Below, one piece after another: positions 1 to 64,000 of a stretch of 64,000 bases of DNA. Positions within the stretch are counted from its first letter, which is position 1. Every line of letters begins with the position of its first letter. Both the position numbers and the translations under genes were made by a program. Source of the stretch: Fundidesulfovibrio terrae (lineage in GTDB: Bacteria > Desulfobacterota > Desulfovibrionia > Desulfovibrionales > Desulfovibrionaceae); assembly GCF_022808915.1 (NCBI RefSeq), contig NZ_JAKZFS010000006.1, positions 1-64,000 on the forward strand, read 5' to 3'. Below the pieces are notes generated by a model. It saw only the letters and a list, made by a program, of their open reading frames with translations. It was not told where the DNA came from and did no database searches.

Positions 1-6
1 GAATTT

Positions 7-121
7 CCTGGTGGCCTTTGAGGAGGGGGTACACCCGATCCCATTCCGAACTCGGAAGTTAAGCCCTCCATCGCCGATGATACTGCTAGGACCGCTAGTG
101 GGAAAGTAGGTCGCCGCCAGG
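7..121 (+). rRNA. rrf: 5S ribosomal RNA
   Basis: The sequence has the classic 5S layout: a terminal stem pairing CCTGGTGGC at 7-15 with GCCGCCAGG at 113-121, and the conserved internal CCGAACTCGGAAGTTAAG block at about 46-63. It would be the last gene of an rRNA operon whose 16S and 23S genes lie to the left of the window. A strong terminator follows within 10 bases. Confidence 0.95.
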
Positions 122-130
122 TTCCTTTAA

Positions 131-166
131 GAAAGGCCCGCACCAAAATGCGGGCCTTTCGCTTTT
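131..166 (+). terminator. Rho-independent terminator of the rRNA operon
   Basis: A 12-bp stem (GAAAGGCCCGCA with TGCGGGCCTTTC) closes a short CCAAAA-type loop and is followed by GCTTTT. It lies directly after 5S rRNA, which is the expected end of the rRNA transcript. Confidence 0.9.
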
Positions 167-204
167 CGGGCGTACAGTGACCGCACCTCACCCAAAGCTC
201 CGCT

Positions 205-954
205 TTACGCGTTCAATCCACCATCGACCTCGATGGTGGCTCCGGTCACGAAGGACGCTTCCGGGCTAGCCAGGAAGGCCACCACGGCCGCCACCTCTTC
301 GGGCTTGCCATAGCGGCCCAGCGCCGTGGCTTGTTTCAGGCTTTCGGCGAACTCGCCCTCGTCGGGATTCATGTCCGTGGCGATGGGGCCGGGTTGCACC
401 ACGTTGACGGTAATCCCTTTGGGACCGAAGTCCCTGGCCCAGCCACGGGTGTAGGCGGTGACGGCTCCCTTGGTCGCGGCGTAGTCAGCCAGTCCAGGGC
501 CTGGGACATGGTCGGCCACGCAGGAGCCGATGGTGACAATCCGGCCGCCTTTGCCCATGAAAGCGGCGGCCGCGCGGACGGCGGCCGCCACACCGCCGAC
601 GTTGACGGCGAATTGGCGCTCCAGTCCGGCGAGGTCGCTGGTGGGGGCTCCGGTTATGCCGTAGACCGCGATGCCCGCGTTGTTGACCAGGATGTCCAGA
701 CGGCCGAAGCGTTCGATAACCGCCTCGACCAACGCCCGGACCTGGGCCGGATCGGCCTGGTCGGCCTTGATTGCGGCCGCTCGCACGCCCTTGGTTTCAA
801 GGCCGCGCGCCACGGCCTCCGCCTTGTCGGCAGAGGCCGCGTAGCTTACGGCCACGTCCGCGCCGTCGTCCGCAAGGGCACGAGCGATGGCCGCTCCCAT
901 GCCTCGCGATCCTCCGGTGATCAGGGCCACCTTGCCCGCAAGTATTTTGCTCAT
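205..954 (-). CDS. SDR-family NAD(P)-dependent oxidoreductase
   Basis: A 249-residue short-chain dehydrogenase/reductase of classical length. The nucleotide-binding motif TGGSRGMG is at residues 13-20, NNAG at 91-94, and the catalytic Ser144, Tyr158 and Lys162 (YxxxK) are all present, so it should be an active cytoplasmic oxidoreductase. The C-terminal segment VTGATIEVDGG is typical of FabG-like and related SDRs. The substrate cannot be read from sequence, and isolated SDRs of this kind are often annotated only as glucose dehydrogenase/FabG-like. The start was chosen at MSKILAGK because a GAGGAG ribosome site sits just upstream; the frame stays open further 5' without such support. It is divergent from murI. 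Confidence 0.88.
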   Translation of the reverse strand: MSKILAGKVALITGGSRGMGAAIARALADDGADVAVSYAASADKAEAVARGLETKGVRAAAIKADQADPAQVRALVEAVIERFGRLDILVNNAGIAVYGITGAPTSDLAGLERQFAVNVGGVAAAVRAAAAFMGKGGRIVTIGSCVADHVPGPGLADYAATKGAVTAYTRGWARDFGPKGITVNVVQPGPIATDMNPDEGEFAESLKQATALGRYGKPEEVAAVVAFLASPEASFVTGATIEVDGGLNA

Positions 955-1169
955 GGCTCGCTCCTCGTTTTCGTCTGGACGTGTCGGCCGCCCCTCGGCG
1001 CTCATGGCATAGTGCCCATTCTCCACCGTATGATTGGGGCGGGATTTTCCGTCAACATGTTTATGGTCCAGGGCTCCGGCAATTGAACATCGCGTTGGAA
1101 GGGTGTATCCGCGCACATCGCCGTTGTTTCGGCGAGACGAGCAAAGACTTTTTTGAAGGTATACAGAGC

Positions 1170-1982
1170 ATGCACCTTTCCCCCTCTTCCCCTATAGGCA
1201 TCTTCGACTCGGGCGTGGGCGGCCTCACCGTGGCCCGCGCGGTCATGGAGCGCCTGCCCCGCGAGAACATCGTCTACTTCGGCGACACGGCCCGCGTGCC
1301 TTACGGCGTGAAATCCCGCGAGACAGTGGCCCGCTTCGCCGAGCAGATCGCCCGATTCCTTTTGGCCAAGCAGGTGAAGATGCTCATCATCGCCTGCAAC
1401 ACCATGGCCGCCGTGGCGTATGACACCGTGCGCGCCCTGTCGCCCGTGCCCGTGCTGGAGGTGATCGACGCGGGCGCGCGCACCGCCGTGGCCCGCACCC
1501 GCAACCGGCGCATCGGCATCATCGGCACGCCCTCCACCATCGGCTCCGGGGCGTATGTCACCGCCATACAGCGCTACGACCAAAGCGGAATGTTCCTGGC
1601 CACGGAGGCATGCCCGCTCTTCGTCCCCCTGGTGGAGGAGGGCTGGCTGGATCACCCCGTGACTCGGCTCACGGCCTTCGAATACCTCACGCCGCTTTTG
1701 GCCCAGAACATCGACACCCTTGTGCTCGGCTGCACGCATTATCCGCTGCTCAAGCCCATGCTGGGCTCGGTCATGGGGCAGGGCGTGCGTCTGGTGGATT
1801 CGGCCGAGGCCGTGTCCGAGCGCGCCGAGGATCTTCTGCGCGAGATGAAGCTTGAGAATCCGGGCCAGGGCGAACCCGAACATGTTTTCCACGTCACGGA
1901 CGTGCCGCAACGCTTTCGGGAAGTGGGCGAACGTTTTCTCGGGCGCAGCCTGGGAACGGTGCGCGTTGAGAGCCTGTGCTGA
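1170..1982 (+). CDS. murI: Glutamate racemase
   Basis: A 270-residue cytoplasmic enzyme that interconverts L- and D-glutamate for peptidoglycan synthesis. The family signature FDSGVGGLTV is near the N-terminus. Both catalytic cysteines are visible: Cys76 in ACNTMA and Cys188 in LGCTHYPLL. The length is normal for the family. The chosen start has a GAAGG ribosome site about 10 bases upstream; an in-frame extension to 981 lacks family similarity. A small possible reading frame with its own ribosome site begins 27 bases after the stop. Confidence 0.95.
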   Translation: MHLSPSSPIGIFDSGVGGLTVARAVMERLPRENIVYFGDTARVPYGVKSRETVARFAEQIARFLLAKQVKMLIIACNTMAAVAYDTVRALSPVPVLEVIDAGARTAVARTRNRRIGIIGTPSTIGSGAYVTAIQRYDQSGMFLATEACPLFVPLVEEGWLDHPVTRLTAFEYLTPLLAQNIDTLVLGCTHYPLLKPMLGSVMGQGVRLVDSAEAVSERAEDLLREMKLENPGQGEPEHVFHVTDVPQRFREVGERFLGRSLGTVRVESLC

Positions 1983-2009
1983 ACATCAACCACAGAGAAG
2001 GAACCATCC

Positions 2010-2465
2010 ATGCCAAGCGACACCATCGTCATCAAGCAGGAGGACATCCCGGTCCGCAAGAAACAGCCCCCGCCGGGCAAGGCCATCCGGGACCCCAAGG
2101 CGTACCGCCGCCATCCCAAACACAGAAACCGCGACGACGGCGCCATGCGCCACGAAAAAGCGCCCGACGGGGACAACCCGCCGGGCGCTTCGTTTATTCC
2201 GGGGCCTTGGGTGCGTCAGGCAGTCTCGCTCAGTTTCTGCTCGATGAGGTTCTTGGCGCGAAGGGCCAGCTGGCTGACCTCGGGCTTGGATATCTGGTCG
2301 TCAGCGCCCACGGCCGTTCCCTTGTGGCGCAGCTTGTCGGTGATGAGCGAGGAGAACAACAGCACCGGGAGCTTGCCCAGGGCCGGGTCTTCCTTGATGC
2401 GCTTGGTCAGGTTGTGGCCGTCCATGGTAGGCATTTCGATGTCCGAGACCACCACCTGCACGTAA
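2010..2465 (+). CDS. Possible small basic protein downstream of murI (uncertain)
   Basis: An ATG with a GAAGGA ribosome site starts a frame whose first 45 or so residues are basic and polar (Lys, Arg, Pro rich) and look protein-like. The frame then runs without a stop through the cheV terminator hairpin and antisense through the cheV 3' end, where its composition stops looking natural. Either a short real protein has lost its stop by a frameshift near 2140-2200, or the start-site resemblance is accidental. No function is proposed. Confidence 0.25.
   Translation: MPSDTIVIKQEDIPVRKKQPPPGKAIRDPKAYRRHPKHRNRDDGAMRHEKAPDGDNPPGASFIPGPWVRQAVSLSFCSMRFLARRASWLTSGLDIWSSAPTAVPLWRSLSVMSEENNSTGSLPRAGSSLMRLVRLWPSMVGISMSETTTCT
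2155..2195 (-). terminator. Terminator of cheV, possibly bidirectional
   Basis: A 9-bp GC-rich stem (AAGCGCCCG at 2158-2166 with CGGGCGCTT at 2182-2190) lies 26 bases past the cheV stop. Read leftward it is followed by a run of five T, giving a good intrinsic terminator. Read rightward it ends in CGTTT, so it may also stop transcripts from murI. Confidence 0.8.
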
Positions 2466-3187
2466 TCCGAGACGGCCTTGCCTTCCTTTTCAGCCGTGGC
2501 CTTGATTCCCACGAGGCGCTCCCAGGCCTGCAGGCCCGTGGTGACCACCTCCACGTCGAAGTTGGCCTTTTCCATGAGGTCGCGCAGCATCTCACGCACC
2601 AGGGCGGAGTCGTCGGCGATGAGCGCCCGGTAGCGCTTGCTGGCCTTCCAGTCGATGCTGGTGTCCAGGCGCAGGCCCAGTTCGGGATTCAGGTCGGCTA
2701 CGATCTTTTCCAGGTCCAAAAGGAAGACGATGCGGTCCTCCAGTTTGACCACGCCAGTGATGGAGTCGCCGCTCAAGGAGGAGACATAGGTGTTGGGCGG
2801 CTCCACGGCCTCCCAGCTCAGACGGTGGATGCGCGTGACGCCGGACACCAGGAAGGCGGAGGTCACCTTGTTGAACTCGGTGACGATGACCTTGGGGGAT
2901 TCGTGCTCCGCGCGCTGCTTGCCGAGCCACACGGAGAGGTCCACCAGGGGGATGATGTGGTTTCGCAGGTTGAACGCGCCCTGCACCGACGGGTGTGAGA
3001 CCTCGGGCAGCGCGGTGACGCGGGGCAGGCGGATGATCTCCAGCACCTTGGCCACGTTGACCCCGTAATAGCCCTTGTAGGACGTGAGGCCCGACGGGTC
3101 GCCTTCGGGCACGGCCTCGTCGAGGAAGAATTCGACTATTTCGAGCTCGTTGGTCCCGGCTTCGAGAAGAATATTGGTCTGGGCCAT
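2216..3187 (-). CDS. cheV: Chemotaxis coupling protein CheV (CheW domain + receiver)
   Basis: A 323-residue cytoplasmic chemotaxis adaptor. Residues about 20-170 form a CheW-like domain (segments GVNVAKVLEIIR and IIPLVDLSVWLG), and residues about 185-320 form a response-regulator receiver. The receiver has the acidic pair Asp192/Asp193 and the phosphoacceptor Asp249 in VVVSDIEMP. CheV couples receptors to CheA and is tuned by phosphorylation. It is 18 bases downstream of ispH but probably forms its own functional unit. A terminator follows. The larger che operon lies 50 kb away. Confidence 0.93.
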   Translation of the reverse strand: MAQTNILLEAGTNELEIVEFFLDEAVPEGDPSGLTSYKGYYGVNVAKVLEIIRLPRVTALPEVSHPSVQGAFNLRNHIIPLVDLSVWLGKQRAEHESPKVIVTEFNKVTSAFLVSGVTRIHRLSWEAVEPPNTYVSSLSGDSITGVVKLEDRIVFLLDLEKIVADLNPELGLRLDTSIDWKASKRYRALIADDSALVREMLRDLMEKANFDVEVVTTGLQAWERLVGIKATAEKEGKAVSDYVQVVVSDIEMPTMDGHNLTKRIKEDPALGKLPVLLFSSLITDKLRHKGTAVGADDQISKPEVSQLALRAKNLIEQKLSETA

Positions 3188-3205
3188 CGAGAGGGTCCTC
3201 CGCGG

Positions 3206-4057
3206 CTAGAGCGTGCGCAAAATCGCTTCCACCGAATCGATTATGTTTTTGGGCGTTGAAGCTCCGGCTGTCAAGCCGATACGGGTTTTGCCCCGCATAT
3301 TTTCAAGCGGGAGTTCCGCTTCGGTCTCCACATGAGCGCAGGGCACTCCCTGGGCCTCGGCCACCTTGGCCAGGCGACGCGTGTTGCCGCTGTCGCGCCC
3401 GCCAACCACCACCATGAAGTCCACCTGCTTGGCGATGGCGATGGCCTCTTCCTGACGCTTCTGGGTGGCGTCGCAGATGGTGTGGAGTACGGGAATCTCG
3501 CGGCCGAGCAAGGCGAAAAGATAATCCCGGATGCGTTCGAACTCGGCCTCGTCCTGGGTGGTCTGGGCGGCCAGGAAATAGGCGTCGGCCGGGTCCGGGG
3601 CATAGGCCTGGATCTCCTCCAGGCTGTCGAACACGATGGCCCCGTGGGAGGCGTGGCTGAGCAGGCCGCGCACCTCGGGATGGGCCTCCTCGCCGTAGAG
3701 GAGCAGGATCTTCCCCTGGTCGGCCTCCCTGGCGATGAGCTTCTGGGCCTTCTTGACCTTGGGGCAGGTGGCGTCGGCCACGGTGAGGCCCCGGGCGGCC
3801 AGGCGTTCGTCCATCTGGCGGGGAATTCCGTGGGCCCGGATAAGCACCGTGGCCCCGGGGGCGATGGCCTCGGGCTCCTCGGAGCGGCGTACGCCCTTGG
3901 AGGCGTACTCCTCAAGCACCTGCGGATTGTGGATCAGGGGCCCGAACGTGTATAGGGGCGCGCCCGAAGCGTTCTCGGCAAGCAGCTGGTCGAGCTTGCG
4001 CAGGGCCAAGTCCACGCCCATGCAGAATCCCGCGGTTTTGGCTCTCAGGACGTCCAT
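3206..4057 (-). CDS. ispH: 4-hydroxy-3-methylbut-2-enyl diphosphate reductase
   Basis: A 283-residue 4Fe-4S enzyme of the last step of the MEP isoprenoid pathway, making IPP and DMAPP from HMBPP. The three cluster cysteines are present: Cys12 in AGFCMGV, Cys98 in DATCPKV and Cys195 in TICDATQKRQ. His43 in IHNPQVL is also conserved. The start codon overlaps the end of dus by 13 bases, so the two genes are translationally linked. The length is normal for the family. Confidence 0.95.
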   Translation of the reverse strand: MDVLRAKTAGFCMGVDLALRKLDQLLAENASGAPLYTFGPLIHNPQVLEEYASKGVRRSEEPEAIAPGATVLIRAHGIPRQMDERLAARGLTVADATCPKVKKAQKLIAREADQGKILLLYGEEAHPEVRGLLSHASHGAIVFDSLEEIQAYAPDPADAYFLAAQTTQDEAEFERIRDYLFALLGREIPVLHTICDATQKRQEEAIAIAKQVDFMVVVGGRDSGNTRRLAKVAEAQGVPCAHVETEAELPLENMRGKTRIGLTAGASTPKNIIDSVEAILRTL

Positions 4058-5070
4058 TCCGGTTCTCCCAGGTTGTCAGGATGGTGTTGCGGGCCGGTTG
4101 CCTGCCCGGCCACCGGTCCGGACTCGGCGATGCGCGCTGTGATTTCGCGCAAATGTTCCCACGAGGCGCAGGAGGCCACCTCCAGGCGCAGCGTGCGCGC
4201 CCCGGCCAGGTTGCGCACGTAGCGGGGCACGATGGAGCGCATGCGCAGGAGCGCCCGCTCCGGACGTCCGTGCTCGCGGATGAGGTCTGCGTGGCGTTCG
4301 ATCATACGCGCGACCTCGGAGCCGGAGGGGCCGGAATGCGCGCTGTCCGGGCAGAGCAGGAATTTGCGGAACACGGCCGGGTCGTACATGGCTCCGCGCG
4401 CGAACATGACCCCGTCCACGCCGGTCTCGTCAATGCAGCGTTTGGCGTCCTCGGCCGTGAACAAATCGCCGCTGGCCATGACGGGAAGATTCGAGCGGCG
4501 CTTGAGCTCCCCGATATGCTCCCAGCGGGCCGTGCCCGAATAGCCTTGCCGGGCGTGGCGCGGGTGCAGGGTGAGCCAGGCAGCGCCTTCGTCCTCGAGG
4601 GATTTGGCGATGTCGAAAACGCTTAAGTCCTGGGCGTCCCAGCCGGTGCGCAGCTTGACCCCAACGCTGTCGGGACCGGCCTTGGCCACCATGGCCGCCA
4701 CCACCTTGCGCAGCACGTCCGGGGTGCGCAGGAGCGCCGCCCCGGAGCCGGTCTTGACCACCTTGGCCACGGAGCAGCCGCAGTTCAGGTCGAACCAGCG
4801 AAAACCCGCCTCAAGGAGCATGTCCATGGCCCGGGAGAACATTTCCGGCTCGTTGCCGAAGAGCTGCACCACCAGGGGAGCGTCACCGGGGCAGGTGGCC
4901 AGGAGGTCCTTGGTCCCGGGGCTGTAATAGACCATGCCCTTGGCGCTGACCATTTCGGTGACGGCGCAGGCGGCACCCATCTCACGGCAGAGCATGCGGA
5001 AGGGCAGGTCGGAGTATCCGGCCAGGGGGGCCAGCCAGGGGCGGTCCGGGCCGATGGGGGGAAGATTCAT
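4045..5070 (-). CDS. dus: tRNA-dihydrouridine synthase
   Basis: A 341-residue flavoprotein that reduces uridines in the tRNA D-loop. It starts with the typical LAPLAGYSDLPFR segment. The catalytic cysteine is Cys99 in the DLNCGCS motif (the family form is NxGCP), followed by KTGSGAALL, and FMN-binding segments follow. The start at MNLPP fits the family N-terminus; the frame is open for 47 further codons 5' but these look like untranslated leader. The last codons overlap the ispH start. Which Dus subfamily it belongs to cannot be decided by eye. Confidence 0.92.
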   Translation of the reverse strand: MNLPPIGPDRPWLAPLAGYSDLPFRMLCREMGAACAVTEMVSAKGMVYYSPGTKDLLATCPGDAPLVVQLFGNEPEMFSRAMDMLLEAGFRWFDLNCGCSVAKVVKTGSGAALLRTPDVLRKVVAAMVAKAGPDSVGVKLRTGWDAQDLSVFDIAKSLEDEGAAWLTLHPRHARQGYSGTARWEHIGELKRRSNLPVMASGDLFTAEDAKRCIDETGVDGVMFARGAMYDPAVFRKFLLCPDSAHSGPSGSEVARMIERHADLIREHGRPERALLRMRSIVPRYVRNLAGARTLRLEVASCASWEHLREITARIAESGPVAGQATGPQHHPDNLGEPEWTS

Positions 5071-5213
5071 GCGCGGGGGAACCTCGAGCCTTGGGGAATC
5101 GCGTGGCTTCCGGGAAGGACCCGGCGGCCAGTCGCGCCCGGTGAATCCTCTAACCATTCGTCTGGGTATTGGCAATGCCTGGATGAGCAACCATGCGGTT
5201 TCCCGGGGCATCC

Positions 5214-5242
5214 TTGACCTGGTTTTTGCTTTTGCCTATCCT
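5214..5242 (+). promoter_or_regulatory. Candidate sigma70-type promoter for ilvE and downstream genes
   Basis: TTGACC and TATCCT are separated by exactly 17 bases, and the -10 ends 56 bases before the ilvE start. It is the only convincing promoter pair in the ilvE-dus intergenic stretch. This is a pattern match only. Confidence 0.5.
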
Positions 5243-5298
5243 CCAAGGTTCAAGCCCGTCCGCCCTGGCTTTCGGGTAATACCACCAAAGAGGAATCT

Positions 5299-6225
5299 AT
5301 GTCGCCCAAATCCGAGCTTATCTGGTTCGATGGCGCCCTGGTGCCCTGGGATAAGGCCCAGGTGCATGTGATGACCCACACCCTGCATTACGGCGTGGGC
5401 GTCTTCGAGGGCATCCGCGCCTACAAGAGCGCCGGCGGCGGCTCCGCGGTCTTTCGTCTCAAGGAGCACGTCCACAGGCTCTTCGACTCCGCCAAGATCG
5501 TGGAAATCAAGATTCCCCACACCGAAGAGCAGATCGCCCAGGCCATCCTGGACACCCTCAAGGCCAACAAGATGGAGGAGGGCTACATCCGGCCCATCAG
5601 CTTCATCGGCACGGGCATGTCCCTAGGCGTTTTCCCGGGCAAGAACCCCATCCACACCGCCATCTGCGTGTGGCCCTGGGGCGCGTACCTGGGCGAGGAA
5701 GCCCTGCAGAAGGGCATCCGCATCAGGACCTCCTCCTTCACCCGGCACCACGTCAACGTGATGATGACCAAGGCCAAGGTCTGCGGCAACTACGTCAACT
5801 CGGTGCTGGCCAAGAACGAGGCCCTGGCCGACGGCTACGACGAGGGCCTGCTGCTGGACACCGAAGGGTACGTGTCCGAGGGCTCGGGCGAGAACGTCTT
5901 CATGGTGGTGAACGGCGTCATCAAGACTCCGCCGCTGACCTCCATCCTGTCGGGCATCACCCGCGAGGCGGTCATCACCCTGGCCAAGGACCTGGGCTAC
6001 GAGGTGCGCGAGACCCGCTTCACCCGCGATGAGCTCTACACTGCGGACGAGGCGTTCTTCACCGGCACCGCCGCCGAGATCACCCCCATCCGGGAGCTCG
6101 ACCGCCGCACCATCGGCGAGGGCAAGGCCGGTCCCGTGGCCATGGCGCTGCAGCGCGAGTTCTTCAAGGTGGTCAAGGGCGAGAATCCCAAGTACGCCTC
6201 CTGGCTGCACGGCTACACCATCTAA
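5299..6225 (+). CDS. ilvE: Branched-chain amino acid aminotransferase
   Basis: A 308-residue class IV PLP aminotransferase that transfers the amino group between glutamate and branched-chain 2-keto acids. The N-terminal WFDGALVPW and [13 protein letters not shown] segments are typical. The PLP lysine is Lys160 in [10 protein letters not shown], and SEGSGENVF binds the cofactor phosphate. An AGAGGA ribosome site precedes the ATG. It heads a rightward gene run that continues into dnaX after 43 bases. Confidence 0.94.
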
Positions 6226-6234
6226 TGCACCCAC

Positions 6235-6260
6235 GCCGGGGGGCCCTGCGGCTCCCCGGC
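6235..6260 (+). other. GC-rich hairpin just upstream of dnaX
   Basis: GCCGGGG at 6235-6241 pairs perfectly with CCCCGGC at 6254-6260 around a 12-base loop, ending 8 bases before the dnaX start codon. There is no T-run, so it is not a standard terminator. It occupies the place where a ribosome site would be expected, and dnaX has no clear Shine-Dalgarno sequence. Confidence 0.4.
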
Positions 6261-6268
6261 TAAAATAC

Positions 6269-8599
6269 ATGTCAGCCCAAAGCCTCACAGCGAAATACCG
6301 GCCGCAGCGCTTCAGCGACGTGGCCGGGCAGGAAGCCATCAAGCGGATCTTGTCCAAGGCGTCGGCCGAGGACAAGATCGCTCCCGCATATCTTTTTTCC
6401 GGCACGCGCGGGGTGGGCAAGACCACCCTGGCCCGCGTGCTGGCCAAGGCCCTGAACTGCGTCACCGCGCCCACGGGCGAGCCGTGCAACGAATGCTCCC
6501 AGTGCCGGCAGATCACGGCCGGGGTCTCCCCCGACGTCATCGAGATCGACGCCGCCACCCACGGCACCGTGGACGAGGCGCGCCGCCTCAAGGAAGACAT
6601 CGGATACGCCCCCTTGCAGAGCCGCTACAAGGTCTTCATCATCGACGAAGCGCACATGCTCTCCAAGGCGGCCTTCAACGCGCTCCTGAAGACCCTGGAG
6701 GAGCCGCCCGGGCGTGTCACCTTCATCCTGGCCACCACCGAGCCCCACAAGATCCTGCCGACCATCATCAGCCGCTGCCAGCACTACGTGTTCAAGCGGC
6801 TCATGCAGCCCGAGCTGGAGGCCCACCTCACCAGCCTGCTGGACCGCGAGGGCATGGGCTTCGAGCCCTCGGCCGTGAGCCTGATCGCCAGGCGCGGGGC
6901 GGGCAGCGTGCGCGACTCCATGTCGCTTCTGGCCCAGGTGCTGGCCATGGGCGGACCGACGCTTCTCGAGCAGGACGTGCGCGACGTGCTGGGCCTGGCC
7001 GGACAGGACGTGTTCTTCTCGTTCATGCGCTCCTTCAAGGAGCAGGACTGCCTGGGAGTGAGCGGGCTTCTGCGCCAGGTGCTGGACCGGGGCCTGGACA
7101 TCGGCTTCTTCCTGCGCGAGCTGGCCTCGTGCTGGCGCAACATGTTTCTCTTGAACCAGTCCGGCGAGAAGGCCCTGCCTGCGCTGGAGCTCACCGAGGA
7201 GGAAGGGGGGCAGTGGCTCTCCTGGGCCCGGGAGTTCGAGGCCCGGCACATCCACGCCTGCTGGCAGATGACCCTGGAGGGGCAGCGCCGGGTGATGACC
7301 AGCCTGGAGCCCGCCCTGGCCCTGGAACTCCTGCTTCTCAATCTGGCCTACATCCCCAAGCTTCTGTCCCTGGAGGCCATGAACGCGGGGTCGGCCCCGC
7401 GCCCCGGTCTTGCGGGATCGGGGGGCACGGGCGGCGCGCCCAGGCCCGCACCTCTGCAACCGGGACAAACCGGGCAGCCGGGCCAGGGCTACGCCCCTGC
7501 GCAACGGCCCGCTCCCTACGGAGCTCCGGCCCAGGCACAGCACCAGCCCGGACCGGGGCCTGCCGGCGCCCCGTATGGGGCTCCGCCCCAAGCTCCGCGA
7601 TACGCGCCGCCGCAGGGGGCCGCGCCCGGGGGGGCTCCGTATGGAGCGCAGCCCCAGACCTCCCCACGGTACGCCCCGCCGCAAGGGGCGGGGCAGCCTG
7701 CATCGCGCGCCCCTCAGCCCGCTCCGTATGGGGCTCCGGCGGGCGAGAACGCCTCGCCGGGCGCTTCCAGGCCGGCGCCTTACGCAGCTCCAGCTTCCGC
7801 TCCCGGCGGACCCAGGCCGCATCCGGCTTCGGGACAGGATGGGCAGGGATCGCCCAAGGAGGGGCCGCAAAGCGACGAACCTCCGCCCTGGCGGGAGGAC
7901 GACGTGCCCGCGCCCGCCGCGCCATCCGTCGCGCCGCCCTCGGCCGGGACTTCCGATAGCTCGGGGACGGCCCCGCACGAGGCTTCCGGTCGCTCCGGGA
8001 ATGCCGCGCCGGGGCTTGCCTCTTCATCAGCAGGGCAGGCGCACGAAGAGGCCGGCACGTCCAGCGGCCCGGGTATGAACGGCTCTTTTGGCGGACCTGG
8101 AGAACCGGGCGCGCCCGGCATGGAAAGCTCCAGCGCCGGCAGCCCCCCTTGGGAGCAGGACGAGGACGCCTCCCCGCCGGAGGATCAGGAGTACGCCGCG
8201 CCGCCGCTAGAGGCCGCGCGTCCGCTGGGTCCGCCCACATGGAAGGGGTTCGTGAACTACGCCATGCACGAGGTGAGGAGCAATCCGCTGCTCAAGGTGG
8301 CCTTTCCGCAGATGACCGGGGCCTACGACGCCATGAACAGGGGCGGCACATTCCGGATCACCTGCAAGAACGAGTTCCAGGCGAACCAGATCAAGGGAAA
8401 GCCCGAGAACCTGGCGCTACTCCAGCGGCTGGCCAATGCCTACTTCGGGACGGCGGTGACGCTGGAACTGGCCGCCGAGCAGGGGCAGAAGCTTCTGAGC
8501 CAGAAGGAGCTGCGGGCCAAGGCCGAGCAGTCCGACCTGTTCAAGGAAGCCCGCGAAAGCATGGGCGCGTACATCATCGATGTGCGCGCCAAGAACTGA
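6269..8599 (+). CDS. dnaX: DNA polymerase III subunit tau/gamma
   Basis: A 776-residue clamp-loader ATPase. Residues 1 to about 360 are the conserved AAA+ part: Walker A GTRGVGKTT (Lys51), the zinc-binding Cys64, Cys73, Cys76 and Cys79, and Walker B with DEAH at 126-129. Residues about 375-650 are a low-complexity linker very rich in Pro, Gly and Ala with repeated APYGAP and RYAPPQG units. A compact C-terminal domain (about 650-776) should bind the polymerase. The start at MSAQSLTAKYRPQRF matches the family; no clear ribosome site is seen. It forms the standard dnaX-ybaB-recR order with the next two genes. Confidence 0.95.
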   Translation: MSAQSLTAKYRPQRFSDVAGQEAIKRILSKASAEDKIAPAYLFSGTRGVGKTTLARVLAKALNCVTAPTGEPCNECSQCRQITAGVSPDVIEIDAATHGTVDEARRLKEDIGYAPLQSRYKVFIIDEAHMLSKAAFNALLKTLEEPPGRVTFILATTEPHKILPTIISRCQHYVFKRLMQPELEAHLTSLLDREGMGFEPSAVSLIARRGAGSVRDSMSLLAQVLAMGGPTLLEQDVRDVLGLAGQDVFFSFMRSFKEQDCLGVSGLLRQVLDRGLDIGFFLRELASCWRNMFLLNQSGEKALPALELTEEEGGQWLSWAREFEARHIHACWQMTLEGQRRVMTSLEPALALELLLLNLAYIPKLLSLEAMNAGSAPRPGLAGSGGTGGAPRPAPLQPGQTGQPGQGYAPAQRPAPYGAPAQAQHQPGPGPAGAPYGAPPQAPRYAPPQGAAPGGAPYGAQPQTSPRYAPPQGAGQPASRAPQPAPYGAPAGENASPGASRPAPYAAPASAPGGPRPHPASGQDGQGSPKEGPQSDEPPPWREDDVPAPAAPSVAPPSAGTSDSSGTAPHEASGRSGNAAPGLASSSAGQAHEEAGTSSGPGMNGSFGGPGEPGAPGMESSSAGSPPWEQDEDASPPEDQEYAAPPLEAARPLGPPTWKGFVNYAMHEVRSNPLLKVAFPQMTGAYDAMNRGGTFRITCKNEFQANQIKGKPENLALLQRLANAYFGTAVTLELAAEQGQKLLSQKELRAKAEQSDLFKEARESMGAYIIDVRAKN

Positions 8600-8623
8600 C
8601 CGATATATCTACCGGAGGACGCC

Positions 8624-8935
8624 ATGAAAGGTATGGGAGATATGCTGCGCCAGGCGCAGATGATGCAGAAGAAGATGCAGCAGATCCAGGAGGACCTGGG
8701 CAAGCGCACCGTGGAAGCCACCGCCGGGGGCGGCATGGTGACGGTGACGGCCACCGGTTCCCAGGACGTCGTGTCCATCGTGATCGACAAGGCGGTAGTG
8801 GACCCCAATGATGTGGACATGCTCCAGGACCTCGTGCTCGCGGCCGTCAACGACGCCCTGAAGAAGGCCCGGGAGATGCAGCAGTCCGAAATGGGGGCGC
8901 TCACCGGCGGCCTCAAGATTCCTGGACTTTTCTAA
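8624..8935 (+). CDS. YbaB/EbfC-family nucleoid-associated protein
   Basis: A 103-residue small DNA-binding protein. It has the family layout of an N-terminal Met/Gln-rich helix (LRQAQMMQKKMQ) followed by the conserved strand region with VEATAGGGMVTVTATG. It binds DNA as a dimer and is almost always encoded between dnaX and recR, as here. The ribosome site is GGAGGA, and the stop is 3 bases before recR. Confidence 0.95.
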   Translation: MKGMGDMLRQAQMMQKKMQQIQEDLGKRTVEATAGGGMVTVTATGSQDVVSIVIDKAVVDPNDVDMLQDLVLAAVNDALKKAREMQQSEMGALTGGLKIPGLF

Positions 8936-8938
8936 CGA

Positions 8939-9544
8939 ATGAAAGCCCTTCCCAAGCCGCTCGCCGACCTGGTGAGCGAACTGTCCTCGCTGCCGGGGCT
9001 CGGCCCCAAGTCGGCCCTGCGCGCGGCCCTGACGCTGCTCAAGTGGCCCAAGGAGCGCACGCAGCTCCTTGGGCGCGCCGTGCACGACCTGCGGGAGAAC
9101 CTCTTCCTGTGCTCCAGCTGCGCGGGGTTGGCCGAGTCCGACCCGTGCCCCATCTGCTCGGACCCGGCCCGCAACGCCGAATCGCTGTGCCTGGTGAGCG
9201 AGTGGGACTCCATGCTGGCCCTGGAGGAGACCGGCCTGTACAAGGGCCGCTACCTGATCCTTGGCGGTCTCATTTCGCCGCTGGACGGCGTCGACCCATC
9301 GAGTCTTGAGATCGACCGCTTCCGGCGCAGGCTCTCCGAGGGCGCGGTGCGCGAGGTCATCCTGGCGCTGGGCACCACCCTGGAGGCCGAGGCCACGGCC
9401 AGCTACTTAAAAAACATGGTGGAGCGCGCCCATCCCGGCGTGCGCCTGACCCGCCTGGCCCAAGGCATCCCGCTGGGGGCCGAGGTCAAGTACGTGGACA
9501 AGGAAACCCTCAAGCAGTCCATGGTCCACAGGCAGGACCTCTGA
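8939..9544 (+). CDS. recR: Recombination mediator RecR
   Basis: A 201-residue protein of the RecFOR pathway for loading RecA at gaps. It has a helix-hairpin-helix start (LPGLGPKSALR), a zinc finger with Cys58, Cys61, Cys70 and Cys73, and a TOPRIM domain (CLVSEWDSMLALEETG onward). Its length is normal. It sits 3 bases after ybaB and 7 bases before recD2, so the set is probably cotranscribed. Confidence 0.96.
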   Translation: MKALPKPLADLVSELSSLPGLGPKSALRAALTLLKWPKERTQLLGRAVHDLRENLFLCSSCAGLAESDPCPICSDPARNAESLCLVSEWDSMLALEETGLYKGRYLILGGLISPLDGVDPSSLEIDRFRRRLSEGAVREVILALGTTLEAEATASYLKNMVERAHPGVRLTRLAQGIPLGAEVKYVDKETLKQSMVHRQDL

Positions 9545-9551
9545 TCCCCCC

Positions 9552-11726
9552 ATGCCCGCCGAACTGACCTGCGAGGTCCACACCGTCACCTTCTATTCCG
9601 AGGCCACCAGCTATCTGGTGGCCAAGGTGGCGGCCAAGGGCGAACCCGGCATCGTGACCATCGTGGGCACCATGGGCCAGGTGACGCCCGGGGAAACGCT
9701 TTTCCTGCGCGGCGAGTGGACCACACACGCGCAGTATGGCCGCCAGTTCAACGTGGAGTACTTCGAGCAGCGCATGCCCGCTTCGCTGACCGGCATCAAG
9801 CGCTACCTGGAGTCCAAGCAGATCAAGGGAGTGGGGCCGGTACTGGCGGCCAAGCTCCTGGGCGAGTTCGGCGACAAGGTGCTGGAGGTGATGGACGAGG
9901 ACCCGGAGCGCCTGCTCAAGGTCAAGGGCATCACCCCCAAGGTGCTGGAGAAGATCACCGCCAGCTGGAACGAGCAGCGCGAGGTGCGCGGGCTCATGCT
10001 CTTCTTGCAGACCCACGACGTGCCCACCACCTTCGCCCAGCGCATCTTCAAGCACTACGGCGGGGGCGCGGTTCAGAAGCTCAAGGAGAACCCCTACGGA
10101 CTGGCCTACGACATCCAGGGAATAGGCTTCAAGACCGCCGACGCCATGGCCCTGAAGCTCGGCTTCGCCCACGACTGCCCGCAGCGCCTGGAGGCTGCCG
10201 TGGTCTACGGGCTCTTCACCCAGAGCGACTCCGGGCACCTGTTCTACCCGAGGGACGAACTGCTGGAGAAGGTGGACGCCATGCTCGGCGGAGTGGGGCT
10301 GCACCTGCTGCTGGAGGCCCTGGAGAGCCTCATGCAGCAGAAGCGGGTGCGCGTGGAGTCCCTGCCCCAGCAGGACGTCTCCCACGCCGTGTACCTGACG
10401 CATTTCTACAACTGGGAGCGCGAGATCGCCGAGCGGCTTTTCGCCATCGCCTCGCACCCGGCCGCGTCCCCGGCCGAGAAGGTGGCCAAGCTCCTGCCCG
10501 CCGTTGAGGCCGAATGCGGCATCAAGCTCTCCAGCGAGCAGCACCTGGCCGTGTACCAAGCCTGCTCCAGCAAGTCCTTCATCATCACCGGCGGCCCCGG
10601 CACGGGCAAGACCACCATCACCAAGGCCGTGGTGAAGGTCCTGGATAAGCTCAATTACAAAGTGAAGCTGTGCGCTCCGACAGGGCGCGCGGCCAAGCGC
10701 ATGAGCGAGGCCACGGGCTATCCTGCGTCCACGCTGCACAGGCTTCTGGGCTCGCAGCCCGGGGGCGGCTTCGCCCACAACGAGGAGCACAAGCTCAAGG
10801 CCGACGTGGTGCTGGTGGACGAGGCCAGCATGCTGGACGTGCAGCTTCTCTTGAGCCTCCTGCGCGCCCTGCCGCTCACCTGCCGGCTGATCCTGGTGGG
10901 GGACGTGAACCAGCTGCCGTCGGTGGGACCGGGCAACGTCCTGGGCGACCTGCTGGATTCCGGGGCGGTGGACCAGGCCCGTCTGACCCACATCTACCGC
11001 CAGGCCCTGGAATCCATGATCGTGGTCAACGCCCACCGCATCAACGAGGGCCAGTTCCCCCAGCAGTCCTTCAAGAAGCCTCCCGAGGCGGACTTCTTCT
11101 GGGTGGAGTGCGACGACCCGGCCCTGGTGCAGGAAAAGATCATCGACCTGGTGGCCACGCGCATCCCGCGCACCTACGGATACGATCCCCTGCGTGACAT
11201 CCAGGTGCTTTCGCCCATGCACAAGGGCGAGGTGGGCACTCAGGCCCTGAACGAGCTGTTGCAGGACAGGCTCAATCCCTCGGGGCGGGAATTGGTCAGG
11301 GGAAAAAACCGCTTCCGCGTGGGCGATAGAGTCTTGCAGACGCGCAATAACTATGAAAAGGACGTCTTCAACGGCGACCTGGGTTGGATCGTCGAGGCCG
11401 ACCCCCACGCGAGCGAGCTCACGGTGGATTTCGACGGCCGCCTCGTACCCTATGAGGCATCCGACCTGGACGAGCTGGCGCTGGCCTACGCCGTGAGCGT
11501 GCACAAATCGCAGGGAAGCGAATATCCCGTCGTCATCGTGCCCGTCGTCACGCAGCACTTCGTCATGCTCAAGCGCAACCTCATCTACACCGCCCTGACC
11601 CGGGCCAGGAAACTGGCCGTCATCATCGGCGGGAAAAAGGCCCTGGGCATCGGCCTTCATTCGGCCGGGACTTCAAAGAGATTCACGCACCTGCGCTACC
11701 GCCTGCAGGAATGCTTCAATCGTTAG
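9552..11726 (+). CDS. recD2: RecD2-type (RecD-like) ATP-dependent DNA helicase
   Basis: A 724-residue SF1B helicase. The N-terminal 250 residues carry the helix-hairpin-helix region of RecD2 proteins (GPVLAAKLLGEFGDKVL and related). The helicase core follows: Walker A TGGPGTGKTT with Lys353, motif II VDEAS, and the C-terminal UvrD-like motif AVSVHKSQGSEYPVV. RecD2 acts without RecBC in DNA repair and fork rescue. A separate AddAB-like pair is present at the right end of the window, so this is not the RecD subunit of a RecBCD. Confidence 0.93.
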   Translation: MPAELTCEVHTVTFYSEATSYLVAKVAAKGEPGIVTIVGTMGQVTPGETLFLRGEWTTHAQYGRQFNVEYFEQRMPASLTGIKRYLESKQIKGVGPVLAAKLLGEFGDKVLEVMDEDPERLLKVKGITPKVLEKITASWNEQREVRGLMLFLQTHDVPTTFAQRIFKHYGGGAVQKLKENPYGLAYDIQGIGFKTADAMALKLGFAHDCPQRLEAAVVYGLFTQSDSGHLFYPRDELLEKVDAMLGGVGLHLLLEALESLMQQKRVRVESLPQQDVSHAVYLTHFYNWEREIAERLFAIASHPAASPAEKVAKLLPAVEAECGIKLSSEQHLAVYQACSSKSFIITGGPGTGKTTITKAVVKVLDKLNYKVKLCAPTGRAAKRMSEATGYPASTLHRLLGSQPGGGFAHNEEHKLKADVVLVDEASMLDVQLLLSLLRALPLTCRLILVGDVNQLPSVGPGNVLGDLLDSGAVDQARLTHIYRQALESMIVVNAHRINEGQFPQQSFKKPPEADFFWVECDDPALVQEKIIDLVATRIPRTYGYDPLRDIQVLSPMHKGEVGTQALNELLQDRLNPSGRELVRGKNRFRVGDRVLQTRNNYEKDVFNGDLGWIVEADPHASELTVDFDGRLVPYEASDLDELALAYAVSVHKSQGSEYPVVIVPVVTQHFVMLKRNLIYTALTRARKLAVIIGGKKALGIGLHSAGTSKRFTHLRYRLQECFNR

Positions 11727-11745
11727 CAGGATAAAACAAGCAGCA

Positions 11746-12708
11746 ATGATCTTGAAAAAAACCGTCAGCCTGGTCTTGCGTACCGCCCTGGTCGGGGCGT
11801 GCCTGGTCTACGCCTTCTGGGGAGTGGACTTCGCGGAACTGGGAAAGGCCTTCGCCCGCTTCGACGCCACGGCCATCGCGATCACCACAGTGGTCTCCAT
11901 ACTCGGGTACGGGGCCATGGCGTTGCGCATGAATTTCCTCTCAGGATACACCTGCGGCAACGCGGTCGGGCTCAAGGCGTTTTTGTTGTCCATGGCCGTG
12001 AACAACGTCGTTCCGGCAAAGCTGGGCGAGCTGGCCAAGGCCTTCTACCTGCGCAAGGAGTGCGGCTATTCCCTGAGCCAGAGCATCAGCATGGTTTTCT
12101 GGGAACGCTTTTTCGACCTGAACGCCATCCTGGCCATGGGGTTGGTCGTGGCCTTCCACTTCAAGCTCAAGATGGCCTTTTTCCCGCTGGCGATCGGTGT
12201 GGGCAGCATCTGGGCCTGCCTGTTCTTCGTGCGCAAATGGCCCGAGAAGGCCGAGCGCATCATCGCCATCATACCCTTCGAGCGCTTGCGCGAATTCATC
12301 GTGGAAGTGAAACTCCAGCTGGTGCACGGGGTGACGCTGCGCTACCTGATCCTGCTCGGGGTCTACACGGCCCTGGTTTGGGCCCTGTACGCCGTGCCTA
12401 CGTTCATGGTCATCTTCTGGGTGGCCGGGCTCAAGCTGACCATGGGCCAGACCCTGGCCGTTTTCATCATTTCCTCGCTGGGCATGGCCATGCCCTCCTC
12501 ACCGGGAGCGGTGGGCGTGTTCGAAGCCGCGGTTATTTTCGGCCTGGGGCTCTTCAAGGTGGACAAGGAGCTGGCCCTGGCCATCGGCCTGCTCATCCAC
12601 ATGATGCAGTACATCCCCACCACGGTGACGGGGCTTCTGGTGCTGGCTAGAAGCGGGCTGTCGCTCAAGTCCATCCGGCACAGCGAAGAGGCCATGGAGG
12701 ACGCATGA
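11746..12708 (+). CDS. Lysylphosphatidylglycerol synthase transmembrane-like (flippase-like) protein
   Basis: A 320-residue integral membrane protein with about 8 hydrophobic segments. It belongs to the UPF0104/LPG-synthase TM family, shown by the [20 protein letters not shown] region and the [12 protein letters not shown] loop. These proteins resemble the flippase half of MprF but lack the lysyl-transferase half. The true substrate is unknown, presumably a lipid or lipid-linked molecule. Its stop overlaps the thiD start (ATGA). Confidence 0.85.
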
Positions 12709-13508
12709 GCGTCGTCCCGTGCGTCCTGACCATCGCCGGGTCCGACTCCGGCGGCGGGGCAGGAATCCAGGCGGACCTCAAGACATTCATGGCTCACCGT
12801 TGCTACGGTTTGAGCGTCGTCACCGCCCTGACCGCCCAGAACACCATGGGTGTCGCGGGCATCCACGCCCCTGAGCCGGAGTTCGTGGCCCTGCAGCTGC
12901 GCACTGTCCTCGAGGACATCCCCGTGCGCGCGGCCAAAACCGGCATGCTCTTTTCCGCGCCCATCGCGAAAGCCGTGGCTGGGGTGCTTGCCGAAAGAAA
13001 GGATTTTCCCCTGGTGGTCGATCCGGTGTGCGTCTCCCAGAGCGGGCACGCCCTGCTCCAGGAGGACGCCGTGCGGGCCATCGTGGAGTCGGTGTTCCCC
13101 CTGGCGGACCTGGCCACTCCCAACCGCCCCGAGGCGGAACTGCTCACGGGCTTGGCCATCACGGACAGGCAAAGCCTCTTCGCCGCCCTCGAGCGGCTTC
13201 TTTCCTTCGGCCCCAAGGCTGTGCTGGTGAAAGGCGGGCACATGGAAGCGCAGGGCGGCATGCTGACGGACTGGCTGGCCGTTGCGGGCGAGGAGCCCTT
13301 GGCCCTGCCCGTTCCGCGCGTGGACACCCCCCACACCCATGGCACCGGATGCACGCTGTCGGCGGCGATCACCGCGCGCCTGGCCTTGGGCGATCCCCTG
13401 GCCCAGGCGGTGAAAAACGCCCAGGCATACCTCAACAAGGCCCTGGCATCCGGGTTCGCGGTGGGGCGCGGGGCTTCGCCTCCCGACCACCTGATCGGAT
13501 TGCGCTGA
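12705..13508 (+). CDS. thiD: Hydroxymethylpyrimidine/phosphomethylpyrimidine kinase
   Basis: A 267-residue ribokinase-fold enzyme that phosphorylates HMP and HMP-P in thiamine synthesis. It has the N-terminal [20 protein letters not shown] signature and the C-terminal [16 protein letters not shown] anion hole with the catalytic aspartate region. Its start overlaps the preceding gene by four bases. It is the last protein gene before the tRNA-Leu. Confidence 0.95.
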
Positions 13509-13696
13509 CCAGGCGCGCCAGGGTTTGGAGCGACCCGGCAGACGTTCCGGTCTTCGATTCGGGCGGCGGCGCGCGGCGCGCCCACCCCGGTTTGCGCTTA
13601 AGGCCGCGAGGTTCGGCGCTCAAGCCCCGCGCGCGGCCCGTCGAATCATGAGGCTGGCGAACTTCCGCGAGTCATGATAGGCGCGTGTCGCCTTAT

Positions 13697-13779
13697 GCGA
13701 GAGTGGCGGAATTGGTAGACGCACCAGATTTAGGATCTGGCGGGCAACCATGGGGGTTCGAGTCCCCCCTCTCGCACCA
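13697..13779 (+). tRNA. tRNA-Leu (anticodon UAG), CCA encoded
   Basis: The acceptor stem GCGAGAG pairs with CTCTCGC, and the genomic CCA ends at 13779. The anticodon stem CCAGA/TCTGG encloses TTTAGGA, giving anticodon TAG (UAG). The TGGTAGACGC D-arm and GGTTCGAGTCC T-arm are normal, with only a short variable region resolved by eye. Its 3' end is the integration target of the island that follows. Confidence 0.95.
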
Positions 13780-13880
13780 AATCACGGTTCAGGGTGGTCC
13801 GATACGGTCCATAAGTCCTGAAAATAACTAAGAAGCCGGGCTAGAGATAGTCCGGCTTCGTCTTTTGTGGTCCATTGACA
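13762..13880 (+). repeat. att-like repeat A: tRNA-Leu 3' end and terminator (left end of island)
   Basis: This stretch runs from the T-arm/acceptor end of tRNA-Leu through its terminator to a GATCC/GGTCC-ATTGACATCC box. Related copies occur at 38009-38179 (B), 46159-46343 (C) and 47467-47555 (D). All share a GTCCG/AGTCCA box, a CCTGA(T)AAATA box, and GGGCT(C)GAGAGAGTCCGGCTTCGT. Copy C also repeats the tRNA end itself (C6-TCT-GCACCAAATCACG, one base short). This marks A as the left attachment junction. Confidence 0.85.
13833..13866 (+). terminator. Rho-independent terminator of tRNA-Leu
   Basis: AAGCCGG at 13833-13839 pairs with CCGGCTT at 13852-13858 and is followed by CGTCTTTT. The same hairpin is kept, with small changes, in each of the other three att-like copies, so each integration would restore a terminator to the tRNA gene. 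Confidence 0.75.
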
Positions 13881-13887
13881 TCCGCTG

Positions 13888-13942
13888 TTTTTGGGGGCAC
13901 TTCTGGGGGCATCGTCAACGTGTCGGAACTTTTGGGGGCACT
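13888..13942 (+). repeat. Candidate integrase arm-type binding sites (TTTTGGGGGCAC repeats)
   Basis: Three direct repeats of the form TTTTTGGGGGCAC, TTCTGGGGGCATC and ACTTTTGGGGGCACT lie between att copy A and the integrase gene. Similar TTTTAGGGGCATT units occur once before copy B (38009-38022) and twice before copy C (46146-46172). Their place, between att core and int, is where arm-type sites for a tyrosine integrase are expected. Confidence 0.6.
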
Positions 13943-14006
13943 TTGACCGAAAATCCCCGGTATCACTGGATGCAGTATGCCGAGGTCCCGGAGGACCCGA
14001 ACCGCC

Positions 14007-15260
14007 ATGGCAAAGAAAGTCCTGCCTCTCACAGATGCGGCCATACGTAACGCCAAGCCTCAGGCCAAAGCTTACAAGCTGTCGGATGGTCTTGGCCTCT
14101 ACGTGGAAATCCTTCCAACTGGGGGGAAGTCCTGGCGGTTCAAGTATCGTTTCGAAGGGCAGGAAAAGCGCCTAGTGTTCGGATTATGGCCGGATGTGAG
14201 CTTGAAGCAGGCCCGGCAGCGCCGTGATGATGCCCGCGCCATGGTGGCGGATGGCGTTGACCCTGGAGAGAAGAGGAAACAGGACACCGCCGCCCAAGCC
14301 GAGGCGCAAGCCGTTCAGGCCGCGACCTTCGAGCTTGTGGCTCGCGAATGGCACGCCGCTCAGGTGCGGACCTGGAGCGAAGGCCACGCCGTCAAGGTTC
14401 TCTCCACCATGGAACAACACCTGTTCCCGGTCTTCGGGGCTGAACCTATTTCCCTGCTACGCGCCCCGGCCATCCTCCCCGTCCTGCGGGCAGTGGAAGC
14501 CAAGGGCATCAACTACACGGCCAAGCGCTTACGCCAGTATTGCGAAGCCGTATTCTCCTACGCCATTGCCACGGGCAGGGCCGAACGCAACGTAGGCGCG
14601 GACCTGCGGGGCGCGTTGGCCCCCTGCAAGGTGACGAACCGTCCGGCCATCGTTGAACCCAAGGCCGTGGGCAAGCTCCTACGAGCCATGGAAGGCTATG
14701 AGGGGAGTCCTGTCACCCTGGCGGCGCTCAAACTGGCCCCGCTCCTGTTCGTGCGTCCTGGCGAGCTTCGGCATGCAGAGTGGGGGGAAATCGACCTGGA
14801 CGCGGAACACGGGCCGCAATGGCTCATTCCTGCCGAGAAAATGAAGATGCGGACGGCGCATATCGTGCCTCTGTCCCGCCAAGCCGTGGAGATCATCACG
14901 GACCTTCACCCCCTGACCGGGGCAGGGCGCTATCTGTTTCCCTGCAACCGGGCCAAAGGGCGCTGCATGTCAAACATGACCATCAATGCCGCCCTGCGGC
15001 GTCTGGGCTATGACCAAGGGGAGCATTGCGCACACGGCTTCCGGGCCATGGCTTCCACGCTCCTGAACGAACAGGGCTGGCCTTCCGACGTGATCGAGCG
15101 CCAGCTTGCTCACGCCCCAAGAAATAAGGTCCGGGCTACTTACAACCGGGCGGAGCATCTGCCGGAACGGCGGCGGATGATGCAGAAGTGGGCGGACTAC
15201 CTGCACACCTTGAAGGCAGGCGGCAAGGTGGTCCCTATTCACAGAGAGAATGTAGGCTGA
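14007..15260 (+). CDS. int: Tyrosine recombinase/integrase (DUF4102, P4-like)
   Basis: A 417-residue site-specific recombinase of the kind that integrates phages and islands into tRNA genes. The N-terminal DUF4102 arm-binding domain (LTDAAIRNAKP, LSDGLGLYVEI) is followed by a core-binding region and the catalytic domain. Catalytic residues are all present: Arg250 (RPGELR), His343 and Arg346 (HGFR), His369 (LAHAP) and Tyr379. The start is set by a GGAGGA site upstream. It is 230 bases from the tRNA-Leu, the usual distance for an integrase at its own att site. It looks intact. Confidence 0.95.
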   Translation: MAKKVLPLTDAAIRNAKPQAKAYKLSDGLGLYVEILPTGGKSWRFKYRFEGQEKRLVFGLWPDVSLKQARQRRDDARAMVADGVDPGEKRKQDTAAQAEAQAVQAATFELVAREWHAAQVRTWSEGHAVKVLSTMEQHLFPVFGAEPISLLRAPAILPVLRAVEAKGINYTAKRLRQYCEAVFSYAIATGRAERNVGADLRGALAPCKVTNRPAIVEPKAVGKLLRAMEGYEGSPVTLAALKLAPLLFVRPGELRHAEWGEIDLDAEHGPQWLIPAEKMKMRTAHIVPLSRQAVEIITDLHPLTGAGRYLFPCNRAKGRCMSNMTINAALRRLGYDQGEHCAHGFRAMASTLLNEQGWPSDVIERQLAHAPRNKVRATYNRAEHLPERRRMMQKWADYLHTLKAGGKVVPIHRENVG

Positions 15261-15272
15261 CCCCGACAGTTA

Positions 15273-15300
15273 TGGGCGGATCGGCATAATGGTCCGCCCA
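15273..15300 (+). terminator. Hairpin after the integrase gene
   Basis: TGGGCGGA at 15273-15280 pairs with TCCGCCCA at 15293-15300, starting 12 bases after the int stop. It lacks a T-run, so its role as a terminator is uncertain. The remaining bases to 15529 show no gene. Confidence 0.4.
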
Positions 15301-15529
15301 AGGTGGTGTCACCCTCCTGGCACAGGCCGACCCCTACTAGCCTGGAGGAAAGGCCGGGACTGCGCCCTCCCGTCAGGAACCTCCGCTGGGCGAGTTTGAC
15401 GAAACCAGCCAGGGCTGTGAGCAAAATAACAGCAAGTCCGAGTCCATGGTCCTGGAGTTGGAGGCGATCCGCGTGAGGGCAACCCTTTGGGAGCACTCGT
15501 GTCCAAGGACATGACGGTCCCGCCCTCTG

Positions 15530-15928
15530 TCAATCACCATCCCCAACTTCGACAACTGCCGTCATCCGGGCATTCACTTCTCTCTTCTCTACATAGAGGC
15601 CTGCGGCCTTGCCGCGAGCGATTTCGGCCGTGATGGCCGCACCCATCTGCCCGGCCTGCGCAGCCTTGTCTCTCAAGACCGCCAGCGTTGACAGGTGCTG
15701 GTCGAGCGTGAGCATAGCCTTTTCAGCTGCAACAGCCCGTAGCGCGGCAATCCTTGAGGAAATTTTAGGGTGGTCGAGGAGCTGTTTCGCACTCTGCCCA
15801 ATAGAAGTTTCCTTCGTATTCACACGTATTTCGTACGATTCGCGATAAGCTGCGGACGCATTTCCATTCAAGACGAAATGTTGGGCAAACGCTTCTTGCT
15901 TCGGGGTCAGAACAGATTGTGTGATCAT
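15530..15928 (-). CDS. Phage terminase small subunit-like protein
   Basis: A 132-residue protein with the N-terminal LTPKQEAFAQHFVLNGNAS segment of phage small terminases: a helix-turn-helix-like region that recognises packaging sites. KAAGLYVEKRE near the C-terminus is also typical. The ribosome site is GGAGGAGG. No large terminase, portal or capsid gene is found in the window. In phage satellites a lone small terminase redirects packaging of a helper phage, and the position here between int and the replication genes fits that model. That role is an inference. Confidence 0.75.
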   Translation of the reverse strand: MITQSVLTPKQEAFAQHFVLNGNASAAYRESYEIRVNTKETSIGQSAKQLLDHPKISSRIAALRAVAAEKAMLTLDQHLSTLAVLRDKAAQAGQMGAAITAEIARGKAAGLYVEKREVNARMTAVVEVGDGD

Positions 15929-16208
15929 GCAGCCTCCTCCGGTCTTGATGACTCACAGATAACACCAGGCAAATCGAAATACACTGGACTACCTGTATAT
16001 GCTCCTCGACGATGGGCTCCATGTCGGTCCGATAGCACTGCCTTAAATTTTCACAGAACTGGCCCTGGCGCGCGTCGCGGACGGGCGCACAGGGATTGGC
16101 TGGTTCGGGGAACTTGGAGGGCCTGGAGGGGTCTTTATGTAGGCCTGGCAGGAGGATGTGTCTGGGGGGCGGCAGCGCCAAAGCGAAGCGATTCTCTGTT
16201 TGGCTCTG

Positions 16209-16905
16209 TCAGTGCGTGAATGTAACGGGCGGCCCCGTCGCGGGCATGCCTTTCTCGATCCATGCCCGCATCAACCCAGGGATGCCCAGGAGGTCGCCAA
16301 CGTCCTTGCCCACCGGTACCGGCCAGGGCACGGAGGTACGGAATTCCTCTTTCCACCACGGCCACGCCGCCTTTCCGGCCTCATCGAAGTCCAGTGCAAC
16401 CAGGATCACCGGAGCAGCATTCAAAATCGCCGTGGCGGCATCATCGGGCTTCCCCCTGGCGGTTCCGAGTGCGACGGCGGTCGCGATATCCCCGGCCTCC
16501 TGGGAGATCAGGGCGGCGTCCAGCTCCGACTCGACCGACGACCACCGGATTTCCGGGTTCGGAATCGAGGACATAGAGGGACTGGCTACCGCCCCGAACG
16601 GCCCAGTACTTTGGAAAAGGGTCATCCGGGTGCCAATCCGTTCGCCGAATTTTGAGGGCCGTCACCACATCGCCGGTGGTCGTCGGGATCACCAACTCCG
16701 CCGAGAGCCAGACCCGCCTGGGCTTCCCTGACTCCGGATTCATCTCCTCGGGCAGGCCCCAAACGGTCCTAGGCTGGTAGCAGTCGGTGAGGTTCCAGCC
16801 GATGCCCACCCGTCGACAGGTCTCCGGGGGCAAACCTTGGCTGGAGACGGAGTCCTGACCATCCAAGTTCCAGGCCAGCGTTCGGTCAACCTCCTCCTGG
16901 GTCAT
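16209..16905 (-). pseudogene. Frameshifted TOPRIM/primase-like phage protein
   Basis: Two reading frames on the same strand join into one plausible protein. The upstream part (from MTQEEVDRTLAWN at 16905) covers IGWNLTDCYQPRTVWG and AELVIPTTTGDVVTALKIRR. The downstream part continues in another frame with VESELDAALISQEAGD, APVILVALDFDEAGKAAW and PVGKDVGDL, which resemble the TOPRIM acidic motifs of phage primases (E near the start, then DxD). The shift falls at about 16540-16555, where one base extra would connect GNPVVV to VESELDAA. It could be a real mutation, a sequencing error, or less likely programmed frameshifting. The gene follows the primase-helicase gene after an iteron-like region. 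Confidence 0.65.
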
Positions 16906-16911
16906 GGACTC

Positions 16912-17052
16912 AGTGGCGCGAGTGGCGCGAGTGGCGCATTGTTCCAGATCATAATATATGTACCGTGTTATTTTCTCTTGATTCAAAGTGAATATAACAA
17001 ATTTCTTCTCGGTAATCCCGAAACACGCGCCACTCACGCCACTCACGCCACT
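16912..17052. repeat. Candidate replication origin: inverted iteron arrays around an AT-rich core
   Basis: Three copies of AGTGGCGC with 9-base spacing (16912, 16921, 16930) face three inverted copies of (G/A)CGCCACT with the same spacing (17027, 17036, 17045). Between them is an 89-base AT-rich stretch (16938-17026). The arrays lie between the primase-helicase gene and the primase-like pseudogene. Iterons flanking an AT-rich unwinding segment next to a P4-type primase gene are what a satellite or plasmid origin would look like. Function is inferred. Confidence 0.55.
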
Positions 17053-19775
17053 CATTGGGGCCTCCCCTTGGCGAACTTGAGCGCTATCCCGGCCAACATC
17101 CTGACCCCACCCGTGCTTTTGTGCAGTTGGACGCCCAGACGTTGCAGGCGTGAGGTAAACTTCTTCCGGCCCAACAGTGGCCCACCCCCCGCTTCCTCAG
17201 CCCAAGATTTATAGTCTGTATAGATGTAACCGCTCGGCGTATGCAGTCCCGGCTCCAGCACACACTGATCCTCGACGAAGGCAGCGACCTGGTCACTGTC
17301 GAGCCTCCATTCCTTCTTGGCTGCTTCGCAGGACTCGGTGCGGGTGAATTCACCGCGCTGGATGACCTCGGCCAGGGCCTCCAGCGCCATGGCCATGATT
17401 CCCGGCAACTCGCTCTTCAGCTTCTCCACCAGCTGCCGGTCCTGCTCCTCTTCCTGGAAAGTCCGGTTGAAGGTCAGGATGTTGGCCCGCCGGAAGAGGG
17501 CGTCCGAGAAGTCCCGAGTATTCGGCATGTGGTTGGTGCCGAACCAGCACGTGCAGAAGGGGTTGAAGTCGAAGGGAGGGCGCATCTTGTGCTCCGCCGT
17601 GGTGAGCTCGCCGGACACGATGGCCTTGAGCTGAGCATCGGCCATTTCATGGCCTTCTGCGATCTCGGTTACGATGTTCACCAGCCTCCCATGCAGGTGC
17701 GCCCGCTGGAAGCGATTGTCGAACTGCGAGGGCTGGACTGCGGCCACCTGTTTAGGCCCGACCAGGGCCGCCAGCACGGCCAACAGGACACTTTTGCCGT
17801 TTGCTCCCGGCCCGATGAGCAACATGAACTTCTCGAAGCGGCAGGTGGCCATGAGGCTGTACCCCATGCATTCCAACACGAGGCGCTTTTTATCCTTTTT
17901 GTCCGGGTCGTCGCGGAAGATTTCGTCCAGGAACTGCAAGAAGCGCGGGGCTGCGGCCTGCGGGTCGTACGCGACCGGTATCTGAGTGGTCCTGTAGCTC
18001 TCGCGGCAATGAGGTCGAAGTTCCCACCGATTGCCTTCCCAATACAATTCCCCGTTGCGCACGTTGACGGCGTCCTGGATGGCATCGAATGCGTGCCCAG
18101 GTCGGAAAGTTTCGTTCACGGCCAGCTTGAAAACCGAATCAACTATCGAGGCCGTCAAATCGTCGACTTCCGCGACCCGATGAACTTTCTTCTTGATCTC
18201 CAGGTCATCCATTTTGCGCCAGACACCAGCCAGATCCCACTTCCAGAAGAAATCCTGCGCATGCAGGAGGTTACCTTCCCCGTACGACTCAATGACGCGC
18301 AGGGCCGTCTCCATGTGGTTGAACTTGTCCCCGTCGCTATCGCCCCCGGAGGCGCGCGCCAGCCTGACGGCTGCCCGCAGATCATGGAGGGAGGTACCGG
18401 TCCTCTTCTTGATGAGCTTCAGCAGATATTCGACGTCGGGGACCGGTAGGCCGCTCTTGGCGATGGCCTCGGCGACCGGCCCCAGGAGTTCGTCGAAGTC
18501 CTCGGTGTCCTTGATACGCGCTTCCAACTCCTGGCGGATGCCGGACGCCTCCTCGCGATTCATGGGCGACTTTTTAGCCTGTTTGTCCGTGCCCAGCGTG
18601 TACTTCTTCTTCCCGTGCGCGTGGGAGAAGATAACAGGGGGCTTGCCGTCCTTCGCGCATATCCACCCAATGTCAGGGTCGTTGTTATAGCCCGGCTCCA
18701 TCGGATCGGCGCAGCGCTTGTCGTGGAATTTGGCGGGCTCGGCCAGAATGTCACGGACGGTTACGGTAGGGCCGTTGTGGAGATGGATTTCCTGATCCTC
18801 GCAGAGTTTACCATTTTCCAGAGACCTGCGGAACAGTTCTTCGATGATGGCGAACTCGGGCTCGCTTTTGGCCGGGTTTTTGACCCTAACCTCTTTCATC
18901 CGCGTGGCGGTCCAGGCTTCCTTTTTCGCGTCCATTTTATCACGCACGACCTCCTTGGCGTGCTGTTTGAGCAGGGCGAGCTTCTTCTTCTCCTCTGGCG
19001 TCAAGTCGTGGAAGGCTGCCCGCGTATCGAGGAATTCGGCGTCCGAGTCGATGATTATGGGCTCCGGCTTCTTCTGGACCAAGCCCGGCCCGAGGACGGC
19101 CGCTCCGGCGAAATCGAGCCGTTCCGGCGACCAGACCGCCGTATCGGTGCAAGAGCGTTCGAGGAGAGCTCCAGATTCGCTCACGTCGTACCGCCCATAC
19201 CCCGCAAGCCAGAGCCGGTCGTGAAGGACCTGCCCGGCCCTAGGTATGTCTGTCGCATCCCGGACGAAGAGATAAGCGCGGAGCCCGCCCGGCCCTTTCA
19301 GGCATTCACCGGTTTGGGTGTAGATATGAGACGACACGCTGGCGGTGACCACCAGCGGCGCTTTTACCAAGCCCGGAGCAACGCTCGTGAAAGCTTCAAG
19401 CAGCCGCTCGGCTGACCAAGGTGTAGAGCCGTCTTTAGGCGGATCGTAATCCGTCATCATTACGCCAGGCCCATCCGGCCACTTGAAGTTTTCCTTTTGG
19501 CGCGTGACCTGCCCAGGCTGGAGATACCCTTGCGTTCCGATGAAGCAGAACTGCTCGGGTCCCAGGCCAAAGCCCAGGGCCTGGCTCGGTTTCAAGTTTT
19601 TGAGAAGCTCGGTGAACTCCAGCGGCGTGACGGCGACGGTTTTGGAATCGCCTTCTGCCATACGACCACCGTTGGACTTCACCAGATTGCCATCTTCGCC
19701 GAGTTTAAATCCTTTGGACAGCTGTGCGGGCCGGGTGGACGTGAACACGGTCAGTTGTGCCTGGGGGCCGATCAT
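17052..19775 (-). CDS. P4-family phage/plasmid primase-helicase (AEP-like + D5N + SF3)
   Basis: A 907-residue replication protein. The N-terminal part looks like an archaeo-eukaryotic primase-type domain (MTDYDPP acidic motif, SSHIY, GLRAYL). A long charged middle and a D5N-like region follow. The C-terminal third is a superfamily 3 helicase: Walker A GPGANGKS with Lys661, then IAEGHEMADAQLKAIVSGE and the FGTNHMP sensor motif. Such proteins prime and unwind DNA at a self-encoded origin in P4-like satellites and plasmids. The start at MIGPQAQ has an AGGAGGG site and overlaps the upstream gene by four bases. Its 3' end abuts the candidate origin. Confidence 0.9.
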   Translation of the reverse strand: MIGPQAQLTVFTSTRPAQLSKGFKLGEDGNLVKSNGGRMAEGDSKTVAVTPLEFTELLKNLKPSQALGFGLGPEQFCFIGTQGYLQPGQVTRQKENFKWPDGPGVMMTDYDPPKDGSTPWSAERLLEAFTSVAPGLVKAPLVVTASVSSHIYTQTGECLKGPGGLRAYLFVRDATDIPRAGQVLHDRLWLAGYGRYDVSESGALLERSCTDTAVWSPERLDFAGAAVLGPGLVQKKPEPIIIDSDAEFLDTRAAFHDLTPEEKKKLALLKQHAKEVVRDKMDAKKEAWTATRMKEVRVKNPAKSEPEFAIIEELFRRSLENGKLCEDQEIHLHNGPTVTVRDILAEPAKFHDKRCADPMEPGYNNDPDIGWICAKDGKPPVIFSHAHGKKKYTLGTDKQAKKSPMNREEASGIRQELEARIKDTEDFDELLGPVAEAIAKSGLPVPDVEYLLKLIKKRTGTSLHDLRAAVRLARASGGDSDGDKFNHMETALRVIESYGEGNLLHAQDFFWKWDLAGVWRKMDDLEIKKKVHRVAEVDDLTASIVDSVFKLAVNETFRPGHAFDAIQDAVNVRNGELYWEGNRWELRPHCRESYRTTQIPVAYDPQAAAPRFLQFLDEIFRDDPDKKDKKRLVLECMGYSLMATCRFEKFMLLIGPGANGKSVLLAVLAALVGPKQVAAVQPSQFDNRFQRAHLHGRLVNIVTEIAEGHEMADAQLKAIVSGELTTAEHKMRPPFDFNPFCTCWFGTNHMPNTRDFSDALFRRANILTFNRTFQEEEQDRQLVEKLKSELPGIMAMALEALAEVIQRGEFTRTESCEAAKKEWRLDSDQVAAFVEDQCVLEPGLHTPSGYIYTDYKSWAEEAGGGPLLGRKKFTSRLQRLGVQLHKSTGGVRMLAGIALKFAKGRPQ

Positions 19776-20344
19776 TGATGGCCCTCCTGCCCGGCCGCCG
19801 GGACCGCGAAGATGTTCCCCATAAAATTTTGGGTAATCAAGCTGAACGAGAAACCCAGCGACACGCAGGGCCAAGACCATCTGAATACCGCGAAGGCACG
19901 TTGTAAGCGCCTCCAAAGGGGGCACTTATCCACTTCGTAGAATACGGCCAGCACCTTTCCCTTGCCGCCGGGGACCAAATGGTCCCCGAACCAGTCCAAG
20001 CAATTGGCGATCAAGGCGGCCAGGTAGATCAAGAAGGTGGGCTTACCCACCTCAGGGGCCCCAGATACGAAACCGAGCTTTCCGGTCAAGAAAGAGTCGA
20101 GAAACACCCAGACCAGCGAGAGCAGATCGAGGTTGATGATGATCCCCGACTTGTGTGCAATGATGTCAAACCCGGTATAGAAACCGGGCTTGGTCGAGTC
20201 TTCCTTCTCACCGATCGAGCCCACCCCCGCCGTGAATTTTTCCTGCCGGGCGGGCATATGGGCCAGGGCCGCCTCGATGGCAGCCGAATCGTCACCCACG
20301 GACTGCTGGCTCGCGACGGAGCCAAAGTAATAGAGAGCACCCAT
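19772..20344 (-). CDS. RepA/AAA_25-like ATPase, shortened and with damaged Walker A
   Basis: A 190-residue protein resembling the first half of RepA-type hexameric helicases (AAA_25). FVSGAPEVGKPTFLIYLAALIAN aligns with the usual GxPGxGKTT Walker A, but the residue after Lys is Pro and the second Gly is Glu, so ATP binding is doubtful. VPGGKGKVLAVFYEVDK matches the next family segment. The last 40 residues do not resemble the family, and the usual C-terminal half is missing. TGATG coupling joins it to the gene before, and ATGA to the primase. It is probably a decayed helicase gene that is still translated. Confidence 0.6.
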   Translation of the reverse strand: MGALYYFGSVASQQSVGDDSAAIEAALAHMPARQEKFTAGVGSIGEKEDSTKPGFYTGFDIIAHKSGIIINLDLLSLVWVFLDSFLTGKLGFVSGAPEVGKPTFLIYLAALIANCLDWFGDHLVPGGKGKVLAVFYEVDKCPLWRRLQRAFAVFRWSWPCVSLGFSFSLITQNFMGNIFAVPAAGQEGHQ

Positions 20345-20580
20345 CACGCGCCTTCCTTGGCCCAAATGTGAGCCCCGGCCCTGAGCGCAGCCATGCAGAG
20401 GATATCGTTGGCCACGTTCAGGATAAGTTCCTCGGGAATATCATCCCGGTCCACCGTGCTGCCGTGAATCCGCCACCAACGCCCATCAGGGTAGTCGATC
20501 AGGACAGGAAGGACCGGGGCAAAATTCGGGTAAAACGCGAAGTAGCAGTTGGCTTTTTGGGATTTGTTGGGATTATTCAT
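20344..20580 (-). CDS. Small protein of unknown function in satellite replication operon
   Basis: A 78-residue acidic-to-neutral protein with a strong ribosome site (GGGGAGG) and four-base coupling to both neighbours. It has the readable segments FYPNFAPVLPVLIDYPDGRWW and EELILNVANDILCMAALRAG. No family was recognised. Operon position suggests a role in replication or its control. Confidence 0.7.
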   Translation of the reverse strand: MNNPNKSQKANCYFAFYPNFAPVLPVLIDYPDGRWWRIHGSTVDRDDIPEELILNVANDILCMAALRAGAHIWAKEGA

Positions 20581-21250
20581 CGCAACCTCCCCCTCCAAAG
20601 AAGCAAGGCAACTTTCCCCACCTCTGATACTTGACAAGGTCCGCCCCTTCGTCTGAAGCCAAAATTCGGACGCTAGATACCAATCCAAATTCAGCCATAT
20701 CCCACAGCACGCGAGGGGATTCGGCCGTGGTGTAAACCCTCCAAGCCCAGCCATCGAGATTAAGTCCACGGACTTCATAGAGGCTGTTGTTGCTTAACGT
20801 TGCCTTACCCATGAATAGAGGTGGTAAACCATTATTCTGGCGCCAGAGCACGTCAGATCCAGATCTCGTCCCAATGAGTCGAGAACTGAAAATGCCGTCG
20901 GCTTCAAAAGTTTCCCAAAGACCCTGAACCGAGTCAGCCGTGGTGAATATCTTCCAAGACAAATTATTGGGGTATTTTCCCCGGACTTCATACAGATTCC
21001 CGCCACCCAAAACCGCCTTGCCCTGGAGAACTGCTTGTATCCCGCTGTCCATCTGGTTGCTTCCAGGACAACCCGGCTTTGCGCCTTTGATCCGCAGCCT
21101 TCTGAACCCATTCTTCTCGAACACTACCAAAAGGCTGCGAGAAAAATCTGCGGGAAGCGAAAACTTCAAAACTTCGTCAGTAGGGCGGTGTTCTTGGGCT
21201 TCCAAACAAATCAAATGATCGTTTTCAATGCCGAAGGTGTTCCTTTTCAT
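20573..21250 (-). CDS. Unknown protein with two internal repeats
   Basis: A 225-residue protein of unknown function. Two similar blocks of about 60 residues follow each other: each has a (Q/M)GKA(V/T)L...N(N/S)LYEVRG segment, then WK/WR-(I/V)-(F/Y)TTA(D/E)S and LW, then a 'GI/GL-xSSR' stretch. It overlaps the next gene by 8 bases and follows alpA closely. It may be a duplicated structural domain; nothing ties it to a known family by eye. Confidence 0.65.
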   Translation of the reverse strand: MKRNTFGIENDHLICLEAQEHRPTDEVLKFSLPADFSRSLLVVFEKNGFRRLRIKGAKPGCPGSNQMDSGIQAVLQGKAVLGGGNLYEVRGKYPNNLSWKIFTTADSVQGLWETFEADGIFSSRLIGTRSGSDVLWRQNNGLPPLFMGKATLSNNSLYEVRGLNLDGWAWRVYTTAESPRVLWDMAEFGLVSSVRILASDEGADLVKYQRWGKLPCFFGGGGCDE

Positions 21251-21253
21251 GAC

Positions 21254-21484
21254 CTACCTCCCCATCTCGGCGGACGCCAAGCGGTCAACAAGAGCGGTAA
21301 TGTCGGACGCCTTCCAAGCCGTGCAGCGGCCGATCCGAACGGGTTTCGGGAACTCCCCAGACGCAACCTTGGCCCACCACGTGGACTTGCTCACGGGGAT
21401 GATGGCCGGGATGCCCTTGCTGGGGTTGCCGATGATGGAGGAAAGCCGGAAAAGGGTTTCCGGGATATGCGGGTATACATTCAT
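21254..21484 (-). CDS. alpA: AlpA-family regulator/excisionase
   Basis: A 76-residue MerR-like winged-helix protein with the AlpA signature: a P-(V/I)-SKSTWWAKVASGEFPKPVRIG segment followed by AWKASDITALVDRL. AlpA proteins activate integrase or satellite operons and can act as excision factors. It is the first gene of the leftward replication operon, the usual place for alpA in Gram-negative phage-inducible islands. Confidence 0.88.
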   Translation of the reverse strand: MNVYPHIPETLFRLSSIIGNPSKGIPAIIPVSKSTWWAKVASGEFPKPVRIGRCTAWKASDITALVDRLASAEMGR

Positions 21485-21599
21485 GGAGTGATCTCCTTTG
21501 GCTTGAGGCGGCCCGGCATGGACCGCCTCGGAGATCAGCTATTTAAAGATATTGAAAACGGCGGGGCCGTATGCGGGAAAGAAAAAACCGTATACGGTT

Positions 21600-22166
21600 T
21601 TAATGAGGTTTTATATCAATAATTTCGAAGGCTTCTTTGAGGGCGGTACGCGCGGCATCTTCTGAGACTCGTACGCCCAACCGCTCTGTCTGACGCTCTA
21701 TCTTTCCTGGGAGCGCCGATCCTTTGAGGGGTTTCGGCACTCCGTTAAGGCACAGTAAAGCCGCGATGACCCTCACGTACGTGTTCTCCTTGCGGCGGTC
21801 TAAAGGTTTGTCAGTGGGGTCGTGTATGTGCTCGTTGTTCCGAGCATTAAGCCTGTCGACGTATTTCTTTGATTCGATGTCGCCATACGCAGCTTTGCAA
21901 TGCTGTATGACGTCGCGAACAGGCAGCTTAACCATGCTTAATCTATATAATAATTTTTCACTTTCGTAACTTTCGTGAGGGGCCCCCCATTGCCTTCTCT
22001 TGGGTTCATTGAAGAAGAAAGTTTCCGAAATTGAAGGCACGGGCGTCGAATTTTCAATATTATAACAAGGGCATCCACGCCTCAGAATATCTTCAATCAT
22101 GACGACGGGCATCCCGACTTTTTCATGCAAATCAAGTCCCGAAATGAAAATATCGTCAACCATCAC
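21600..22166 (-). CDS. Hypothetical phage-related protein
   Basis: A 188-residue protein. The C-terminal half has KPLDRRKENTYVRVIAALLCL, a stretch common in phage and island proteins of unknown function, which may be a helical DNA-binding segment. The coding sequence is visibly more AT-rich than neighbouring core genes, fitting foreign origin. It is transcribed in the same direction as alpA, with a 115-base gap that could hold the alpA promoter. Confidence 0.6.
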   Translation of the reverse strand: MMVDDIFISGLDLHEKVGMPVVMIEDILRRGCPCYNIENSTPVPSISETFFFNEPKRRQWGAPHESYESEKLLYRLSMVKLPVRDVIQHCKAAYGDIESKKYVDRLNARNNEHIHDPTDKPLDRRKENTYVRVIAALLCLNGVPKPLKGSALPGKIERQTERLGVRVSEDAARTALKEAFEIIDIKPH

Positions 22167-23063
22167 AAGCCCCCTCGGCTTTCCCCTGAATGAATTCCCC
22201 GCCCAGGCCGCCAGGGTCGCGACTTTTCAGATGGCCTATCCTAGGGGGGGAACTGAGCTGGCCATCTACATGGTTGACGCCCCCGAAGGCAAATTTGCAC
22301 AAAACTACTTTTTTCAACCTATGAAACCTCGCCATGGCACTGGCCTTGAGCACCTACGCTTCGACGACTCCGTCCTTGCCCCCCGCGAAAGAAGGCTCGA
22401 GTGGTGGCGTTGCCTACGACGAGATGACTCGCCTCCAACTTGAAGACGACGGGCCAACGTGCAGAAACTCATGGCATGGGGATAGAATCACCTAGATGAG
22501 GTTTGGTACGCGGCCGGGTTGTAGGGGACAAAGGGGGGGTGTTCATGTCGGCAAGCAGCTCGAATGCCCGGCGCTACCGCGCTTGAGGGAGAACTCTTCG
22601 CGCATGGCCTGCTCGATTCGGGGGTGATCCGCTCGGCTGCGCGGATCGCGGGGGCGGCCTCGTCCATGAGCTGTTGGTGAGCGTCGGACAGGAGCTTGGC
22701 GAACTACTCCCGGGTGCTCTTCTTGTTGGGCTCCCAGGCGATGGTGTCCGAATCGTGGGGGGCGGCGGGGGTATGGCCGCTTACCCGTTTGCTTTCCAGA
22801 CCGCTTGCTGCACTTCCCTTTCGGGATGGACAGGCCTTACAGGGCCTGAATCGTATCTCTCCGCACCCCGGGCGCAGAGAGAGGTGCATCGCTGAGGGTC
22901 GCGAGGGGAAAAATCCGAACCATCGGCTTAGGAGCGCAAAGCTTCGGGAATATGGCAAGGGGAAGGGGATCCATCCGGGCTCACAGACCCCAAGCTGGGC
23001 CAGGATCTCTCCTAGCGATGAAGACGGCCCCCAGGGGGGGCGTCGGGCATTTGATGTCTCGTT
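22167..23063. other. Gene-poor stretch with phage-gene debris
   Basis: No intact gene is convincing here. On the minus strand between about 22745 and 22545, a broken frame reads AWEPNKKSTRE, a stop, then FAKLLSDAHQQLMDEAAPAI and, after a frameshift, IEQAMREEFSLKRG. This looks like the remains of a real protein with at least two lesions. The rest of the stretch shows no coding signal. Confidence 0.4.
22545..22745 (-). pseudogene. Degraded gene fragment
   Basis: The coherent segments EPNKKSTRE, FAKLLSDAHQQLMDEAAPAI and IEQAMREEFSLKRG lie in order on one strand but are broken by a TAG stop and a frame change. The family was not recognised. It supports the view that this part of the island is decaying. 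Confidence 0.35.
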
Positions 23064-23513
23064 TTACGATAGGTTTGGACGCGGAGGTCGGCTTCCGCAC
23101 TTTGCCCGGTGACGTTCAGCAGGGGCCTGACGTGGTCTGCGGGGTGGTTTGGCTTTTGCCTCTGGATATAATTTTCGGTTGTCACGAGGAATCGAGCGAC
23201 TAAGTTCGGCGAGGGGGACTTCCACGATATCTCCGCGCTCAATAGTTCGACCTAGGCCCCATGACAATGCGAGCCTGAGATGCCGTATGTGGTCGGGCTC
23301 TTGGTAGCCTCCAGTATTCTCTTCGGGCTGCGGAGGTTCCATTTCTCCCGGCCAGTCCTTCACTAGATAGGTCCCGCAACGCATTGGACCGCGTTTTGGC
23401 AAGGGCTCTTGCTCCTTTCTGAATTTTTCGACTGATGATCGCTTCCATGGGCTTGGGAAGTTGTAACGCTTTAGTTGCAACAGATTTAAGACCGGAATCC
23501 TGCGTCTTTTCAT
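23064..23513 (-). CDS. Hypothetical basic protein
   Basis: A 149-residue frame starting at MKRRRIPVLNLLQLKRY with an AGGAG site 8 bases upstream. The middle reads like a folded protein (RCGTYLVKDWPGEMEPPQPEE, HIRHLRLALSWGLGRTIERGDI, VEVPLAELSR), and the C-terminus is basic and Pro rich. No family was recognised. A competing frame (23239-23565, same strand) is less convincing. Confidence 0.45.
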   Translation of the reverse strand: MKRRRIPVLNLLQLKRYNFPSPWKRSSVEKFRKEQEPLPKRGPMRCGTYLVKDWPGEMEPPQPEENTGGYQEPDHIRHLRLALSWGLGRTIERGDIVEVPLAELSRSIPRDNRKLYPEAKAKPPRRPRQAPAERHRAKCGSRPPRPNLS

Positions 23514-23691
23514 TATGTTTGCTCCTATCAGCCTTTGCTGCCTGACCAGGAAAGTAGGGGGGCACATTTCATCCCCGGCGTAGCCCATGTCCATACATGT
23601 GATCCCACTTCCAGGCACTTTCATACACCCTCTCGCCGTGGTCCATGGCGGCCTTTGCCAGAACAGCCCACTTGCGGGAGGTTGGGTGGGC

Positions 23692-24369
23692 CTATGATAA
23701 GCTGTTCAGCGGCTCAATCAGCCCTGCATCCTCATTCTTGGGTGAATTCACCCTGGTGCTCACTCGGTACGCCCACATGTCCGACCAGGGGCGGCTGGCC
23801 AGGATGTCCGCCACCTGGGCGGGATCGCCCTTTTGGGGGTCCAGCCAGCGGGCATCGTCCTGCGGAGCGACGATCACGGGCATGCGGTCGTGCAGCGGCG
23901 AGACCAGTTCGTTGGCCTGGCAGGTGATGATGGCCACGCTCTCGATGATCTCTCCCTCCGGGCTCTCGTAGTGCTCCCAGATCCCGGCCAGGGCCAGGAC
24001 GTCCTCCGGGGTGCGTGACGTGATGAACCAGGGTTGGCGGTGGCCGTTCTCCTCGTGCCATTCGTAGAATCCCTGGGCCGGGATCAGGCAGCGCCTGCGC
24101 CGCATGGCGGCCTTGAAGGACGGCTTCTCCGCCACGGTCTCCGCGCGGGCGTTGATCATCTTGTAGCCGATGGACGTATCCTTGGCCCAGGAGGGAATCA
24201 GCCCCCACTTCAGCAGACGCATCTCCCTGCGCTCGGGAGTCTGGACAACCGACTCCACCAGCTGGCCGGGCGCGATGTTGTAGCGGGCCGGGGCCTGCGG
24301 CACCTCTGCCAGTTCGAAGCGCTCCAGCAGGCGCTTACGCGGTATGCCCAGGGCAAATCGTCCGCACAT
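23692..24369 (-). CDS. yedK: SRAP/HMCES-family abasic-site protein (SOS-associated peptidase)
   Basis: A 225-residue protein of the SRAP family, which covalently caps abasic sites in single-stranded DNA through the N-terminal cysteine. Cys2 directly follows the start Met (MCGRFAL), and Asn73 (MINARAE) and Glu103 (GFYEW) of the active site are present, as is HDRMPVI. The ribosome site AGGAGGTGA is near-perfect. It is divergent from umuDC with 154 bases between, making a compact DNA-damage cassette. SRAP genes are often mobile. Confidence 0.93.
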   Translation of the reverse strand: MCGRFALGIPRKRLLERFELAEVPQAPARYNIAPGQLVESVVQTPERREMRLLKWGLIPSWAKDTSIGYKMINARAETVAEKPSFKAAMRRRRCLIPAQGFYEWHEENGHRQPWFITSRTPEDVLALAGIWEHYESPEGEIIESVAIITCQANELVSPLHDRMPVIVAPQDDARWLDPQKGDPAQVADILASRPWSDMWAYRVSTRVNSPKNEDAGLIEPLNSLS

Positions 24370-24446
24370 GCGTCACCTCCTGTCGGAATAGCCCCCCCTA
24401 GCATGTTGCTGTGAGAAAATCACTCGAGAAGACATAGTTATTGCAG

Positions 24447-24457
24447 GACAATTTGTC
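24447..24457. promoter_or_regulatory. Palindrome GACAATTTGTC, candidate SOS operator
   Basis: A perfect 5-bp inverted repeat (GACAA-T-TTGTC) lies in the SRAP-umuD intergenic region, 67 bases before umuD. It overlaps a TTGTCA that could be a -35 with a weak TAAGTT -10 at 17-base spacing. The position between two damage-response genes suggests a repressor site; whether it is a LexA box of this lineage is unknown. Confidence 0.35.
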
Positions 24458-24523
24458 ATGTCAAAAGATACATCGTAAGTTATAGCTTGCCAAGATCAAG
24501 GACAGCTTGCTAGACCGCAGGCC

Positions 24524-24967
24524 ATGGACGCACAGCTTCATACCAAGGGCATTGAGATGCTGGGCTTCGATCCTGGCGAGCCACTGGAACTGCCCTTGCT
24601 ACTTTCCACGGTCCCGGCCGGGTTTCCTTCTCCATCCGAGGACTACATCGACCAGCACTTGGATCTGAACGAGCATGTGGTTCGCCATCCGGCGGCCACC
24701 TTCTTCGTGCGCGCGTCCGGCGAGTCCATGGCTGGGGCTAACATCCAGCCCGGGGACATCCTGGTGGTGGACCGGGCACTGGAACCGGCCAGCGGGCGAA
24801 TCGTCATCGCCGCCTTGGAAGGCGAGCTCACGGTCAAGCGCCTGCGCATCAAAAGCGGACGTGTCTCCCTCGAACCGGCAAACCCCTCGTTCAAGCCCGT
24901 CGAGATCCTGCCGGACTCCGACTTCGAGATCTGGGGCGTGGTGACATTCATCATCCACAAGGCCTAG
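24524..24967 (+). CDS. umuD: UmuD-like S24 peptidase, polymerase V subunit
   Basis: A 147-residue LexA/UmuD-type autoprotease. Catalytic Ser68 (ASGESM) and Lys105 (LTVKRL) are present, and the self-cleavage site corresponds to Ala32-Gly33 in PAGFPSPSEDY, matching the Cys-Gly site of E. coli UmuD. RecA-stimulated cleavage would give UmuD' for translesion synthesis. The stop is 4 bases before umuC. Confidence 0.93.
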   Translation: MDAQLHTKGIEMLGFDPGEPLELPLLLSTVPAGFPSPSEDYIDQHLDLNEHVVRHPAATFFVRASGESMAGANIQPGDILVVDRALEPASGRIVIAALEGELTVKRLRIKSGRVSLEPANPSFKPVEILPDSDFEIWGVVTFIIHKA

Positions 24968-24971
24968 CGCC

Positions 24972-26234
24972 ATGCCCGTGTACGCCCTGGTGGACTGCAA
25001 CAACTTCTATTGCTCTTGCGAGCGCGTGTTCGCCCCGCACCTTGCAGGGCGCCCGGTGGTGGTGCTGACCAACAACGACGGCTGCATCATCGCCAGGTCC
25101 CCCGAGGCCAAGGCCCTGGGCTTCAAGATGGCCGAGCCGGAGTTCCAGGCTCGGGCCAGGCTCAAGCGCCACAACGTGGCCGTGTTCTCTTCCAACTACG
25201 CCCTCTACGGCGACCTGTCCGCGCGTGTCATGTCGACACTGTCCGAGTTCACGCCCCGGATGGAGGTCTATTCCATCGACGAGGCCTTCCTGGACATCGC
25301 CGGGATGCCGGAAGAAGCGGGGCGCTACGCCGCGCGCATCCGGGAAACCGTGCGCAAGCGCACGGGCATCCCGGTCTCCATCGGCATAGGCCCCACCAAG
25401 ACCCTGGCCAAGGCCGCCAACAAGCTGGCCAAGAAGCGCCCCGAGCTTGGTGGTGTGCTGGACATGTCCTCCCTTGAGGGCCGGGAAAAACTCCTGTCAG
25501 GGCTGGATGTGGAGGACGTCTGGGGCATCGGCCACCGCCACTCCAAGCGGCTCAAGGCCATGGGAGTCATGACCGCCCAGGATTTCACGCGTCTATCGCG
25601 GGAGTGGGTGCTCAAGAAGATGACCGTGGTGGGCCTGCATACCTGGCTGGAGCTACGCGGCATACCATGCATCTCCATGGAGATGGCTCCCAAGCCCAAG
25701 CAGACCATCGTGTCCTCGCGTTCTTTTGGAAAGCCCGTGACCACCTTGGAGGAGATGGGCGAGGCCATGACGCGCCACGCCAGCCGGGCCGCCGAGAAGT
25801 TGCGTGGCGAGAAGGGGCTGGCAGGCGCGGTGCTGGTGTTCATCCAGACCAACAACTTCATCGAAGGCGAGCCCCAGTATTGGGCCAGCCAAAGCCGCGG
25901 CCTGAACCCGCCCACGTCGCACACGCCGGAGATTGTTTGTCGCGGCCGCGAGATCCTGGAGCGCATCTTCCGGATGGGTTTCCGCTACAAGAAGGTGGGG
26001 GTAATGCTCTCGGGCATCGAATCGGAGGCCTCGGCCCAGTTCTCCCTACTGCCGAGCCCAGGAGAGCGGGGCAAGCAGCTCATGGACGCGCTGGACAGGG
26101 TGAACGCCAAATGGGGCCGGGAGACTCTGTTCGTGGCGGCCACCGGGACCAAACGGGTCTGGAGCATGCGACAGAATTTCCGGTCGCCGAGGTATACGAC
26201 GGTGTGGGGGGATCTGCCGTACGTAACGATTTGA
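24972..26234 (+). CDS. umuC: UmuC, Y-family DNA polymerase V catalytic subunit
   Basis: A 420-residue Y-family polymerase, full length. The metal ligands Asp8 (ALVDCNNFY) and Asp103-Glu104 (YSIDEAFLD) are visible. A helix-hairpin-helix thumb (VEDVWGIGHRHSKRLKAMG), little finger and C-terminal UmuC tail (RVNAKWGRETLFVAATG) follow. It works with UmuD' in error-prone bypass. A second, broken copy of its C-terminal part is found at 45885-46015, downstream of the nar operon. Confidence 0.95.
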   Translation: MPVYALVDCNNFYCSCERVFAPHLAGRPVVVLTNNDGCIIARSPEAKALGFKMAEPEFQARARLKRHNVAVFSSNYALYGDLSARVMSTLSEFTPRMEVYSIDEAFLDIAGMPEEAGRYAARIRETVRKRTGIPVSIGIGPTKTLAKAANKLAKKRPELGGVLDMSSLEGREKLLSGLDVEDVWGIGHRHSKRLKAMGVMTAQDFTRLSREWVLKKMTVVGLHTWLELRGIPCISMEMAPKPKQTIVSSRSFGKPVTTLEEMGEAMTRHASRAAEKLRGEKGLAGAVLVFIQTNNFIEGEPQYWASQSRGLNPPTSHTPEIVCRGREILERIFRMGFRYKKVGVMLSGIESEASAQFSLLPSPGERGKQLMDALDRVNAKWGRETLFVAATGTKRVWSMRQNFRSPRYTTVWGDLPYVTI

Positions 26235-26396
26235 AGCAAGCATCTATTGCCACCCCTGCGCGAGCTAGACGACAAGGGGCTGCGCGAGGTTCCCAGCCAC
26301 AGGCTGAAGGTGATTGATTTCGGCGTGGTAGCCCTCACCGGACAGTAAAACCCGTGAAGGCCAATGCCTTGCTTGGGCGGAGCCCTCGCCCAGGAA

Positions 26397-26439
26397 GAAG
26401 AACCCCTCCAGGCTTGGCCGGAAGGGGTTCTTCGCGTTT
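26397..26439 (+). terminator. Rho-independent terminator downstream of umuDC
   Basis: GAAGAACCCCT at 26397-26407 pairs perfectly with AGGGGTTCTTC at 26423-26433, followed by GCGTTT. It is a strong 11-bp stem with a weak T-run, placed 160 bases after umuC. Confidence 0.65.
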
Positions 26440-26478
26440 GCGGGGGGCGGGAGGTCCCCGCTCCTTAGCAGGGCCACC

Positions 26479-26793
26479 TCAGAGCGGCTCGAAGCTCTGG
26501 GAGACGTCCCCTGATAGGGCAGTTATGCGCGGATTGAGCTTGTGGATCGGTCTGCCTTCGGTAAAATCGAGCCGCGAAAGGTCAACCCAAATCACATTTG
26601 GGTTCTCAACCCATGAGAAATACTGGTAAGACTCGGGGCTGTAGGAGGTCCGGTTCAGGATTCTATCGAGGAACTGGCGGACGTAGGGGGAAATCTTCTT
26701 GAAGGATTCCGGGGCCAGATCGTGGAGGGCCTGCCACAAGGATTGAACGGAAGGTATAATTGGACAAGATGCTGCTGAATTTCGATTAGATAC
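26479..26793 (-). pseudogene. Possible gene fragment without a normal start
   Basis: The frame from 26793 to the stop at 26479 is protein-like (WQALHDLAPESFKKISPYVR, SPESYQYFSWVENPNVIWVD, SRLDFTEGRPIHKL). It has no ATG or GTG start with a ribosome site; only a TTG at 26739 is available. It is probably the 3' part of a lost gene, or a small gene with a TTG start. The family was not recognised. Confidence 0.35.
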
Positions 26794-27039
26794 CTACATC
26801 GATTCAATCAGGCGAAATCCTGGGACTTACTGGTGAACCGCCGTATGGAACAGGCTTGCCCCGCTCGGCATGCTTGGCCCGCTCGCGCGGGGTTGTGTCG
26901 GCATCGATGGCAATTTGATTCACCCACCGGTCGAAATGGTGCATGGCCTGTTGGATTTTTCCACTCATTAACCTTCATGCCAAAGTTAGCGAGCATTGCT
27001 ACACTGTGGCCTTAGCAGATCATACCTTGGAAGAAGCGT

Positions 27040-28038
27040 TCAAAAACATACTATGACAAACAAGGCGAAGATACCATATAGCGAGCTGATGGCGGCCAGC
27101 AGTCTTCCATCTACAGTGCCGCGACGGAAAAGCAACCAGAGAAAAGTGATCGCAAATGCAGTAATGATACCAGATGCCAGCAGTGGACCGTCAAAGTGCC
27201 ATGGTGTGAAAAATATGCCTAGTGCGCTCGGGACGGTGGCTTGAATCATCATCGCACCTGATATGTTTGCCAATGCTAAACGCTCTTTACCTTGGCGTAC
27301 CCAAATCACGGCATTCATTGTTTCCGGAAGCTCGGTTGCTACAGGGCTAAGAAACAACGCAACAAGATGCGGCGACCAATGAAAAATTGTTCCAATGGTT
27401 TCAAGCTGATTGACGAATATATGCGAAGCTACACTGATGGCAGCTAATGCCAACACGGCTTGAAGCACGGCCCACCCTAAATGAGGTTCTTCCGCCGAGG
27501 GAAGAATTTTCAAAGGCTCAAGCGTCTCCTCCTCGGGAGCCGTGTCGCCAGCTTTGATTTCATTCCAAACATAAACCGCATAGGCTGCCAGAAAAAGGAA
27601 GCCAAGCCAGGGTTTAATTGCAAAGACAACTAGGCCAAGCGCAACTTTTACAGCAAATACAACAAGAAATGCCGCTTGGTCATGACTCAACCGCACATGA
27701 TCCACTTGTACGTGACATGTTTTGCGGGCTAGGCAATTTTTATTGAGGAATAAGAAAAAGCCAACAACAGCATATGCTAGTGTTGCTAAGACGAGTGGGC
27801 CTCCCATTGCAGCACCCACACCAAGATCTTTTTGGGCAGGCGTGTTCCCAAAGGCTACGGCCATAAACGTTACGGCGCTTTCAGGAAGTGCAGTGCCGAA
27901 GGCGGCGAGGACCGAGCCAACAGCCGTTGCGCCCAGATTGAGACGACGGCCACACCATTCAATCCCGTTAACGAAGTATTCGCAGGCCCAATAGATAGCG
28001 CCTGCGGATAGCAAAAACAGAGCAAATGTTTGGAGCAT
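27040..28038 (-). CDS. CaCA-family sodium/calcium exchanger-like membrane protein
   Basis: A 332-residue membrane protein with about 10 hydrophobic segments and the two inverted alpha-repeats of cation/Ca2+ exchangers. The first is GSVLAAFGTALPESAVTFMAV and the second is LSPVATELPETMNAVIWV followed by NISGAMMIQATVPSALG. An acidic loop between the halves (KAGDTAPEEETLEP) fits the family. It would exchange Na+ or H+ for Ca2+ or a related cation. The gene is clearly more AT-rich than the core genes, so it was probably acquired separately. Confidence 0.85.
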   Translation of the reverse strand: MLQTFALFLLSAGAIYWACEYFVNGIEWCGRRLNLGATAVGSVLAAFGTALPESAVTFMAVAFGNTPAQKDLGVGAAMGGPLVLATLAYAVVGFFLFLNKNCLARKTCHVQVDHVRLSHDQAAFLVVFAVKVALGLVVFAIKPWLGFLFLAAYAVYVWNEIKAGDTAPEEETLEPLKILPSAEEPHLGWAVLQAVLALAAISVASHIFVNQLETIGTIFHWSPHLVALFLSPVATELPETMNAVIWVRQGKERLALANISGAMMIQATVPSALGIFFTPWHFDGPLLASGIITAFAITFLWLLFRRGTVDGRLLAAISSLYGIFALFVIVCF

Positions 28039-28203
28039 GAGAACAGCCTAGCCGGGCAAGCGAAGAACCAATGGACCTACAACACGGCTCGCCCGGCTGG
28101 GTGCGCGTTGAGGCCAGTGGTCTCGCCAGGCTATCTCTGCAAGGGTGCAGAGGCTGTCCACGCCATGAAGGATCAAGTTCCCTCAAGTTTGTTGACGTGG
28201 ACC

Positions 28204-28222
28204 CCTTAACTATCTGTTAAGG
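28204..28222. promoter_or_regulatory. Inverted repeat CCTTAAC-N5-GTTAAGG
   Basis: A perfect 7-bp inverted repeat with a 5-base loop in the 284-base gap between the exchanger gene and the next leftward gene. It could be an operator or a small hairpin. The rest of the gap has no coding signal. Confidence 0.35.
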
Positions 28223-28322
28223 TTGGCTACTCCCCAATGACGGGTGCGATTGCTATCAATTTTTGCCGTGAACGTCTACCTGTGGTCTCAGCTGTCCTGT
28301 ATTCGTTGTCGATCTGTTATAA

Positions 28323-29444
28323 TCATAATTTCCATCCGTTGAAATGAAGATATGCTGGAAAGTCATTCAAATCTGAGGAGTTTCGATTCCATGGCTTCAG
28401 GCTGGTATAAAATTTGTTGCAACGAAACTGGGCGTCGTCGTAGGCTTTGTCCATGCCAATAAACAGATCCATGCTGGGGAGGCTGAGAAAAAGCGTTTCC
28501 CACGGTTTCATCGCTCCCTTTACATAACCGGTCAGGGGCCAGTGTTCATAATAGAAGCTTGTAAAGGTTCCTTCGCCGGACGGCAGAGTTTTCAGGGAAT
28601 CGAGTTCGAGCAACTCCGCTTTTTGCGCAGCCTCCAGGATACGCGTGTGCTTGGTCGCCACGCGGACATCCATCACACGGTGGACATCCGCTCTGAGGGC
28701 CACCTGGATGTTATCGTCCCTTCCCACCGACGGGAGCCTACTGGGCAGATGCTCCCCAAAGAACGAAACTCGCTCTGCGGGCCACTCATCTGGATAGGAA
28801 CTAGGTGGAAGAAACTCAGTGGGGATGCTGATCGCATAACAGCCGCAGGTGTTGGCGGTGGTTACCAGAATGGGGCGGTTCCAGGCATCGAGGGTCAGGA
28901 TTACCAGCACTCCGACATTGTCCCCCGCACCCAAGTAAAAGGGAACCAAGCTGAAGGGGACCTTTGGGAAATGTATCCGGTACACGAGGTTGGTGTATGT
29001 GCCTTTGTCGGTGATGAACGGGCGGACGCCCGCGTAGATGGCCGGTAGTTCAGTGTTTATGGACACATGCTCCCGGCTCTTATCCTTCTTGGCTTCCACT
29101 CTCCCGATCCTGTTGTGCTGGGACTGCGCCCCCTGGAGGACGAAAGAAGGTGCCATCATTGCCAAGTCAGGTGTTTCGGAAGAGGCGTCGGCAGTCACCA
29201 CTAGCTCTTCTTGCACGACGGATATGGAACGACCGGCGCATCCCGAAAATAGCATGACCAGCAGGAGCAACAGGAGAACAAGCCCTGCAATCGCACTTCT
29301 GCCAGACTCCCCTCCGGCCCCGAACGGTTTTGTCGGAGAAAGTAGCGGTCCCGTTGAGTAAGGCCGTCTTGGGAAGCAAGGTGGGCTCCACCGATCGAAG
29401 CTGTAGCGTCCTCCCTGGTACGCGGCTCGCCTCTTTTCGCCCAT
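28323..29444 (-). CDS. Membrane-anchored or lipoprotein-like protein of unknown function
   Basis: A 373-residue protein starting at MGEKRRAAYQ, chosen for its GGAGGGACGG ribosome site. A strongly hydrophobic stretch (GLVLLLLLLVMLFSGC) at about residues 55-69 ends in a lipobox-like FSGC with Cys69. About 50 residues precede it, unusually long for a lipoprotein signal, so it may instead be a single-pass anchor. The rest is predicted to be outside the cytoplasm, with segments such as YRIHFPKVPFSLVPFYLGAG and LVILTLDAWNRPILVTTAN. No family was recognised. Confidence 0.6.
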   Translation of the reverse strand: MGEKRRAAYQGGRYSFDRWSPPCFPRRPYSTGPLLSPTKPFGAGGESGRSAIAGLVLLLLLLVMLFSGCAGRSISVVQEELVVTADASSETPDLAMMAPSFVLQGAQSQHNRIGRVEAKKDKSREHVSINTELPAIYAGVRPFITDKGTYTNLVYRIHFPKVPFSLVPFYLGAGDNVGVLVILTLDAWNRPILVTTANTCGCYAISIPTEFLPPSSYPDEWPAERVSFFGEHLPSRLPSVGRDDNIQVALRADVHRVMDVRVATKHTRILEAAQKAELLELDSLKTLPSGEGTFTSFYYEHWPLTGYVKGAMKPWETLFLSLPSMDLFIGMDKAYDDAQFRCNKFYTSLKPWNRNSSDLNDFPAYLHFNGWKL

Positions 29445-29667
29445 CCGTCCCTCCAAGTCGTCGTCGGAAAATGGCTCTGACTCCACCGATCAAAAGACCT
29501 GTGGAATTTGACCATATTCTAGCACCTAGGAAGCGTCAAAAGTCAACTCCGGACTCCACACGCAATCCGCAATTCGCGATATGAACCAACCTGTCGCCCC
29601 TTTGTGTAGGGCCAGTTGTTGCCGACCCTGGCTTGCCCGGACCTCGTCCGTACGGTAACAAAGGCAG

Positions 29668-30414
29668 ATGGGGCACTCCTACGCGCGCTTGCATGGAACT
29701 CGGGAAGAAGCGGAAGTTGCTACGAACCGGTGCCGTCCGGCCTTGGGACGGTTTCGGTTCTCCCTGTGCTTGTGCCTGGCCCTCCTTCCCTGGGCATCAC
29801 GGTTCTGGGCCGCCGAACCGCAAAACCCGTCTCCCGAGGCCCTGTTGGCATCCGCCCAGGAAAGATTTTCGAAGTTGACTTCCTATCGGGTGACGATGCG
29901 AACCGCATATGGAGATAATGTCGATACGATCCGCTATTTCTACAAGAAGCCCGGAAAGATCAGAATGGAATTCATGGAGCCCCATGCTGGGACCGTACTT
30001 GTCTACGACCCGGCCAAGAAAGCGGTCACCCTGCGCCCCTTCGCATCTGAGAGGGAGCTCAACTTGACCTTGGGGCCGGGAGCCAGCCTGGTGAAAGGCC
30101 CATTGGGACATCGGGTGGATGAATCAGACATCGGGGTTATGATCACGCGGGCACGACTCCTCATGGAGCATGGCCAAGCCCGGGTCCTGGGCGAGGAAAA
30201 CATAGGAGGGAGGCGGACCACGATCCTCGAGGTTGAGTCTGGTCAGGGTTTTTCCCTGGCGGGGACAACCCGCTGGCTCATCAGCCTGGACGAGAAGAAC
30301 TGGCTTCCTCTTCGGATCATGGCCTACGGCGAGTCCGGAAATTTGATCGAAGACCTCCGCATGGACGACCTGGAGCTGGATGTCCAGATGGACGACAGTC
30401 TGTTTCGGCCCTAG
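29668..30414 (+). CDS. LolA-like/outer-membrane lipoprotein-sorting type exported protein
   Basis: A 248-residue protein with a signal peptide-like N-terminus (hydrophobic FSLCLCLALLPWAS, then Ala). The mature part reads like the LolA/sorting-protein fold: a helix ALLASAQERFSKLTSYRVTM, then strands including YFYKKPGKIRMEF, GTVLVYDPAKKAVTL and WLISLDEKNWLPLRIMAYG. Such periplasmic proteins bind lipids or lipoproteins. The start is not certain because the region before the hydrophobic segment is long. It lies upstream of a DUF547 gene on the same strand. Confidence 0.7.
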   Translation: MGHSYARLHGTREEAEVATNRCRPALGRFRFSLCLCLALLPWASRFWAAEPQNPSPEALLASAQERFSKLTSYRVTMRTAYGDNVDTIRYFYKKPGKIRMEFMEPHAGTVLVYDPAKKAVTLRPFASERELNLTLGPGASLVKGPLGHRVDESDIGVMITRARLLMEHGQARVLGEENIGGRRTTILEVESGQGFSLAGTTRWLISLDEKNWLPLRIMAYGESGNLIEDLRMDDLELDVQMDDSLFRP

Positions 30415-30547
30415 TGGGCCTCGTGAAAAGGGGGGGGCTGTGCCTCAACCACGCGTCCCCAAAGCTTGCTTGGCAAGGCTTAGCTACAGGGCAAACGGGT
30501 TGGAGCCAGAGTCCGGGCAGTGAGGATTTGCGCCAAGGAGATACGGT

Positions 30548-31294
30548 ATGCGGACACTGAGCGTCGTGTTTTTCATGATCCTGATCCAAAGCATGGTGTT
30601 GTGCTTGTGTTGGGCTGGCCCCGTGGATAACCAAGGATATGCTGCATTGCTCAGGTCGTATGTAAAAGATGGCGTAGTCGATTATGCTGGCCTCAAAAGG
30701 AAGGAATCTGATTTGGACGCATATCTGGTTACTTTGGAACAAATATCTCCGGGCACCATGTCCAGGAATGACCAATTAGCATTTTACATTAACGCGTACA
30801 ACGCTTGGACCCTTAAGCTCGTCCTGATGAACTATCCGGTCAAGTCCATCCGGGACATTGGCGGGATATTCTCAGACCCTTGGAAAATCCAATTTGTAAA
30901 AATCGATGGAAAAACAACCACATTAAACTATATTGAGCACAATGTCCTGCGTCCTCGTTTCAAAGACCCAAGGGTGCATATGGCGATCAACTGTGCTTCC
31001 AAGAGCTGCCCGCCCTTAATGTCCATACCTTTCGAGGGTGACAAGCTAGAAAGTCAACTTGATCAAGTTACTGGGGCCTTTGTCAATGATATGAAGTCGA
31101 ATCGAATTGAAGGAAGAACGCTGTATGTCAGTTCAATATTTGATTGGTTTGGTGAAGACTTCGGAGGTAAGTCAGGTGTGATATCTTTCTTCATTCGTTA
31201 TTTAAAGCCAGAGTATAAGGCACGCCTCGAAGCAGGACGCGGTGATGTCCAGCTGGGTTACCTGAAATACGATTGGTCTCTTAACGGAAATTAG
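30548..31294 (+). CDS. DUF547-domain exported protein
   Basis: A 248-residue protein with a signal peptide (ending about AGP at 24-25) and a DUF547 domain. Characteristic segments are LLRSYVKDGVVDYAGLK, QLAFYINAYNAWTLKLVL, VHMAINCASKSCPPL and SSIFDWFGEDF. The domain contains a Cys-His-type conserved region of unproven enzymatic role. The ribosome site is AAGGAG. It is more AT-rich than the core genes. It follows the LolA-like gene by 133 bases. Confidence 0.85.
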   Translation: MRTLSVVFFMILIQSMVLCLCWAGPVDNQGYAALLRSYVKDGVVDYAGLKRKESDLDAYLVTLEQISPGTMSRNDQLAFYINAYNAWTLKLVLMNYPVKSIRDIGGIFSDPWKIQFVKIDGKTTTLNYIEHNVLRPRFKDPRVHMAINCASKSCPPLMSIPFEGDKLESQLDQVTGAFVNDMKSNRIEGRTLYVSSIFDWFGEDFGGKSGVISFFIRYLKPEYKARLEAGRGDVQLGYLKYDWSLNGN

Positions 31295-31476
31295 TATATG
31301 CAACAACGTTGATACAATATATGATGTTGTGTGGTCCTTAAGGCGAGCGCTTCTCAATCTGTCGAATCACGTGCTCATCACGTGACGGTATCGTTAAGCT
31401 AAGCTGTGCCAGCCTCTCGCATATGAAAGCCTGATGGCGTGGTCGCCACAGCGGAGTTCTTCAAAACCTAATGCGC

Positions 31477-31857
31477 CTAATGGGCGCTTTTCAGATAGGC
31501 GATGACATCAGCGCGGTCCAGGGGGCTGTCCATCTGGATGTTCATTTTCTGTCCCGGAACCAGCTTTTCCGGACCAGCAAGCCACTTGTTCAGAGTGGCC
31601 GTGTTCCAGGTGAGGCCCGAATGCTTCAGAGCGGGTGAATAATCGTAACCGGCGACGCTTCCGGCCTTGCGACCGTAGACGCCCCGGTGCATCGGGCCCA
31701 CGCGATTGGCATCGAGGGAGTGGCACCCGGTGCAGATGCTGTCGTACAGTTCCTTGCCATGCTTAGGGTCGCCCGATGACTGCTTGGCCTGGACCGAGAA
31801 AGCCGCCAGGCACGTCAGGATCACAAAGCAAGCCAGAAGCATTTTTGCAGGGGTCAT
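31477..31857 (-). CDS. Class I cytochrome c, periplasmic
   Basis: A 126-residue monoheme cytochrome. A signal peptide (residues about 1-24, ending SVQA) precedes the heme motif CTGCH at 42-46. The NRVGPMHRGVYGRKAG segment and Met105 in PGQKMNI are as in mitochondrial-type class I cytochromes c. The start at MTPAK has a GGAGA site. It is the last gene of the leftward redox cluster and may pass electrons between the pentaheme protein and a membrane or periplasmic partner (inference). Confidence 0.92.
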   Translation of the reverse strand: MTPAKMLLACFVILTCLAAFSVQAKQSSGDPKHGKELYDSICTGCHSLDANRVGPMHRGVYGRKAGSVAGYDYSPALKHSGLTWNTATLNKWLAGPEKLVPGQKMNIQMDSPLDRADVIAYLKSAH

Positions 31858-31924
31858 GGATCGTCTCCGAGGTGGCAGTGGGCGCCCGGAGGCGCCCACT
31901 GTGTGTTTGTTACCATGAAGCGGG

Positions 31925-32503
31925 TCAGGCGCCGAATTGCATGGCCTTTGGCAAGGGCAGGCCGAGTACCGATTCCAGCGTGGTCCAGTGCACGGTTTCG
32001 TCGGCGGAAAGCCTCCCAGAAACTTTTGCAAGTCCACGGTCGGCAAAACTGGGGATGACTCCCAAATAGGCGTTGATAGCGCCGAGTTCAAGGCGCAGGG
32101 CCAGCTTCAGCACGTCCTCCTGGCTTTTGAGGGAGGCAGCATTGAGTGCCTTGGCATACTCAGGCATGCTCTTGGCCTCCACTGGTTTTCCCCCCAACTT
32201 CTTGATGGCATCGATCAACAGGTCCCGGTGTACCTTGTGGTCATCCTGAAACTTGACGGCTGTCTTCAACACCTCAGGCGTGAGCAGCTTGCTTTCCGCG
32301 CCGAGCTGGTAGGCAGCGATGCCCTCGTGCTCGAGTCCCAGGGCGACATTGAGGATGCCCACGTCTCCGGAGGGACCGGCGGCCTGGGCAGTCCCGGCAA
32401 GTAAAACAGGTGGGGCTAAGGCTCCGGCAGCGATGCCCGCACAGGAAAGAACGGTACCACTTAACATCTGGCGACGAGTTAGGGAATTGGTGTCGGTTGC
32501 CAT
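31925..32503 (-). CDS. Tat-exported ferritin-like (DUF4439-type) protein
   Basis: A 192-residue protein with a twin-arginine signal (LTRRQMLSG, then AGIAAGALAPPVLLAG). The mature part is an all-helical ferritin-like bundle: LNVALGLEHEGIAAYQ, KFQDDHKVHRDLLIDAI, LALRLELGAINAYLGV. It has the Glu and His residues needed for a di-iron site (for example Glu in GLEHEG and His in DDHKVH). Its role may be oxygen or metal handling in the periplasm. AGGAGG precedes the start. Confidence 0.8.
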   Translation of the reverse strand: MATDTNSLTRRQMLSGTVLSCAGIAAGALAPPVLLAGTAQAAGPSGDVGILNVALGLEHEGIAAYQLGAESKLLTPEVLKTAVKFQDDHKVHRDLLIDAIKKLGGKPVEAKSMPEYAKALNAASLKSQEDVLKLALRLELGAINAYLGVIPSFADRGLAKVSGRLSADETVHWTTLESVLGLPLPKAMQFGA

Positions 32504-32643
32504 TGCGAGTCCTCCTGATGAATGTTTGATCCGCAACAATGGGCTAGATACCCAAGATGGCCCTCGGCTTCTCGAGATTTACTCCTGTTGCAACAACCAT
32601 GTCTGCATCGCATTGTAATTTCTCTACAGTTGGAAGATTCAAA

Positions 32644-32958
32644 CTAGCTACCTTTACCCTGATTCATCCAGGCGGCATGGCCGCCTTCCAGGTAGGGTAC
32701 GTCGTGCCCCTGGTCGGCAAGCGCTTCCTGCGTGGATTTGCTTATGGAGCCTCCCCTGGCGCAGTAGATCACGGCCCGCCCATCTTCGGGCAGGCCTCCC
32801 GCCCACTCTCCGGCCTTGGCCGGGTCCATCCGGACCGCGCCAGGCAGGAGTTCGGGGTCGGCCTCGAAATCAGCCTGCCTGCGTAGGTCGTATATCATAA
32901 GCGTCTCGCCGGACTCGATCCTGCACTTGAGTTCTTTGGCTGTGATCGTATTGGCCAT
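32644..32958 (-). CDS. Rhodanese-domain protein
   Basis: A 104-residue single-domain rhodanese (sulfurtransferase), cytoplasmic because no signal peptide is seen. The active-site Cys66 is in the loop YCARGGSISKS. MIYDLRRQADFEADPELLPGA and PYLEGGHAAWM are the usual flanking motifs. It follows the pentaheme cytochrome gene by 19 bases. Rhodanese-like ChrE proteins accompany ChrA in some chromate-resistance operons, which suits this cluster. Confidence 0.9.
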   Translation of the reverse strand: MANTITAKELKCRIESGETLMIYDLRRQADFEADPELLPGAVRMDPAKAGEWAGGLPEDGRAVIYCARGGSISKSTQEALADQGHDVPYLEGGHAAWMNQGKGS

Positions 32959-32977
32959 GGGGAGGCTCCTCGCGTTA

Positions 32978-34237
32978 CTACTTCTTGAACATCATCTGCA
33001 CGGTCTGGAAGATAGTCTGGTCGCCGGTGAAGGTGATGTCGTTGTAGCGGTTCAAATCATACACCAGCTTGGCCTTCACTGTGAACTCGCTCCCCTTGAC
33101 CCCAGGCTCCCAGGTAAGCACCCGGTCTTCACCGGCTTTTACCGGGGCTTCGTGCGGACCCTGGGCGTCGGCCTGGGAGGCGGAAATGGCGTCTGGGAGG
33201 CTCTTGTCCGCTTCCAGGAAAGACTTGTCGTCGGGCCGTTCCGCATACCAGGGGGCGAACATCCACTGCTTCTCGGCCAGGACCTTGCCCGCCTTGTCCA
33301 CGGCCTGGGCCTGGAGGTAGATGCCACGCCTATTGGACCCGGAGGGGGCGGAATGGCCGGTGCCGATGTTGATGATGTGGAATTCGAAAGCGGTCTTGCC
33401 CGCCGAGGGCTGGACGATGGTCACATTAAGAGCGCCCGCCACCCGCTTCTCGGAGTGGCCCCCGGTCCATAAGTGCCTGGACACGGGCCGCGCGGGCACG
33501 TCGTAGTCCTCGGCCACTTTCCGCGTCGTCCTGGGCATGTGGCAGTCCTGACATTGTTGGCTTCCAAGCTGGGCCTTGTGGAAGTCCTCACGCCATTCAT
33601 AGAAGGTGTTCGTCTGCATGCCAGGCACGCGCTTTCCTTTGGCATGGCAGTAGGCGCACATGACTGCGGTGTGGATGCGTGGCTCGACCACCGTGGCATG
33701 GGGAGCGGTCGCGCTGACATCATGAGGAGCTCTGATCTTGCCTTCCGGGGTCAGGTGGCAACTGGCGCAGGTCACACCCCCGGCCTCCTCGCCCACGGGT
33801 CTCGGCTCGGGCTTCCCGATCTCCAGAGTTTCCATGTCCGGCAGGTTGAAGGCCTTTGGGAAATGGCAGACGTTGCAGGACTTGCCGCCTGCCTCAACGT
33901 CCCGGGCGTGGACAGGGAAGGGGTCGGTTCTGGCCCCTGCATGCGCGGTCGGAGTGGCCGAGGTGGCGGCGGGCATGGTGAGGATCTTGTCGCCCTTGGT
34001 CTTGTAGACCATTTCCTTGTAGTTGATGTCGCCGCCAAAACCGGTCGCATATTCGCGGTAGATAGCCTGGTGGCAGGCCCCACACTCCTCGGAGGAGGTG
34101 GCCGTGCCTTGGAGGAAACTTTTGCTGGCCTCTTTGGCGGCCTGTTTCGGAGGTTCGTTTTGGGCCAGGAGGCTCCCCCCTGCTGCGAGCAAGGTCAAGC
34201 ATCCGGTAAGAATGAAAAGTTTGAGAGTCCTCCTCAT
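32978..34237 (-). CDS. Pentaheme c-type cytochrome, periplasmic
   Basis: A 419-residue protein with a signal peptide (about residues 1-25) and five CxxCH heme motifs: CGACH at 52, CNVCH at 121, CASCH at 157, CAYCH at 194 and CQDCH at 229. Residues about 245-419 have no heme and look like an Ig-like beta domain (GHSAPSGSNRRGIYLQAQ). This layout is found in multiheme cytochromes with a c554-like heme core. Likely roles are periplasmic electron transfer or metal/oxyanion reduction. The ribosome site is AGGAGGCGG. Confidence 0.9.
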   Translation of the reverse strand: MRRTLKLFILTGCLTLLAAGGSLLAQNEPPKQAAKEASKSFLQGTATSSEECGACHQAIYREYATGFGGDINYKEMVYKTKGDKILTMPAATSATPTAHAGARTDPFPVHARDVEAGGKSCNVCHFPKAFNLPDMETLEIGKPEPRPVGEEAGGVTCASCHLTPEGKIRAPHDVSATAPHATVVEPRIHTAVMCAYCHAKGKRVPGMQTNTFYEWREDFHKAQLGSQQCQDCHMPRTTRKVAEDYDVPARPVSRHLWTGGHSEKRVAGALNVTIVQPSAGKTAFEFHIINIGTGHSAPSGSNRRGIYLQAQAVDKAGKVLAEKQWMFAPWYAERPDDKSFLEADKSLPDAISASQADAQGPHEAPVKAGEDRVLTWEPGVKGSEFTVKAKLVYDLNRYNDITFTGDQTIFQTVQMMFKK

Positions 34238-34331
34238 GTTCCGCCTCCTGGAGGTTTAAGTTCGCACTATCTTCTGCCTTACGATCAACACCGCCTGGAA
34301 AACCCTTCGGGCCGATTGATTAGCACGACCC

Positions 34332-34354
34332 ATTAAGATTTTCCATGTCTTAAT
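34332..34354. promoter_or_regulatory. Inverted repeat ATTAAGA-N9-TCTTAAT upstream of the pentaheme gene
   Basis: A perfect 7-bp inverted repeat lies in the 126-base gap between chrA and the pentaheme cytochrome gene. It is a candidate operator for the downstream part of the cluster. No clear -10/-35 pair was found near it. Confidence 0.3.
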
Positions 34355-34363
34355 TGAAAAGTA

Positions 34364-35518
34364 TCAGACACCTCGATGGAGCAGCACGCCCGCCACAGCC
34401 GCCACGGCTATGAGCAGAGGCTCGGGTACTTTGAAGCGCCACAGAACAAGCGCGCTCACTAAGCCGATGATCGCAGTAGGTACGTCAACGATGGAGCCTT
34501 GGGCCAATATGACCGTGGCCCCGGCTATGGCCCCAGATGCGGCTGCCGTGGCCCCCTTCACGAACCCCTTCAGCATAGGGTGCTCCCGGTAGCGGACGAT
34601 GTATCGGCTCATGAACAGGACGAAGACGTACACAGGGAGGAAAACACCGCCAGCGGCGATGGCGGAACCCCAGAATCCTGCAACGAGATAGCCCACGAAT
34701 GCGGCGGTGATGACCACCGGACCAGGGGTGATTATGCCCACGGCCACCGCGTCCAGGAACTGGCGCTCGTCGAGCCAGTGATGATCCAGAACTACCCCCT
34801 GGTGGAGGAAAGGTACGATGGCCAGTCCGCTGCCGAAGGTGAAAGCACCGGCCACCACGAAGAATCCTCCTAGGCTCAGGAGTAGGGGCATGGCCACTGC
34901 TGGAGCAGGCGCACCTCCCAAGGAAAACAAGAAAGTTCTCATCCCCTGGTGGTCCTGTTTTTTCCAGGGAGGCGAGTACAGGATGACTCCGATGATGCCC
35001 GCCACGATAAAAAGCACCGCGATCTCGGCGCGGGCGAATACCGTAATCCCGGCCATCACGGCGAACACCACCCACATGGCCTTTGCCTTCCCCACGGTGG
35101 TTTTGGCCAACCGGATTGCGGACAAGAGCACGATGGCGATGACCACGGGGCCGATTCCGTAAAAGAGAGCCTGCACCAGCGGCAGTCCCTGGTAGGCCAC
35201 GTAGAAAACGGAAATGACCAGGACGATGAGATAGGTCGGGAGGATGAAGACCAGACCGATGAGCGAGGCCCCAATCGTCCCGTGCCTGATGTAGCCGATC
35301 CACATGGCCAGCTGGGCTGCCAGGGGGCCGGGCATCATTTGGGAGAAGGCCAAGCCTTGAAGGTATTCCTCGTGGGTTATCCACCCCCGGGGTTCCAAGT
35401 CTCTTTGCATGTACCCGGCCAAGGCGATGGGGCCGCCGAAACCCAGTGCGCCCAGTCGCAGGAAGTAGGCCACCAACGCCCACAACCCGACATGCTGCGG
35501 TGGATGGGTGTCTGCCAT
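34364..35518 (-). CDS. chrA: Chromate transporter ChrA family protein
   Basis: A 384-residue inner-membrane protein with two homologous CHR domains, the long form. The N-terminal half carries LGALGFGGPIALAGYMQRDL and FSQMMPGPLAAQLAMWIGY; the C-terminal half carries GAFTFGSGLAIVPFLH and DAVAVGIITPGPVVITAAF. The FGG and PGP motifs are intact in both. It should export chromate, though sulfate or other oxyanions cannot be excluded. It starts 13 bases after the DUF1259 gene and is probably cotranscribed with it. Confidence 0.93.
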   Translation of the reverse strand: MADTHPPQHVGLWALVAYFLRLGALGFGGPIALAGYMQRDLEPRGWITHEEYLQGLAFSQMMPGPLAAQLAMWIGYIRHGTIGASLIGLVFILPTYLIVLVISVFYVAYQGLPLVQALFYGIGPVVIAIVLLSAIRLAKTTVGKAKAMWVVFAVMAGITVFARAEIAVLFIVAGIIGVILYSPPWKKQDHQGMRTFLFSLGGAPAPAVAMPLLLSLGGFFVVAGAFTFGSGLAIVPFLHQGVVLDHHWLDERQFLDAVAVGIITPGPVVITAAFVGYLVAGFWGSAIAAGGVFLPVYVFVLFMSRYIVRYREHPMLKGFVKGATAAASGAIAGATVILAQGSIVDVPTAIIGLVSALVLWRFKVPEPLLIAVAAVAGVLLHRGV

Positions 35519-35531
35519 GCGCTTTGGCCTC

Positions 35532-36395
35532 TTACTTGGAGTTCATCGCGTCCAGGGCGGCTTTCAAGCCCTGGGCCAATTTCTCAGGCTCGTCGACTCC
35601 CCAGAAGTGCATGAAGAAAAGTCGAGGCGTCTCCCGAAGCATATGACTGTGAACAGCCGTGACCTCGATCCCGTTTTTCACCAAGGCCTTGGCCACAGGG
35701 TTCACTTCTTCGGCCACCAGCACAAAGTCGCCGGATGCTTCAGCCTTGCCGTTGACCACCCCCATGTTGATGGCGGTAGCCATGCCCATGGCGGGAGGGA
35801 TCACCATTCCGCCCTCCTGGATGGGTTCCTTGCGGGGGAAACTGAACTGGGCCAAGTTGCCCCTCTTCTGACCCGTTGTCCCCAGGGTTTTCTCAACAGC
35901 GCTCCAATCCGGTGCCGCGCTGGCCGGAACGAACATGGCTTCGCCCGATGGGGTGCCCGTCGCGGCTAGGGCAGAGCGTAGTCCTTGGGCTAGCTTCGCA
36001 GGATCTCCCATGCCGCTGAAATGCAGGTAGAGGACGTTGGGGCTGGTCCCCAGAAGGTGGTTGTGCAGGGCGGTGAGATCGATGCCAGAGGAGAAGAGGG
36101 CGGCCATGGCCGGTTGGACTTCCGTTTCCAGGAGCACCAGATCGCCCATCACCATGGCTTTGCCCTTGCTCCCGACAAAACCCATCCAGGAGGTGAGGGC
36201 CACCCCGGGGGCCACGGGAATGCCCGCCTTGGTGACCTTGAGGTCGGTTCTGGGGAAGGCGACCTTGTATACTCCCCCCGCCTCCGCGCCCTTTTTCCCC
36301 AGCGCCGATTCCACGCCGTCCCAGGGGCCTGATTGCCCGAAGGCAGCCAGGGCGCTGGCCAAAAGCATCATGATAGAAATACAGAGCGTTTTCAT
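35532..36395 (-). CDS. Exported protein with two DUF1259 domains
   Basis: A 287-residue protein with a signal peptide ending near AAFGQ. Two tandem DUF1259 (LppY/LpqO-like) domains follow. The first is WDGVESALGKKGAEAGGVYK through LTALHNHLLGTSPNVLYLH, the second WSAVEKTLGTTGQKRGNLAQ through VTAVHSHMLRETPRLFFMH. Each keeps an H-x-H pair that may bind metal. DUF1259 proteins occur near chromate and other metal-resistance genes. It is the first gene of the leftward cluster; the start has a GGAGG site. Confidence 0.85.
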   Translation of the reverse strand: MKTLCISIMMLLASALAAFGQSGPWDGVESALGKKGAEAGGVYKVAFPRTDLKVTKAGIPVAPGVALTSWMGFVGSKGKAMVMGDLVLLETEVQPAMAALFSSGIDLTALHNHLLGTSPNVLYLHFSGMGDPAKLAQGLRSALAATGTPSGEAMFVPASAAPDWSAVEKTLGTTGQKRGNLAQFSFPRKEPIQEGGMVIPPAMGMATAINMGVVNGKAEASGDFVLVAEEVNPVAKALVKNGIEVTAVHSHMLRETPRLFFMHFWGVDEPEKLAQGLKAALDAMNSK

Positions 36396-36599
36396 GGTGT
36401 TGCCTCCAATACGGAATCGTCGGCCTAAGCTCCAGGACAAAAGGAGAGGCCCAGCATAGCCCACCGTATGCACCCTGGCCCCTAGGAAGAGAAGGAAAAA
36501 GTGGGAGTGATGGCGATCAAATCACGAGGCGTGGTTGACCAGGGTCTGAACAATTCCCTATCTACCAGCATGGAAAAATGCCGGTATGGAGGGCGAGCC

Positions 36600-37631
36600 A
36601 TGCTCCAGCCAATTTCGACAAGGTTTCGGAACGCGGCATTGATCGTTCCCGCGTTCGTATTCTGTCTGGCCTTGGCCGATCAGGCCTATGCCCAAGAGGT
36701 GTTTCGGCTTGAGCACACGATTCCCCTGCCGGGCGTGACCGGGCGCATCGACCACATGGCCCTCGACGGCCAAGGAAAGCTCCTCTTCGTGGCCGCCCTG
36801 GGCAACAACACGGTTGAGGTCGTCGACCTCACCTTGGACTCGCGCATCCATAGCATCAAGGAGTTGAATGATCCGCAAGGCGTCATCTTCGTGGATGAAT
36901 TCAATAAGCTATTTGTCGCCAATGGCGGAAACGGTGTGTGCAAGGTCTTTGAGGGGGGCTCCTGGAATCTTGCGAACACCATCTCGTTCCCCAGCGACGC
37001 GGACAATATCCGTTATGGCCCCGATGAGCGGAAAGTCTACGCCGGGCATGGGGACGGTGCCTTGGGAATAATCGATCCGAACACCCCTCGCTGGGTAGGG
37101 GATATTCAACTCTCGGGACATCCGGAATCATTTCAATTGGAGCGAAACGGCCCGAGAATTTTCGTCAATGTGCCCACCGCCCGCCAGGTGGAGGTGGTGG
37201 ACCGGATTCAGCGCAAAGTAATCGCCAAATGGGGGTTGGGGGATGTGAAAGACAATTTCACCATGGCGCTTGACGAAGCTGGCCACCGCCTTTTTGTCGG
37301 ATGTCGCAACCCCGCCAAGGTATTGATCTATGATACGGTGTCCGGAAAAGTCGTCGGGGATATAGGGATTGCTGGAGACGTGGACGATCTTTTCTTCGAT
37401 GCCGAGACGATGGGTCTTTATACCTCCTGCGGCGAAGGCTTTCTTCAAGCCTTTGCGCAAAAGGACAGCGACCATTTTTTTCTCGTTAGGAATCTGGCAA
37501 CGGCCAAAGGGGCGCGCACCTCATTTTTCGACTCGAAGCGGAAGCGCCTTTTCCTGGCGGTGCCAAGCCACGGAAGCCAGCAGGCGGAGATACGCGTGTA
37601 CGCGGTGCGGCCGTGGTTTCAGAAGGAGTAG
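36600..37631 (+). CDS. YncE/YVTN-type beta-propeller exported protein
   Basis: A 343-residue protein with a signal peptide (ALIVPAFVFCLALADQAYA) and repeated beta-propeller blades. Each blade has a short D-G/N-x-LFVA pattern (GKLLFVAALGNNTVEVVDL, NKLFVANGGNGVCKVFE, HRLFVGCRNPAKVLIYD). It is probably a periplasmic binding or scaffold protein. The start at MLQPIS is supported by a GGAGGG site. It is divergent from the DUF1259-chrA cluster across 204 bases, so it may be coregulated. Confidence 0.82.
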   Translation: MLQPISTRFRNAALIVPAFVFCLALADQAYAQEVFRLEHTIPLPGVTGRIDHMALDGQGKLLFVAALGNNTVEVVDLTLDSRIHSIKELNDPQGVIFVDEFNKLFVANGGNGVCKVFEGGSWNLANTISFPSDADNIRYGPDERKVYAGHGDGALGIIDPNTPRWVGDIQLSGHPESFQLERNGPRIFVNVPTARQVEVVDRIQRKVIAKWGLGDVKDNFTMALDEAGHRLFVGCRNPAKVLIYDTVSGKVVGDIGIAGDVDDLFFDAETMGLYTSCGEGFLQAFAQKDSDHFFLVRNLATAKGARTSFFDSKRKRLFLAVPSHGSQQAEIRVYAVRPWFQKE

Positions 37632-38008
37632 CTTAGTTTTTGGAGGGCGGGCAAAGGATCAGAACAGGTTCTCAGAGATGCCAAAGAGCACGTGTAAATC
37701 GTGTGTAAAACACGTGTCCCTTCATGGGATTTCATGGCCCAATGTGTTTACATAATTTACTGATATTGCTCATGAATCAAGTACGAATTGGGCGGGGCCA
37801 CAGTTCTGTCACGCCAGTCACGCCGGTAAGCCCAAAGGAGCCCCTTTTACGACAGCTGTTACGATACGGGTGCCGGGAAACGTCGTAAAATCGACGCAAA
37901 TTGTCGTAAATTATTCCATTTTATTCCATAATTACAGCGCATAGCCTTACACCCGCCTACCTTGGGCGCAGGGGGCCTAACTGGGGCAGGGTACACCGGC
38001 AGCGTTTG
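37632..38008. other. Non-coding stretch with origin-like repeats
   Basis: No gene is seen. Two 9-base units ACGCCAGTC and ACGCCGGTA at 37811-37828 resemble the iterons near the primase-helicase gene at 17 kb. TTTTACGACA at 37845-37854 is mirrored by TGTCGTAAAT at 37902-37911, with further TTACGA and TCGTAAA copies between. This may be the remains of the replication origin of an older element that ended at att copy B. Confidence 0.4.
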
Positions 38009-38179
38009 ATTTTAGGGGCATTGAAGAAAATAAAATTTATTTAATTCAACTAACACAGGTGTTTATTTGCCAAATACCGAGCCATCTGCATCCGGGTGGT
38101 CCAAAGAAGTCCACAATCCCTGATGAATACGGAGAAGCTGGGCTCGAGAGAGTCCGGCTTCGTCTTTTTTGATCCATGG
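38009..38179 (+). repeat. att-like repeat B with one arm-type site
   Basis: It starts with ATTTTAGGGGCATT, continues through an AT-rich segment (TTTATTTAATTCAACTAA) shared with copy C, and ends with the shared AAGAAGTCCACA, CCTGAT-AATAC and GGGCTCGAGAGAGTCCGGCTT boxes and a GATCCATGG end. The tRNA-end core is degenerate here (missing CACCAAATCACG). Aligned with C it is a direct repeat of about 170 bases flanking the nar operon. Confidence 0.8.
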
Positions 38180-38334
38180 AATCCCGACCATCCCCCAAAA
38201 GCAAGCCCGCGAGGTAGGCCAAAAAACAGACTACGGCATCCCGGCGCTGAAAGCGACTTGCACTGAAACTCGAGAATCGCCCCGAAAACGCCCTCCACTC
38301 CCCTCTCTCACGCTTCATTCCCGTCAATTTTGCA

Positions 38335-38363
38335 TTGACCCTCTATCTCCGCTTGTCTAGATA
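38335..38363 (+). promoter_or_regulatory. Candidate promoter of the nar operon
   Basis: TTGACC and TAGATA are separated by exactly 17 bases; the -10 ends 89 bases before the narG ATG. No FNR-type TTGAT-N4-ATCAA site was found around it. It lies inside the element, 156 bases right of att copy B, so the operon carries its own promoter. Confidence 0.5.
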
Positions 38364-38452
38364 CTGAAATATGGTTCCTTGTTTTCCTGGACTGATTTCC
38401 CTCTCCCCCGACCTGTTTTTAGGGGGATGTCCACACTTCGAAAGGGGAGCGT

Positions 38453-41400
38453 ATGAACGAAGAAAAATATCTTTCGTTGCGCTATCTCAGGCGGCGCGCC
38501 GATGAAGTTCGCGACATATGGCAGGGGGTGACCCTCAGCGAGACCAAACAAGGGCGGCGCTGCTGGGAAGACTACTACCGGCGGCGCTGGCAGCACGACA
38601 AAACGGTGCGTTCCACCCACGGAGTGAACTGCACCGGCTCCTGCTCCTTCGACGTGTTCGTCAAGGACGGGTTGATCGTCTGGGAGGCGCAACGAACCGA
38701 TTACCCCACCCCCCACCCGGATTTCCCCGATTACGAACCCCGAGGCTGCCCGCGCGGGACCTCCGCCTCCTGGTATGTGTACAGCCCCTCCAGGGTGAAG
38801 TACCCATACGTCCGCTCGGCGCTTCTCACGGCCTGGCGCGAGGCCAAGGCCAATCATTCCGACCCTGTGGAGGCCTGGGCCAGCATCGCCGACAACCCCG
38901 ACAGGTCGAGGCCCTACAAGAAGGCCCGGGGAAAGGGAGGACTGGTGCGCTTCTCCTGGGAGGAAGCCGCCGAACTGGTGGCCGCCTCCCTGGTGCACAC
39001 CATCAAGACCCGTGGTCCAGACCGCATCTTCGGCTTCACCCCAATACCGGCCATGTCCATGGTGAGCTACGCTTCAGGATCTCGCTTTCTGTCACTCATC
39101 GGGGCCAGCATGCTGAGCTTCTACGATTGGTATTGCGACCTACCCCCGGCCTCGCCCCAGATTTGGGGCGACCAGACCGACGTGCCCGAGAGCGCGGACT
39201 GGTACAACGCCGGGTACATCCTCGTCTGGGGCTCCAACCTGCCTCAGACCCGCACCCCGGACGTACATTTCTTCACGGAGTCCCGCTACAGGGGGGCCCG
39301 CGTGGCGGCGGTGTCCCCGGACTACTCCGAATACGCCAAGTTCGCCGACCACTGGTTGGCGGCTCGGGCCGGGACCGACGGCGCCCTGGCCATGGCCATG
39401 GTCCACGTAGTGCTCAAGGAATTCTACCTGGATCGCCAGGTCCCCTACTTTCAGAACTATGCTCGACGCTTCACGGACCTGCCCTTCCTGGTCCTGTTGG
39501 AAAAGGAGAGTGAAAACCTCAGCGCAAGGCGGTTTCTGCGAGCCTCGGACATCGGGCGCTCTGGCAACAATCCGGAGTGGAAAACCGTGGTCTTCGACAG
39601 TAGCCGCAAGGGACCCGCGGTGCCCCGGGGGAGCATCGGCTGTCGCTGGGGCGAGGAAGGGGCCTGGAACCTCGAGATGCGTGACTGCCAGGACGGACAG
39701 GAGATCGATCCATGCCTCACCCTGGCCGGAAATCCACAAGCACACTGGGTTGAGGCTTCCTTCCCGATTTTCGGGATCGAGGGCCCGGCGATGCGCCCGG
39801 GTCTGGTCCCAGCCCTCGGGCTTCGTTTTGAAGGCAAGGAACTCCTGGTGGCCACTGTCTTCGATCTTTTCGCGGCCAGCCTCGGCCTGGATCGGGGCAA
39901 AAGCGGTCGGGCCGCCAAGGATTACGACGATCCCGAAGCCTGTACCCCGGCCTGGCAGGAAGGCATAACCGGAGTGCCCAGGCAGGACGTCATCCGGGTG
40001 GCCCGGGACTTCGCCCGCAACGCGGAGGCAACGGGCGGAAAATCCCTGATCTGCATGGGGTCCGGGATCAACCACTGGTTCAACAACGACGCCACCTATC
40101 GGACCATCATCAGTTTGGCCATGCTCTGCGGTTGCGAGGGGGTCAACGGTGGCGGTTGGGCCCACTACGTGGGGCAGGAGAAGGTCCGTCCCCTGGCCGG
40201 TTGGGCCACACTGGCCTTCGGCCTGGACTGGAGCACCCCCCCCAGGCACCAGAACGGCACCTCCTTCTTCTATTTCGCCACGGACGCCTGGCGCTACGAC
40301 CCAATGAACACACAGTCGATGTGCCCGCCGGACGGCAAGGGGGTGATCCCCCTTCATCCAGCCGACTGCAACGCTGTGGCAGCCCGGCTCGGATGGTTGC
40401 CGTCCTACCCGCAATTCGGCGAGAATCCGCTGGAGGTCTGCCGAGAGGCCGAAGCGAATGGGGCGGCAACGGACCAAGCCATCGTCGACCGCGTTGCCGA
40501 GCGATTGCGCTCGGGCGACCTGACCATGGCCGCTGAAAATCCTGGCAATCCGGACAACCATCCGCGCGTGCTTTTCTTCTGGCGGGGCAACGTGCTCGGT
40601 TCGAGCGGCAAGGGGCACGAATACTTCCTGAAACACCTCCTGGGCGCGGACAACGCCGTGCTCCAGGACGAGTCCGAGGTCCGGCCGTGCGAATTCCCTT
40701 GTTACCCCGCGGATCCCGACGGGAAGCTCGACCTGCTGGTCACCTCGGAAATCCGCATGAACACCAGCACGCTGTATTCGGACGTGATCCTGCCTGCCTC
40801 CCACTGGTATGAGATGCACGATCTGTCCTCCACGGACATGCACCCCTTCGTGCACCCCTTCACTCCGGCGATGGACCCCCCCTGGGAGGCCCGGACCAAC
40901 TGGGACCAGTTCAAGGCCATAGCCGAGGCCTTCACCCCCATGGCCGAGAAGCATCTGGGTGTCCGCAAGGACCTGGTGGCCTCACCGCTAGTCCACGACA
41001 CCCCGGACGAACTCGCCCAGCCTATGGGTCAGGTGCGCGACTGGCGCAAGGGGGAAACCGAGGCCATCCCGGGCAAGACCATGCCCAAGTTCAAGGTGGT
41101 CGAGCGGGACTACGGGGCGATTCTCAAGAAGTATGGCTCGCTCGGCCCTGAGATCAGGGGCGAGGCCGGTATAAGGATCAAGGGCCTCGCCTGGAGCGCG
41201 GCCAAGGAGCACGACCAGCTCAAGGAGCGTCTGGGCACGGTGGCCGAGGCGGGCGTGAGCCACGGCCTGCCCCGGATCGACACCGGTCGTGACGCCTGCG
41301 AGGTCATCCTGACCCTCTCCCCGGAAACCAACGGCGCGGTGGGGGTGCGTTCCTGGAAATCCTTGGAGAAAAAGACCGGGCTTTCGCTCTCAGACCTCTC

Positions 41401-42154
41401 CGAGGAGAAGCAGGGGCATTTCATCACCTTCGAGGCCATCACTGCGAGGCCCGGCAAGGTCATGACCAGCCCCGTCTGGAGCGGCATCGAGACCGGGGGG
41501 CGCACCTACTCGCCCTTCGTCCAGAGCATCGAACGGCTCATCCCCTTCCGAACCCTTTCCGGACGCCAGCACTTCTTTGTGGACCACGCCTGGATGCTTG
41601 CCCTTGGGGAGGGCCTGCCCGTGTACAAGCCTCCCCTGGACATGGAAAACCTAGGCACCTTGACCGGCAAGCGCATCCCACGCACCGGGCGGGAGCTCGT
41701 GCTCAATTATCTCACGCCCCACAGCAAGTGGTCCATACACTCCATCTATTCCGACACGATGCATATGACCACCATGTCGCGCGGCGGCAAGGCTGTCTGG
41801 CTCAACAACGAGGATGCGGCACAGGCGAGCATAGCCGACAACGACTGGGTGGAGTGCTACAACGCGAGCGGGGTCTTCATGGGGCGGGCTGCGGTCAGCC
41901 ACCGCATCCCACGGGGCAAGGCGATCGTGTACCATGCCAAGGAGCGTTTCCTGCAGACTCCCTTTTCCAACGTGTCAGGCAAACGCGGCGGCACGCACAA
42001 CAGCGTGACTCGCATTCATATGAAGCCCACCCAGATGATCGGCGGGTACGCACAGCTGAGTTACGGATTCAACTACTACGGACCAACCGGTGCCCAACGC
42101 GACGAAATGGTGTTGGTGAGAAAGGCGGGGGAGGTGCATTTCGATGAAGATTAA
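38453..42154 (+). CDS. narG: Respiratory nitrate reductase alpha subunit (molybdopterin)
   Basis: A 1233-residue catalytic subunit that reduces nitrate to nitrite at a Mo-bis-MGD centre. The FS0 cluster ligands are His56, Cys60, Cys64 and Cys99, the His-plus-three-Cys pattern of NarG. The Mo ligand Asp225 is in LSFYDWYCDLPPAS, six or fewer residues shifted from E. coli numbering. No Tat signal with a hydrophobic core is seen, so the enzyme should face the cytoplasm. The GGGGAG site sets the start. It overlaps narH by 11 bases. Its length matches the family, and it appears intact. Confidence 0.96.
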   Translation: MNEEKYLSLRYLRRRADEVRDIWQGVTLSETKQGRRCWEDYYRRRWQHDKTVRSTHGVNCTGSCSFDVFVKDGLIVWEAQRTDYPTPHPDFPDYEPRGCPRGTSASWYVYSPSRVKYPYVRSALLTAWREAKANHSDPVEAWASIADNPDRSRPYKKARGKGGLVRFSWEEAAELVAASLVHTIKTRGPDRIFGFTPIPAMSMVSYASGSRFLSLIGASMLSFYDWYCDLPPASPQIWGDQTDVPESADWYNAGYILVWGSNLPQTRTPDVHFFTESRYRGARVAAVSPDYSEYAKFADHWLAARAGTDGALAMAMVHVVLKEFYLDRQVPYFQNYARRFTDLPFLVLLEKESENLSARRFLRASDIGRSGNNPEWKTVVFDSSRKGPAVPRGSIGCRWGEEGAWNLEMRDCQDGQEIDPCLTLAGNPQAHWVEASFPIFGIEGPAMRPGLVPALGLRFEGKELLVATVFDLFAASLGLDRGKSGRAAKDYDDPEACTPAWQEGITGVPRQDVIRVARDFARNAEATGGKSLICMGSGINHWFNNDATYRTIISLAMLCGCEGVNGGGWAHYVGQEKVRPLAGWATLAFGLDWSTPPRHQNGTSFFYFATDAWRYDPMNTQSMCPPDGKGVIPLHPADCNAVAARLGWLPSYPQFGENPLEVCREAEANGAATDQAIVDRVAERLRSGDLTMAAENPGNPDNHPRVLFFWRGNVLGSSGKGHEYFLKHLLGADNAVLQDESEVRPCEFPCYPADPDGKLDLLVTSEIRMNTSTLYSDVILPASHWYEMHDLSSTDMHPFVHPFTPAMDPPWEARTNWDQFKAIAEAFTPMAEKHLGVRKDLVASPLVHDTPDELAQPMGQVRDWRKGETEAIPGKTMPKFKVVERDYGAILKKYGSLGPEIRGEAGIRIKGLAWSAAKEHDQLKERLGTVAEAGVSHGLPRIDTGRDACEVILTLSPETNGAVGVRSWKSLEKKTGLSLSDLSEEKQGHFITFEAITARPGKVMTSPVWSGIETGGRTYSPFVQSIERLIPFRTLSGRQHFFVDHAWMLALGEGLPVYKPPLDMENLGTLTGKRIPRTGRELVLNYLTPHSKWSIHSIYSDTMHMTTMSRGGKAVWLNNEDAAQASIADNDWVECYNASGVFMGRAAVSHRIPRGKAIVYHAKERFLQTPFSNVSGKRGGTHNSVTRIHMKPTQMIGGYAQLSYGFNYYGPTGAQRDEMVLVRKAGEVHFDED

Positions 42155-43565
42155 AGCCCAGATAGGTATGGTCCTCAATCTTGACAAATGCCTAGGCTGC
42201 CACACATGTAGCCTTCCCTGCAAGAACGTTTGGACCACAGCGCCAGGCACCGAATACATGTGGTACAACAACGTTGAGACCAAGCCGGGCATTGGCTACC
42301 CCAAGGAATGGGAGAATCAGGAGCGCTGGAAGGGCGGCTGGAAACTCAGGCGCGGTCATCTCTCCCTGGCTGCCGGAAACCGGGCTTTCAAGTTGGCCGC
42401 CATATTCGCCAACCCCGATCTGCCGCTCCTCGACGACTATTACGAGCCCTGGACCTACGATTACCAGAACCTGGCCGCGAGCCCACCCACCCGACACCAG
42501 CCCATCGCCAGAGCGCTTTCCGTGGTGACCGGCAAGCCCATCGACCCAGGGTGGGGGCCGACCTGGGAGGACGACTTGGCCGGTGTCCCCGTAACCGGGC
42601 TCAAGGACGTCAACTTTCGATCCATGGAGGCCAAGGCCTTCCTGGATTTCCAGAACGTGTTCATGCTCCATGTCCCCAGGTTGTGCGAACACTGCATGAA
42701 CCCCGCCTGCCTGGCCTCCTGCCCGTCCGGGGCCATCTACAAGCGCGACGAGGACGGAATCGTGCTCATCAACCAGGAGAAGTGCCGAGGCTGGCGCTAC
42801 TGCGTGTCCGGCTGCCCCTACAAGAAGAGCTACTTCAACTGGAAGACCTCCCGCTCCGAAAAGTGCATCTTCTGCTATCCCCGCATCGAGGCCGGGCTGC
42901 CTACCCTGTGCGCACATTCTTGCGTGGGGCGCATCCGCTACATCGGGGTAGTGCTCTACGACGCGGACAAGGTGCGCGAGGCAGCCGAGACACCGCGCGA
43001 GACGGACATCTACGAGGCCCAGCTTTCCCTGTTCCTGGACGCGAACGACCCGGCAGTGGCAAGGCAGGCACGACTCGACGGCATCCCCGACGCGGTGGTC
43101 GAGGCCGCCAGCCGCTCGCCGGTCCACTCCCTGGCCGTGAAGTGGCGTTTGGCTCTGCCTCTTCACCCGGAGTTCCGCACTCTGCCCATGGTTTGGTACG
43201 TCCCGCCGCTGTCCCCCCTGACCGGCGGCGACCTGGAGGACGGCATGGTGCTGGACTCCATGCGCATCCCTGTGCGCTACCTGGCCAACATGCTGACCGC
43301 CGGGAATGAAGGGCCGGTGCGCCAGGCCCTGTGCCGTCTGCTTGCACTGCGCCGCTTCATGCGCGCCAAGCGGGTTGAGAATAAACAGGCCCATGAGCCA
43401 CTGGAGGAAGCAGGGCTTGCGCCGGAAACGGCCGAGGCCATGTACAGACTGCTGGCTGTTGCCCGGCTTAAGGATCGGTTTGTGATCCCCACTACCCGGC
43501 GAGAATTCGCTGAGGACGTCCAGGCACTCAAAGCCTCGGCGGGCTTTCCTGGAGGCCGGACATGA
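42144..43565 (+). CDS. narH: Respiratory nitrate reductase beta subunit (Fe-S)
   Basis: A 473-residue electron-transfer subunit with four cysteine groups. The first is Cys16, Cys19, Cys22 and Cys26 (CLGCHTCSLPC). The others are CEHCMNPACLASCP, CRGWRYCVSGCPY and CIFCYPRIEAG with a later C. The Trp in CRGWRYC marks the 3Fe-4S cluster, as in other NarH. It passes electrons from NarI hemes to NarG. It starts inside narG with a GGGGAGGTG site and overlaps narJ by four bases. Confidence 0.96.
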   Translation: MKIKAQIGMVLNLDKCLGCHTCSLPCKNVWTTAPGTEYMWYNNVETKPGIGYPKEWENQERWKGGWKLRRGHLSLAAGNRAFKLAAIFANPDLPLLDDYYEPWTYDYQNLAASPPTRHQPIARALSVVTGKPIDPGWGPTWEDDLAGVPVTGLKDVNFRSMEAKAFLDFQNVFMLHVPRLCEHCMNPACLASCPSGAIYKRDEDGIVLINQEKCRGWRYCVSGCPYKKSYFNWKTSRSEKCIFCYPRIEAGLPTLCAHSCVGRIRYIGVVLYDADKVREAAETPRETDIYEAQLSLFLDANDPAVARQARLDGIPDAVVEAASRSPVHSLAVKWRLALPLHPEFRTLPMVWYVPPLSPLTGGDLEDGMVLDSMRIPVRYLANMLTAGNEGPVRQALCRLLALRRFMRAKRVENKQAHEPLEEAGLAPETAEAMYRLLAVARLKDRFVIPTTRREFAEDVQALKASAGFPGGRT

Positions 43566-44143
43566 ACCCGGAGCTTGCCCAAAGAGCGGCCATGGGGGGG
43601 CAGAACACAGTCTTGCCGATGCTCGACAGCCAAACGCGGCTGCTGGTTCGCTGCGCCTCGGCGCTCCTGCGCTACCCGGACGACGACTTGCGAGGCGCTG
43701 TCCGCAATATCCGGGCGCTGCTCAGCGAGATGGCCTCCGGAATGGTTCCGGTTCTGGAACGCATCCTGGACCACATGGAGGAGACCCCGATGCACCGCCT
43801 CCAGCAGGACTACGCCCGCACCTTCGACTTGGACACACAGGCAAGCCTGCACCTATCCTGGCACCGTTACGGGGACGACCCGAAACGGGGCCGGGCCCTG
43901 GCCGGTCTCATGGAACTCTACCGGGATGCGGGGTACGAGGTTCTGCCGGGTGAATTGCCCGACTTCCTTCCCTTGGTCCTGGAGTTCCTTTCGGAGTGTC
44001 CGGACTGGGCCGCCCATTGCCTCATGGATGGTTTCGGATGCCAGATGCGCAACGTGGCCGCGCATTTGGAGAAGACGCAAAGCCCCTATGCCCCCGTGCT
44101 CGGGGCCGCTCTCGACGCCTTGAGGGTGAAGGAGGAAACATGA
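43562..44143 (+). CDS. narJ: Nitrate reductase assembly chaperone
   Basis: A 193-residue TorD/NarJ-type helical chaperone needed to insert the Mo cofactor into NarG. The signature RLQQDYARTFDLDTQASLHL and the PDFLPLVLEFLSECP segment are family-typical. It is cytoplasmic and not part of the final enzyme. It overlaps both neighbours by four bases (ATGA), which keeps the subunits in ratio. Confidence 0.93.
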   Translation: MNPELAQRAAMGGQNTVLPMLDSQTRLLVRCASALLRYPDDDLRGAVRNIRALLSEMASGMVPVLERILDHMEETPMHRLQQDYARTFDLDTQASLHLSWHRYGDDPKRGRALAGLMELYRDAGYEVLPGELPDFLPLVLEFLSECPDWAAHCLMDGFGCQMRNVAAHLEKTQSPYAPVLGAALDALRVKEET

Positions 44144-44817
44144 GCTTCCTGAGCCAGTTATTTTTCGTTCTGTTTCCGTACATCTGTCTGGCCGTAATGA
44201 TCGCGGGACATTTCTACCGCTACTTCTTCAACCCGGGCGGCTGGAACGCCCGGTCCAGCGAGATATTCGAAAACAGGAGACTGAAAATCGGTTCGCTCCT
44301 GTTCCACTATGGCATCATATTGGCTTTCTTCGGCCACTTCTTCGGCCTGCTCACGCCGGATGCACTCGTCTCGGGCCTGGGAATCCCTGACGAGGTGCAC
44401 ATGGCCTTCGCCAAGCACACGGGCAGGGCGTTCCTGATCCTGGTCCTGGCCGGACTGCCCATCCTCATCCACAGAAGGCTCAAGGACCCCCGGGTGGCCG
44501 CCACCTCCCGGCCCGCAGACATACTGGTCCTGTTGCTCATCCTGGCTTCCGCGTTGCTGGCAGCCATCCAGCTTTTCATCCTTCAGCACAACGTGCTCGA
44601 AACCGTCGCTCCCTGGATACGCAGCATCGTGATCTTCAATCCGCAGCCCGAACTCATGGACAAGGCTCCCTTCATTCTCAAGCTCCATGTGGTCATCGGC
44701 TTCATCATCTTCGCGCTGTACCCGTTTACGAGGTTGGTGCACATCGCCAGTGTCCCCGTGGTCTACCTGACGCGTCCATTCATCATTTTCAGGAGACGTG
44801 ATGATTGCAGCTCCTGA
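44140..44817 (+). CDS. narI: Respiratory nitrate reductase gamma subunit (cytochrome b)
   Basis: A 225-residue inner-membrane protein with five transmembrane helices that oxidises quinol. The four heme b ligands are conserved: His56 and His66 (FHYGIILAFFGHFFG), His183 and His201. His56 and His66 have the same numbers as in E. coli NarI. The start is fixed by a GGAGGA site and overlap with narJ. Its last 17 bases overlap the next gene. Confidence 0.95.
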   Translation: MSFLSQLFFVLFPYICLAVMIAGHFYRYFFNPGGWNARSSEIFENRRLKIGSLLFHYGIILAFFGHFFGLLTPDALVSGLGIPDEVHMAFAKHTGRAFLILVLAGLPILIHRRLKDPRVAATSRPADILVLLLILASALLAAIQLFILQHNVLETVAPWIRSIVIFNPQPELMDKAPFILKLHVVIGFIIFALYPFTRLVHIASVPVVYLTRPFIIFRRRDDCSS

Positions 44818-45880
44818 AGGGTTTCGGCAAAGGGGCATGGCGATGCTGGCAGGGATGTCCCCGGCCAATTTCGCCATGGTCATGTCCACGGGGATCGTGT
44901 CCGTGGCTCTGGAACTGCTCGGACACCAGACCCCGGCCCGGTTTCTCTTCCGGCTGAACATCCTCCTGTACGTCCTGCTGTGGATGCTCTATCTGCTGCG
45001 CCCGGTCTTTTCTCCGGGCACCTTCCGAGCCGACCTTTCCGACCATGCTCGGGGGCCCGGATATCTAACCGCCATCGCAGCCACCTGCATCCTGGGAACC
45101 CAGTTCGTCCTGTTCGATCAGGCTTTTGCCATCGCGCTCGGGCTTCTGGGCCTGGGGTTGCTCTTGTGGATGGTGATTCTGCCGGGACTTTTCGTGGCCC
45201 TGGCCGTCAGGTCCGAGAAACCCAAGCTGGCCCAAGGCATCAACGGAACGTGGCTGGTGGCGGTGGTGGGCACCCAGGCCGTGGCCACCCTGACCTGCAC
45301 GCTTTCCGGCCAGGCGCCATCCCCCGACGTCTTGAGTCAAGAGGTGGCCTTCCTGTTCTCGCTGTGCCTGTTTTGCGTCGGGGGGATGCTCTACATGCTG
45401 CTCATGCCCCTGATCGTTTGCCGGCTGCTCTTCTCGCCGGTTGCACCGGCCGACCTGCAGCCGTCCTACTGGATCAACGCCGGAGCGGCGGCCATCAGCA
45501 CCCTGGCCGGAGCTTTGCTGGCGACCAGGGCAGGGGAATCACACTTGCTGTCCTCGGTCCTCCCCTTCGTAAAGGGGGCAACCGTGTTCTTTTGGGCCAC
45601 GGCCTCCAGTTGGCTCCCCCTGCTCTTCATCCTGGGGTTCTGGCGACACTTCATTCGCCGCCACCCGTTCGAGTACTCGCCACACTATTGGGGACTGGTG
45701 TTCCCAATGGGAATGTACACGGCCTGCACCGTAAGGCTGTCACAAACGCTGGGCCTGGATTTCCTCATGGCCGTACCCCGCGGTTTCCTCTTCGCCGCCA
45801 TCACGGCATGGCTTCTGACGTTTGTCGGGATGATCCGACGCACCGGTTCTTTGTTGATGCGCGCCCAGAGGAAAAAGTGA
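44801..45880 (+). CDS. TDT/TehA-SLAC1 family transporter in the nar operon
   Basis: A 359-residue membrane protein with ten hydrophobic helices. It belongs to the tellurite-resistance/dicarboxylate transporter family (TehA, plant SLAC1), shown by SPANFAMVMSTGIVSVAL and later INGTWLVAVVGTQAVATL and FWRHFIRRHPFEYSPHYWG. Plant SLAC1 homologues are anion channels permeable to nitrate and chloride. No narK/nasA-type carrier is present, so this protein may move nitrate in or nitrite out (inference). The start is an ATG with an AGGAG site inside the narI end; an adjacent GTG 3 bases before is possible. Confidence 0.9.
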   Translation: MIAAPEGFRQRGMAMLAGMSPANFAMVMSTGIVSVALELLGHQTPARFLFRLNILLYVLLWMLYLLRPVFSPGTFRADLSDHARGPGYLTAIAATCILGTQFVLFDQAFAIALGLLGLGLLLWMVILPGLFVALAVRSEKPKLAQGINGTWLVAVVGTQAVATLTCTLSGQAPSPDVLSQEVAFLFSLCLFCVGGMLYMLLMPLIVCRLLFSPVAPADLQPSYWINAGAAAISTLAGALLATRAGESHLLSSVLPFVKGATVFFWATASSWLPLLFILGFWRHFIRRHPFEYSPHYWGLVFPMGMYTACTVRLSQTLGLDFLMAVPRGFLFAAITAWLLTFVGMIRRTGSLLMRAQRKK

Positions 45881-45884
45881 TACA

Positions 45885-46015
45885 ATTGGGGTGATGCTCT
45901 CAGGCGTCGAGTCTGAGGCTTTGGCCCAGCCCCCCCTGCTTCCCGAGTTGGGCGAGCGGGCAACCCGTTCATTGACGTGCAGGACAAGGTGAATGCCAAG
46001 TGGGGGAAAGGTCAC
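45885..46015 (+). pseudogene. Decayed C-terminal fragment of a second umuC
   Basis: Starting 4 bases after the transporter stop, the frame IGVMLSGVESEALAQPPLLPELGERA matches the intact UmuC segment VGVMLSGIESEASAQFSLLP at 25995-26050. After a frame change, DKVNAKWGK matches DRVNAKWGR. Only this tail remains. It shows that another umuC once lay here and that the nar operon's right edge was joined to it. Confidence 0.8.
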
Positions 46016-46145
46016 TCGGAGGGCACCCACAGGGGCGGGAAAGTCGTCAAGTCACAGCCGAGCGTTGCGGATTCAAGCTGGGGATCGGAGTGTAGCCGAG
46101 GCAGAAAGGGGAGTAATCTGCTCCAGTAAAAAAGAGGCAGCCTCG

Positions 46146-46343
46146 CATTTTAGGGGCATTTTTAGGGGCATTGAAGAAAATAGGATTTATTTAATTCAAC
46201 TAATACACATATTTATTTGCTTAATAATAGGCCCCCCTCTGCACCAAATCACGATCCAGGGTGGTCCAAGGAAGTCCACAAGCCCTGATAAATACTGGGA
46301 AGCCGGGCTCGAGAGAGTCCGGCTTCGTCTATTTTGATCCATT
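46146..46343 (+). repeat. att-like repeat C with two arm-type sites and a tRNA-Leu 3' end copy
   Basis: Two TTTTAGGGGCATT units (46146-46172) precede the AT-rich segment shared with copy B. Then comes C6-TCT-GCACCAAATCACG (46232-46253), a copy of the tRNA-Leu 3' end and its flank with one base missing. The hairpin AAGCCGG...CCGGCTT and TTTTGATCC-ATTGACATCC follow, as in copy A. This is the best right-end attachment junction for the island that starts at A. Confidence 0.85.
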
Positions 46344-46373
46344 GACATCCAGCATTTCGGGGGAGCAGGGAAT

Positions 46374-46538
46374 ATGGGGGCGGAGCTCTTGGGAGCCTTG
46401 AAGTCCGGCGCGAAGACCATCCCGATTCACCGGGAGGGGCGCGGAGTGGCAAAAGCGAAGGGTAACTTCGCCGTGAGGCGCGCCGTCCTGTTTAACGAGG
46501 TAAAGAAGTCAAAGGCCACTCGAAGCAATTCAATATGA
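46374..46538 (+). pseudogene. Remnant of an integrase C-terminus
   Basis: A 54-residue frame begins GAELLGALKSGAKTIPIHRE, which matches the last residues of the intact integrase (YLHTLKAGGKVVPIHRE, 15200-15245). It continues through a basic tail to a stop. The catalytic domain is gone. It lies 30 bases right of att copy C, as expected for the leftover of another int gene next to its att site. Confidence 0.75.
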
Positions 46539-46560
46539 ATACCTACCCAGGAGATAATCC

Positions 46561-46830
46561 ATGTCCATGAGTCTTACCATGCGGAAGCTTGTTCTGGCCC
46601 TGGTCATTCTGACCCTGAGCGGCACGCTGCTCTATGCTCAGACTGCGCCGCCCCCTCCCAATTCGGGAGGCTCCCAGCCCGCTGGCGCAGACGTCAGTGC
46701 GCCAGATCCCGACAAAAAGCTCGTGCAGGATCGGTGGGGAGCGTCAACGGGTGCCACTTCAAAAAAACTCACGAAAAAGGACAAGTCCCCAAAAACTGAA
46801 CCCGCAAGCTCTTCGGGGAGTCCTCAATAG
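46561..46830 (+). CDS. Small exported Pro/Ser/Lys-rich protein
   Basis: An 89-residue protein with a clear signal peptide (KLVLALVILTLSGTLLYAQ). The mature 60 residues are low-complexity (Pro, Ser, Gly, then Lys) and probably disordered. The ribosome site is AGGAGA. No family was recognised. Confidence 0.65.
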   Translation: MSMSLTMRKLVLALVILTLSGTLLYAQTAPPPPNSGGSQPAGADVSAPDPDKKLVQDRWGASTGATSKKLTKKDKSPKTEPASSSGSPQ

Positions 46831-47181
46831 GCGCGTGAACCCGTCCTGCTGACGGCGTGTCCACAACTCGGCCCGGCTGGGGCGGGAGCAGCACCCCGGC
46901 CAGGGCCTCCGCAACCGCTTGGAGAGCACGTATCCGACAGGCCATGCCGTATTCTCGGCGGTTCGACGGCTGAGCCTGCAGACACCGGTTCCCTTTCAAA
47001 CCGAACCGTGGTGGCGTTATTTCTAGACACGATCCGCATGTTGGGTGAAATAACCTGCAGGATCATAGAGCGAACTGCCCAGGCGGAGTGGTTAGTCAGC
47101 GCTCAACCTTTGAGGAAATGGCCTGGGCTAAGCCCGTCCCTTGGGTCTCACCAGGGGCGCAAACTCAACACAGGAGTCGTC
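46831..47181. other. Stretch without a supported gene
   Basis: On the minus strand an open frame from 46999 contains a coherent piece, PSNRREYGMACRIRALQAVAEALAGV in part, and then runs into the preceding gene's 3' end. It may be a gene fragment. Nothing else is seen. Confidence 0.3.
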
Positions 47182-47427
47182 ATGGCTGACTATAAATGTG
47201 GGGAGTGCAAGTATTGGCTGCTGATCGAGGGCAATGACAACCTTGGGTACTGCCGGTTCAATCCGCCCTGTATTCTTGACGAATCCTCTGGCCGTGCGCT
47301 TCCTGATGGCAGTGGAAGAATCGTCAAGCGTTGCAACTGGCCTGTGACAAAGCAGACTCAATATTGCGCGCAGTTCAAACAGGCCAAAGGACCTTCTACC
47401 AATGTCGGCTCAGAGCTCTGGGATTAG
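47182..47427 (+). CDS. Small cysteine-rich protein
   Basis: An 81-residue cytoplasmic protein with six cysteines: CGECKYW near the N-terminus, then GYCRFNPPC, KRCNWP and YCAQFK. The spacing suggests binding of a metal ion or small Fe-S cluster. The start has an AGGAG site. The function is unknown; it is the only intact gene besides the small exported protein between att copies C and D. Confidence 0.7.
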   Translation: MADYKCGECKYWLLIEGNDNLGYCRFNPPCILDESSGRALPDGSGRIVKRCNWPVTKQTQYCAQFKQAKGPSTNVGSELWD

Positions 47428-47466
47428 AGTGCAAGGCCGTCCCTGCGCTGGATTATAATGCGTATC

Positions 47467-47555
47467 GGCCCCAAGAAGTCCACAAACCCTGATAAATACT
47501 CTGAAACCGGGCTCGAGAGAGTCCGGCTTCGTTTTTATTATCCGTGGACACCCAG
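47467..47555 (+). repeat. att-like repeat D (partial)
   Basis: It contains AAGAAGTCCACAAACCCTGA, TAAATACT, CGGGCTCGAGAGAGTCCGGC, CGTTTTTATTATCC and GTGGACACCCAG, each matching copies A-C with few changes. The tRNA 3' end itself is absent. It is probably the outermost scar of integration at this locus. Confidence 0.75.
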
Positions 47556-47594
47556 TATGGAGTACCTTTTGGGGGGAAGGTCAAGTGAGGGAAA

Positions 47595-47849
47595 TCAGGC
47601 GAGCACCGAACTAGTCAGTTGCTCCACCTTGATGCCCAACGCCGTCGCGACCTTGGCCAGGGTAGCCCGGCGGGGTCTGGCTGATTTTGCCTCAATCTGC
47701 TCCAGTGCCGCAGGCGATATGCCCATCCGTGTGGCCACCTGCTCCTTGGTTAAACCCAGGTGTTCGCGCCAAGCGCGAGCGAGGCTTTTCCGCCCCTTGT
47801 TGGCGATCGCTGAAACTTCCAGGGGGATGGTCACTTCTTCGTTGCTCAT
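47595..47849 (-). CDS. XRE-family helix-turn-helix regulator (antitoxin-like)
   Basis: An 84-residue protein with a Cro/C1-type HTH: WREHLGLTKEQVATRMGIS, PAALEQIEAKSARPRRATLAKVATALG. The short length and C-terminal position of the HTH resemble HigA/HicB-type antitoxins or phage repressors. No toxin gene is recognised next to it. No ribosome site precedes the ATG; a promoter placed so that transcription would begin at the ATG suggests a leaderless mRNA. Confidence 0.8.
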   Translation of the reverse strand: MSNEEVTIPLEVSAIANKGRKSLARAWREHLGLTKEQVATRMGISPAALEQIEAKSARPRRATLAKVATALGIKVEQLTSSVLA

Positions 47850-47854
47850 GCGCG

Positions 47855-47884
47855 AATATAGAATGAAAGGTGAGCAGATGACAA
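47855..47884 (-). promoter_or_regulatory. Candidate promoter giving a leaderless XRE-regulator mRNA
   Basis: Read leftward, TTGTCA and TATATT are 18 bases apart, and the -10 ends 5 bases before the ATG. The transcript would start at or within a base of the start codon. Small peptide frame 47878-48051 (+, GAAAGG site) overlaps the -35 but is too weak to call. Confidence 0.4.
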
Positions 47885-48166
47885 CCCAACCCGAGCTTGT
47901 CGAATTTGCCTCAAATCAAGGAGGCTTGACCAACGTTCCCCCGGCCCGGGGGCGGCCTGCTTCCCCGTCTCCAGGCTCCGATCTGTCTTCAGCAGGGGCT
48001 GGCGGTTATCGTTTCAGTACAGCAACAGACGTTAATGGCAATGATGGATGACGGGGAAGCGGTTGCAGCGTTCACCCGTGGACATCCTGCTTGTTTGGGG
48101 CGCTTGTTGGGGAATCTGGTGTCGCGAAATATTGTTATGAATTCTGACGTGAATTATTCTTTCATA

Positions 48167-48538
48167 TCAGTCTATAGCAATGTTTTGTGCCAGGTATCTG
48201 ATGACATCGGACACGCTGCGAAATAAGAATTCATGTTTAAAAAGTTTGACGGAGTTTATTTCTTGGCGTTCATGTTCAAGCCGGATCTGACTTCGAGTGA
48301 ACAAGATGAATATTAGATCAGTAAGAGAACTTGATTTAACCTTGATCATGATTCCGTCATCGTCACGATCGAGCGTGAAGTTACACCCCGAGACAGTCAA
48401 TAATTCCTTCACTTCCGAGGTGATTTCTTTCTCGGCCTCGATGCATCCAGGGGCGCATGATTCGTCGCAGAATCCTCTCTGAATCCGTTTGAGCATGGAT
48501 ATTACCAGGGAAATACGGGGGGAATTTTCTACGCCCAC
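48167..48538 (-). CDS. Hypothetical protein
   Basis: A 123-residue frame with a GTG start; an ATG 14 codons in (MLKRIQRGF) is an alternative. The text reads like a real protein: EKEITSEVKELLTVSGCNFT, DDDGIMIKVKSSSLTDLIF, FKHEFLFRSVSDVIRYL. It has four cysteines near the N-terminus (GFCDESCAPGC). It is AT-rich compared with the core. No family was recognised. Confidence 0.5.
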   Translation of the reverse strand: MGVENSPRISLVISMLKRIQRGFCDESCAPGCIEAEKEITSEVKELLTVSGCNFTLDRDDDGIMIKVKSSSLTDLIFILFTRSQIRLEHERQEINSVKLFKHEFLFRSVSDVIRYLAQNIAID

Positions 48539-48985
48539 AATGAATTTTCAATACTACCCAGGTAGGAATAGTTCAACTGCGGGTTGCACGAAAAGATATC
48601 GAACATAAGGATTTACCCTCAGGCCTTTGTGATTCCGTGGGTAATGCGGCCCGGATGGGGGGCTACCTCCCAGGCCCGGGCCTGTACACGACCCTGCAGG
48701 AGAGGGGAGTCATGGCCGGCGATTGGGCGAACACCTTGACAGGGCAAGCAATTCCGGCCTTAAGGACAATATGAACTCAGGGTGATCGTGTATGAGAGAC
48801 GGGGTGTTGTTCTCGGCAAGAGCAGCTGGATTCGTTGACCGTTCAATTTTGATGAGCAGTTGCACTGGGATGGGGTGTTGATGATGCATCGACCATGTTG
48901 AGCCATGCCCAAATCTGGAATATGAGTTGAGACAGCATTGGTATGAACTGAATATACATCATATAAGATTTCTTGAATTTAGGCG

Positions 48986-49014
48986 TTGCCTCATCCGCAA
49001 TGGACGCTTATAAG
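48986..49014 (+). promoter_or_regulatory. Candidate promoter of the 49107 gene
   Basis: TTGCCT and TATAAG are spaced by exactly 17 bases. Transcription would start near 49021, giving an 86-base leader that includes the palindrome at 49032-49045. Confidence 0.45.
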
Positions 49015-49031
49015 GCAGAGTGAACGTCACA

Positions 49032-49045
49032 TTTTTCCGGAAAAA
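49032..49045. promoter_or_regulatory. Palindrome TTTTTCCGGAAAAA
   Basis: A perfect 14-bp palindrome with almost symmetrical flanks (ACGTC at 49024 and GACGT at 49048). It is just downstream of the candidate transcription start. It may be an operator or, in the RNA, a hairpin in the leader. Confidence 0.45.
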
Positions 49046-49106
49046 GGGACGTGTCCTACGTACATGAGAAATCGCTGGTATAAGATGTAGGCGGATGGAG
49101 GCATAA

Positions 49107-49346
49107 ATGAAAGAATTCTTCCGACCCTGGAAGAGGGTGAACGATCAGGAAAATTGGAACAAGGACTGTCTGGCTTTTGATGCCGCGGTGGCCGACAAGG
49201 AGCTTTCACGAAAACAACGTCTCCGGGCTGAGCGGCTCGGAAGGATGATATTCCTGCGCTGGGCTGCAGAACAATCTTCGTGCCCGGAAGATATGAGCGA
49301 GGAGCACTGGGGCGACATCAAATTGTTGATGGCCCAGTTTGGATAA
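49107..49346 (+). CDS. Small hypothetical protein
   Basis: A 79-residue charged, probably helical protein (FDAAVADKELSRKQRLRAER, LGRMIFLRWAAEQSSCPEDM). It has a strong GGAGG site and its own candidate promoter with a palindrome. No family was recognised. Confidence 0.6.
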   Translation: MKEFFRPWKRVNDQENWNKDCLAFDAAVADKELSRKQRLRAERLGRMIFLRWAAEQSSCPEDMSEEHWGDIKLLMAQFG

Positions 49347-49404
49347 ATTGCGGCTTCGCCCGGGAGCGGCTGTCAGGGGGGCTGTCCGCATGCCCCCCCG
49401 CTGA

Positions 49405-50406
49405 TCAGACGTCGCCTACCTCCAGAAACACCAGCGTCTGGTTGAGAAGCTGGTAGGCGATCTCACCGAATGTGATGGGGCCGACGAACGGCTCGGTCCT
49501 TTTCCCTTCCAGCCCGGAATACAGATAGTTCAGGATGCAGTTGCAGGAGAACGCCACGCGGTCCTCCGCCACTTGCCCCTCCGCTTCCAGGCGGTTCTTG
49601 AAGGCAGTCTCGTAATCCTCCACTGGCTTGGCGTGCTTGTATTGCAGGCCCTTGAACACCGGGGCGTAGAACGTCACTTCGCCCTCGGCGTCGTCGATCC
49701 CCTGAAAGCTGGTGTTGACCATGACCCCGTAATAGTTGGCCACCAGGGGGAGCCTGGTGTCGAGTTCGTTTCTTCTGATGTAGGAAGCGAAATCCTCCTT
49801 TACGCCGTTGACCAGCACTTCCCTGGCGGAGAAGCCGTCGACAGGGAAGGTGAGGACGTCCCCGTCGCCCTGCTCGAAGAGGTTGACGATGCCCACGTTG
49901 GCCACCTTGCCGGGAGCCAGGTCGGCGTGGAGCACGAGCCCTCCCTCGCTGAACATCGCCCCTGTCTGGCCGTTGAACACCTTGGGCGTGACCTCGCCCA
50001 GGTCGTCCAGATGGACACCGGAAATCCAGCCCACCAGGGGGCGCACGCCGAAATCGTTGTAGCCGGGGGCGTTCAGGGCGAAGGCCAGGTGGGCGATGCT
50101 CCGGGCCGGCAGGACGATGAAGCTGAAGCCGTGCTCCGCGCCGTCCGTGAACACCCGCGAGAGGCTCCCATGGTCGTAGCGGATGATCTCGAAAGCTGCC
50201 ACCGCGTCCGTGACGTCCGTGACGTGGACCATGGACCTGGAGGCCAGCCCTCCCAGGGGGCGGGTGATGAAATACGGGATGGTGCCGCCTATCCAGTTGC
50301 CCTTGGGCAGTTTTCGCAGGGCGTTTTCGTCGCCGGCGAGGAGCAGTGTCCGGCCCTCGAGAATCTTGGCCTTGGTTTCCGCGATGCCCAGGATACTCTG
50401 TTCCAT
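49405..50406 (-). CDS. Conserved protein of unknown function linked to a response regulator
   Basis: A 333-residue cytoplasmic protein starting MEQSILGIAETKAKILEGRTLLLAGDE in part. It shows many beta-strand-like stretches (GFSFIVLPARSIAHLAFAL, GLVLHADLAPGKVANVGIVN, EVTFYAPVF) and FSCNCILNYLYSGLEGKRTE, which faintly recalls FIST-type sensory proteins (NCxgR-like Cys region). I do not assign it to FIST. It is 8 bases downstream of a small gene and forms a three-gene leftward operon with the response regulator. Confidence 0.75.
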   Translation of the reverse strand: MEQSILGIAETKAKILEGRTLLLAGDENALRKLPKGNWIGGTIPYFITRPLGGLASRSMVHVTDVTDAVAAFEIIRYDHGSLSRVFTDGAEHGFSFIVLPARSIAHLAFALNAPGYNDFGVRPLVGWISGVHLDDLGEVTPKVFNGQTGAMFSEGGLVLHADLAPGKVANVGIVNLFEQGDGDVLTFPVDGFSAREVLVNGVKEDFASYIRRNELDTRLPLVANYYGVMVNTSFQGIDDAEGEVTFYAPVFKGLQYKHAKPVEDYETAFKNRLEAEGQVAEDRVAFSCNCILNYLYSGLEGKRTEPFVGPITFGEIAYQLLNQTLVFLEVGDV

Positions 50407-50414
50407 GGCCCCCC

Positions 50415-50648
50415 CTATCCGGAAATGGTCTTCAGGTCTTCCTGCGCGGCCGGGTTGCCGGTGTTCTTCGCGTAGAGCCCGTGCAGTTTTTCCGTGCACG
50501 ATTTCAACATTTCGGGCGAAGAATCCTCTTCGATAAGGCGGCTGCATCTGCCGATGAAGATTTTCGCGGCCATGAATTTCAGATCGTAGTGCGCCTTGCC
50601 GGTCACGATGTCCGCCCAGACCGGGTGGGACTTGGCTGGAAGCTCCAT
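50415..50648 (-). CDS. Small protein between response regulator and conserved unknown protein
   Basis: A 77-residue protein starting MELPAKSHPVWADIVTGK with an AGGAGGA site. It appears helical (YDLKFMAAKIFIGRCSRLIE, MLKSCTEKLHGLYAKNTGN). It has two cysteines. No function is known. Tight spacing to both neighbours supports one operon. Confidence 0.7.
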   Translation of the reverse strand: MELPAKSHPVWADIVTGKAHYDLKFMAAKIFIGRCSRLIEEDSSPEMLKSCTEKLHGLYAKNTGNPAAQEDLKTISG

Positions 50649-50695
50649 GTCCTGTTCCTCCTGCGGAAAGTTGCGATGCCGAGCGCCGCCGGGAA

Positions 50696-51823
50696 TCATT
50701 CCGAACGCAACGGCACGAGTACGTTGATCTCGTCGGGCAGCCTGAAGCTTTCGCGCAGCTTGGAAAGCCTCAGGCGGGCGATCTCGGTTATTTCTTGTCC
50801 CTTGGCCATGATCAGGGTGTTGCCCTCGTCGAAGATGTCCTGGCGCAGGATCATCCCCGGGAGGATGTCCTTGAAGGACAGGAACCTCGGCACGTAGCCG
50901 TCGTCGCTGAAAACCGTCTCCTCGAACGCCTTGAACAGTTCGGGAGCCAGGGCCGCCCATTGCGGGCGCAGGTTGTCGATCGCTGCCTCCTTGTCGACCC
51001 CGAGCTGGTCCAGGTCGTCGTATTGCAGGCAGATGTTGAGCAGGCGGGCCGATTCTGGCAGCGGGGATTCGTTGCTGGCGTTCATGCAGTCGATCTGGTG
51101 CCCCACGATCTCCACCACGTCGGTCATGCGCGGAATCTGGGACAGCAGCGTGGAGGCCACGGTGGCGTGCATGCGGTATATCTGGGCTTCCTCGGGGCTC
51201 AGCTCCATGCCCCGGAAGCGCTTGAAGATGATCTCCTGGGGCACCGCCACCATGCCGATCTGGGAGAGCATCCCGGCCAGCTCGTACTTCAGGGGGTTGG
51301 CCATGCCGATCCGCTTGAGGACGTGCATCATGAGCCGCTTGATGCGCTCCCCCCGGCTGAACGCCTCCGGGCTGACCAGGTTCAGGATGTCGATGAGGAC
51401 CTTGATGCAGCCGCGCAACGTCCCCCGGAGGAGCTCCTTCTCGGCCATGACCAGGCGGTATTGTTCTATCCCGGCGTCGATGGCCCGGATGATCGCATCC
51501 ACCGGGCAAGGCTTGGTGAGGAAACGGAAGATGTTGCCTTCGTTGACGGCAGCCACGGAGGATTCGAAATCGCCATGCCCTGTGAGCATCATCCGCACGC
51601 TCAGCGGACTGATATCCTTCACCTTGGCCAGGAACTTCACTCCGTCCATGCCCGGCATGGCCAAGTCGGAGATGACCACGGCGAAGGGGCCCAGGGAATG
51701 CAGCGCGGCGAGCCCTTCCTCCGGTCCCTCGGCGGTGGTCAGGTCGTAGCGGCGCATCAGTCCACGGCGCAGGCTGTCGAGGATATGCCTCTCGTCGTCG
51801 ACGACCAGTATCTTCATGTTCAC
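50696..51823 (-). CDS. Response regulator with HD-related output domain
   Basis: A 375-residue protein. Residues 1-125 are a receiver domain (ILVVDDE with Asp9/Asp10, phosphoacceptor Asp53 in VVISDLAMPGMDG, and Lys in FLTKP). Residues about 150-270 look like a helical HD-type domain (YELAGMLSQIGM, MHATVASTLLSQIPR, VEIVGHQI), but the classic HD-GYP motif is not kept, so phosphodiesterase activity is doubtful. The start is a GTG with GGAGGT at 8-base spacing; an ATG two codons later is possible. Confidence 0.85.
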   Translation of the reverse strand: MNMKILVVDDERHILDSLRRGLMRRYDLTTAEGPEEGLAALHSLGPFAVVISDLAMPGMDGVKFLAKVKDISPLSVRMMLTGHGDFESSVAAVNEGNIFRFLTKPCPVDAIIRAIDAGIEQYRLVMAEKELLRGTLRGCIKVLIDILNLVSPEAFSRGERIKRLMMHVLKRIGMANPLKYELAGMLSQIGMVAVPQEIIFKRFRGMELSPEEAQIYRMHATVASTLLSQIPRMTDVVEIVGHQIDCMNASNESPLPESARLLNICLQYDDLDQLGVDKEAAIDNLRPQWAALAPELFKAFEETVFSDDGYVPRFLSFKDILPGMILRQDIFDEGNTLIMAKGQEITEIARLRLSKLRESFRLPDEINVLVPLRSE

Positions 51824-52261
51824 ACGGGCACACCTCCGGCTTGACTCCGCGGGCCTGGACCTGTCCTTGCGGGCGCTGGCCCGCTCGGGGAGAAGGTGTA
51901 TTCCCGCAAGGGCCTTCGCCTTCGCGGAGCACGCTGAGTTTCATGCGCAATACCAGAAAACTTCGGTAAGGGAACGCGGAAGTTCGAAAAACTTTTTACC
52001 GGAGCGTTGCAGTATGCTTTGTGTCCTCGTCCGGCCGTGGAGGGCGCACGGCGTGCGATGGTGTCAAAACAGTGGACAGACGCAGCGCGGGGAGCTTAAT
52101 AATCCGGGGCAGGGAAGGGAGAATGCCGTCCGCTTGGGGTGGTTCGCCCGCCAGGAGGAGCCTTTCCCGCAGGGCCTGCGGTCCGCCGGTCCCCCGGAGG
52201 CCGGCGACGCCTCCCGGGCGGGCGCCGGGTGCACTACCAAACAGGAAGGCTTGCCTGGTTT
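51824..52261. other. Intergenic stretch without a gene
   Basis: The 438 bases between the response regulator and the DedA gene, which are divergent, contain no supported gene or RNA. Promoters for both must lie here, but no clear -35/-10 pair was found. Confidence 0.5.
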
Positions 52262-52966
52262 ATGGATCTCATCGCGTCTCTTCAGGAAACCCTCCGCGTA
52301 TTCCAAAGTGTCGACGTTCTGCAGTTTCTTCAGCATGTGATCGGAGAGTACGGCTATTGGGCGCTGCTTATCGGCACCTTCCTCGAGGGCGAGACCATTC
52401 TCCTCGTGGCCGGATTCCTCGCCCATGGCGGCACGCTGGACCTCTCCTTTTGCATCCTGGCGGCCTTTGTCGGCTCCCTGTCGGGCGACCAGGCCGCGTT
52501 CTACGTGGGCAGGTGGAAGGGCAAGCAGTTCGTCGACAAGCGCCCCGCCTGGAAATGCCGGGTCGACCGGGTCCACCAGATGCTGGAGCGCTTCCACGAA
52601 GCCCTTATTCTGAGCTTCCGGTTCTTTTACGGACTGCGCAACCTGACTCCTTTCATCCTGGGCACTACGGACATCTCCGGGATTAAGTTCTTCCTGCTCA
52701 ACGCCGTCGGGGCCGCCATATGGGCGGTTTCCTTCGGTTGCGCCGGCTATTTCTTCGGCACCCTGGTGGCGAGCGTGCTCAAGGACGTCCACCACATCGA
52801 GATGATCCTCCTCATCGTGGTGGTCCTCGCGCTCTTGCTGGCCTGGTTCTTTCGCCGCCGCAAACGCAGGAAGGTCGACCAGGCATGCCTGGCCAACCTG
52901 GCGCAAACCGATCAGGAAACGCCTCCGGAGGGCGGATCCCGGCCTGGCGGATCCGGAGAAAACTGA
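52262..52966 (+). CDS. DedA-family membrane protein
   Basis: A 234-residue inner-membrane protein of the DedA/SNARE-associated family, thought to move lipids such as undecaprenyl phosphate or to keep membrane potential. Family motifs: FLEGETILLVAGFLAHGG, GSLSGDQAAFYVGRWKG, and RFFYGLRNLTPFILG, which carries the conserved FxR-G-R region. The last 30 residues are a charged cytoplasmic tail. The start at MDLIASL has only a weak ribosome site. Confidence 0.88.
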   Translation: MDLIASLQETLRVFQSVDVLQFLQHVIGEYGYWALLIGTFLEGETILLVAGFLAHGGTLDLSFCILAAFVGSLSGDQAAFYVGRWKGKQFVDKRPAWKCRVDRVHQMLERFHEALILSFRFFYGLRNLTPFILGTTDISGIKFFLLNAVGAAIWAVSFGCAGYFFGTLVASVLKDVHHIEMILLIVVVLALLLAWFFRRRKRRKVDQACLANLAQTDQETPPEGGSRPGGSGEN

Positions 52967-53157
52967 TGTTTTTCGCCTCGACCGGCAACTCGTGAGCATC
53001 ATTCCCTCTTTTATGGTTCCCGAAGAACTCAATTTGACGCTATGGCTTGATTTTCACAGGGTTTTGCTCCAATAAAGAACCATTGTTTCCTCCCGCGCTG
53101 CCCGTCGCGCTCCTGAACAGCCCAGCGCGGCGGCAACATCTCACAACGAGAGGTTCC

Positions 53158-54951
53158 ATGTCCGGTCAGTTGCCGGATGAAGACGGCCGCATCCTGGAAG
53201 CGGCAAGAATATGCGCCAGAGAGCTCGACGGCTTGTGCCGCGGGTTTCTGGAGTCCTTTCATTCGTGCGAGCGGGATTTCCTCCGCCTCGGCGATGCCCT
53301 GCACGGTTTCAACGCCACCGCCTCCGACGTTTCGCGCCGTTGCGCCGAACTGGCCGAGCTGACTTCCGGCGAGGCGGTGTCTTCGGCCACGTCCAAGCTG
53401 AGTTCCCATCTGGAGCACATGGTCGCCGCCTGCGCCGGCAGCACCGTGGGGCGAGAGGTAGCCGGACTGGAAACCATCGCCTCGGTTGGCGGCAAACTTT
53501 CAGAAAATATGCGTGACTTCACCCGGCTGGTGAAGCACCTCTCCATGCTTGGCATCTCCACGCGCATCGAGAGCGCCCGACTGGGAAGCCAGGGGCTCGG
53601 CTTCAGCACTTTGGCCGACGATGTGGAGAAACTGGCGGGCAAGATCGAAAGTTCCTCGGAAAGGATATCGAGCCGGGCCATCGAGTTGACCAAGCAATGC
53701 CACGAGGCGTCCAAGAGCATCGTGGAGATGGAGAACACCCGGAAAAACTACTCCCATTCGGCAATGGAACTTCTCGAGGCCGACCTCGACGCCCTGGACA
53801 AGCTGCGCGAATCGTCGAACCGGACAGCGGCCGAGATTTCGGACGAGGCCGCCAGCCTGGTGTCCAGCGTGTCCGAGGCGGTGCTCTCCATGCAATTCCA
53901 TGACATCATCCGCCAGCAGCTCGAACACGTTGCGGAAGCGACCTCCGAAGTTAGGTCCATGGCTGCGGCCGGCCCGCAGACCGCAGCCGGACACGACGCC
54001 AGGGACTGGGAGGAGCTGGCCGGCTGGATGCGGAGCGTGCTCACGTTGCAGCACTCGCAGTTGGACAACGCGCACGGACGCTTCTCCCAGGCTATGGAGT
54101 CGCTGTGCTCGAGCCTGCGCGACATAGCCGGCCGCGTGGGCAACATGGCCTCCAAGGCGGGCGGGTTGGGCTCCGGTGATGCCGGCCAGCGCGGGATACT
54201 CGGCCAGATCGAGCAGGAGATCCGCAGCATCGCCCAGGCGCTCAAGGACTACGCCACGCTGGAGACGCGGATGTCCGCAGTCATGGGCGAGGTGGGAGGC
54301 TCCATCCGGGAAATGGCTTCTTCGGTGTCCGAGATCGAGGAGGTCGGCTCGGAGATCGAGCTCATCGCCCTGAACGCCTCCGTGCGGGCCGCGCACACCG
54401 GCGAGGAGGGCAAGGCCTTGGGCGTGCTGGCCTCGGCCATCCAGAAGCTCTCCGTGGACGCCAGGAGCCAGACCGACAAGATCGCCGCGCTGCTCGCCTC
54501 GGTGGACGCCGGCTCCCTGGACGTGGAAGCCATCGCCGGGGCCTCGGTGGACGCGAAAACTTTCGAATCCTCGATTGCGGAGCTGGACGCCGAGATGGCC
54601 AACCTCAAGGCTTTGGACGAGCACGTGGCCCAGGCCGCCCTGTCGGTTCAGAAGGAGGCGTCCCGCCTCTCCTCCGACATCGAGGCCACTGTGTCGTCTC
54701 TGGATTTCCAGCAGGGCCTGCTCTCGGCCATGGCGGCGGCGGAAGACAGGCTGAAGGAACTTTCCGGGGAACTGGGCGCCGTTTTGCCCAAGGACCTCGT
54801 GGTGACGCATTCCCCCCAGCTGCGTGAGATGCTCGAGCGCTACACCATGGACGCCGAGCGCCTGGTGCACGAGGACGTGCTGGGGATCGCCCCTGGGCAG
54901 CAGGCCGTCCTGGACGGCGGGGACTACGGCGACAATGTGGAATTGTTCTGA
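53158..54951 (+). CDS. Soluble receptor-like (MCP-like) protein with two signalling tips
   Basis: A 597-residue coiled-coil protein without any membrane segment, so cytoplasmic. Two regions look like the MCP signalling tip: residues 128-160 (LSMLGISTRIESARLGSQGL, GFSTLADDVEKLA) and 399-432 (EIELIALNASVRAAHTGEEG, then VLASAIQKLS). Between them LSMQFHDIIRQQ carries Asp249 and Gln253 in a DxxxQ pattern as in CheZ/CheC/CheX phosphatases. It leads the che operon. It may form the core signalling array by itself (inference). Confidence 0.85.
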   Translation: MSGQLPDEDGRILEAARICARELDGLCRGFLESFHSCERDFLRLGDALHGFNATASDVSRRCAELAELTSGEAVSSATSKLSSHLEHMVAACAGSTVGREVAGLETIASVGGKLSENMRDFTRLVKHLSMLGISTRIESARLGSQGLGFSTLADDVEKLAGKIESSSERISSRAIELTKQCHEASKSIVEMENTRKNYSHSAMELLEADLDALDKLRESSNRTAAEISDEAASLVSSVSEAVLSMQFHDIIRQQLEHVAEATSEVRSMAAAGPQTAAGHDARDWEELAGWMRSVLTLQHSQLDNAHGRFSQAMESLCSSLRDIAGRVGNMASKAGGLGSGDAGQRGILGQIEQEIRSIAQALKDYATLETRMSAVMGEVGGSIREMASSVSEIEEVGSEIELIALNASVRAAHTGEEGKALGVLASAIQKLSVDARSQTDKIAALLASVDAGSLDVEAIAGASVDAKTFESSIAELDAEMANLKALDEHVAQAALSVQKEASRLSSDIEATVSSLDFQQGLLSAMAAAEDRLKELSGELGAVLPKDLVVTHSPQLREMLERYTMDAERLVHEDVLGIAPGQQAVLDGGDYGDNVELF

Positions 54952-54968
54952 AACCGGAGCATGGGGTC

Positions 54969-55307
54969 ATGGATAACGATACGCCCCCGGCCGCAACCGG
55001 CGGGGAAAATCAGGTGTTGGCCCTTTCCGGTGAATACGGCATCGGCGAAATCTCCTCGCTCAGGCAGGAGTTCTCCGACTCGCTGGAATCGACGGCGCAG
55101 GAATTGCGCCTGGACCTGGCCGGAGTGGAGAAGGGCGGCCTCCTCTTCTTCCAGCTGCTTTTCTCCCTGGCCGCGCAGGCGCGGCTGGACGGAAAAAGGA
55201 TCGCATTGGATTTGCCCCTGCCGGAGCCGTTGCGCCAGGCCGCAGGAGAGCTGGGCTTGACCCAGAGGGATTTCGAACAGGCGTTTTCCTACGAGGTTTC
55301 AGGATGA
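54969..55307 (+). CDS. STAS-domain protein
   Basis: A 112-residue single STAS domain, similar to anti-sigma-factor antagonists and to STAS proteins in chemosensory clusters. It has LALSGEYGIGEISSLRQEF and LRLDLAGVEKGGLLFFQLLF; the usual phosphorylated Ser is replaced in this region, so regulation by phosphorylation is unclear. It overlaps the cheY start by four bases. Confidence 0.75.
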   Translation: MDNDTPPAATGGENQVLALSGEYGIGEISSLRQEFSDSLESTAQELRLDLAGVEKGGLLFFQLLFSLAAQARLDGKRIALDLPLPEPLRQAAGELGLTQRDFEQAFSYEVSG

Positions 55308-55663
55308 AGACCATCATGACTGTGGATGATTCGGCCAGCATACGCCAGATGGTGGCGTTCACCCTCAAGAACGCCGGGTATGCGGTCATCGAGGCCGTGG
55401 ATGGGAAGGACGCCTTGAGCAAGCTTCAGGGCAAGGTGGACATGGTCATCACCGACCTCAACATGCCCAACATGGACGGCATCTCCCTCATCAAGGGAGT
55501 CCGCGCCCAGGCCGCGTACAAGTTCATACCCATCGTCATGCTGACCACCGAATCCCAGGCCGGGAAGAAACAGGAAGGCAAGGACGCAGGGGCCACAGGG
55601 TGGATCGTCAAGCCCTTCAAGCCCGAACAGCTCCTGGCCGTGGTCCAGAAGGTGCTCAGATAG
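55304..55663 (+). CDS. cheY: CheY-like response regulator
   Basis: A 119-residue stand-alone receiver. Asp8/Asp9 (TVDDSASIR), phosphoacceptor Asp51 (VITDLNMPNMDG), Thr in MLTTES and Lys in IVKPFKP are all present. It receives phosphate from the CheA encoded next. It starts within the STAS stop and ends 35 bases before cheA. Confidence 0.92.
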   Translation: MKTIMTVDDSASIRQMVAFTLKNAGYAVIEAVDGKDALSKLQGKVDMVITDLNMPNMDGISLIKGVRAQAAYKFIPIVMLTTESQAGKKQEGKDAGATGWIVKPFKPEQLLAVVQKVLR

Positions 55664-55698
55664 CCTGACTCTTGTAACGCGCCGCAACCGGACCAGGC

Positions 55699-57789
55699 AT
55701 GGAAGACATCCACCGCAAAGCATTCCTCGACGAGGCGTTCGACCTGCTCCATGAGCTGGAAGCGGCCCTGCTCGAGCTTGAGGACTCCCCCGAAGACCAC
55801 GAACTCGTGAACCGGGTCTTCCGGGCCATGCATACCCTCAAGGGCTCCGGGGCCATGTTCGGCTTTGACGACATCGCCCAATTCACCCATGAGGTGGAGA
55901 CCGTCTTCGACAAGGTCCGGTCGGGCGAGGCCCAGGTCACCAAGCGCCTGCTGGACCTGACCTTCGAGGCCAGGGATCACGTCAAGCTGCTGCTCGATCA
56001 CGACGGGGAGGACCTGAGCGCTTTCGTCCCCCAGGCCGAAAGGATTCTCGAGGGCTTCAGGTCACTGGGGTCGGGCGCGGGAGCCGCCGCGCCCGAGGCC
56101 GCGCCCGCCGTCAGGAATGTCTGCCTGCCCGAGACCCCGGACAGCACGGGATCGGTCTTCAGGGTCCGCCTCAAGCCGACACCCGGCATCTACGCCACGG
56201 GCAACAATCCCGAGTTCCTGCTGGAAGACCTCAAGGGTTTGGGACCCTCCATGGTTTTCGCCCACATCGAGGGCATCCCGCCACTGCGCGAGCTCGATCC
56301 CCAGAACTGCCACGTCTGGTGGGACGTTCTGTTGACCACGGACGTCTCCGAGAGCTGCATCCGGGATGTGTTCATCTTCGCCGAGGACGAGTGCTCCTAC
56401 AGCATACAGGGCGTAGAGGGCACGGACGACACCGAACTCAAGAGGCTCGGCGAGATCCTCGTGGACCGCGGCGACATCACCCCCGAGGGCGTGACCAAGG
56501 CGCTCAGCAGCCAGAAACGCCTCGGGGCCATCCTGTCCGAGGCGGGCCTTCTCTCCGACAAGAGCGTGGAAACGGCCCTGGCCGAGCAGGGACTGGTCAA
56601 GGACCGCCTGGAACAGAAAAAAGGGCCGGACGCCGCTTCCAGCCTTCGGGTGTCCACCACCAAACTCGACCTGCTGCAGGATCTGGTGGGCGAGTTGGTG
56701 ATCGTGCAGGCCCAGATCCGGCAGCTGGCCCCCTCCCTGGGCAACCCCCTGATGCTTACCCTGGCCGAGCAGCTCGAACGCTTAAGCGACGATATCCGCG
56801 ATTCCACGCTCGCCATCCGCATGTTGACCATCGGCACCACCTTCAGCACCTACCGGCGCCTGGTGCGCGACCTCTCCACGGAGATGGGCAAGGAGATCGA
56901 CCTCGTCACCAACGGCGAGGAGACCGAGCTGGACAAGACCGTCCTGGATCATCTGGGGGACGCCTTGATCCACTTGCTGCGAAACAGCATCGACCACGGA
57001 GTGGAATCCCCGGCCGAGCGCGAGGCGGCGGGCAAGTCCAGGCGCGGGACCATCCGCCTGAGCGCGGAGCATTCCGGCGGCGACGTGGTCATCCGCGTGG
57101 AGGACGACGGCAAGGGCATCGACCCTGACAAAGTGCGCAAGCGGGCCGTGGAAAGAGGCCTCATCAACCCGGCCGACGAATTGGGCCTGAGCGAAACCCT
57201 CGAACTCATATTCCTGCCCGGTTTTTCCACGGCCCAGACCGTTTCCAGCGTTTCCGGGCGGGGCGTGGGCATGGACGTGGTCAAGCGCGTGGTGAACACC
57301 ATGCGCGGGAGCATCGAGGTCGACTCCGATCTCGGCCGGGGCTCCACCATCACCATCCGGCTGCCCCTGACGCTTGCGATCATCGACGGCCTGCAGGTCA
57401 AGGTCGGCGGGCAGAGCTTCGTCATGCCGCTGGACGCCGTGGAGGAATGCGTCGAGCTCGACCGCGCCCTCATGGGGGCCGACTCCAAGGGGCGCATCAT
57501 CAACCTGCGCGGCGATGTGGTCCCCTTCATCTCCATGCGCGAGTGGTTCAGCCTGCCCGGGAAGGGGCCGGAGATCGAACAGGTGGTGGTGCTGCGCATC
57601 GAGGGAGCGCGCGTGGGCATGGTCGTGGATCACGTGGTGGGCGAGCACCAGACCGTGATCAAGAGCCTCGGCCCGGCGTTTCGAAAGCTGGAGGGATTTT
57701 CCGGGGCAACCATCCAGGGGGATGGGACCATGTCGCTTATCCTGGACGTCAAACGCATCGTCCGGATGGTGCTGGATAAGCACAGATAA
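55699..57789 (+). CDS. cheA: Chemotaxis histidine kinase CheA
   Basis: A 696-residue hybrid-free CheA. Domain order: HPt (phospho-His45 in AMHTLKGSG), a P2-like sensor-binding domain at about 155-245 (VFRVRLKPTPGIYATGNNP, DVFIFAEDEC), dimerisation helices, HATPase with RNSIDHGVESPAER and the G boxes (DDGKGID, GRGVGMDVV), and a C-terminal CheW-like domain (about 565-690). The embedded CheW-like part can bind the receptor. No separate cheW gene is present in the operon. Confidence 0.95.
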   Translation: MEDIHRKAFLDEAFDLLHELEAALLELEDSPEDHELVNRVFRAMHTLKGSGAMFGFDDIAQFTHEVETVFDKVRSGEAQVTKRLLDLTFEARDHVKLLLDHDGEDLSAFVPQAERILEGFRSLGSGAGAAAPEAAPAVRNVCLPETPDSTGSVFRVRLKPTPGIYATGNNPEFLLEDLKGLGPSMVFAHIEGIPPLRELDPQNCHVWWDVLLTTDVSESCIRDVFIFAEDECSYSIQGVEGTDDTELKRLGEILVDRGDITPEGVTKALSSQKRLGAILSEAGLLSDKSVETALAEQGLVKDRLEQKKGPDAASSLRVSTTKLDLLQDLVGELVIVQAQIRQLAPSLGNPLMLTLAEQLERLSDDIRDSTLAIRMLTIGTTFSTYRRLVRDLSTEMGKEIDLVTNGEETELDKTVLDHLGDALIHLLRNSIDHGVESPAEREAAGKSRRGTIRLSAEHSGGDVVIRVEDDGKGIDPDKVRKRAVERGLINPADELGLSETLELIFLPGFSTAQTVSSVSGRGVGMDVVKRVVNTMRGSIEVDSDLGRGSTITIRLPLTLAIIDGLQVKVGGQSFVMPLDAVEECVELDRALMGADSKGRIINLRGDVVPFISMREWFSLPGKGPEIEQVVVLRIEGARVGMVVDHVVGEHQTVIKSLGPAFRKLEGFSGATIQGDGTMSLILDVKRIVRMVLDKHR

Positions 57790-57809
57790 ACTGTGTTAGC
57801 TTGTTCTTC

Positions 57810-58664
57810 ATGGCCATGAACAACGTGTCCTCAAGCCGTGCCCAGTCGCTGCCGGACCGCGACTTCAGGCGCCTGTCCGAGTTCATCTACGCCGAGTGCG
57901 GCATCAAGCTTCCCCCAGCCAAGAAGACCATGCTCGAAGCCAGGCTCCACAAGAGGCTGCGCCAGCTGGACATGGACTCGTACTCCACCTACTGCGAATA
58001 CCTTTTCAGCCCAAGCGGCCTGGAAGCGGAGCTCGTAAGCCTCATAGACACCGTGACCACCAACACCACGGAGTTCTTCCGCGAACCCAAGCACTTCGAA
58101 ATCCTCACCCAGAAGGTGCTGCCGGATTTCATCGACCGCAAGGGGTTCTCCACGCCCTTGCGCTTGTGGAGCGCCGGCTGCTCCTCGGGCGAGGAGCCCT
58201 ATACGCTGGCCATGGTGCTCTCCGAGTTCACGCGCGTGAATTCCGGTTTCCGCTTCGGCATCCTGGCCACGGACATATCCACCCAGGTGCTCAAAAGGGC
58301 CATGAACGCCACCTATCCCGAGGAAAAGCTCCAGCACGTGTCCATGGACTACAAGAAACGCTACATGCTGAAGGGCAAGAACCGCTGCCAGGGACTGATC
58401 CGGTTCAACCAGGAGGTGCGGGGGCGCATAGATTTTCAACGGCTCAACTTCATGGAGGAATTCTCCTTCGACAAACCCAAGCACATCATCTTCTGCCGCA
58501 ACGTCATCATCTATTTCGACCGCAAGACCCAGGAGAACCTCCTGGGGCGGTTCTGCAACTGCCTGGAGCCGGGCGGGCACCTCTTCATAGGCCATTCCGA
58601 GAGCATCACCGGCATGGACCTGCCGCTTGCACCCATTGCTCCCACCGTCTACCGCAGAACCTGA
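57810..58664 (+). CDS. cheR: Chemotaxis protein methyltransferase CheR
   Basis: A 284-residue SAM-dependent methyltransferase for receptor glutamates. The N-terminal helical CheR_N domain is followed by the catalytic domain with [19 protein letters not shown] (SAM site) and [14 protein letters not shown]. The start was set at MAMNNVSS; a weak in-frame TTG lies 9 bases upstream. It is followed after 13 bases by cheB. Confidence 0.94.
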
Positions 58665-58677
58665 GGAGCGACTTCCG

Positions 58678-59754
58678 GTGAATAAAGGCAAGATACGAGT
58701 CCTGGTGGTCGACGATTCGGCCCTGGTCCGCCAGGCTCTCATCGACGTACTCTCCTCGGATCCGGATATCGAAGTCATGGCCACGGCGTCCGACCCGTAC
58801 CAGGCCGCCGAACGTATCGCCGACGAAGTCCCCGATGTCATCACCCTGGACATCGAGATGCCCCGCATGGACGGGCTCACCTTCCTCAGGAAGATCATGA
58901 GCCAGCATCCCATCCCGGTCATCATTTGCTCGACGCTGACCGAGTCCGGCTCGGAAACGACGCTCAAGGCCCTGGAATACGGCGCCGTCGAGATCATCAC
59001 CAAACCCAAGATCGGGACCAAGCAGTTCCTGGACGAGTCGCGCATCCGCATCTGCGACGCCGTCAAGGCCGCCGCGCGCGCCAAGCTGCGGGGGGGCCTG
59101 CGCCTTCCGGCCATGACGGTGGCGCCCAAGCTCTCGGCGGACGCCGTCCTGCCCGGCCCAACGGGGAAAGCCATGTTCGGCACCACGGAAAAAGTCGTGC
59201 TGGTGGGAGCGTCAACCGGTGGAACCGAAGCCCTGCGGGTGTTCCTGGAGGCGCTGCCAAGCGACTGCCCCGGTATCGCCATCGTCCAGCACATGCCCGA
59301 GAAGTTCACCGCCGCCTTCGCCAAACGCCTGGACTCCATCTGCCGGGTCACGGTCAAGGAAGCCCAGGACAACGACACCATGCTGCGCGGCCAGGCTCTC
59401 ATCGCGCCCGGCAACAAGCACATGCTCCTCAAACGCTCGGGGGCGCGTTACTACGTGGAGGTCAAGGACGGGCCCTTGGTCAGGCGGCACCGCCCGAGCG
59501 TGGATGTCCTGTTCCGGTCCGGGGCGCGCTACGCCGGCAAGAACGCCGTGGGGGTCATCATGACCGGCATGGGTGACGACGGAGCGGAGGGAATGAAGGA
59601 AATGAAGGAGTCCGGGGCCTACACCATCGCCCAGGACGAGGCCAGCTGCGTGGTGTTCGGCATGCCGCAGGAGGCAATCAAGCTGGGCGGCGTGGACAAG
59701 GTGATGGACCTGGACGCCATCGCCAGGGAGGTCCTGCGCTTCTGCGCGGGATAA
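58678..59754 (+). CDS. cheB: Chemotaxis protein-glutamate methylesterase CheB
   Basis: A 358-residue protein with a receiver (Asp12/Asp13, phosphoacceptor Asp58 in [12 protein letters not shown]) and a C-terminal methylesterase. The catalytic triad is Ser179 (GASTGG), His205 (VQHMP) and Asp300 or Asp301 ([10 protein letters not shown]). The start is a GTG with a GAGGAG site; an upstream ATG frame is less likely. Together with CheR it gives the pathway adaptation. Confidence 0.95.
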
Positions 59755-59758
59755 CGCC

Positions 59759-60358
59759 ATGCCCAGAGAACTTGAAGCCAAATTCGCGGTGGAGTCACTG
59801 TCCGCCGTTCGGACCGCCCTGCAAGGCCAGGGCGCGGTCTTGCGCAAGGAATGCCGGTTCGAACGCAACGCGGTGTTCGACACGCCGGGTCGCGACCTCA
59901 AGGCGCGCGGCGACCTCTTGCGCCTGCGCCAGACGGACAAGACCGTGCTCACCTGGAAGCGGCCGTCCGACAAGCCCGTTCCGGCCGGGGTCAAGGCCAT
60001 GGACGAGGTGGAGACCGTCGTGGGAGATTTCGAGGCCATGCGCGAGGTGCTGCACGGCCTGGGCTACGAGGAGGCCCTCTGGTACGAGAAGTGCCGTGAG
60101 CAGTGGGTTCTCGGTCAGGCCCTGGTGTGCCTGGACCTTTTGCCCTTCGGCGAATTCGTGGAGATCGAGGGCGACCCGGCCATGATCGCCAGGGCGGCGG
60201 ACTGTCTGGGGCTGGATATGGCCAAGGCCTGCGCCCTGACCTACCACGACCTCTTCCGGGCGCACCTGGCGGAGCTGGGGCTGCCGCCCCAGGACAGCTT
60301 CATCTTCACGGAGAAGCAGAAGGCGGCGCTTCAGAACGCCTGCCCGATCCCGGACTAG
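59759..60358 (+). CDS. CYTH-domain protein (class IV adenylate cyclase/triphosphatase-like)
   Basis: A 199-residue protein of the CYTH superfamily. It begins with the ELEAKF (ExExK) motif and continues with ERNAVFDTPGRDLKARGDLL, LRLRQ and VLTWKRP, the strand ligands for a triphosphate. Members act as class IV adenylate cyclases or inorganic/thiamine triphosphatases; the sequence does not decide which. It follows cheB by 4 bases, so it belongs to the operon and could link it to a nucleotide signal (inference). Confidence 0.85.
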   Translation: MPRELEAKFAVESLSAVRTALQGQGAVLRKECRFERNAVFDTPGRDLKARGDLLRLRQTDKTVLTWKRPSDKPVPAGVKAMDEVETVVGDFEAMREVLHGLGYEEALWYEKCREQWVLGQALVCLDLLPFGEFVEIEGDPAMIARAADCLGLDMAKACALTYHDLFRAHLAELGLPPQDSFIFTEKQKAALQNACPIPD

Positions 60359-60364
60359 CGCCGC

Positions 60365-63319
60365 CTACTCATCCCGCTCGGCGCCGCAGGCCTGCCTGAA
60401 GGCGCACCACGCGCAGGTCCGCGAGGGCTCCGGCGCGAACGTTTCCGTCTCGAGCATCATCTTCAGGATGAATCCGGCCAGCCGGGGGGTCTTCTCCCCG
60501 ATGCGCTCCTCGCGCTCGTCCGCATCCGCCTCCGCTCCGAACAGGGGCGACTCCTCGCCGTCCTTGCCCAGGCAGACGAACACCGCGTCCGATGCCTCGC
60601 GCCCCTCGCTCTGAGCGAAGGCGTGCAGGTACAGGGGCATCTGGATCGAACCCAGCTTTTCCGACAGGTACGGCAGCATGGAAAGCCCGGCCGCGGTGTC
60701 GGATGCGTCCACCACGTCCCAGATGTCGGGATCGTCCCAGAACTTCTTGGCCGGTTTCTTGGGCTGGCCGGTCTTGTAGTCCAGGATGACCAGCTCGCCC
60801 CCGCGCTGGTCCAGGCGGTCGATGATGCCCCCCAGGTCGTAGCGTTCGCCGTCCACCGTAAGCTTGGCCCGCAGGCGCTTCTCCAGTTCCAGGGGGGTGC
60901 ACTGCGGGGTGTTGCGGACCAGTCCCGCCAGGCGGCGCTGGGCGGTGCGCTCGAGCATCCGCCTGGCGTGGGCGGGCATCTGCCTGAAGAACTGGGCCTC
61001 GGCGAGCCTGCGCGTGAACATCTGCGTGAGCTTCGCGCCGTCCAGTCCGCCGGCCTCCACGGGCTTGCCCAGAAGCGGCCTGAAGAAGTCCTGCAGCGTC
61101 TCGTGGACCAGCTCTCCGAGCGCCGGCGGATCGCCTTCCTCGGCCACCTCCTCCAGCGGCTCGAGAGGAGTGAGGTACTTGTAGAAGAAGGCCAGGGGGC
61201 AGCGCAGGAAGCTGTCCAGCAGTGTGGGGGAGACGCCCTTGTAGCGCAGGTGCGTGGCCAGCTTCATGCGGCAGGCGCGGGTGTTCTCGACGGCGGGCGA
61301 GGCCGGGTGCACGCCGCGCATGGGCATGGTGATGAGGCGGCGGGGCTCCTCGCCGGGCTTGATGAGCCGCCCCCGGCGCTTCTCCTCCTCCCAGATGAGC
61401 TGCTCCACGTAGCGGCTGGGAAGGCTCTTGCCGTCCAGAACCCCGGGCTGGATGCCCGAGGAATAGAGGATGCCCACCTCGCGGGCGCCCTGGATGAGCC
61501 GGTAGAACGTGTGGGCGGCGGTGAGGTCGCGCTCGCGCTGGCCGGGCAGGCCCAGGGCTTGGCGCAGAGGGTCGGGCAGGAGCGGATCCGGGCGCGGGGT
61601 GCCGGGCAGGGCCTCCTCGGTGGCTCCCAGGATGAACACGCGTTCGAAGGTGAGGAGCCTGGTTTCGAGCATGCCGAGCACCTGGAGGCCGGACAGCGGG
61701 TCGGCCTCGAATGGCACTCGCTGGCGTTTCAGCATCTCCCGGGCCATGGAGCGCACGGCCTCGGGGGGGAACTCCTCCTGGCTGACGGCGCTGTCGTAGA
61801 GTTCCGGGATCACCTGGTCGATGAGCCCGGAGAGGCAGGCCGCGTCTATGACGAAGCGCTCCCAGCGTCCTCCCGAGTGCTCGGGGTCCAGGAGCAGCTC
61901 GGCCAGCCCCATGAGGGCCCTGGCCATGGCCCGGGGCGTGGTGGCGTTCTCGAAGCGGGTGAAGCAGGCGCGCACCACCTTGAGACGCAGTTCCTCGGCC
62001 GCCGGGTCGGCCTCGTTGGGCGACCAGGCCGCGGGGTCCACGTACTTCTCGCCCCGGCGGATGGCCGCCTCCCAGTCGTGGAAGAGCGTGCGCAGCGGTG
62101 TTTCCTCGCCGATGCGCAGGAGCTTCACCAGCGGATGGCGCAAGAGAGCGATGACCTCGCGCCAGTGGTAACCTCCGGGCATGCGCCCGTCCTGCAGGCG
62201 CAGGATGGTGTCGATGAGCTTGAAAAGCGGCGAGCGCCACATGGGAAAGCCCATGGACACGTTGACGTCGCGCCGGGGCAAATGGTGCAGCACGGGCATG
62301 AGCATGCTGGTGTCCGGCAGCACCACTGCGTACCCGGCCGTGTCCGCGCTTGCGTCCAGCTCACGGCGCAGGGCCATGAGCTGGGAGTGCAGGTCGAAGC
62401 CCTGGTGGAAGGTGATCTTGGCGCGCCGGGGCGGCTCGGGGGCCTGGGCCGCAGTGAACAGGCTGAACTGGTCCGTGCGGGTGCGCCAGGAGGGCAGGGG
62501 CGAGCGTTTTTCGTCCGAGGCCAGCTGGGCCTTGGCCTTCCAGCTTTTCAGCCAGCGCAGGTGCTCCTCGCAGGACCAGTGGGGCGTCTCGCCCGGAGTG
62601 GCCACGGCCGGGTCGGTGTGCCAGAGGATTTCCACCAGGTTCTTGCGCCACAGGGGCTTGAAAAGCGCCTCCTCGCCGCCTGTGAGGGCGTGGAAGCCGC
62701 AGGCAAGCACCTGCCGGTCCCCGAGAAGCTCCACCGCGCGGGCGGCGTCGGCGGCCACCAGGGAACGCGTAAGCCCGGGCGTGCTCGCTCCCGTGGCCAG
62801 AAGCTCCTCGCGGTAGGCCTTCTGGATGGCCTTGAGGCTGCCCAGGAGCGCGGCGGCCGTGGGCATGACCATGTCCTGCACGTGGTCCAGGTTGGAGGCG
62901 GTGACGTCCTGCTGGAAGAGTTCCTCGAGAAGCGCCGAGAGCTTGAGCCCCCAGGGGAAGAAGTCCTTCACCTCGGCGGGGAAGGGGTTGCCCGGCCCGC
63001 GCAGCCCCGCGCCGATGCGTTTCACCACCGCGTGCAGCATCCCCACGCGGTCCAGTTCCGACAGGGGACGCAAGGGCGAATCCGTGAGGCGTCCGGCCAG
63101 CTCCGCGAAAAGCTCGTCGATGGAGAGGATGCGCGGCAGGATGCAGGGCTTGGCCAAGCGCTCGTCCGAGGCCAGCTTGTCCAGGAGGTAGCGCCGGGGC
63201 CTTCTGTGCGGGAACAGGACGATGAGGCGCTCGAAACGGCCCTGGAAGCGTTCCAGGAGCTGCGTGGCCAGGCCCGTGAGGAAGTCTCGGTCCCAGGGGA
63301 TGACGGTGATGGGGTTCAC
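60365..63319 (-). CDS. addB: AddB/RexB-like helicase-nuclease subunit
   Basis: A 984-residue protein. The N-terminus has the inactivated helicase-like part typical of AddB (RLIVLFPHRRPRRYLLDKL in place of Walker A). The C-terminus is a PD-(D/E)xK nuclease with VILDYKTGQPKK. An iron-sulfur staple is suggested by Cys in SFLRCPLAFFYKY and the cluster CAWCAFRQAC near the end. It starts with a GTG overlapping the addA stop. With AddA it would process double-strand breaks for RecA. It is convergent with the CYTH gene, 6 bases apart. Confidence 0.88.
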   Translation of the reverse strand: MNPITVIPWDRDFLTGLATQLLERFQGRFERLIVLFPHRRPRRYLLDKLASDERLAKPCILPRILSIDELFAELAGRLTDSPLRPLSELDRVGMLHAVVKRIGAGLRGPGNPFPAEVKDFFPWGLKLSALLEELFQQDVTASNLDHVQDMVMPTAAALLGSLKAIQKAYREELLATGASTPGLTRSLVAADAARAVELLGDRQVLACGFHALTGGEEALFKPLWRKNLVEILWHTDPAVATPGETPHWSCEEHLRWLKSWKAKAQLASDEKRSPLPSWRTRTDQFSLFTAAQAPEPPRRAKITFHQGFDLHSQLMALRRELDASADTAGYAVVLPDTSMLMPVLHHLPRRDVNVSMGFPMWRSPLFKLIDTILRLQDGRMPGGYHWREVIALLRHPLVKLLRIGEETPLRTLFHDWEAAIRRGEKYVDPAAWSPNEADPAAEELRLKVVRACFTRFENATTPRAMARALMGLAELLLDPEHSGGRWERFVIDAACLSGLIDQVIPELYDSAVSQEEFPPEAVRSMAREMLKRQRVPFEADPLSGLQVLGMLETRLLTFERVFILGATEEALPGTPRPDPLLPDPLRQALGLPGQRERDLTAAHTFYRLIQGAREVGILYSSGIQPGVLDGKSLPSRYVEQLIWEEEKRRGRLIKPGEEPRRLITMPMRGVHPASPAVENTRACRMKLATHLRYKGVSPTLLDSFLRCPLAFFYKYLTPLEPLEEVAEEGDPPALGELVHETLQDFFRPLLGKPVEAGGLDGAKLTQMFTRRLAEAQFFRQMPAHARRMLERTAQRRLAGLVRNTPQCTPLELEKRLRAKLTVDGERYDLGGIIDRLDQRGGELVILDYKTGQPKKPAKKFWDDPDIWDVVDASDTAAGLSMLPYLSEKLGSIQMPLYLHAFAQSEGREASDAVFVCLGKDGEESPLFGAEADADEREERIGEKTPRLAGFILKMMLETETFAPEPSRTCAWCAFRQACGAERDE

Positions 63320-64000
63320 AGGGCGGCTCCATAAGAAACTTCGCGTACCGTCTGGAGGTCCACGTAGGCGATGAGGCCGCGCAGGGGCTGTCCGGCCGCC
63401 TGGGGCAGCTGGCTGGCCAGGTCCAGGTAGCGGCGCAGCTGGTCGTGGTGGGCCGGGTCCTCGCGGCCCGTCTTGTAGTCCAGCACCAAGGTCTGGGTGG
63501 GGGTGAAGGCCAGCAGGTCGGGGCGGTGCACCCGGCCGTCGGCGTCCAGCAGCTCCACCTCGCGGAGTCCCAGGTGCTGGCACTGGGGGAAGAACTCCTG
63601 GGCGGCCAGCCATTCCAGGCCAGAGGCAAGTTCCAGGGCCACGGCGTCCGCGTCGGTTCCGCAGCCGGCTGCGCAGGCGGCCATGGCCCGGCGCACCGCG
63701 TCCGGGACGGACCCGCCCGGCTCGAGTATCTCCAGGGCCTTGTGCAGCACGATGCCCCGTTTGCGTTCGTTCATGCGCAGGCGCTCAGACGGATCGTTAA
63801 GCTCCCGGCGGGCGATCTTGAGCCCAGGCAGCCATTCCAAGGGGGCGCTGGCGCTCAAGGGGGCGGCCTGCTCCGGGGCCTCGGCGCCCTCGGGCCGGGC
63901 CGGGGGAGGGGACACCAACTCCGCCTGGCTGGGCGGGCGGCGGCCGAAGGTCGCGCCGGACTCGTCCAGGGTGATGCCCGCGCCCTGGAACATGAGTTCG
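63316..64000 (-). CDS. addA: AddA-like helicase-nuclease, C-terminal part (runs off window)
   Basis: The open frame enters from beyond 64000 and ends at 63316, so only the last 228 residues or so are seen. They contain the nuclease part: RGIVLHKALEILEPG, then HRPDLLAFTPTQTLVLDYKTG (the catalytic D and DxK), and YLDLASQLPQAAGQPLRGLI. The UvrD-like helicase domain must lie outside the window. Its stop overlaps the addB GTG (GTGA). Confidence 0.85.
   Translation of the reverse strand, partial: ELMFQGAGITLDESGATFGRRPPSQAELVSPPPARPEGAEAPEQAAPLSASAPLEWLPGLKIARRELNDPSERLRMNERKRGIVLHKALEILEPGGSVPDAVRRAMAACAAGCGTDADAVALELASGLEWLAAQEFFPQCQHLGLREVELLDADGRVHRPDLLAFTPTQTLVLDYKTGREDPAHHDQLRRYLDLASQLPQAAGQPLRGLIAYVDLQTVREVSYGAAL

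Follow-up and report, generated by a model that had tools for sequence, protein, structure and literature searches.

A narGHJI operon as probable cargo of integrative elements stacked behind tRNA-Leu in Fundidesulfovibrio terrae

In this study, a window of 64,000 nt (the whole stretch of Fundidesulfovibrio terrae DNA analysed) was found to hold a nar operon between direct repeats. Judged from its sequence context, the operon is very likely the cargo of one element, element B, in a head-to-tail stack of tyrosine-integrase elements behind a tRNA-Leu gene. Each insertion would restore the tRNA 3' end at the left, add its own hairpin block and shift the older element rightward, and the order of arrival would be read from the stack. 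The features are collected in Table 1.

Table 1. Features of the tRNA-Leu locus and the nar operon (window coordinates)
Feature	Position	Strand	Evidence
tRNA-Leu (anticodon tag), attachment gene	13697..13779	+	ARAGORN; same tRNA and left flank in 6/6 congeners
Left-end hairpin/terminator block, element A	13792..13878	+	Repeat family D1; 97% identity/146 nt to G139 left end
Two arm-like sites TTTTGGGGGCA at 13889 and 13930	13889..13940	+	Motif scan
Tyrosine integrase, P4 type, ORF intact, element A	13977..15260	+	Pfam Arm-DNA-bind_3, Phage_int_M, Phage_integrase
Terminase small subunit-like protein, element A	15530..15928	-	Pfam Terminase_2 7e-9; PHROG 51 5e-13
P4-family primase/helicase, element A	17052..19925	-	TIGR01613 above cut-off; DNA primase PHROGs
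Decayed right end, element A: one arm-like site at 38010, tRNA 3' end eroded	38010..38094	+	88%/67 nt to element B right end; motif scan
Left-end hairpin block, element B, including terminator-like stem	38094..38180	+	D1 repeat; terminator scan
narG, nitrate reductase catalytic subunit	38453..42154	+	TIGR01580 1734 bits, above cut-off; aligned with E. coli NarG
narH, iron-sulfur subunit, 16 Cys	42144..43565	+	TIGR01660 750 bits, above cut-off
narJ, Mo-cofactor insertion chaperone	43562..44143	+	TIGR00684 90 bits, above cut-off
narI, cytochrome b subunit, four ligand-position His retained	44140..44817	+	TIGR00351 208 bits, above cut-off
SLAC1/TDT-family anion channel, fifth operon gene	44798..45880	+	Pfam SLAC1 158 bits; overlaps narI
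Paired arm-like sites, element B right end	46148..46170	+	Pattern at 8 sites in 6/288 genomes
Displaced tRNA-Leu 3' end (attR core), element B; one base shorter than tRNA	46232..46246	+	GCACCA 93 nt past first arm
Left-end hairpin block, element C	46259..46345	+	D1 repeat; 91% identity to element B copy
Integrase C-terminus remnant, element C	46380..46445	+	tblastn 54%, residues 406-427, E 0.022; blastn 76%/59 nt
Hairpin block D, beside HTH gene on chromosomal side	47463..47549	+	D1 repeat; similar block precedes same HTH gene in G137, G139
XRE-type HTH gene (family assigned by eye rather than with an HMM), chromosomal side of right junction	47595..47849	-	Reading frame; 75% DNA identity/268 nt to L142, L143

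The nar operon and its fifth gene

The narGHJI genes were called with NCBIfam equivalog models at their own cut-offs. The set is intact (38453-44817), all four models score above cut-off within one operon, and adjacent operon genes overlap by 4-20 nt. For narI the chosen start follows its alignment with the E. coli protein; the ORF as listed starts at 43996. The best solved relatives of NarG, NarH and NarI were the E. coli NarGHI chains. NarG retains HGVNCTGSC and FYDWYCD, at the FS0 His/Cys and Mo-ligand Asp positions, and His56, His66, His183 and His201 of NarI align with E. coli NarI histidines, which we take to be haem ligands; the FS0, Mo-ligand and cluster-Cys roles in NarG and NarH are likewise presumed. 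These matches and alignments bear out the first-pass annotation, which had described a complete operon with conserved cofactor ligands. It had also given the operon its own promoter, and this claim found no support in a scan for the sigma-70-like type alone (0 sites in 37600-38600). The terminator-like stem at 38134-38161 lies inside the repeat, ahead of narG. Shuffled sequence would be expected to give 1.4 terminator-like sites, and the scan gave 2; taken alone, it does not prove the stem to be a terminator.

We also considered, and rejected, that the genome has a second nar operon. The other NarJ-family match, on contig C2, adjoins a TtrA-like gene (1058 bits; cut-off 1750) and a TtrB-like gene (289 bits; cut-off 416), and in view of these neighbours it is probably a TorD-like chaperone.

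The SLAC1/TDT gene was absent from the earlier account. The AlphaFold model of its product had a pLDDT of 77 (7 sequences), and a Foldseek search with this model named SLAC1 or TehA in 17 of the 23 best match titles. The TDT alignment profile gave 4 matches among PDB sequences, all weak (best E 0.23), to aldolase. A TDT gene lies at most 52 nt from narI in all six loci of the F. terrae NarG clade that reach past narI, a count that includes L118, whose contig ends within the TDT gene. Near narI of the other loci with room it was found in 0 of 65, among the matches listed. NarK (TIGR00886) was above cut-off in 0 of 11 genomes (9 with narG, several incomplete), and the best match in F. terrae was 46.6 bits against a cut-off of 311.7. 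Open-licence PMC, whose coverage probably misses known reviews, returned no report of nar paired with TehA or SLAC1.

NarGHI would oxidise menaquinol and reduce nitrate in the cytoplasm, with NarJ inserting the Mo cofactor. The SLAC1/TDT channel would probably carry nitrate in and/or nitrite out, replacing NarK; other TDT proteins are linked to malate, sulfite or tellurite. Both the enzyme activity and the channel substrate of this five-protein cargo are predictions from sequence. Nitrite would be converted to ammonium by a chromosomal NrfA (515 bits). NapA (TIGR01706) was above cut-off in none of the 7 genus genomes, with a best match of 113 bits in F. terrae; this cut-off may miss a short NapA, because a shorter protein in G135 matched at 475 bits.

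Junctions and elements behind the tRNA-Leu gene

The direct repeats around nar had been described as about 170 bases long. They are real, with 81% identity across 191 aligned positions, and are composed of an 87-nt block (91% identity) and a 67-nt block (88%). The 87-nt block, however, occurs in four copies rather than two, the first directly 3' of tRNA-Leu. Insertion sequence or transposon ends and a dispersed repeat were rejected as explanations, since the 3.9 Mb genome has only these four copies at E ≤ 0.001, all within the array.

An arm-like motif was found at 5 sites in the window (both strands), each adjoining a repeat copy. The motif was defined after inspection of the window, and a search for the arm pair in 288 family genomes served as an independent check. 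It gave 8 sites in 6 genomes, against 0 for a reversed-pattern control. Six of the sites fall in four genomes where a member of this integrase family occupies the same locus (two each in F. terrae and G212, one each in G259 and G270); the two remaining genomes are G114 and G077. The distance from the first arm to the displaced tRNA end was 93 nt in F. terrae, G259, G260 and G270, and 95 nt in G212.

The most fitting reading of the direct repeats is that integrative elements form a head-to-tail stack behind tRNA-Leu and that the repeats mark their junctions. Each junction would consist of an element's right end, with arm-like sites and the displaced tRNA 3' end, followed by the next left-end hairpin block. 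For the stack as a whole, an integrase lies by the tRNA 3' end and a displaced 3' end at the far side, as expected of a tRNA-docked element. The A/B junction is eroded.

Element A carries a phage-satellite gene set (integrase, primase and terminase small subunit). In its P4-type integrase, P4-family primase and terminase small subunit it resembles P4-like phage satellites and PICIs, from which it differs in its size of 24 kb and its transport and cytochrome genes. Relatives of its integrase at E ≤ 1e-90 were found in 152 of the 288 family genomes. All 12 loci from near the top of the relatives list lie directly behind a tRNA-Leu, tRNA-Ser or tmRNA gene, and a 13th (G061) lies behind tRNA-Val. 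Viral contigs yielded 28 loci with integrase relatives; 194 phage records also matched, all of these below 60% identity. Relaxase and type IV secretion genes were not found among the subset of island ORFs given to Pfam.

For element B, the only integrase match in 38.1-46.2 kb was at chance level (tblastn E 4.7), so it would be at most a cis- or trans-mobilisable remnant. The element A integrase might still excise it. No arm sites remain at the left side of element B in the motif scan, and none of the fetched element ends matches its first 280 nt. The separateness of element B therefore rests on its two ends. The element C remnant matched the integrase 3' end in L218 by blastn (E 1.6e-5). Further right, a DUF6976 gene (49405-50547) has its congener matches on contigs other than that of the tRNA-Leu locus, which makes another insertion within 47.9-52 kb possible.

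Elements A and B might instead be one composite, brought in together by the element A integrase, the inner junction being a later right-end duplication. The missing element B integrase and the agreement of arm motifs between A and B would fit such a composite, but it is unlikely: a whole hairpin block is present at the inner junction as well, and the block of B is 91% identical to that of C, whereas both are less like that of A (78% and 82%). Separate arrivals of the elements fit better for these two reasons.

Distribution, phylogeny and the question of recent gain

NarG was placed in a tree of 87 rows built by a quick method from the window, six family rows and the best 80 of at least 594 loci, L123 and L124 being left out for length. 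It grouped with the six same-family genomes at an SH-aLRT of 100, and then with three other delta-type rows. Its identity was at most 66% to any full-length relative in the tree; among the best 80 of at least 594 loci it was 58-70% within its own clade and 50-54% to 77 other loci. One row labelled Myxococcota (L039) has a title that says Deltaproteobacteria, and an actinobacterial MAG row on a long branch (L067) was placed beside the clade. Among plasmids, 172 records matched NarG at E ≤ 1e-100, and 171 fell below 60% identity; 4 pattern matches for nar on viral contigs were found, none confirmed.

The composition of nar is host-like, 22 of 80 host pieces being at least as deviant. The null consisted of 20 stretches (400 kb of 3.9 Mb) cut into 7.5-kb pieces. 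The 46.3-49.4 kb region gave 0/80, but its 3.1 kb are not like-for-like with 7.5-kb pieces. The host-like composition of nar lends nothing to a foreign origin. The patchy distribution of narG would agree with a proteobacterial nar operon transferred recently from outside the delta-type lineages. Such a transfer is extremely unlikely in view of the identities above, the host-like composition and the SH-aLRT of 100 at which the tree separates the two groups of loci, and it was rejected on the NarG tree.

narG was above the family cut-off in 1 of the 7 genus genomes, F. terrae itself, and in 7 of the 288 family genomes, with strong split pieces in 2 more. These family counts make the earlier statement that Desulfovibrionaceae have Nap and Nrf rather than Nar too strong. 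F. terrae also has dsrA (597 bits). The first-pass annotation proposed gain of a cassette lying between direct repeats, and the lateral arrival of such a cassette in this dsrA-bearing organism is supported, narG being present in a single genus genome. A recent gain is not supported: the composition of nar resembles the host's, its element has no integrase of its own and lies behind the better-preserved element A, and in the tree NarG clusters with family genomes. NarG grouping with vertical relatives had been named beforehand as evidence against a gain, and such a grouping was found in part, at the family level.

A nearly empty site was found in G137, where about 3 kb separate tRNA-Leu from the nearest matched right-flank gene, with one hairpin block followed by the same HTH gene and no integrase. 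In G138 and G140, as in G137, a hairpin block follows tRNA-Leu and no integrase was found beside it; G135 and G136 have no block there. Where no integrase adjoins it, the block in these congeners could be either a scar or a native feature. G137 therefore does not offer a pristine empty site, which takes slightly from confidence in the preferred reading. In G139, an integrase 89-90% identical to that of element A lies at the same tRNA-Leu, together with a related terminase small subunit. Its cargo is a tetrathionate-reductase-like operon, a probable respiratory enzyme different from nar. No evidence was found that places nar in such an element in G061, G042 or G062; in G061 an integrase is about 20 kb from nar, and a 59-kb stretch showed no displaced copy of the tRNA.

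The nar operon could also be an old vertical trait of the family, the elements having merely inserted on either side of it. The NarG clade and the host-like composition speak for this. It is nevertheless quite unlikely: narG is confined to one genus genome in a set where six of the seven reach a completeness of 96% or more, nar is flanked precisely by a hairpin block on one side and by a right end of the 93-nt geometry on the other, and in G137 the HTH gene directly follows tRNA-Leu and one block. Cargo of element B is the preferred reading.

Known systems and implications

NarGHI in a sulfate reducer is already known. Desulfotignum phosphitoxidans has NarGHI, reduces nitrate to ammonia and is described as growing on nitrate, which was tested, according to the available portion of PMC4046663; in that portion, phosphite genes are tied to an island and nar is not. 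The available portions of PMC10823672 and PMC9137090, within open-licence PMC coverage, do not name a Desulfovibrionaceae narG. The vinyl chloride islands of Dehalococcoides are similar in that a respiratory reductase operon is inserted site-specifically at a small stable-RNA gene, ssrA, and differ in enzyme, phylum and element family (available portion of PMC3146451). In F. terrae, tRNA-Leu serves as the site, the integrase belongs to the P4 type, and the nar element lacks one of its own. In the Thermus thermophilus NCE, a whole nar operon is likewise a mobile, strain-variable trait, with narCGHJIKT and an adjacent regulatory operon (available portions of PMC5748679, PMC6282519 and PMC6394727). 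The F. terrae operon, in contrast, includes a SLAC1/TDT gene but lacks NarK, and it lies in a tRNA-docked stack.

The tRNA-Leu site may be a genus exchange dock for anaerobic-respiration cassettes on satellite-like elements, with nar and a SLAC1 nitrate/nitrite channel here and the Ttr-like operon in G139, a speculative idea that we rate as unlikely. If it is true, site-specific recombination would exchange one electron acceptor for another, and helper-phage packaging might take part. Two respiratory cargoes at one site in sister species would suit the study of such exchange. With the TDT gene, a testable candidate is at hand for nitrate/nitrite transport by a SLAC1-type channel encoded in a bacterial nar operon. 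The nar element offers a concrete possible route by which sulfate reducers may acquire or lose nitrate respiration, which is relevant to nitrate control of souring and to competition between sulfate and nitrate reduction.

The nar operon and its fifth gene

The first-pass annotation had described a complete narGHJI operon with conserved ligand positions. This observation is confirmed and extended (table). All four genes passed their curated NCBIfam cut-offs, and the best solved relatives of the subunits were E. coli NarGHI chains. NarG kept both the FS0 motif HGVNCTGSC and the segment FYDWYCD, NarH contained 16 cysteines, and four NarI histidines aligned with the haem ligands of the E. coli protein. 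Adjacent genes of the operon overlapped by 4–20 nt, including a fifth gene of the SLAC1/TDT anion channel family.

The AlphaFold model of the TDT protein had a pLDDT of 77, and its structural matches in Foldseek were SLAC1-type channels. SLAC1 or TehA was named in 17 titles of the best 23 hits; five others, with 'At S1' or 'S3' trimer in the title, probably belong to that plant family too, and one title had no protein name. TM-scores of the hits, normalised by query length, were 0.54–0.66. Within the window's NarG clade, every locus that extends past narI, six in all (L039, L117, L118, L119, L121, and L123), had the TDT gene at most 52 nt from narI on the same strand; the L118 contig ends within it. 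Among 70 loci offering 1200 nt or more of room, the 65 outside this clade had no adjacent TDT gene; two of these 65 carried one 2.9–3.5 kb away. NarK above the cut-off was absent from the 11 genomes searched, of which nine carried narG and several were incomplete. Since the active site of NarG is cytoplasmic, the pathway requires nitrate uptake and nitrite release, and the simplest reading is that the channel would carry nitrate in and nitrite out. Other members of the SLAC1/TDT family are linked to malate, sulfite or tellurite. No open-licence paper was found on narGHJI with TehA, or on SLAC1/TehA with nitrate reductase.

Features of the region, with elements as read in this study
Feature	Position	Strand	Remark
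tRNA-Leu gene	13697-13779		directly 5' of first block
First 87-nt block copy	13792-13878		between tRNA-Leu gene and integrase
Element A	13.79-38.09 kb		integrase, terminase small subunit, P4-type primase, then SOS-type, transport, cytochrome genes
Arm-like sites TTTT[A/G]GGGGCA	13889, 13930, 38010, 46148, 46160		motif scan
P4-type tyrosine integrase	13977-15260		open frame, after first block
Cytochrome c, MtrC/F-like cytochrome, chromate transporter genes	31477-35518	-	inside A
DUF1259 (PF07485) gene	35532-36473		right side of A
Beta-propeller gene	36501-37631		adjoins DUF1259 gene
Element B	38.09-46.25 kb		nar and TDT
narG-narH-narJ-narI	38453-44817	+	complete
SLAC1/TDT gene	44798-45880	+	fifth of operon, family match
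Displaced tRNA-Leu 3' end CCCCCCTCTGCACCA	46232-46246		one base missing; precedes block copy behind nar
Element C	from 46.26 kb		integrase C-terminus remnant, 46380-46445
Block D	47463-47549		adjoins HTH gene
DUF6976 gene	49405-50547		

Repeats as probable element junctions

The direct repeats reported to flank nar were real, with 81% identity over 191 aligned positions, and resolved into two blocks, one of 87 nt (91%) and one of 67 nt (88%). The 87-nt block, a terminator-like hairpin, had four copies in the genome, two beyond the reported pair; none was detected in the own genome outside this region at E ≤ 0.001. Scanning both strands of the 64 kb gave no further arm-like sites under the pattern used.

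The arm pair was searched in 288 family genomes with one mismatch allowed, giving 8 sites in six genomes; the reversed pattern, used as control, gave none in the 288. Besides the own genome, these were G259, G212, G270, G077 and G114; in the first three of the five, the arm pair lay at the far end of elements with a same-family integrase. The displaced CACCA came 93 nt after the first arm in the own genome and in three others (G259, G260 and G270), and 95 nt after it in G212. On the right side of G259, the displaced tRNA end was followed by another, different terminator-like hairpin. Twelve further integrase loci, taken from near the top of the relatives' list for these genomes, all lay directly behind an RNA gene: tRNA-Leu (7), tRNA-Ser (3) or tmRNA (2). 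A thirteenth, in G061, lay directly behind tRNA-Val. Sequence matching the left element end in the window came after the RNA 3' end in 10 of the 12; L216 had only short pieces of it. From this end geometry and these loci, the hairpin block is read as the left end of the elements, and the arms with the displaced tRNA end as the right end. The direct repeats are thus read as head-to-tail junctions of stacked elements. A second same-family integrase in the own genome adjoined a tmRNA gene (L223, G000:C5:90000-109900).

The stack runs from tRNA-Leu through A, B and C to block D. Block identity was 91% between B and C, and 78% and 82% between A and these two. New elements would be expected to integrate beside the tRNA, which would make B older than A.

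Origin of nar and proposed respiration

NarG above the cut-off occurred in 7 of 288 family genomes and one of seven genus genomes; G082 and G110 also carried strong split narG pieces. In a NarG tree of 87 rows, the window grouped with six same-family NarG (SH-aLRT 100), and this group joined three further delta-type rows (also 100), one of which, L039, the tree tool assigned to Myxococcota. This clade was set apart from proteobacterial rows, with a long-branch actinobacterial MAG row just outside. The composition of nar was host-like (22 of 80 host pieces deviated at least as much); three pieces of the A region were atypical (3 of 80 each). The first-pass interpretation is partly supported: the junction anatomy fits a mobile cassette, but the composition and the same-family clade give no support to its recent gain. 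On this evidence nar belongs to an old line of delta-type operons and reached the locus on an element, probably neither recently nor from a distant proteobacterium.

Upstream of nar in G111 (L118, G111:C32, 961-6867) lay a formate-dehydrogenase-like alpha/beta pair and a molybdenum-cofactor-like gene, possibly forming a formate-nitrate respiration unit with nar. The delta-type MAG locus L039 had a 581-aa protein upstream (5781-7526) with a weak, partial hydrazine dehydrogenase match.

The own genome encoded dsrA (597 bits) and a strong NrfA (515 bits); NapA gave no match above 113 bits there. NarI would oxidise menaquinol on the outside and NarG would reduce nitrate inside; nitrite would be exported, and NrfA would then convert it to ammonium. 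Among sulfate reducers, Desulfotignum phosphitoxidans has been described with both NarGHI and growth on nitrate (PMC4046663). Published work also describes a nar operon that is mobile in Thermus (PMC5748679, PMC6282519) and respiratory islands of Dehalococcoides located at a stable-RNA gene (PMC3146451). A narG tied to an island in Desulfovibrionaceae was not found in the titles and abstract openings of the open-licence papers listed.

The tRNA-Leu site in congeners

The left flank and tRNA-Leu were present in all seven genus genomes; the intervals behind tRNA-Leu were scanned in part, and the G136 and G138 stretches end before the right flank. In G137, tRNA-Leu was followed by a single block and directly by the same HTH gene; the nearest matched right-flank gene started some 3 kb beyond the tRNA, and the ORFs in this interval included an enoyl-CoA-hydratase-like one. 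Three observations argue against a simple picture. The hairpin block also followed tRNA-Leu in G138 (with an iron alcohol dehydrogenase gene) and G140 (carbonic anhydrase, CheW and other genes up to the right flank), where no integrase was found beside it. The DUF6976 gene was not beside this site in congeners, its matches lying on other contigs; a further insertion may lie within 47.9–52 kb. The block was absent behind tRNA-Leu in G135 (GGDEF and phospholipase D genes) and G136 (DctP protein).

Elsewhere in the own genome (L125, G000:C2:30000-46000, 7442-12916), TtrA-like and TtrB-like genes occurred with a NarJ-family hit, a probable TorD-like chaperone.

In the sister species G139, the HTH gene followed the right side of an element at the same tRNA-Leu, whose integrase was 89–90% identical to that of A. 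Its cargo (L143, G139:C4:14000-33900, 2896-12644) was a TtrB/NrfD/TtrA-like operon, the TtrA-like protein scoring 447 bits where the cut-off is 1750, together with a terminase small subunit that shares 70% identity with its counterpart in the window. Of most interest is this shared dock with a different, probably respiratory cargo.
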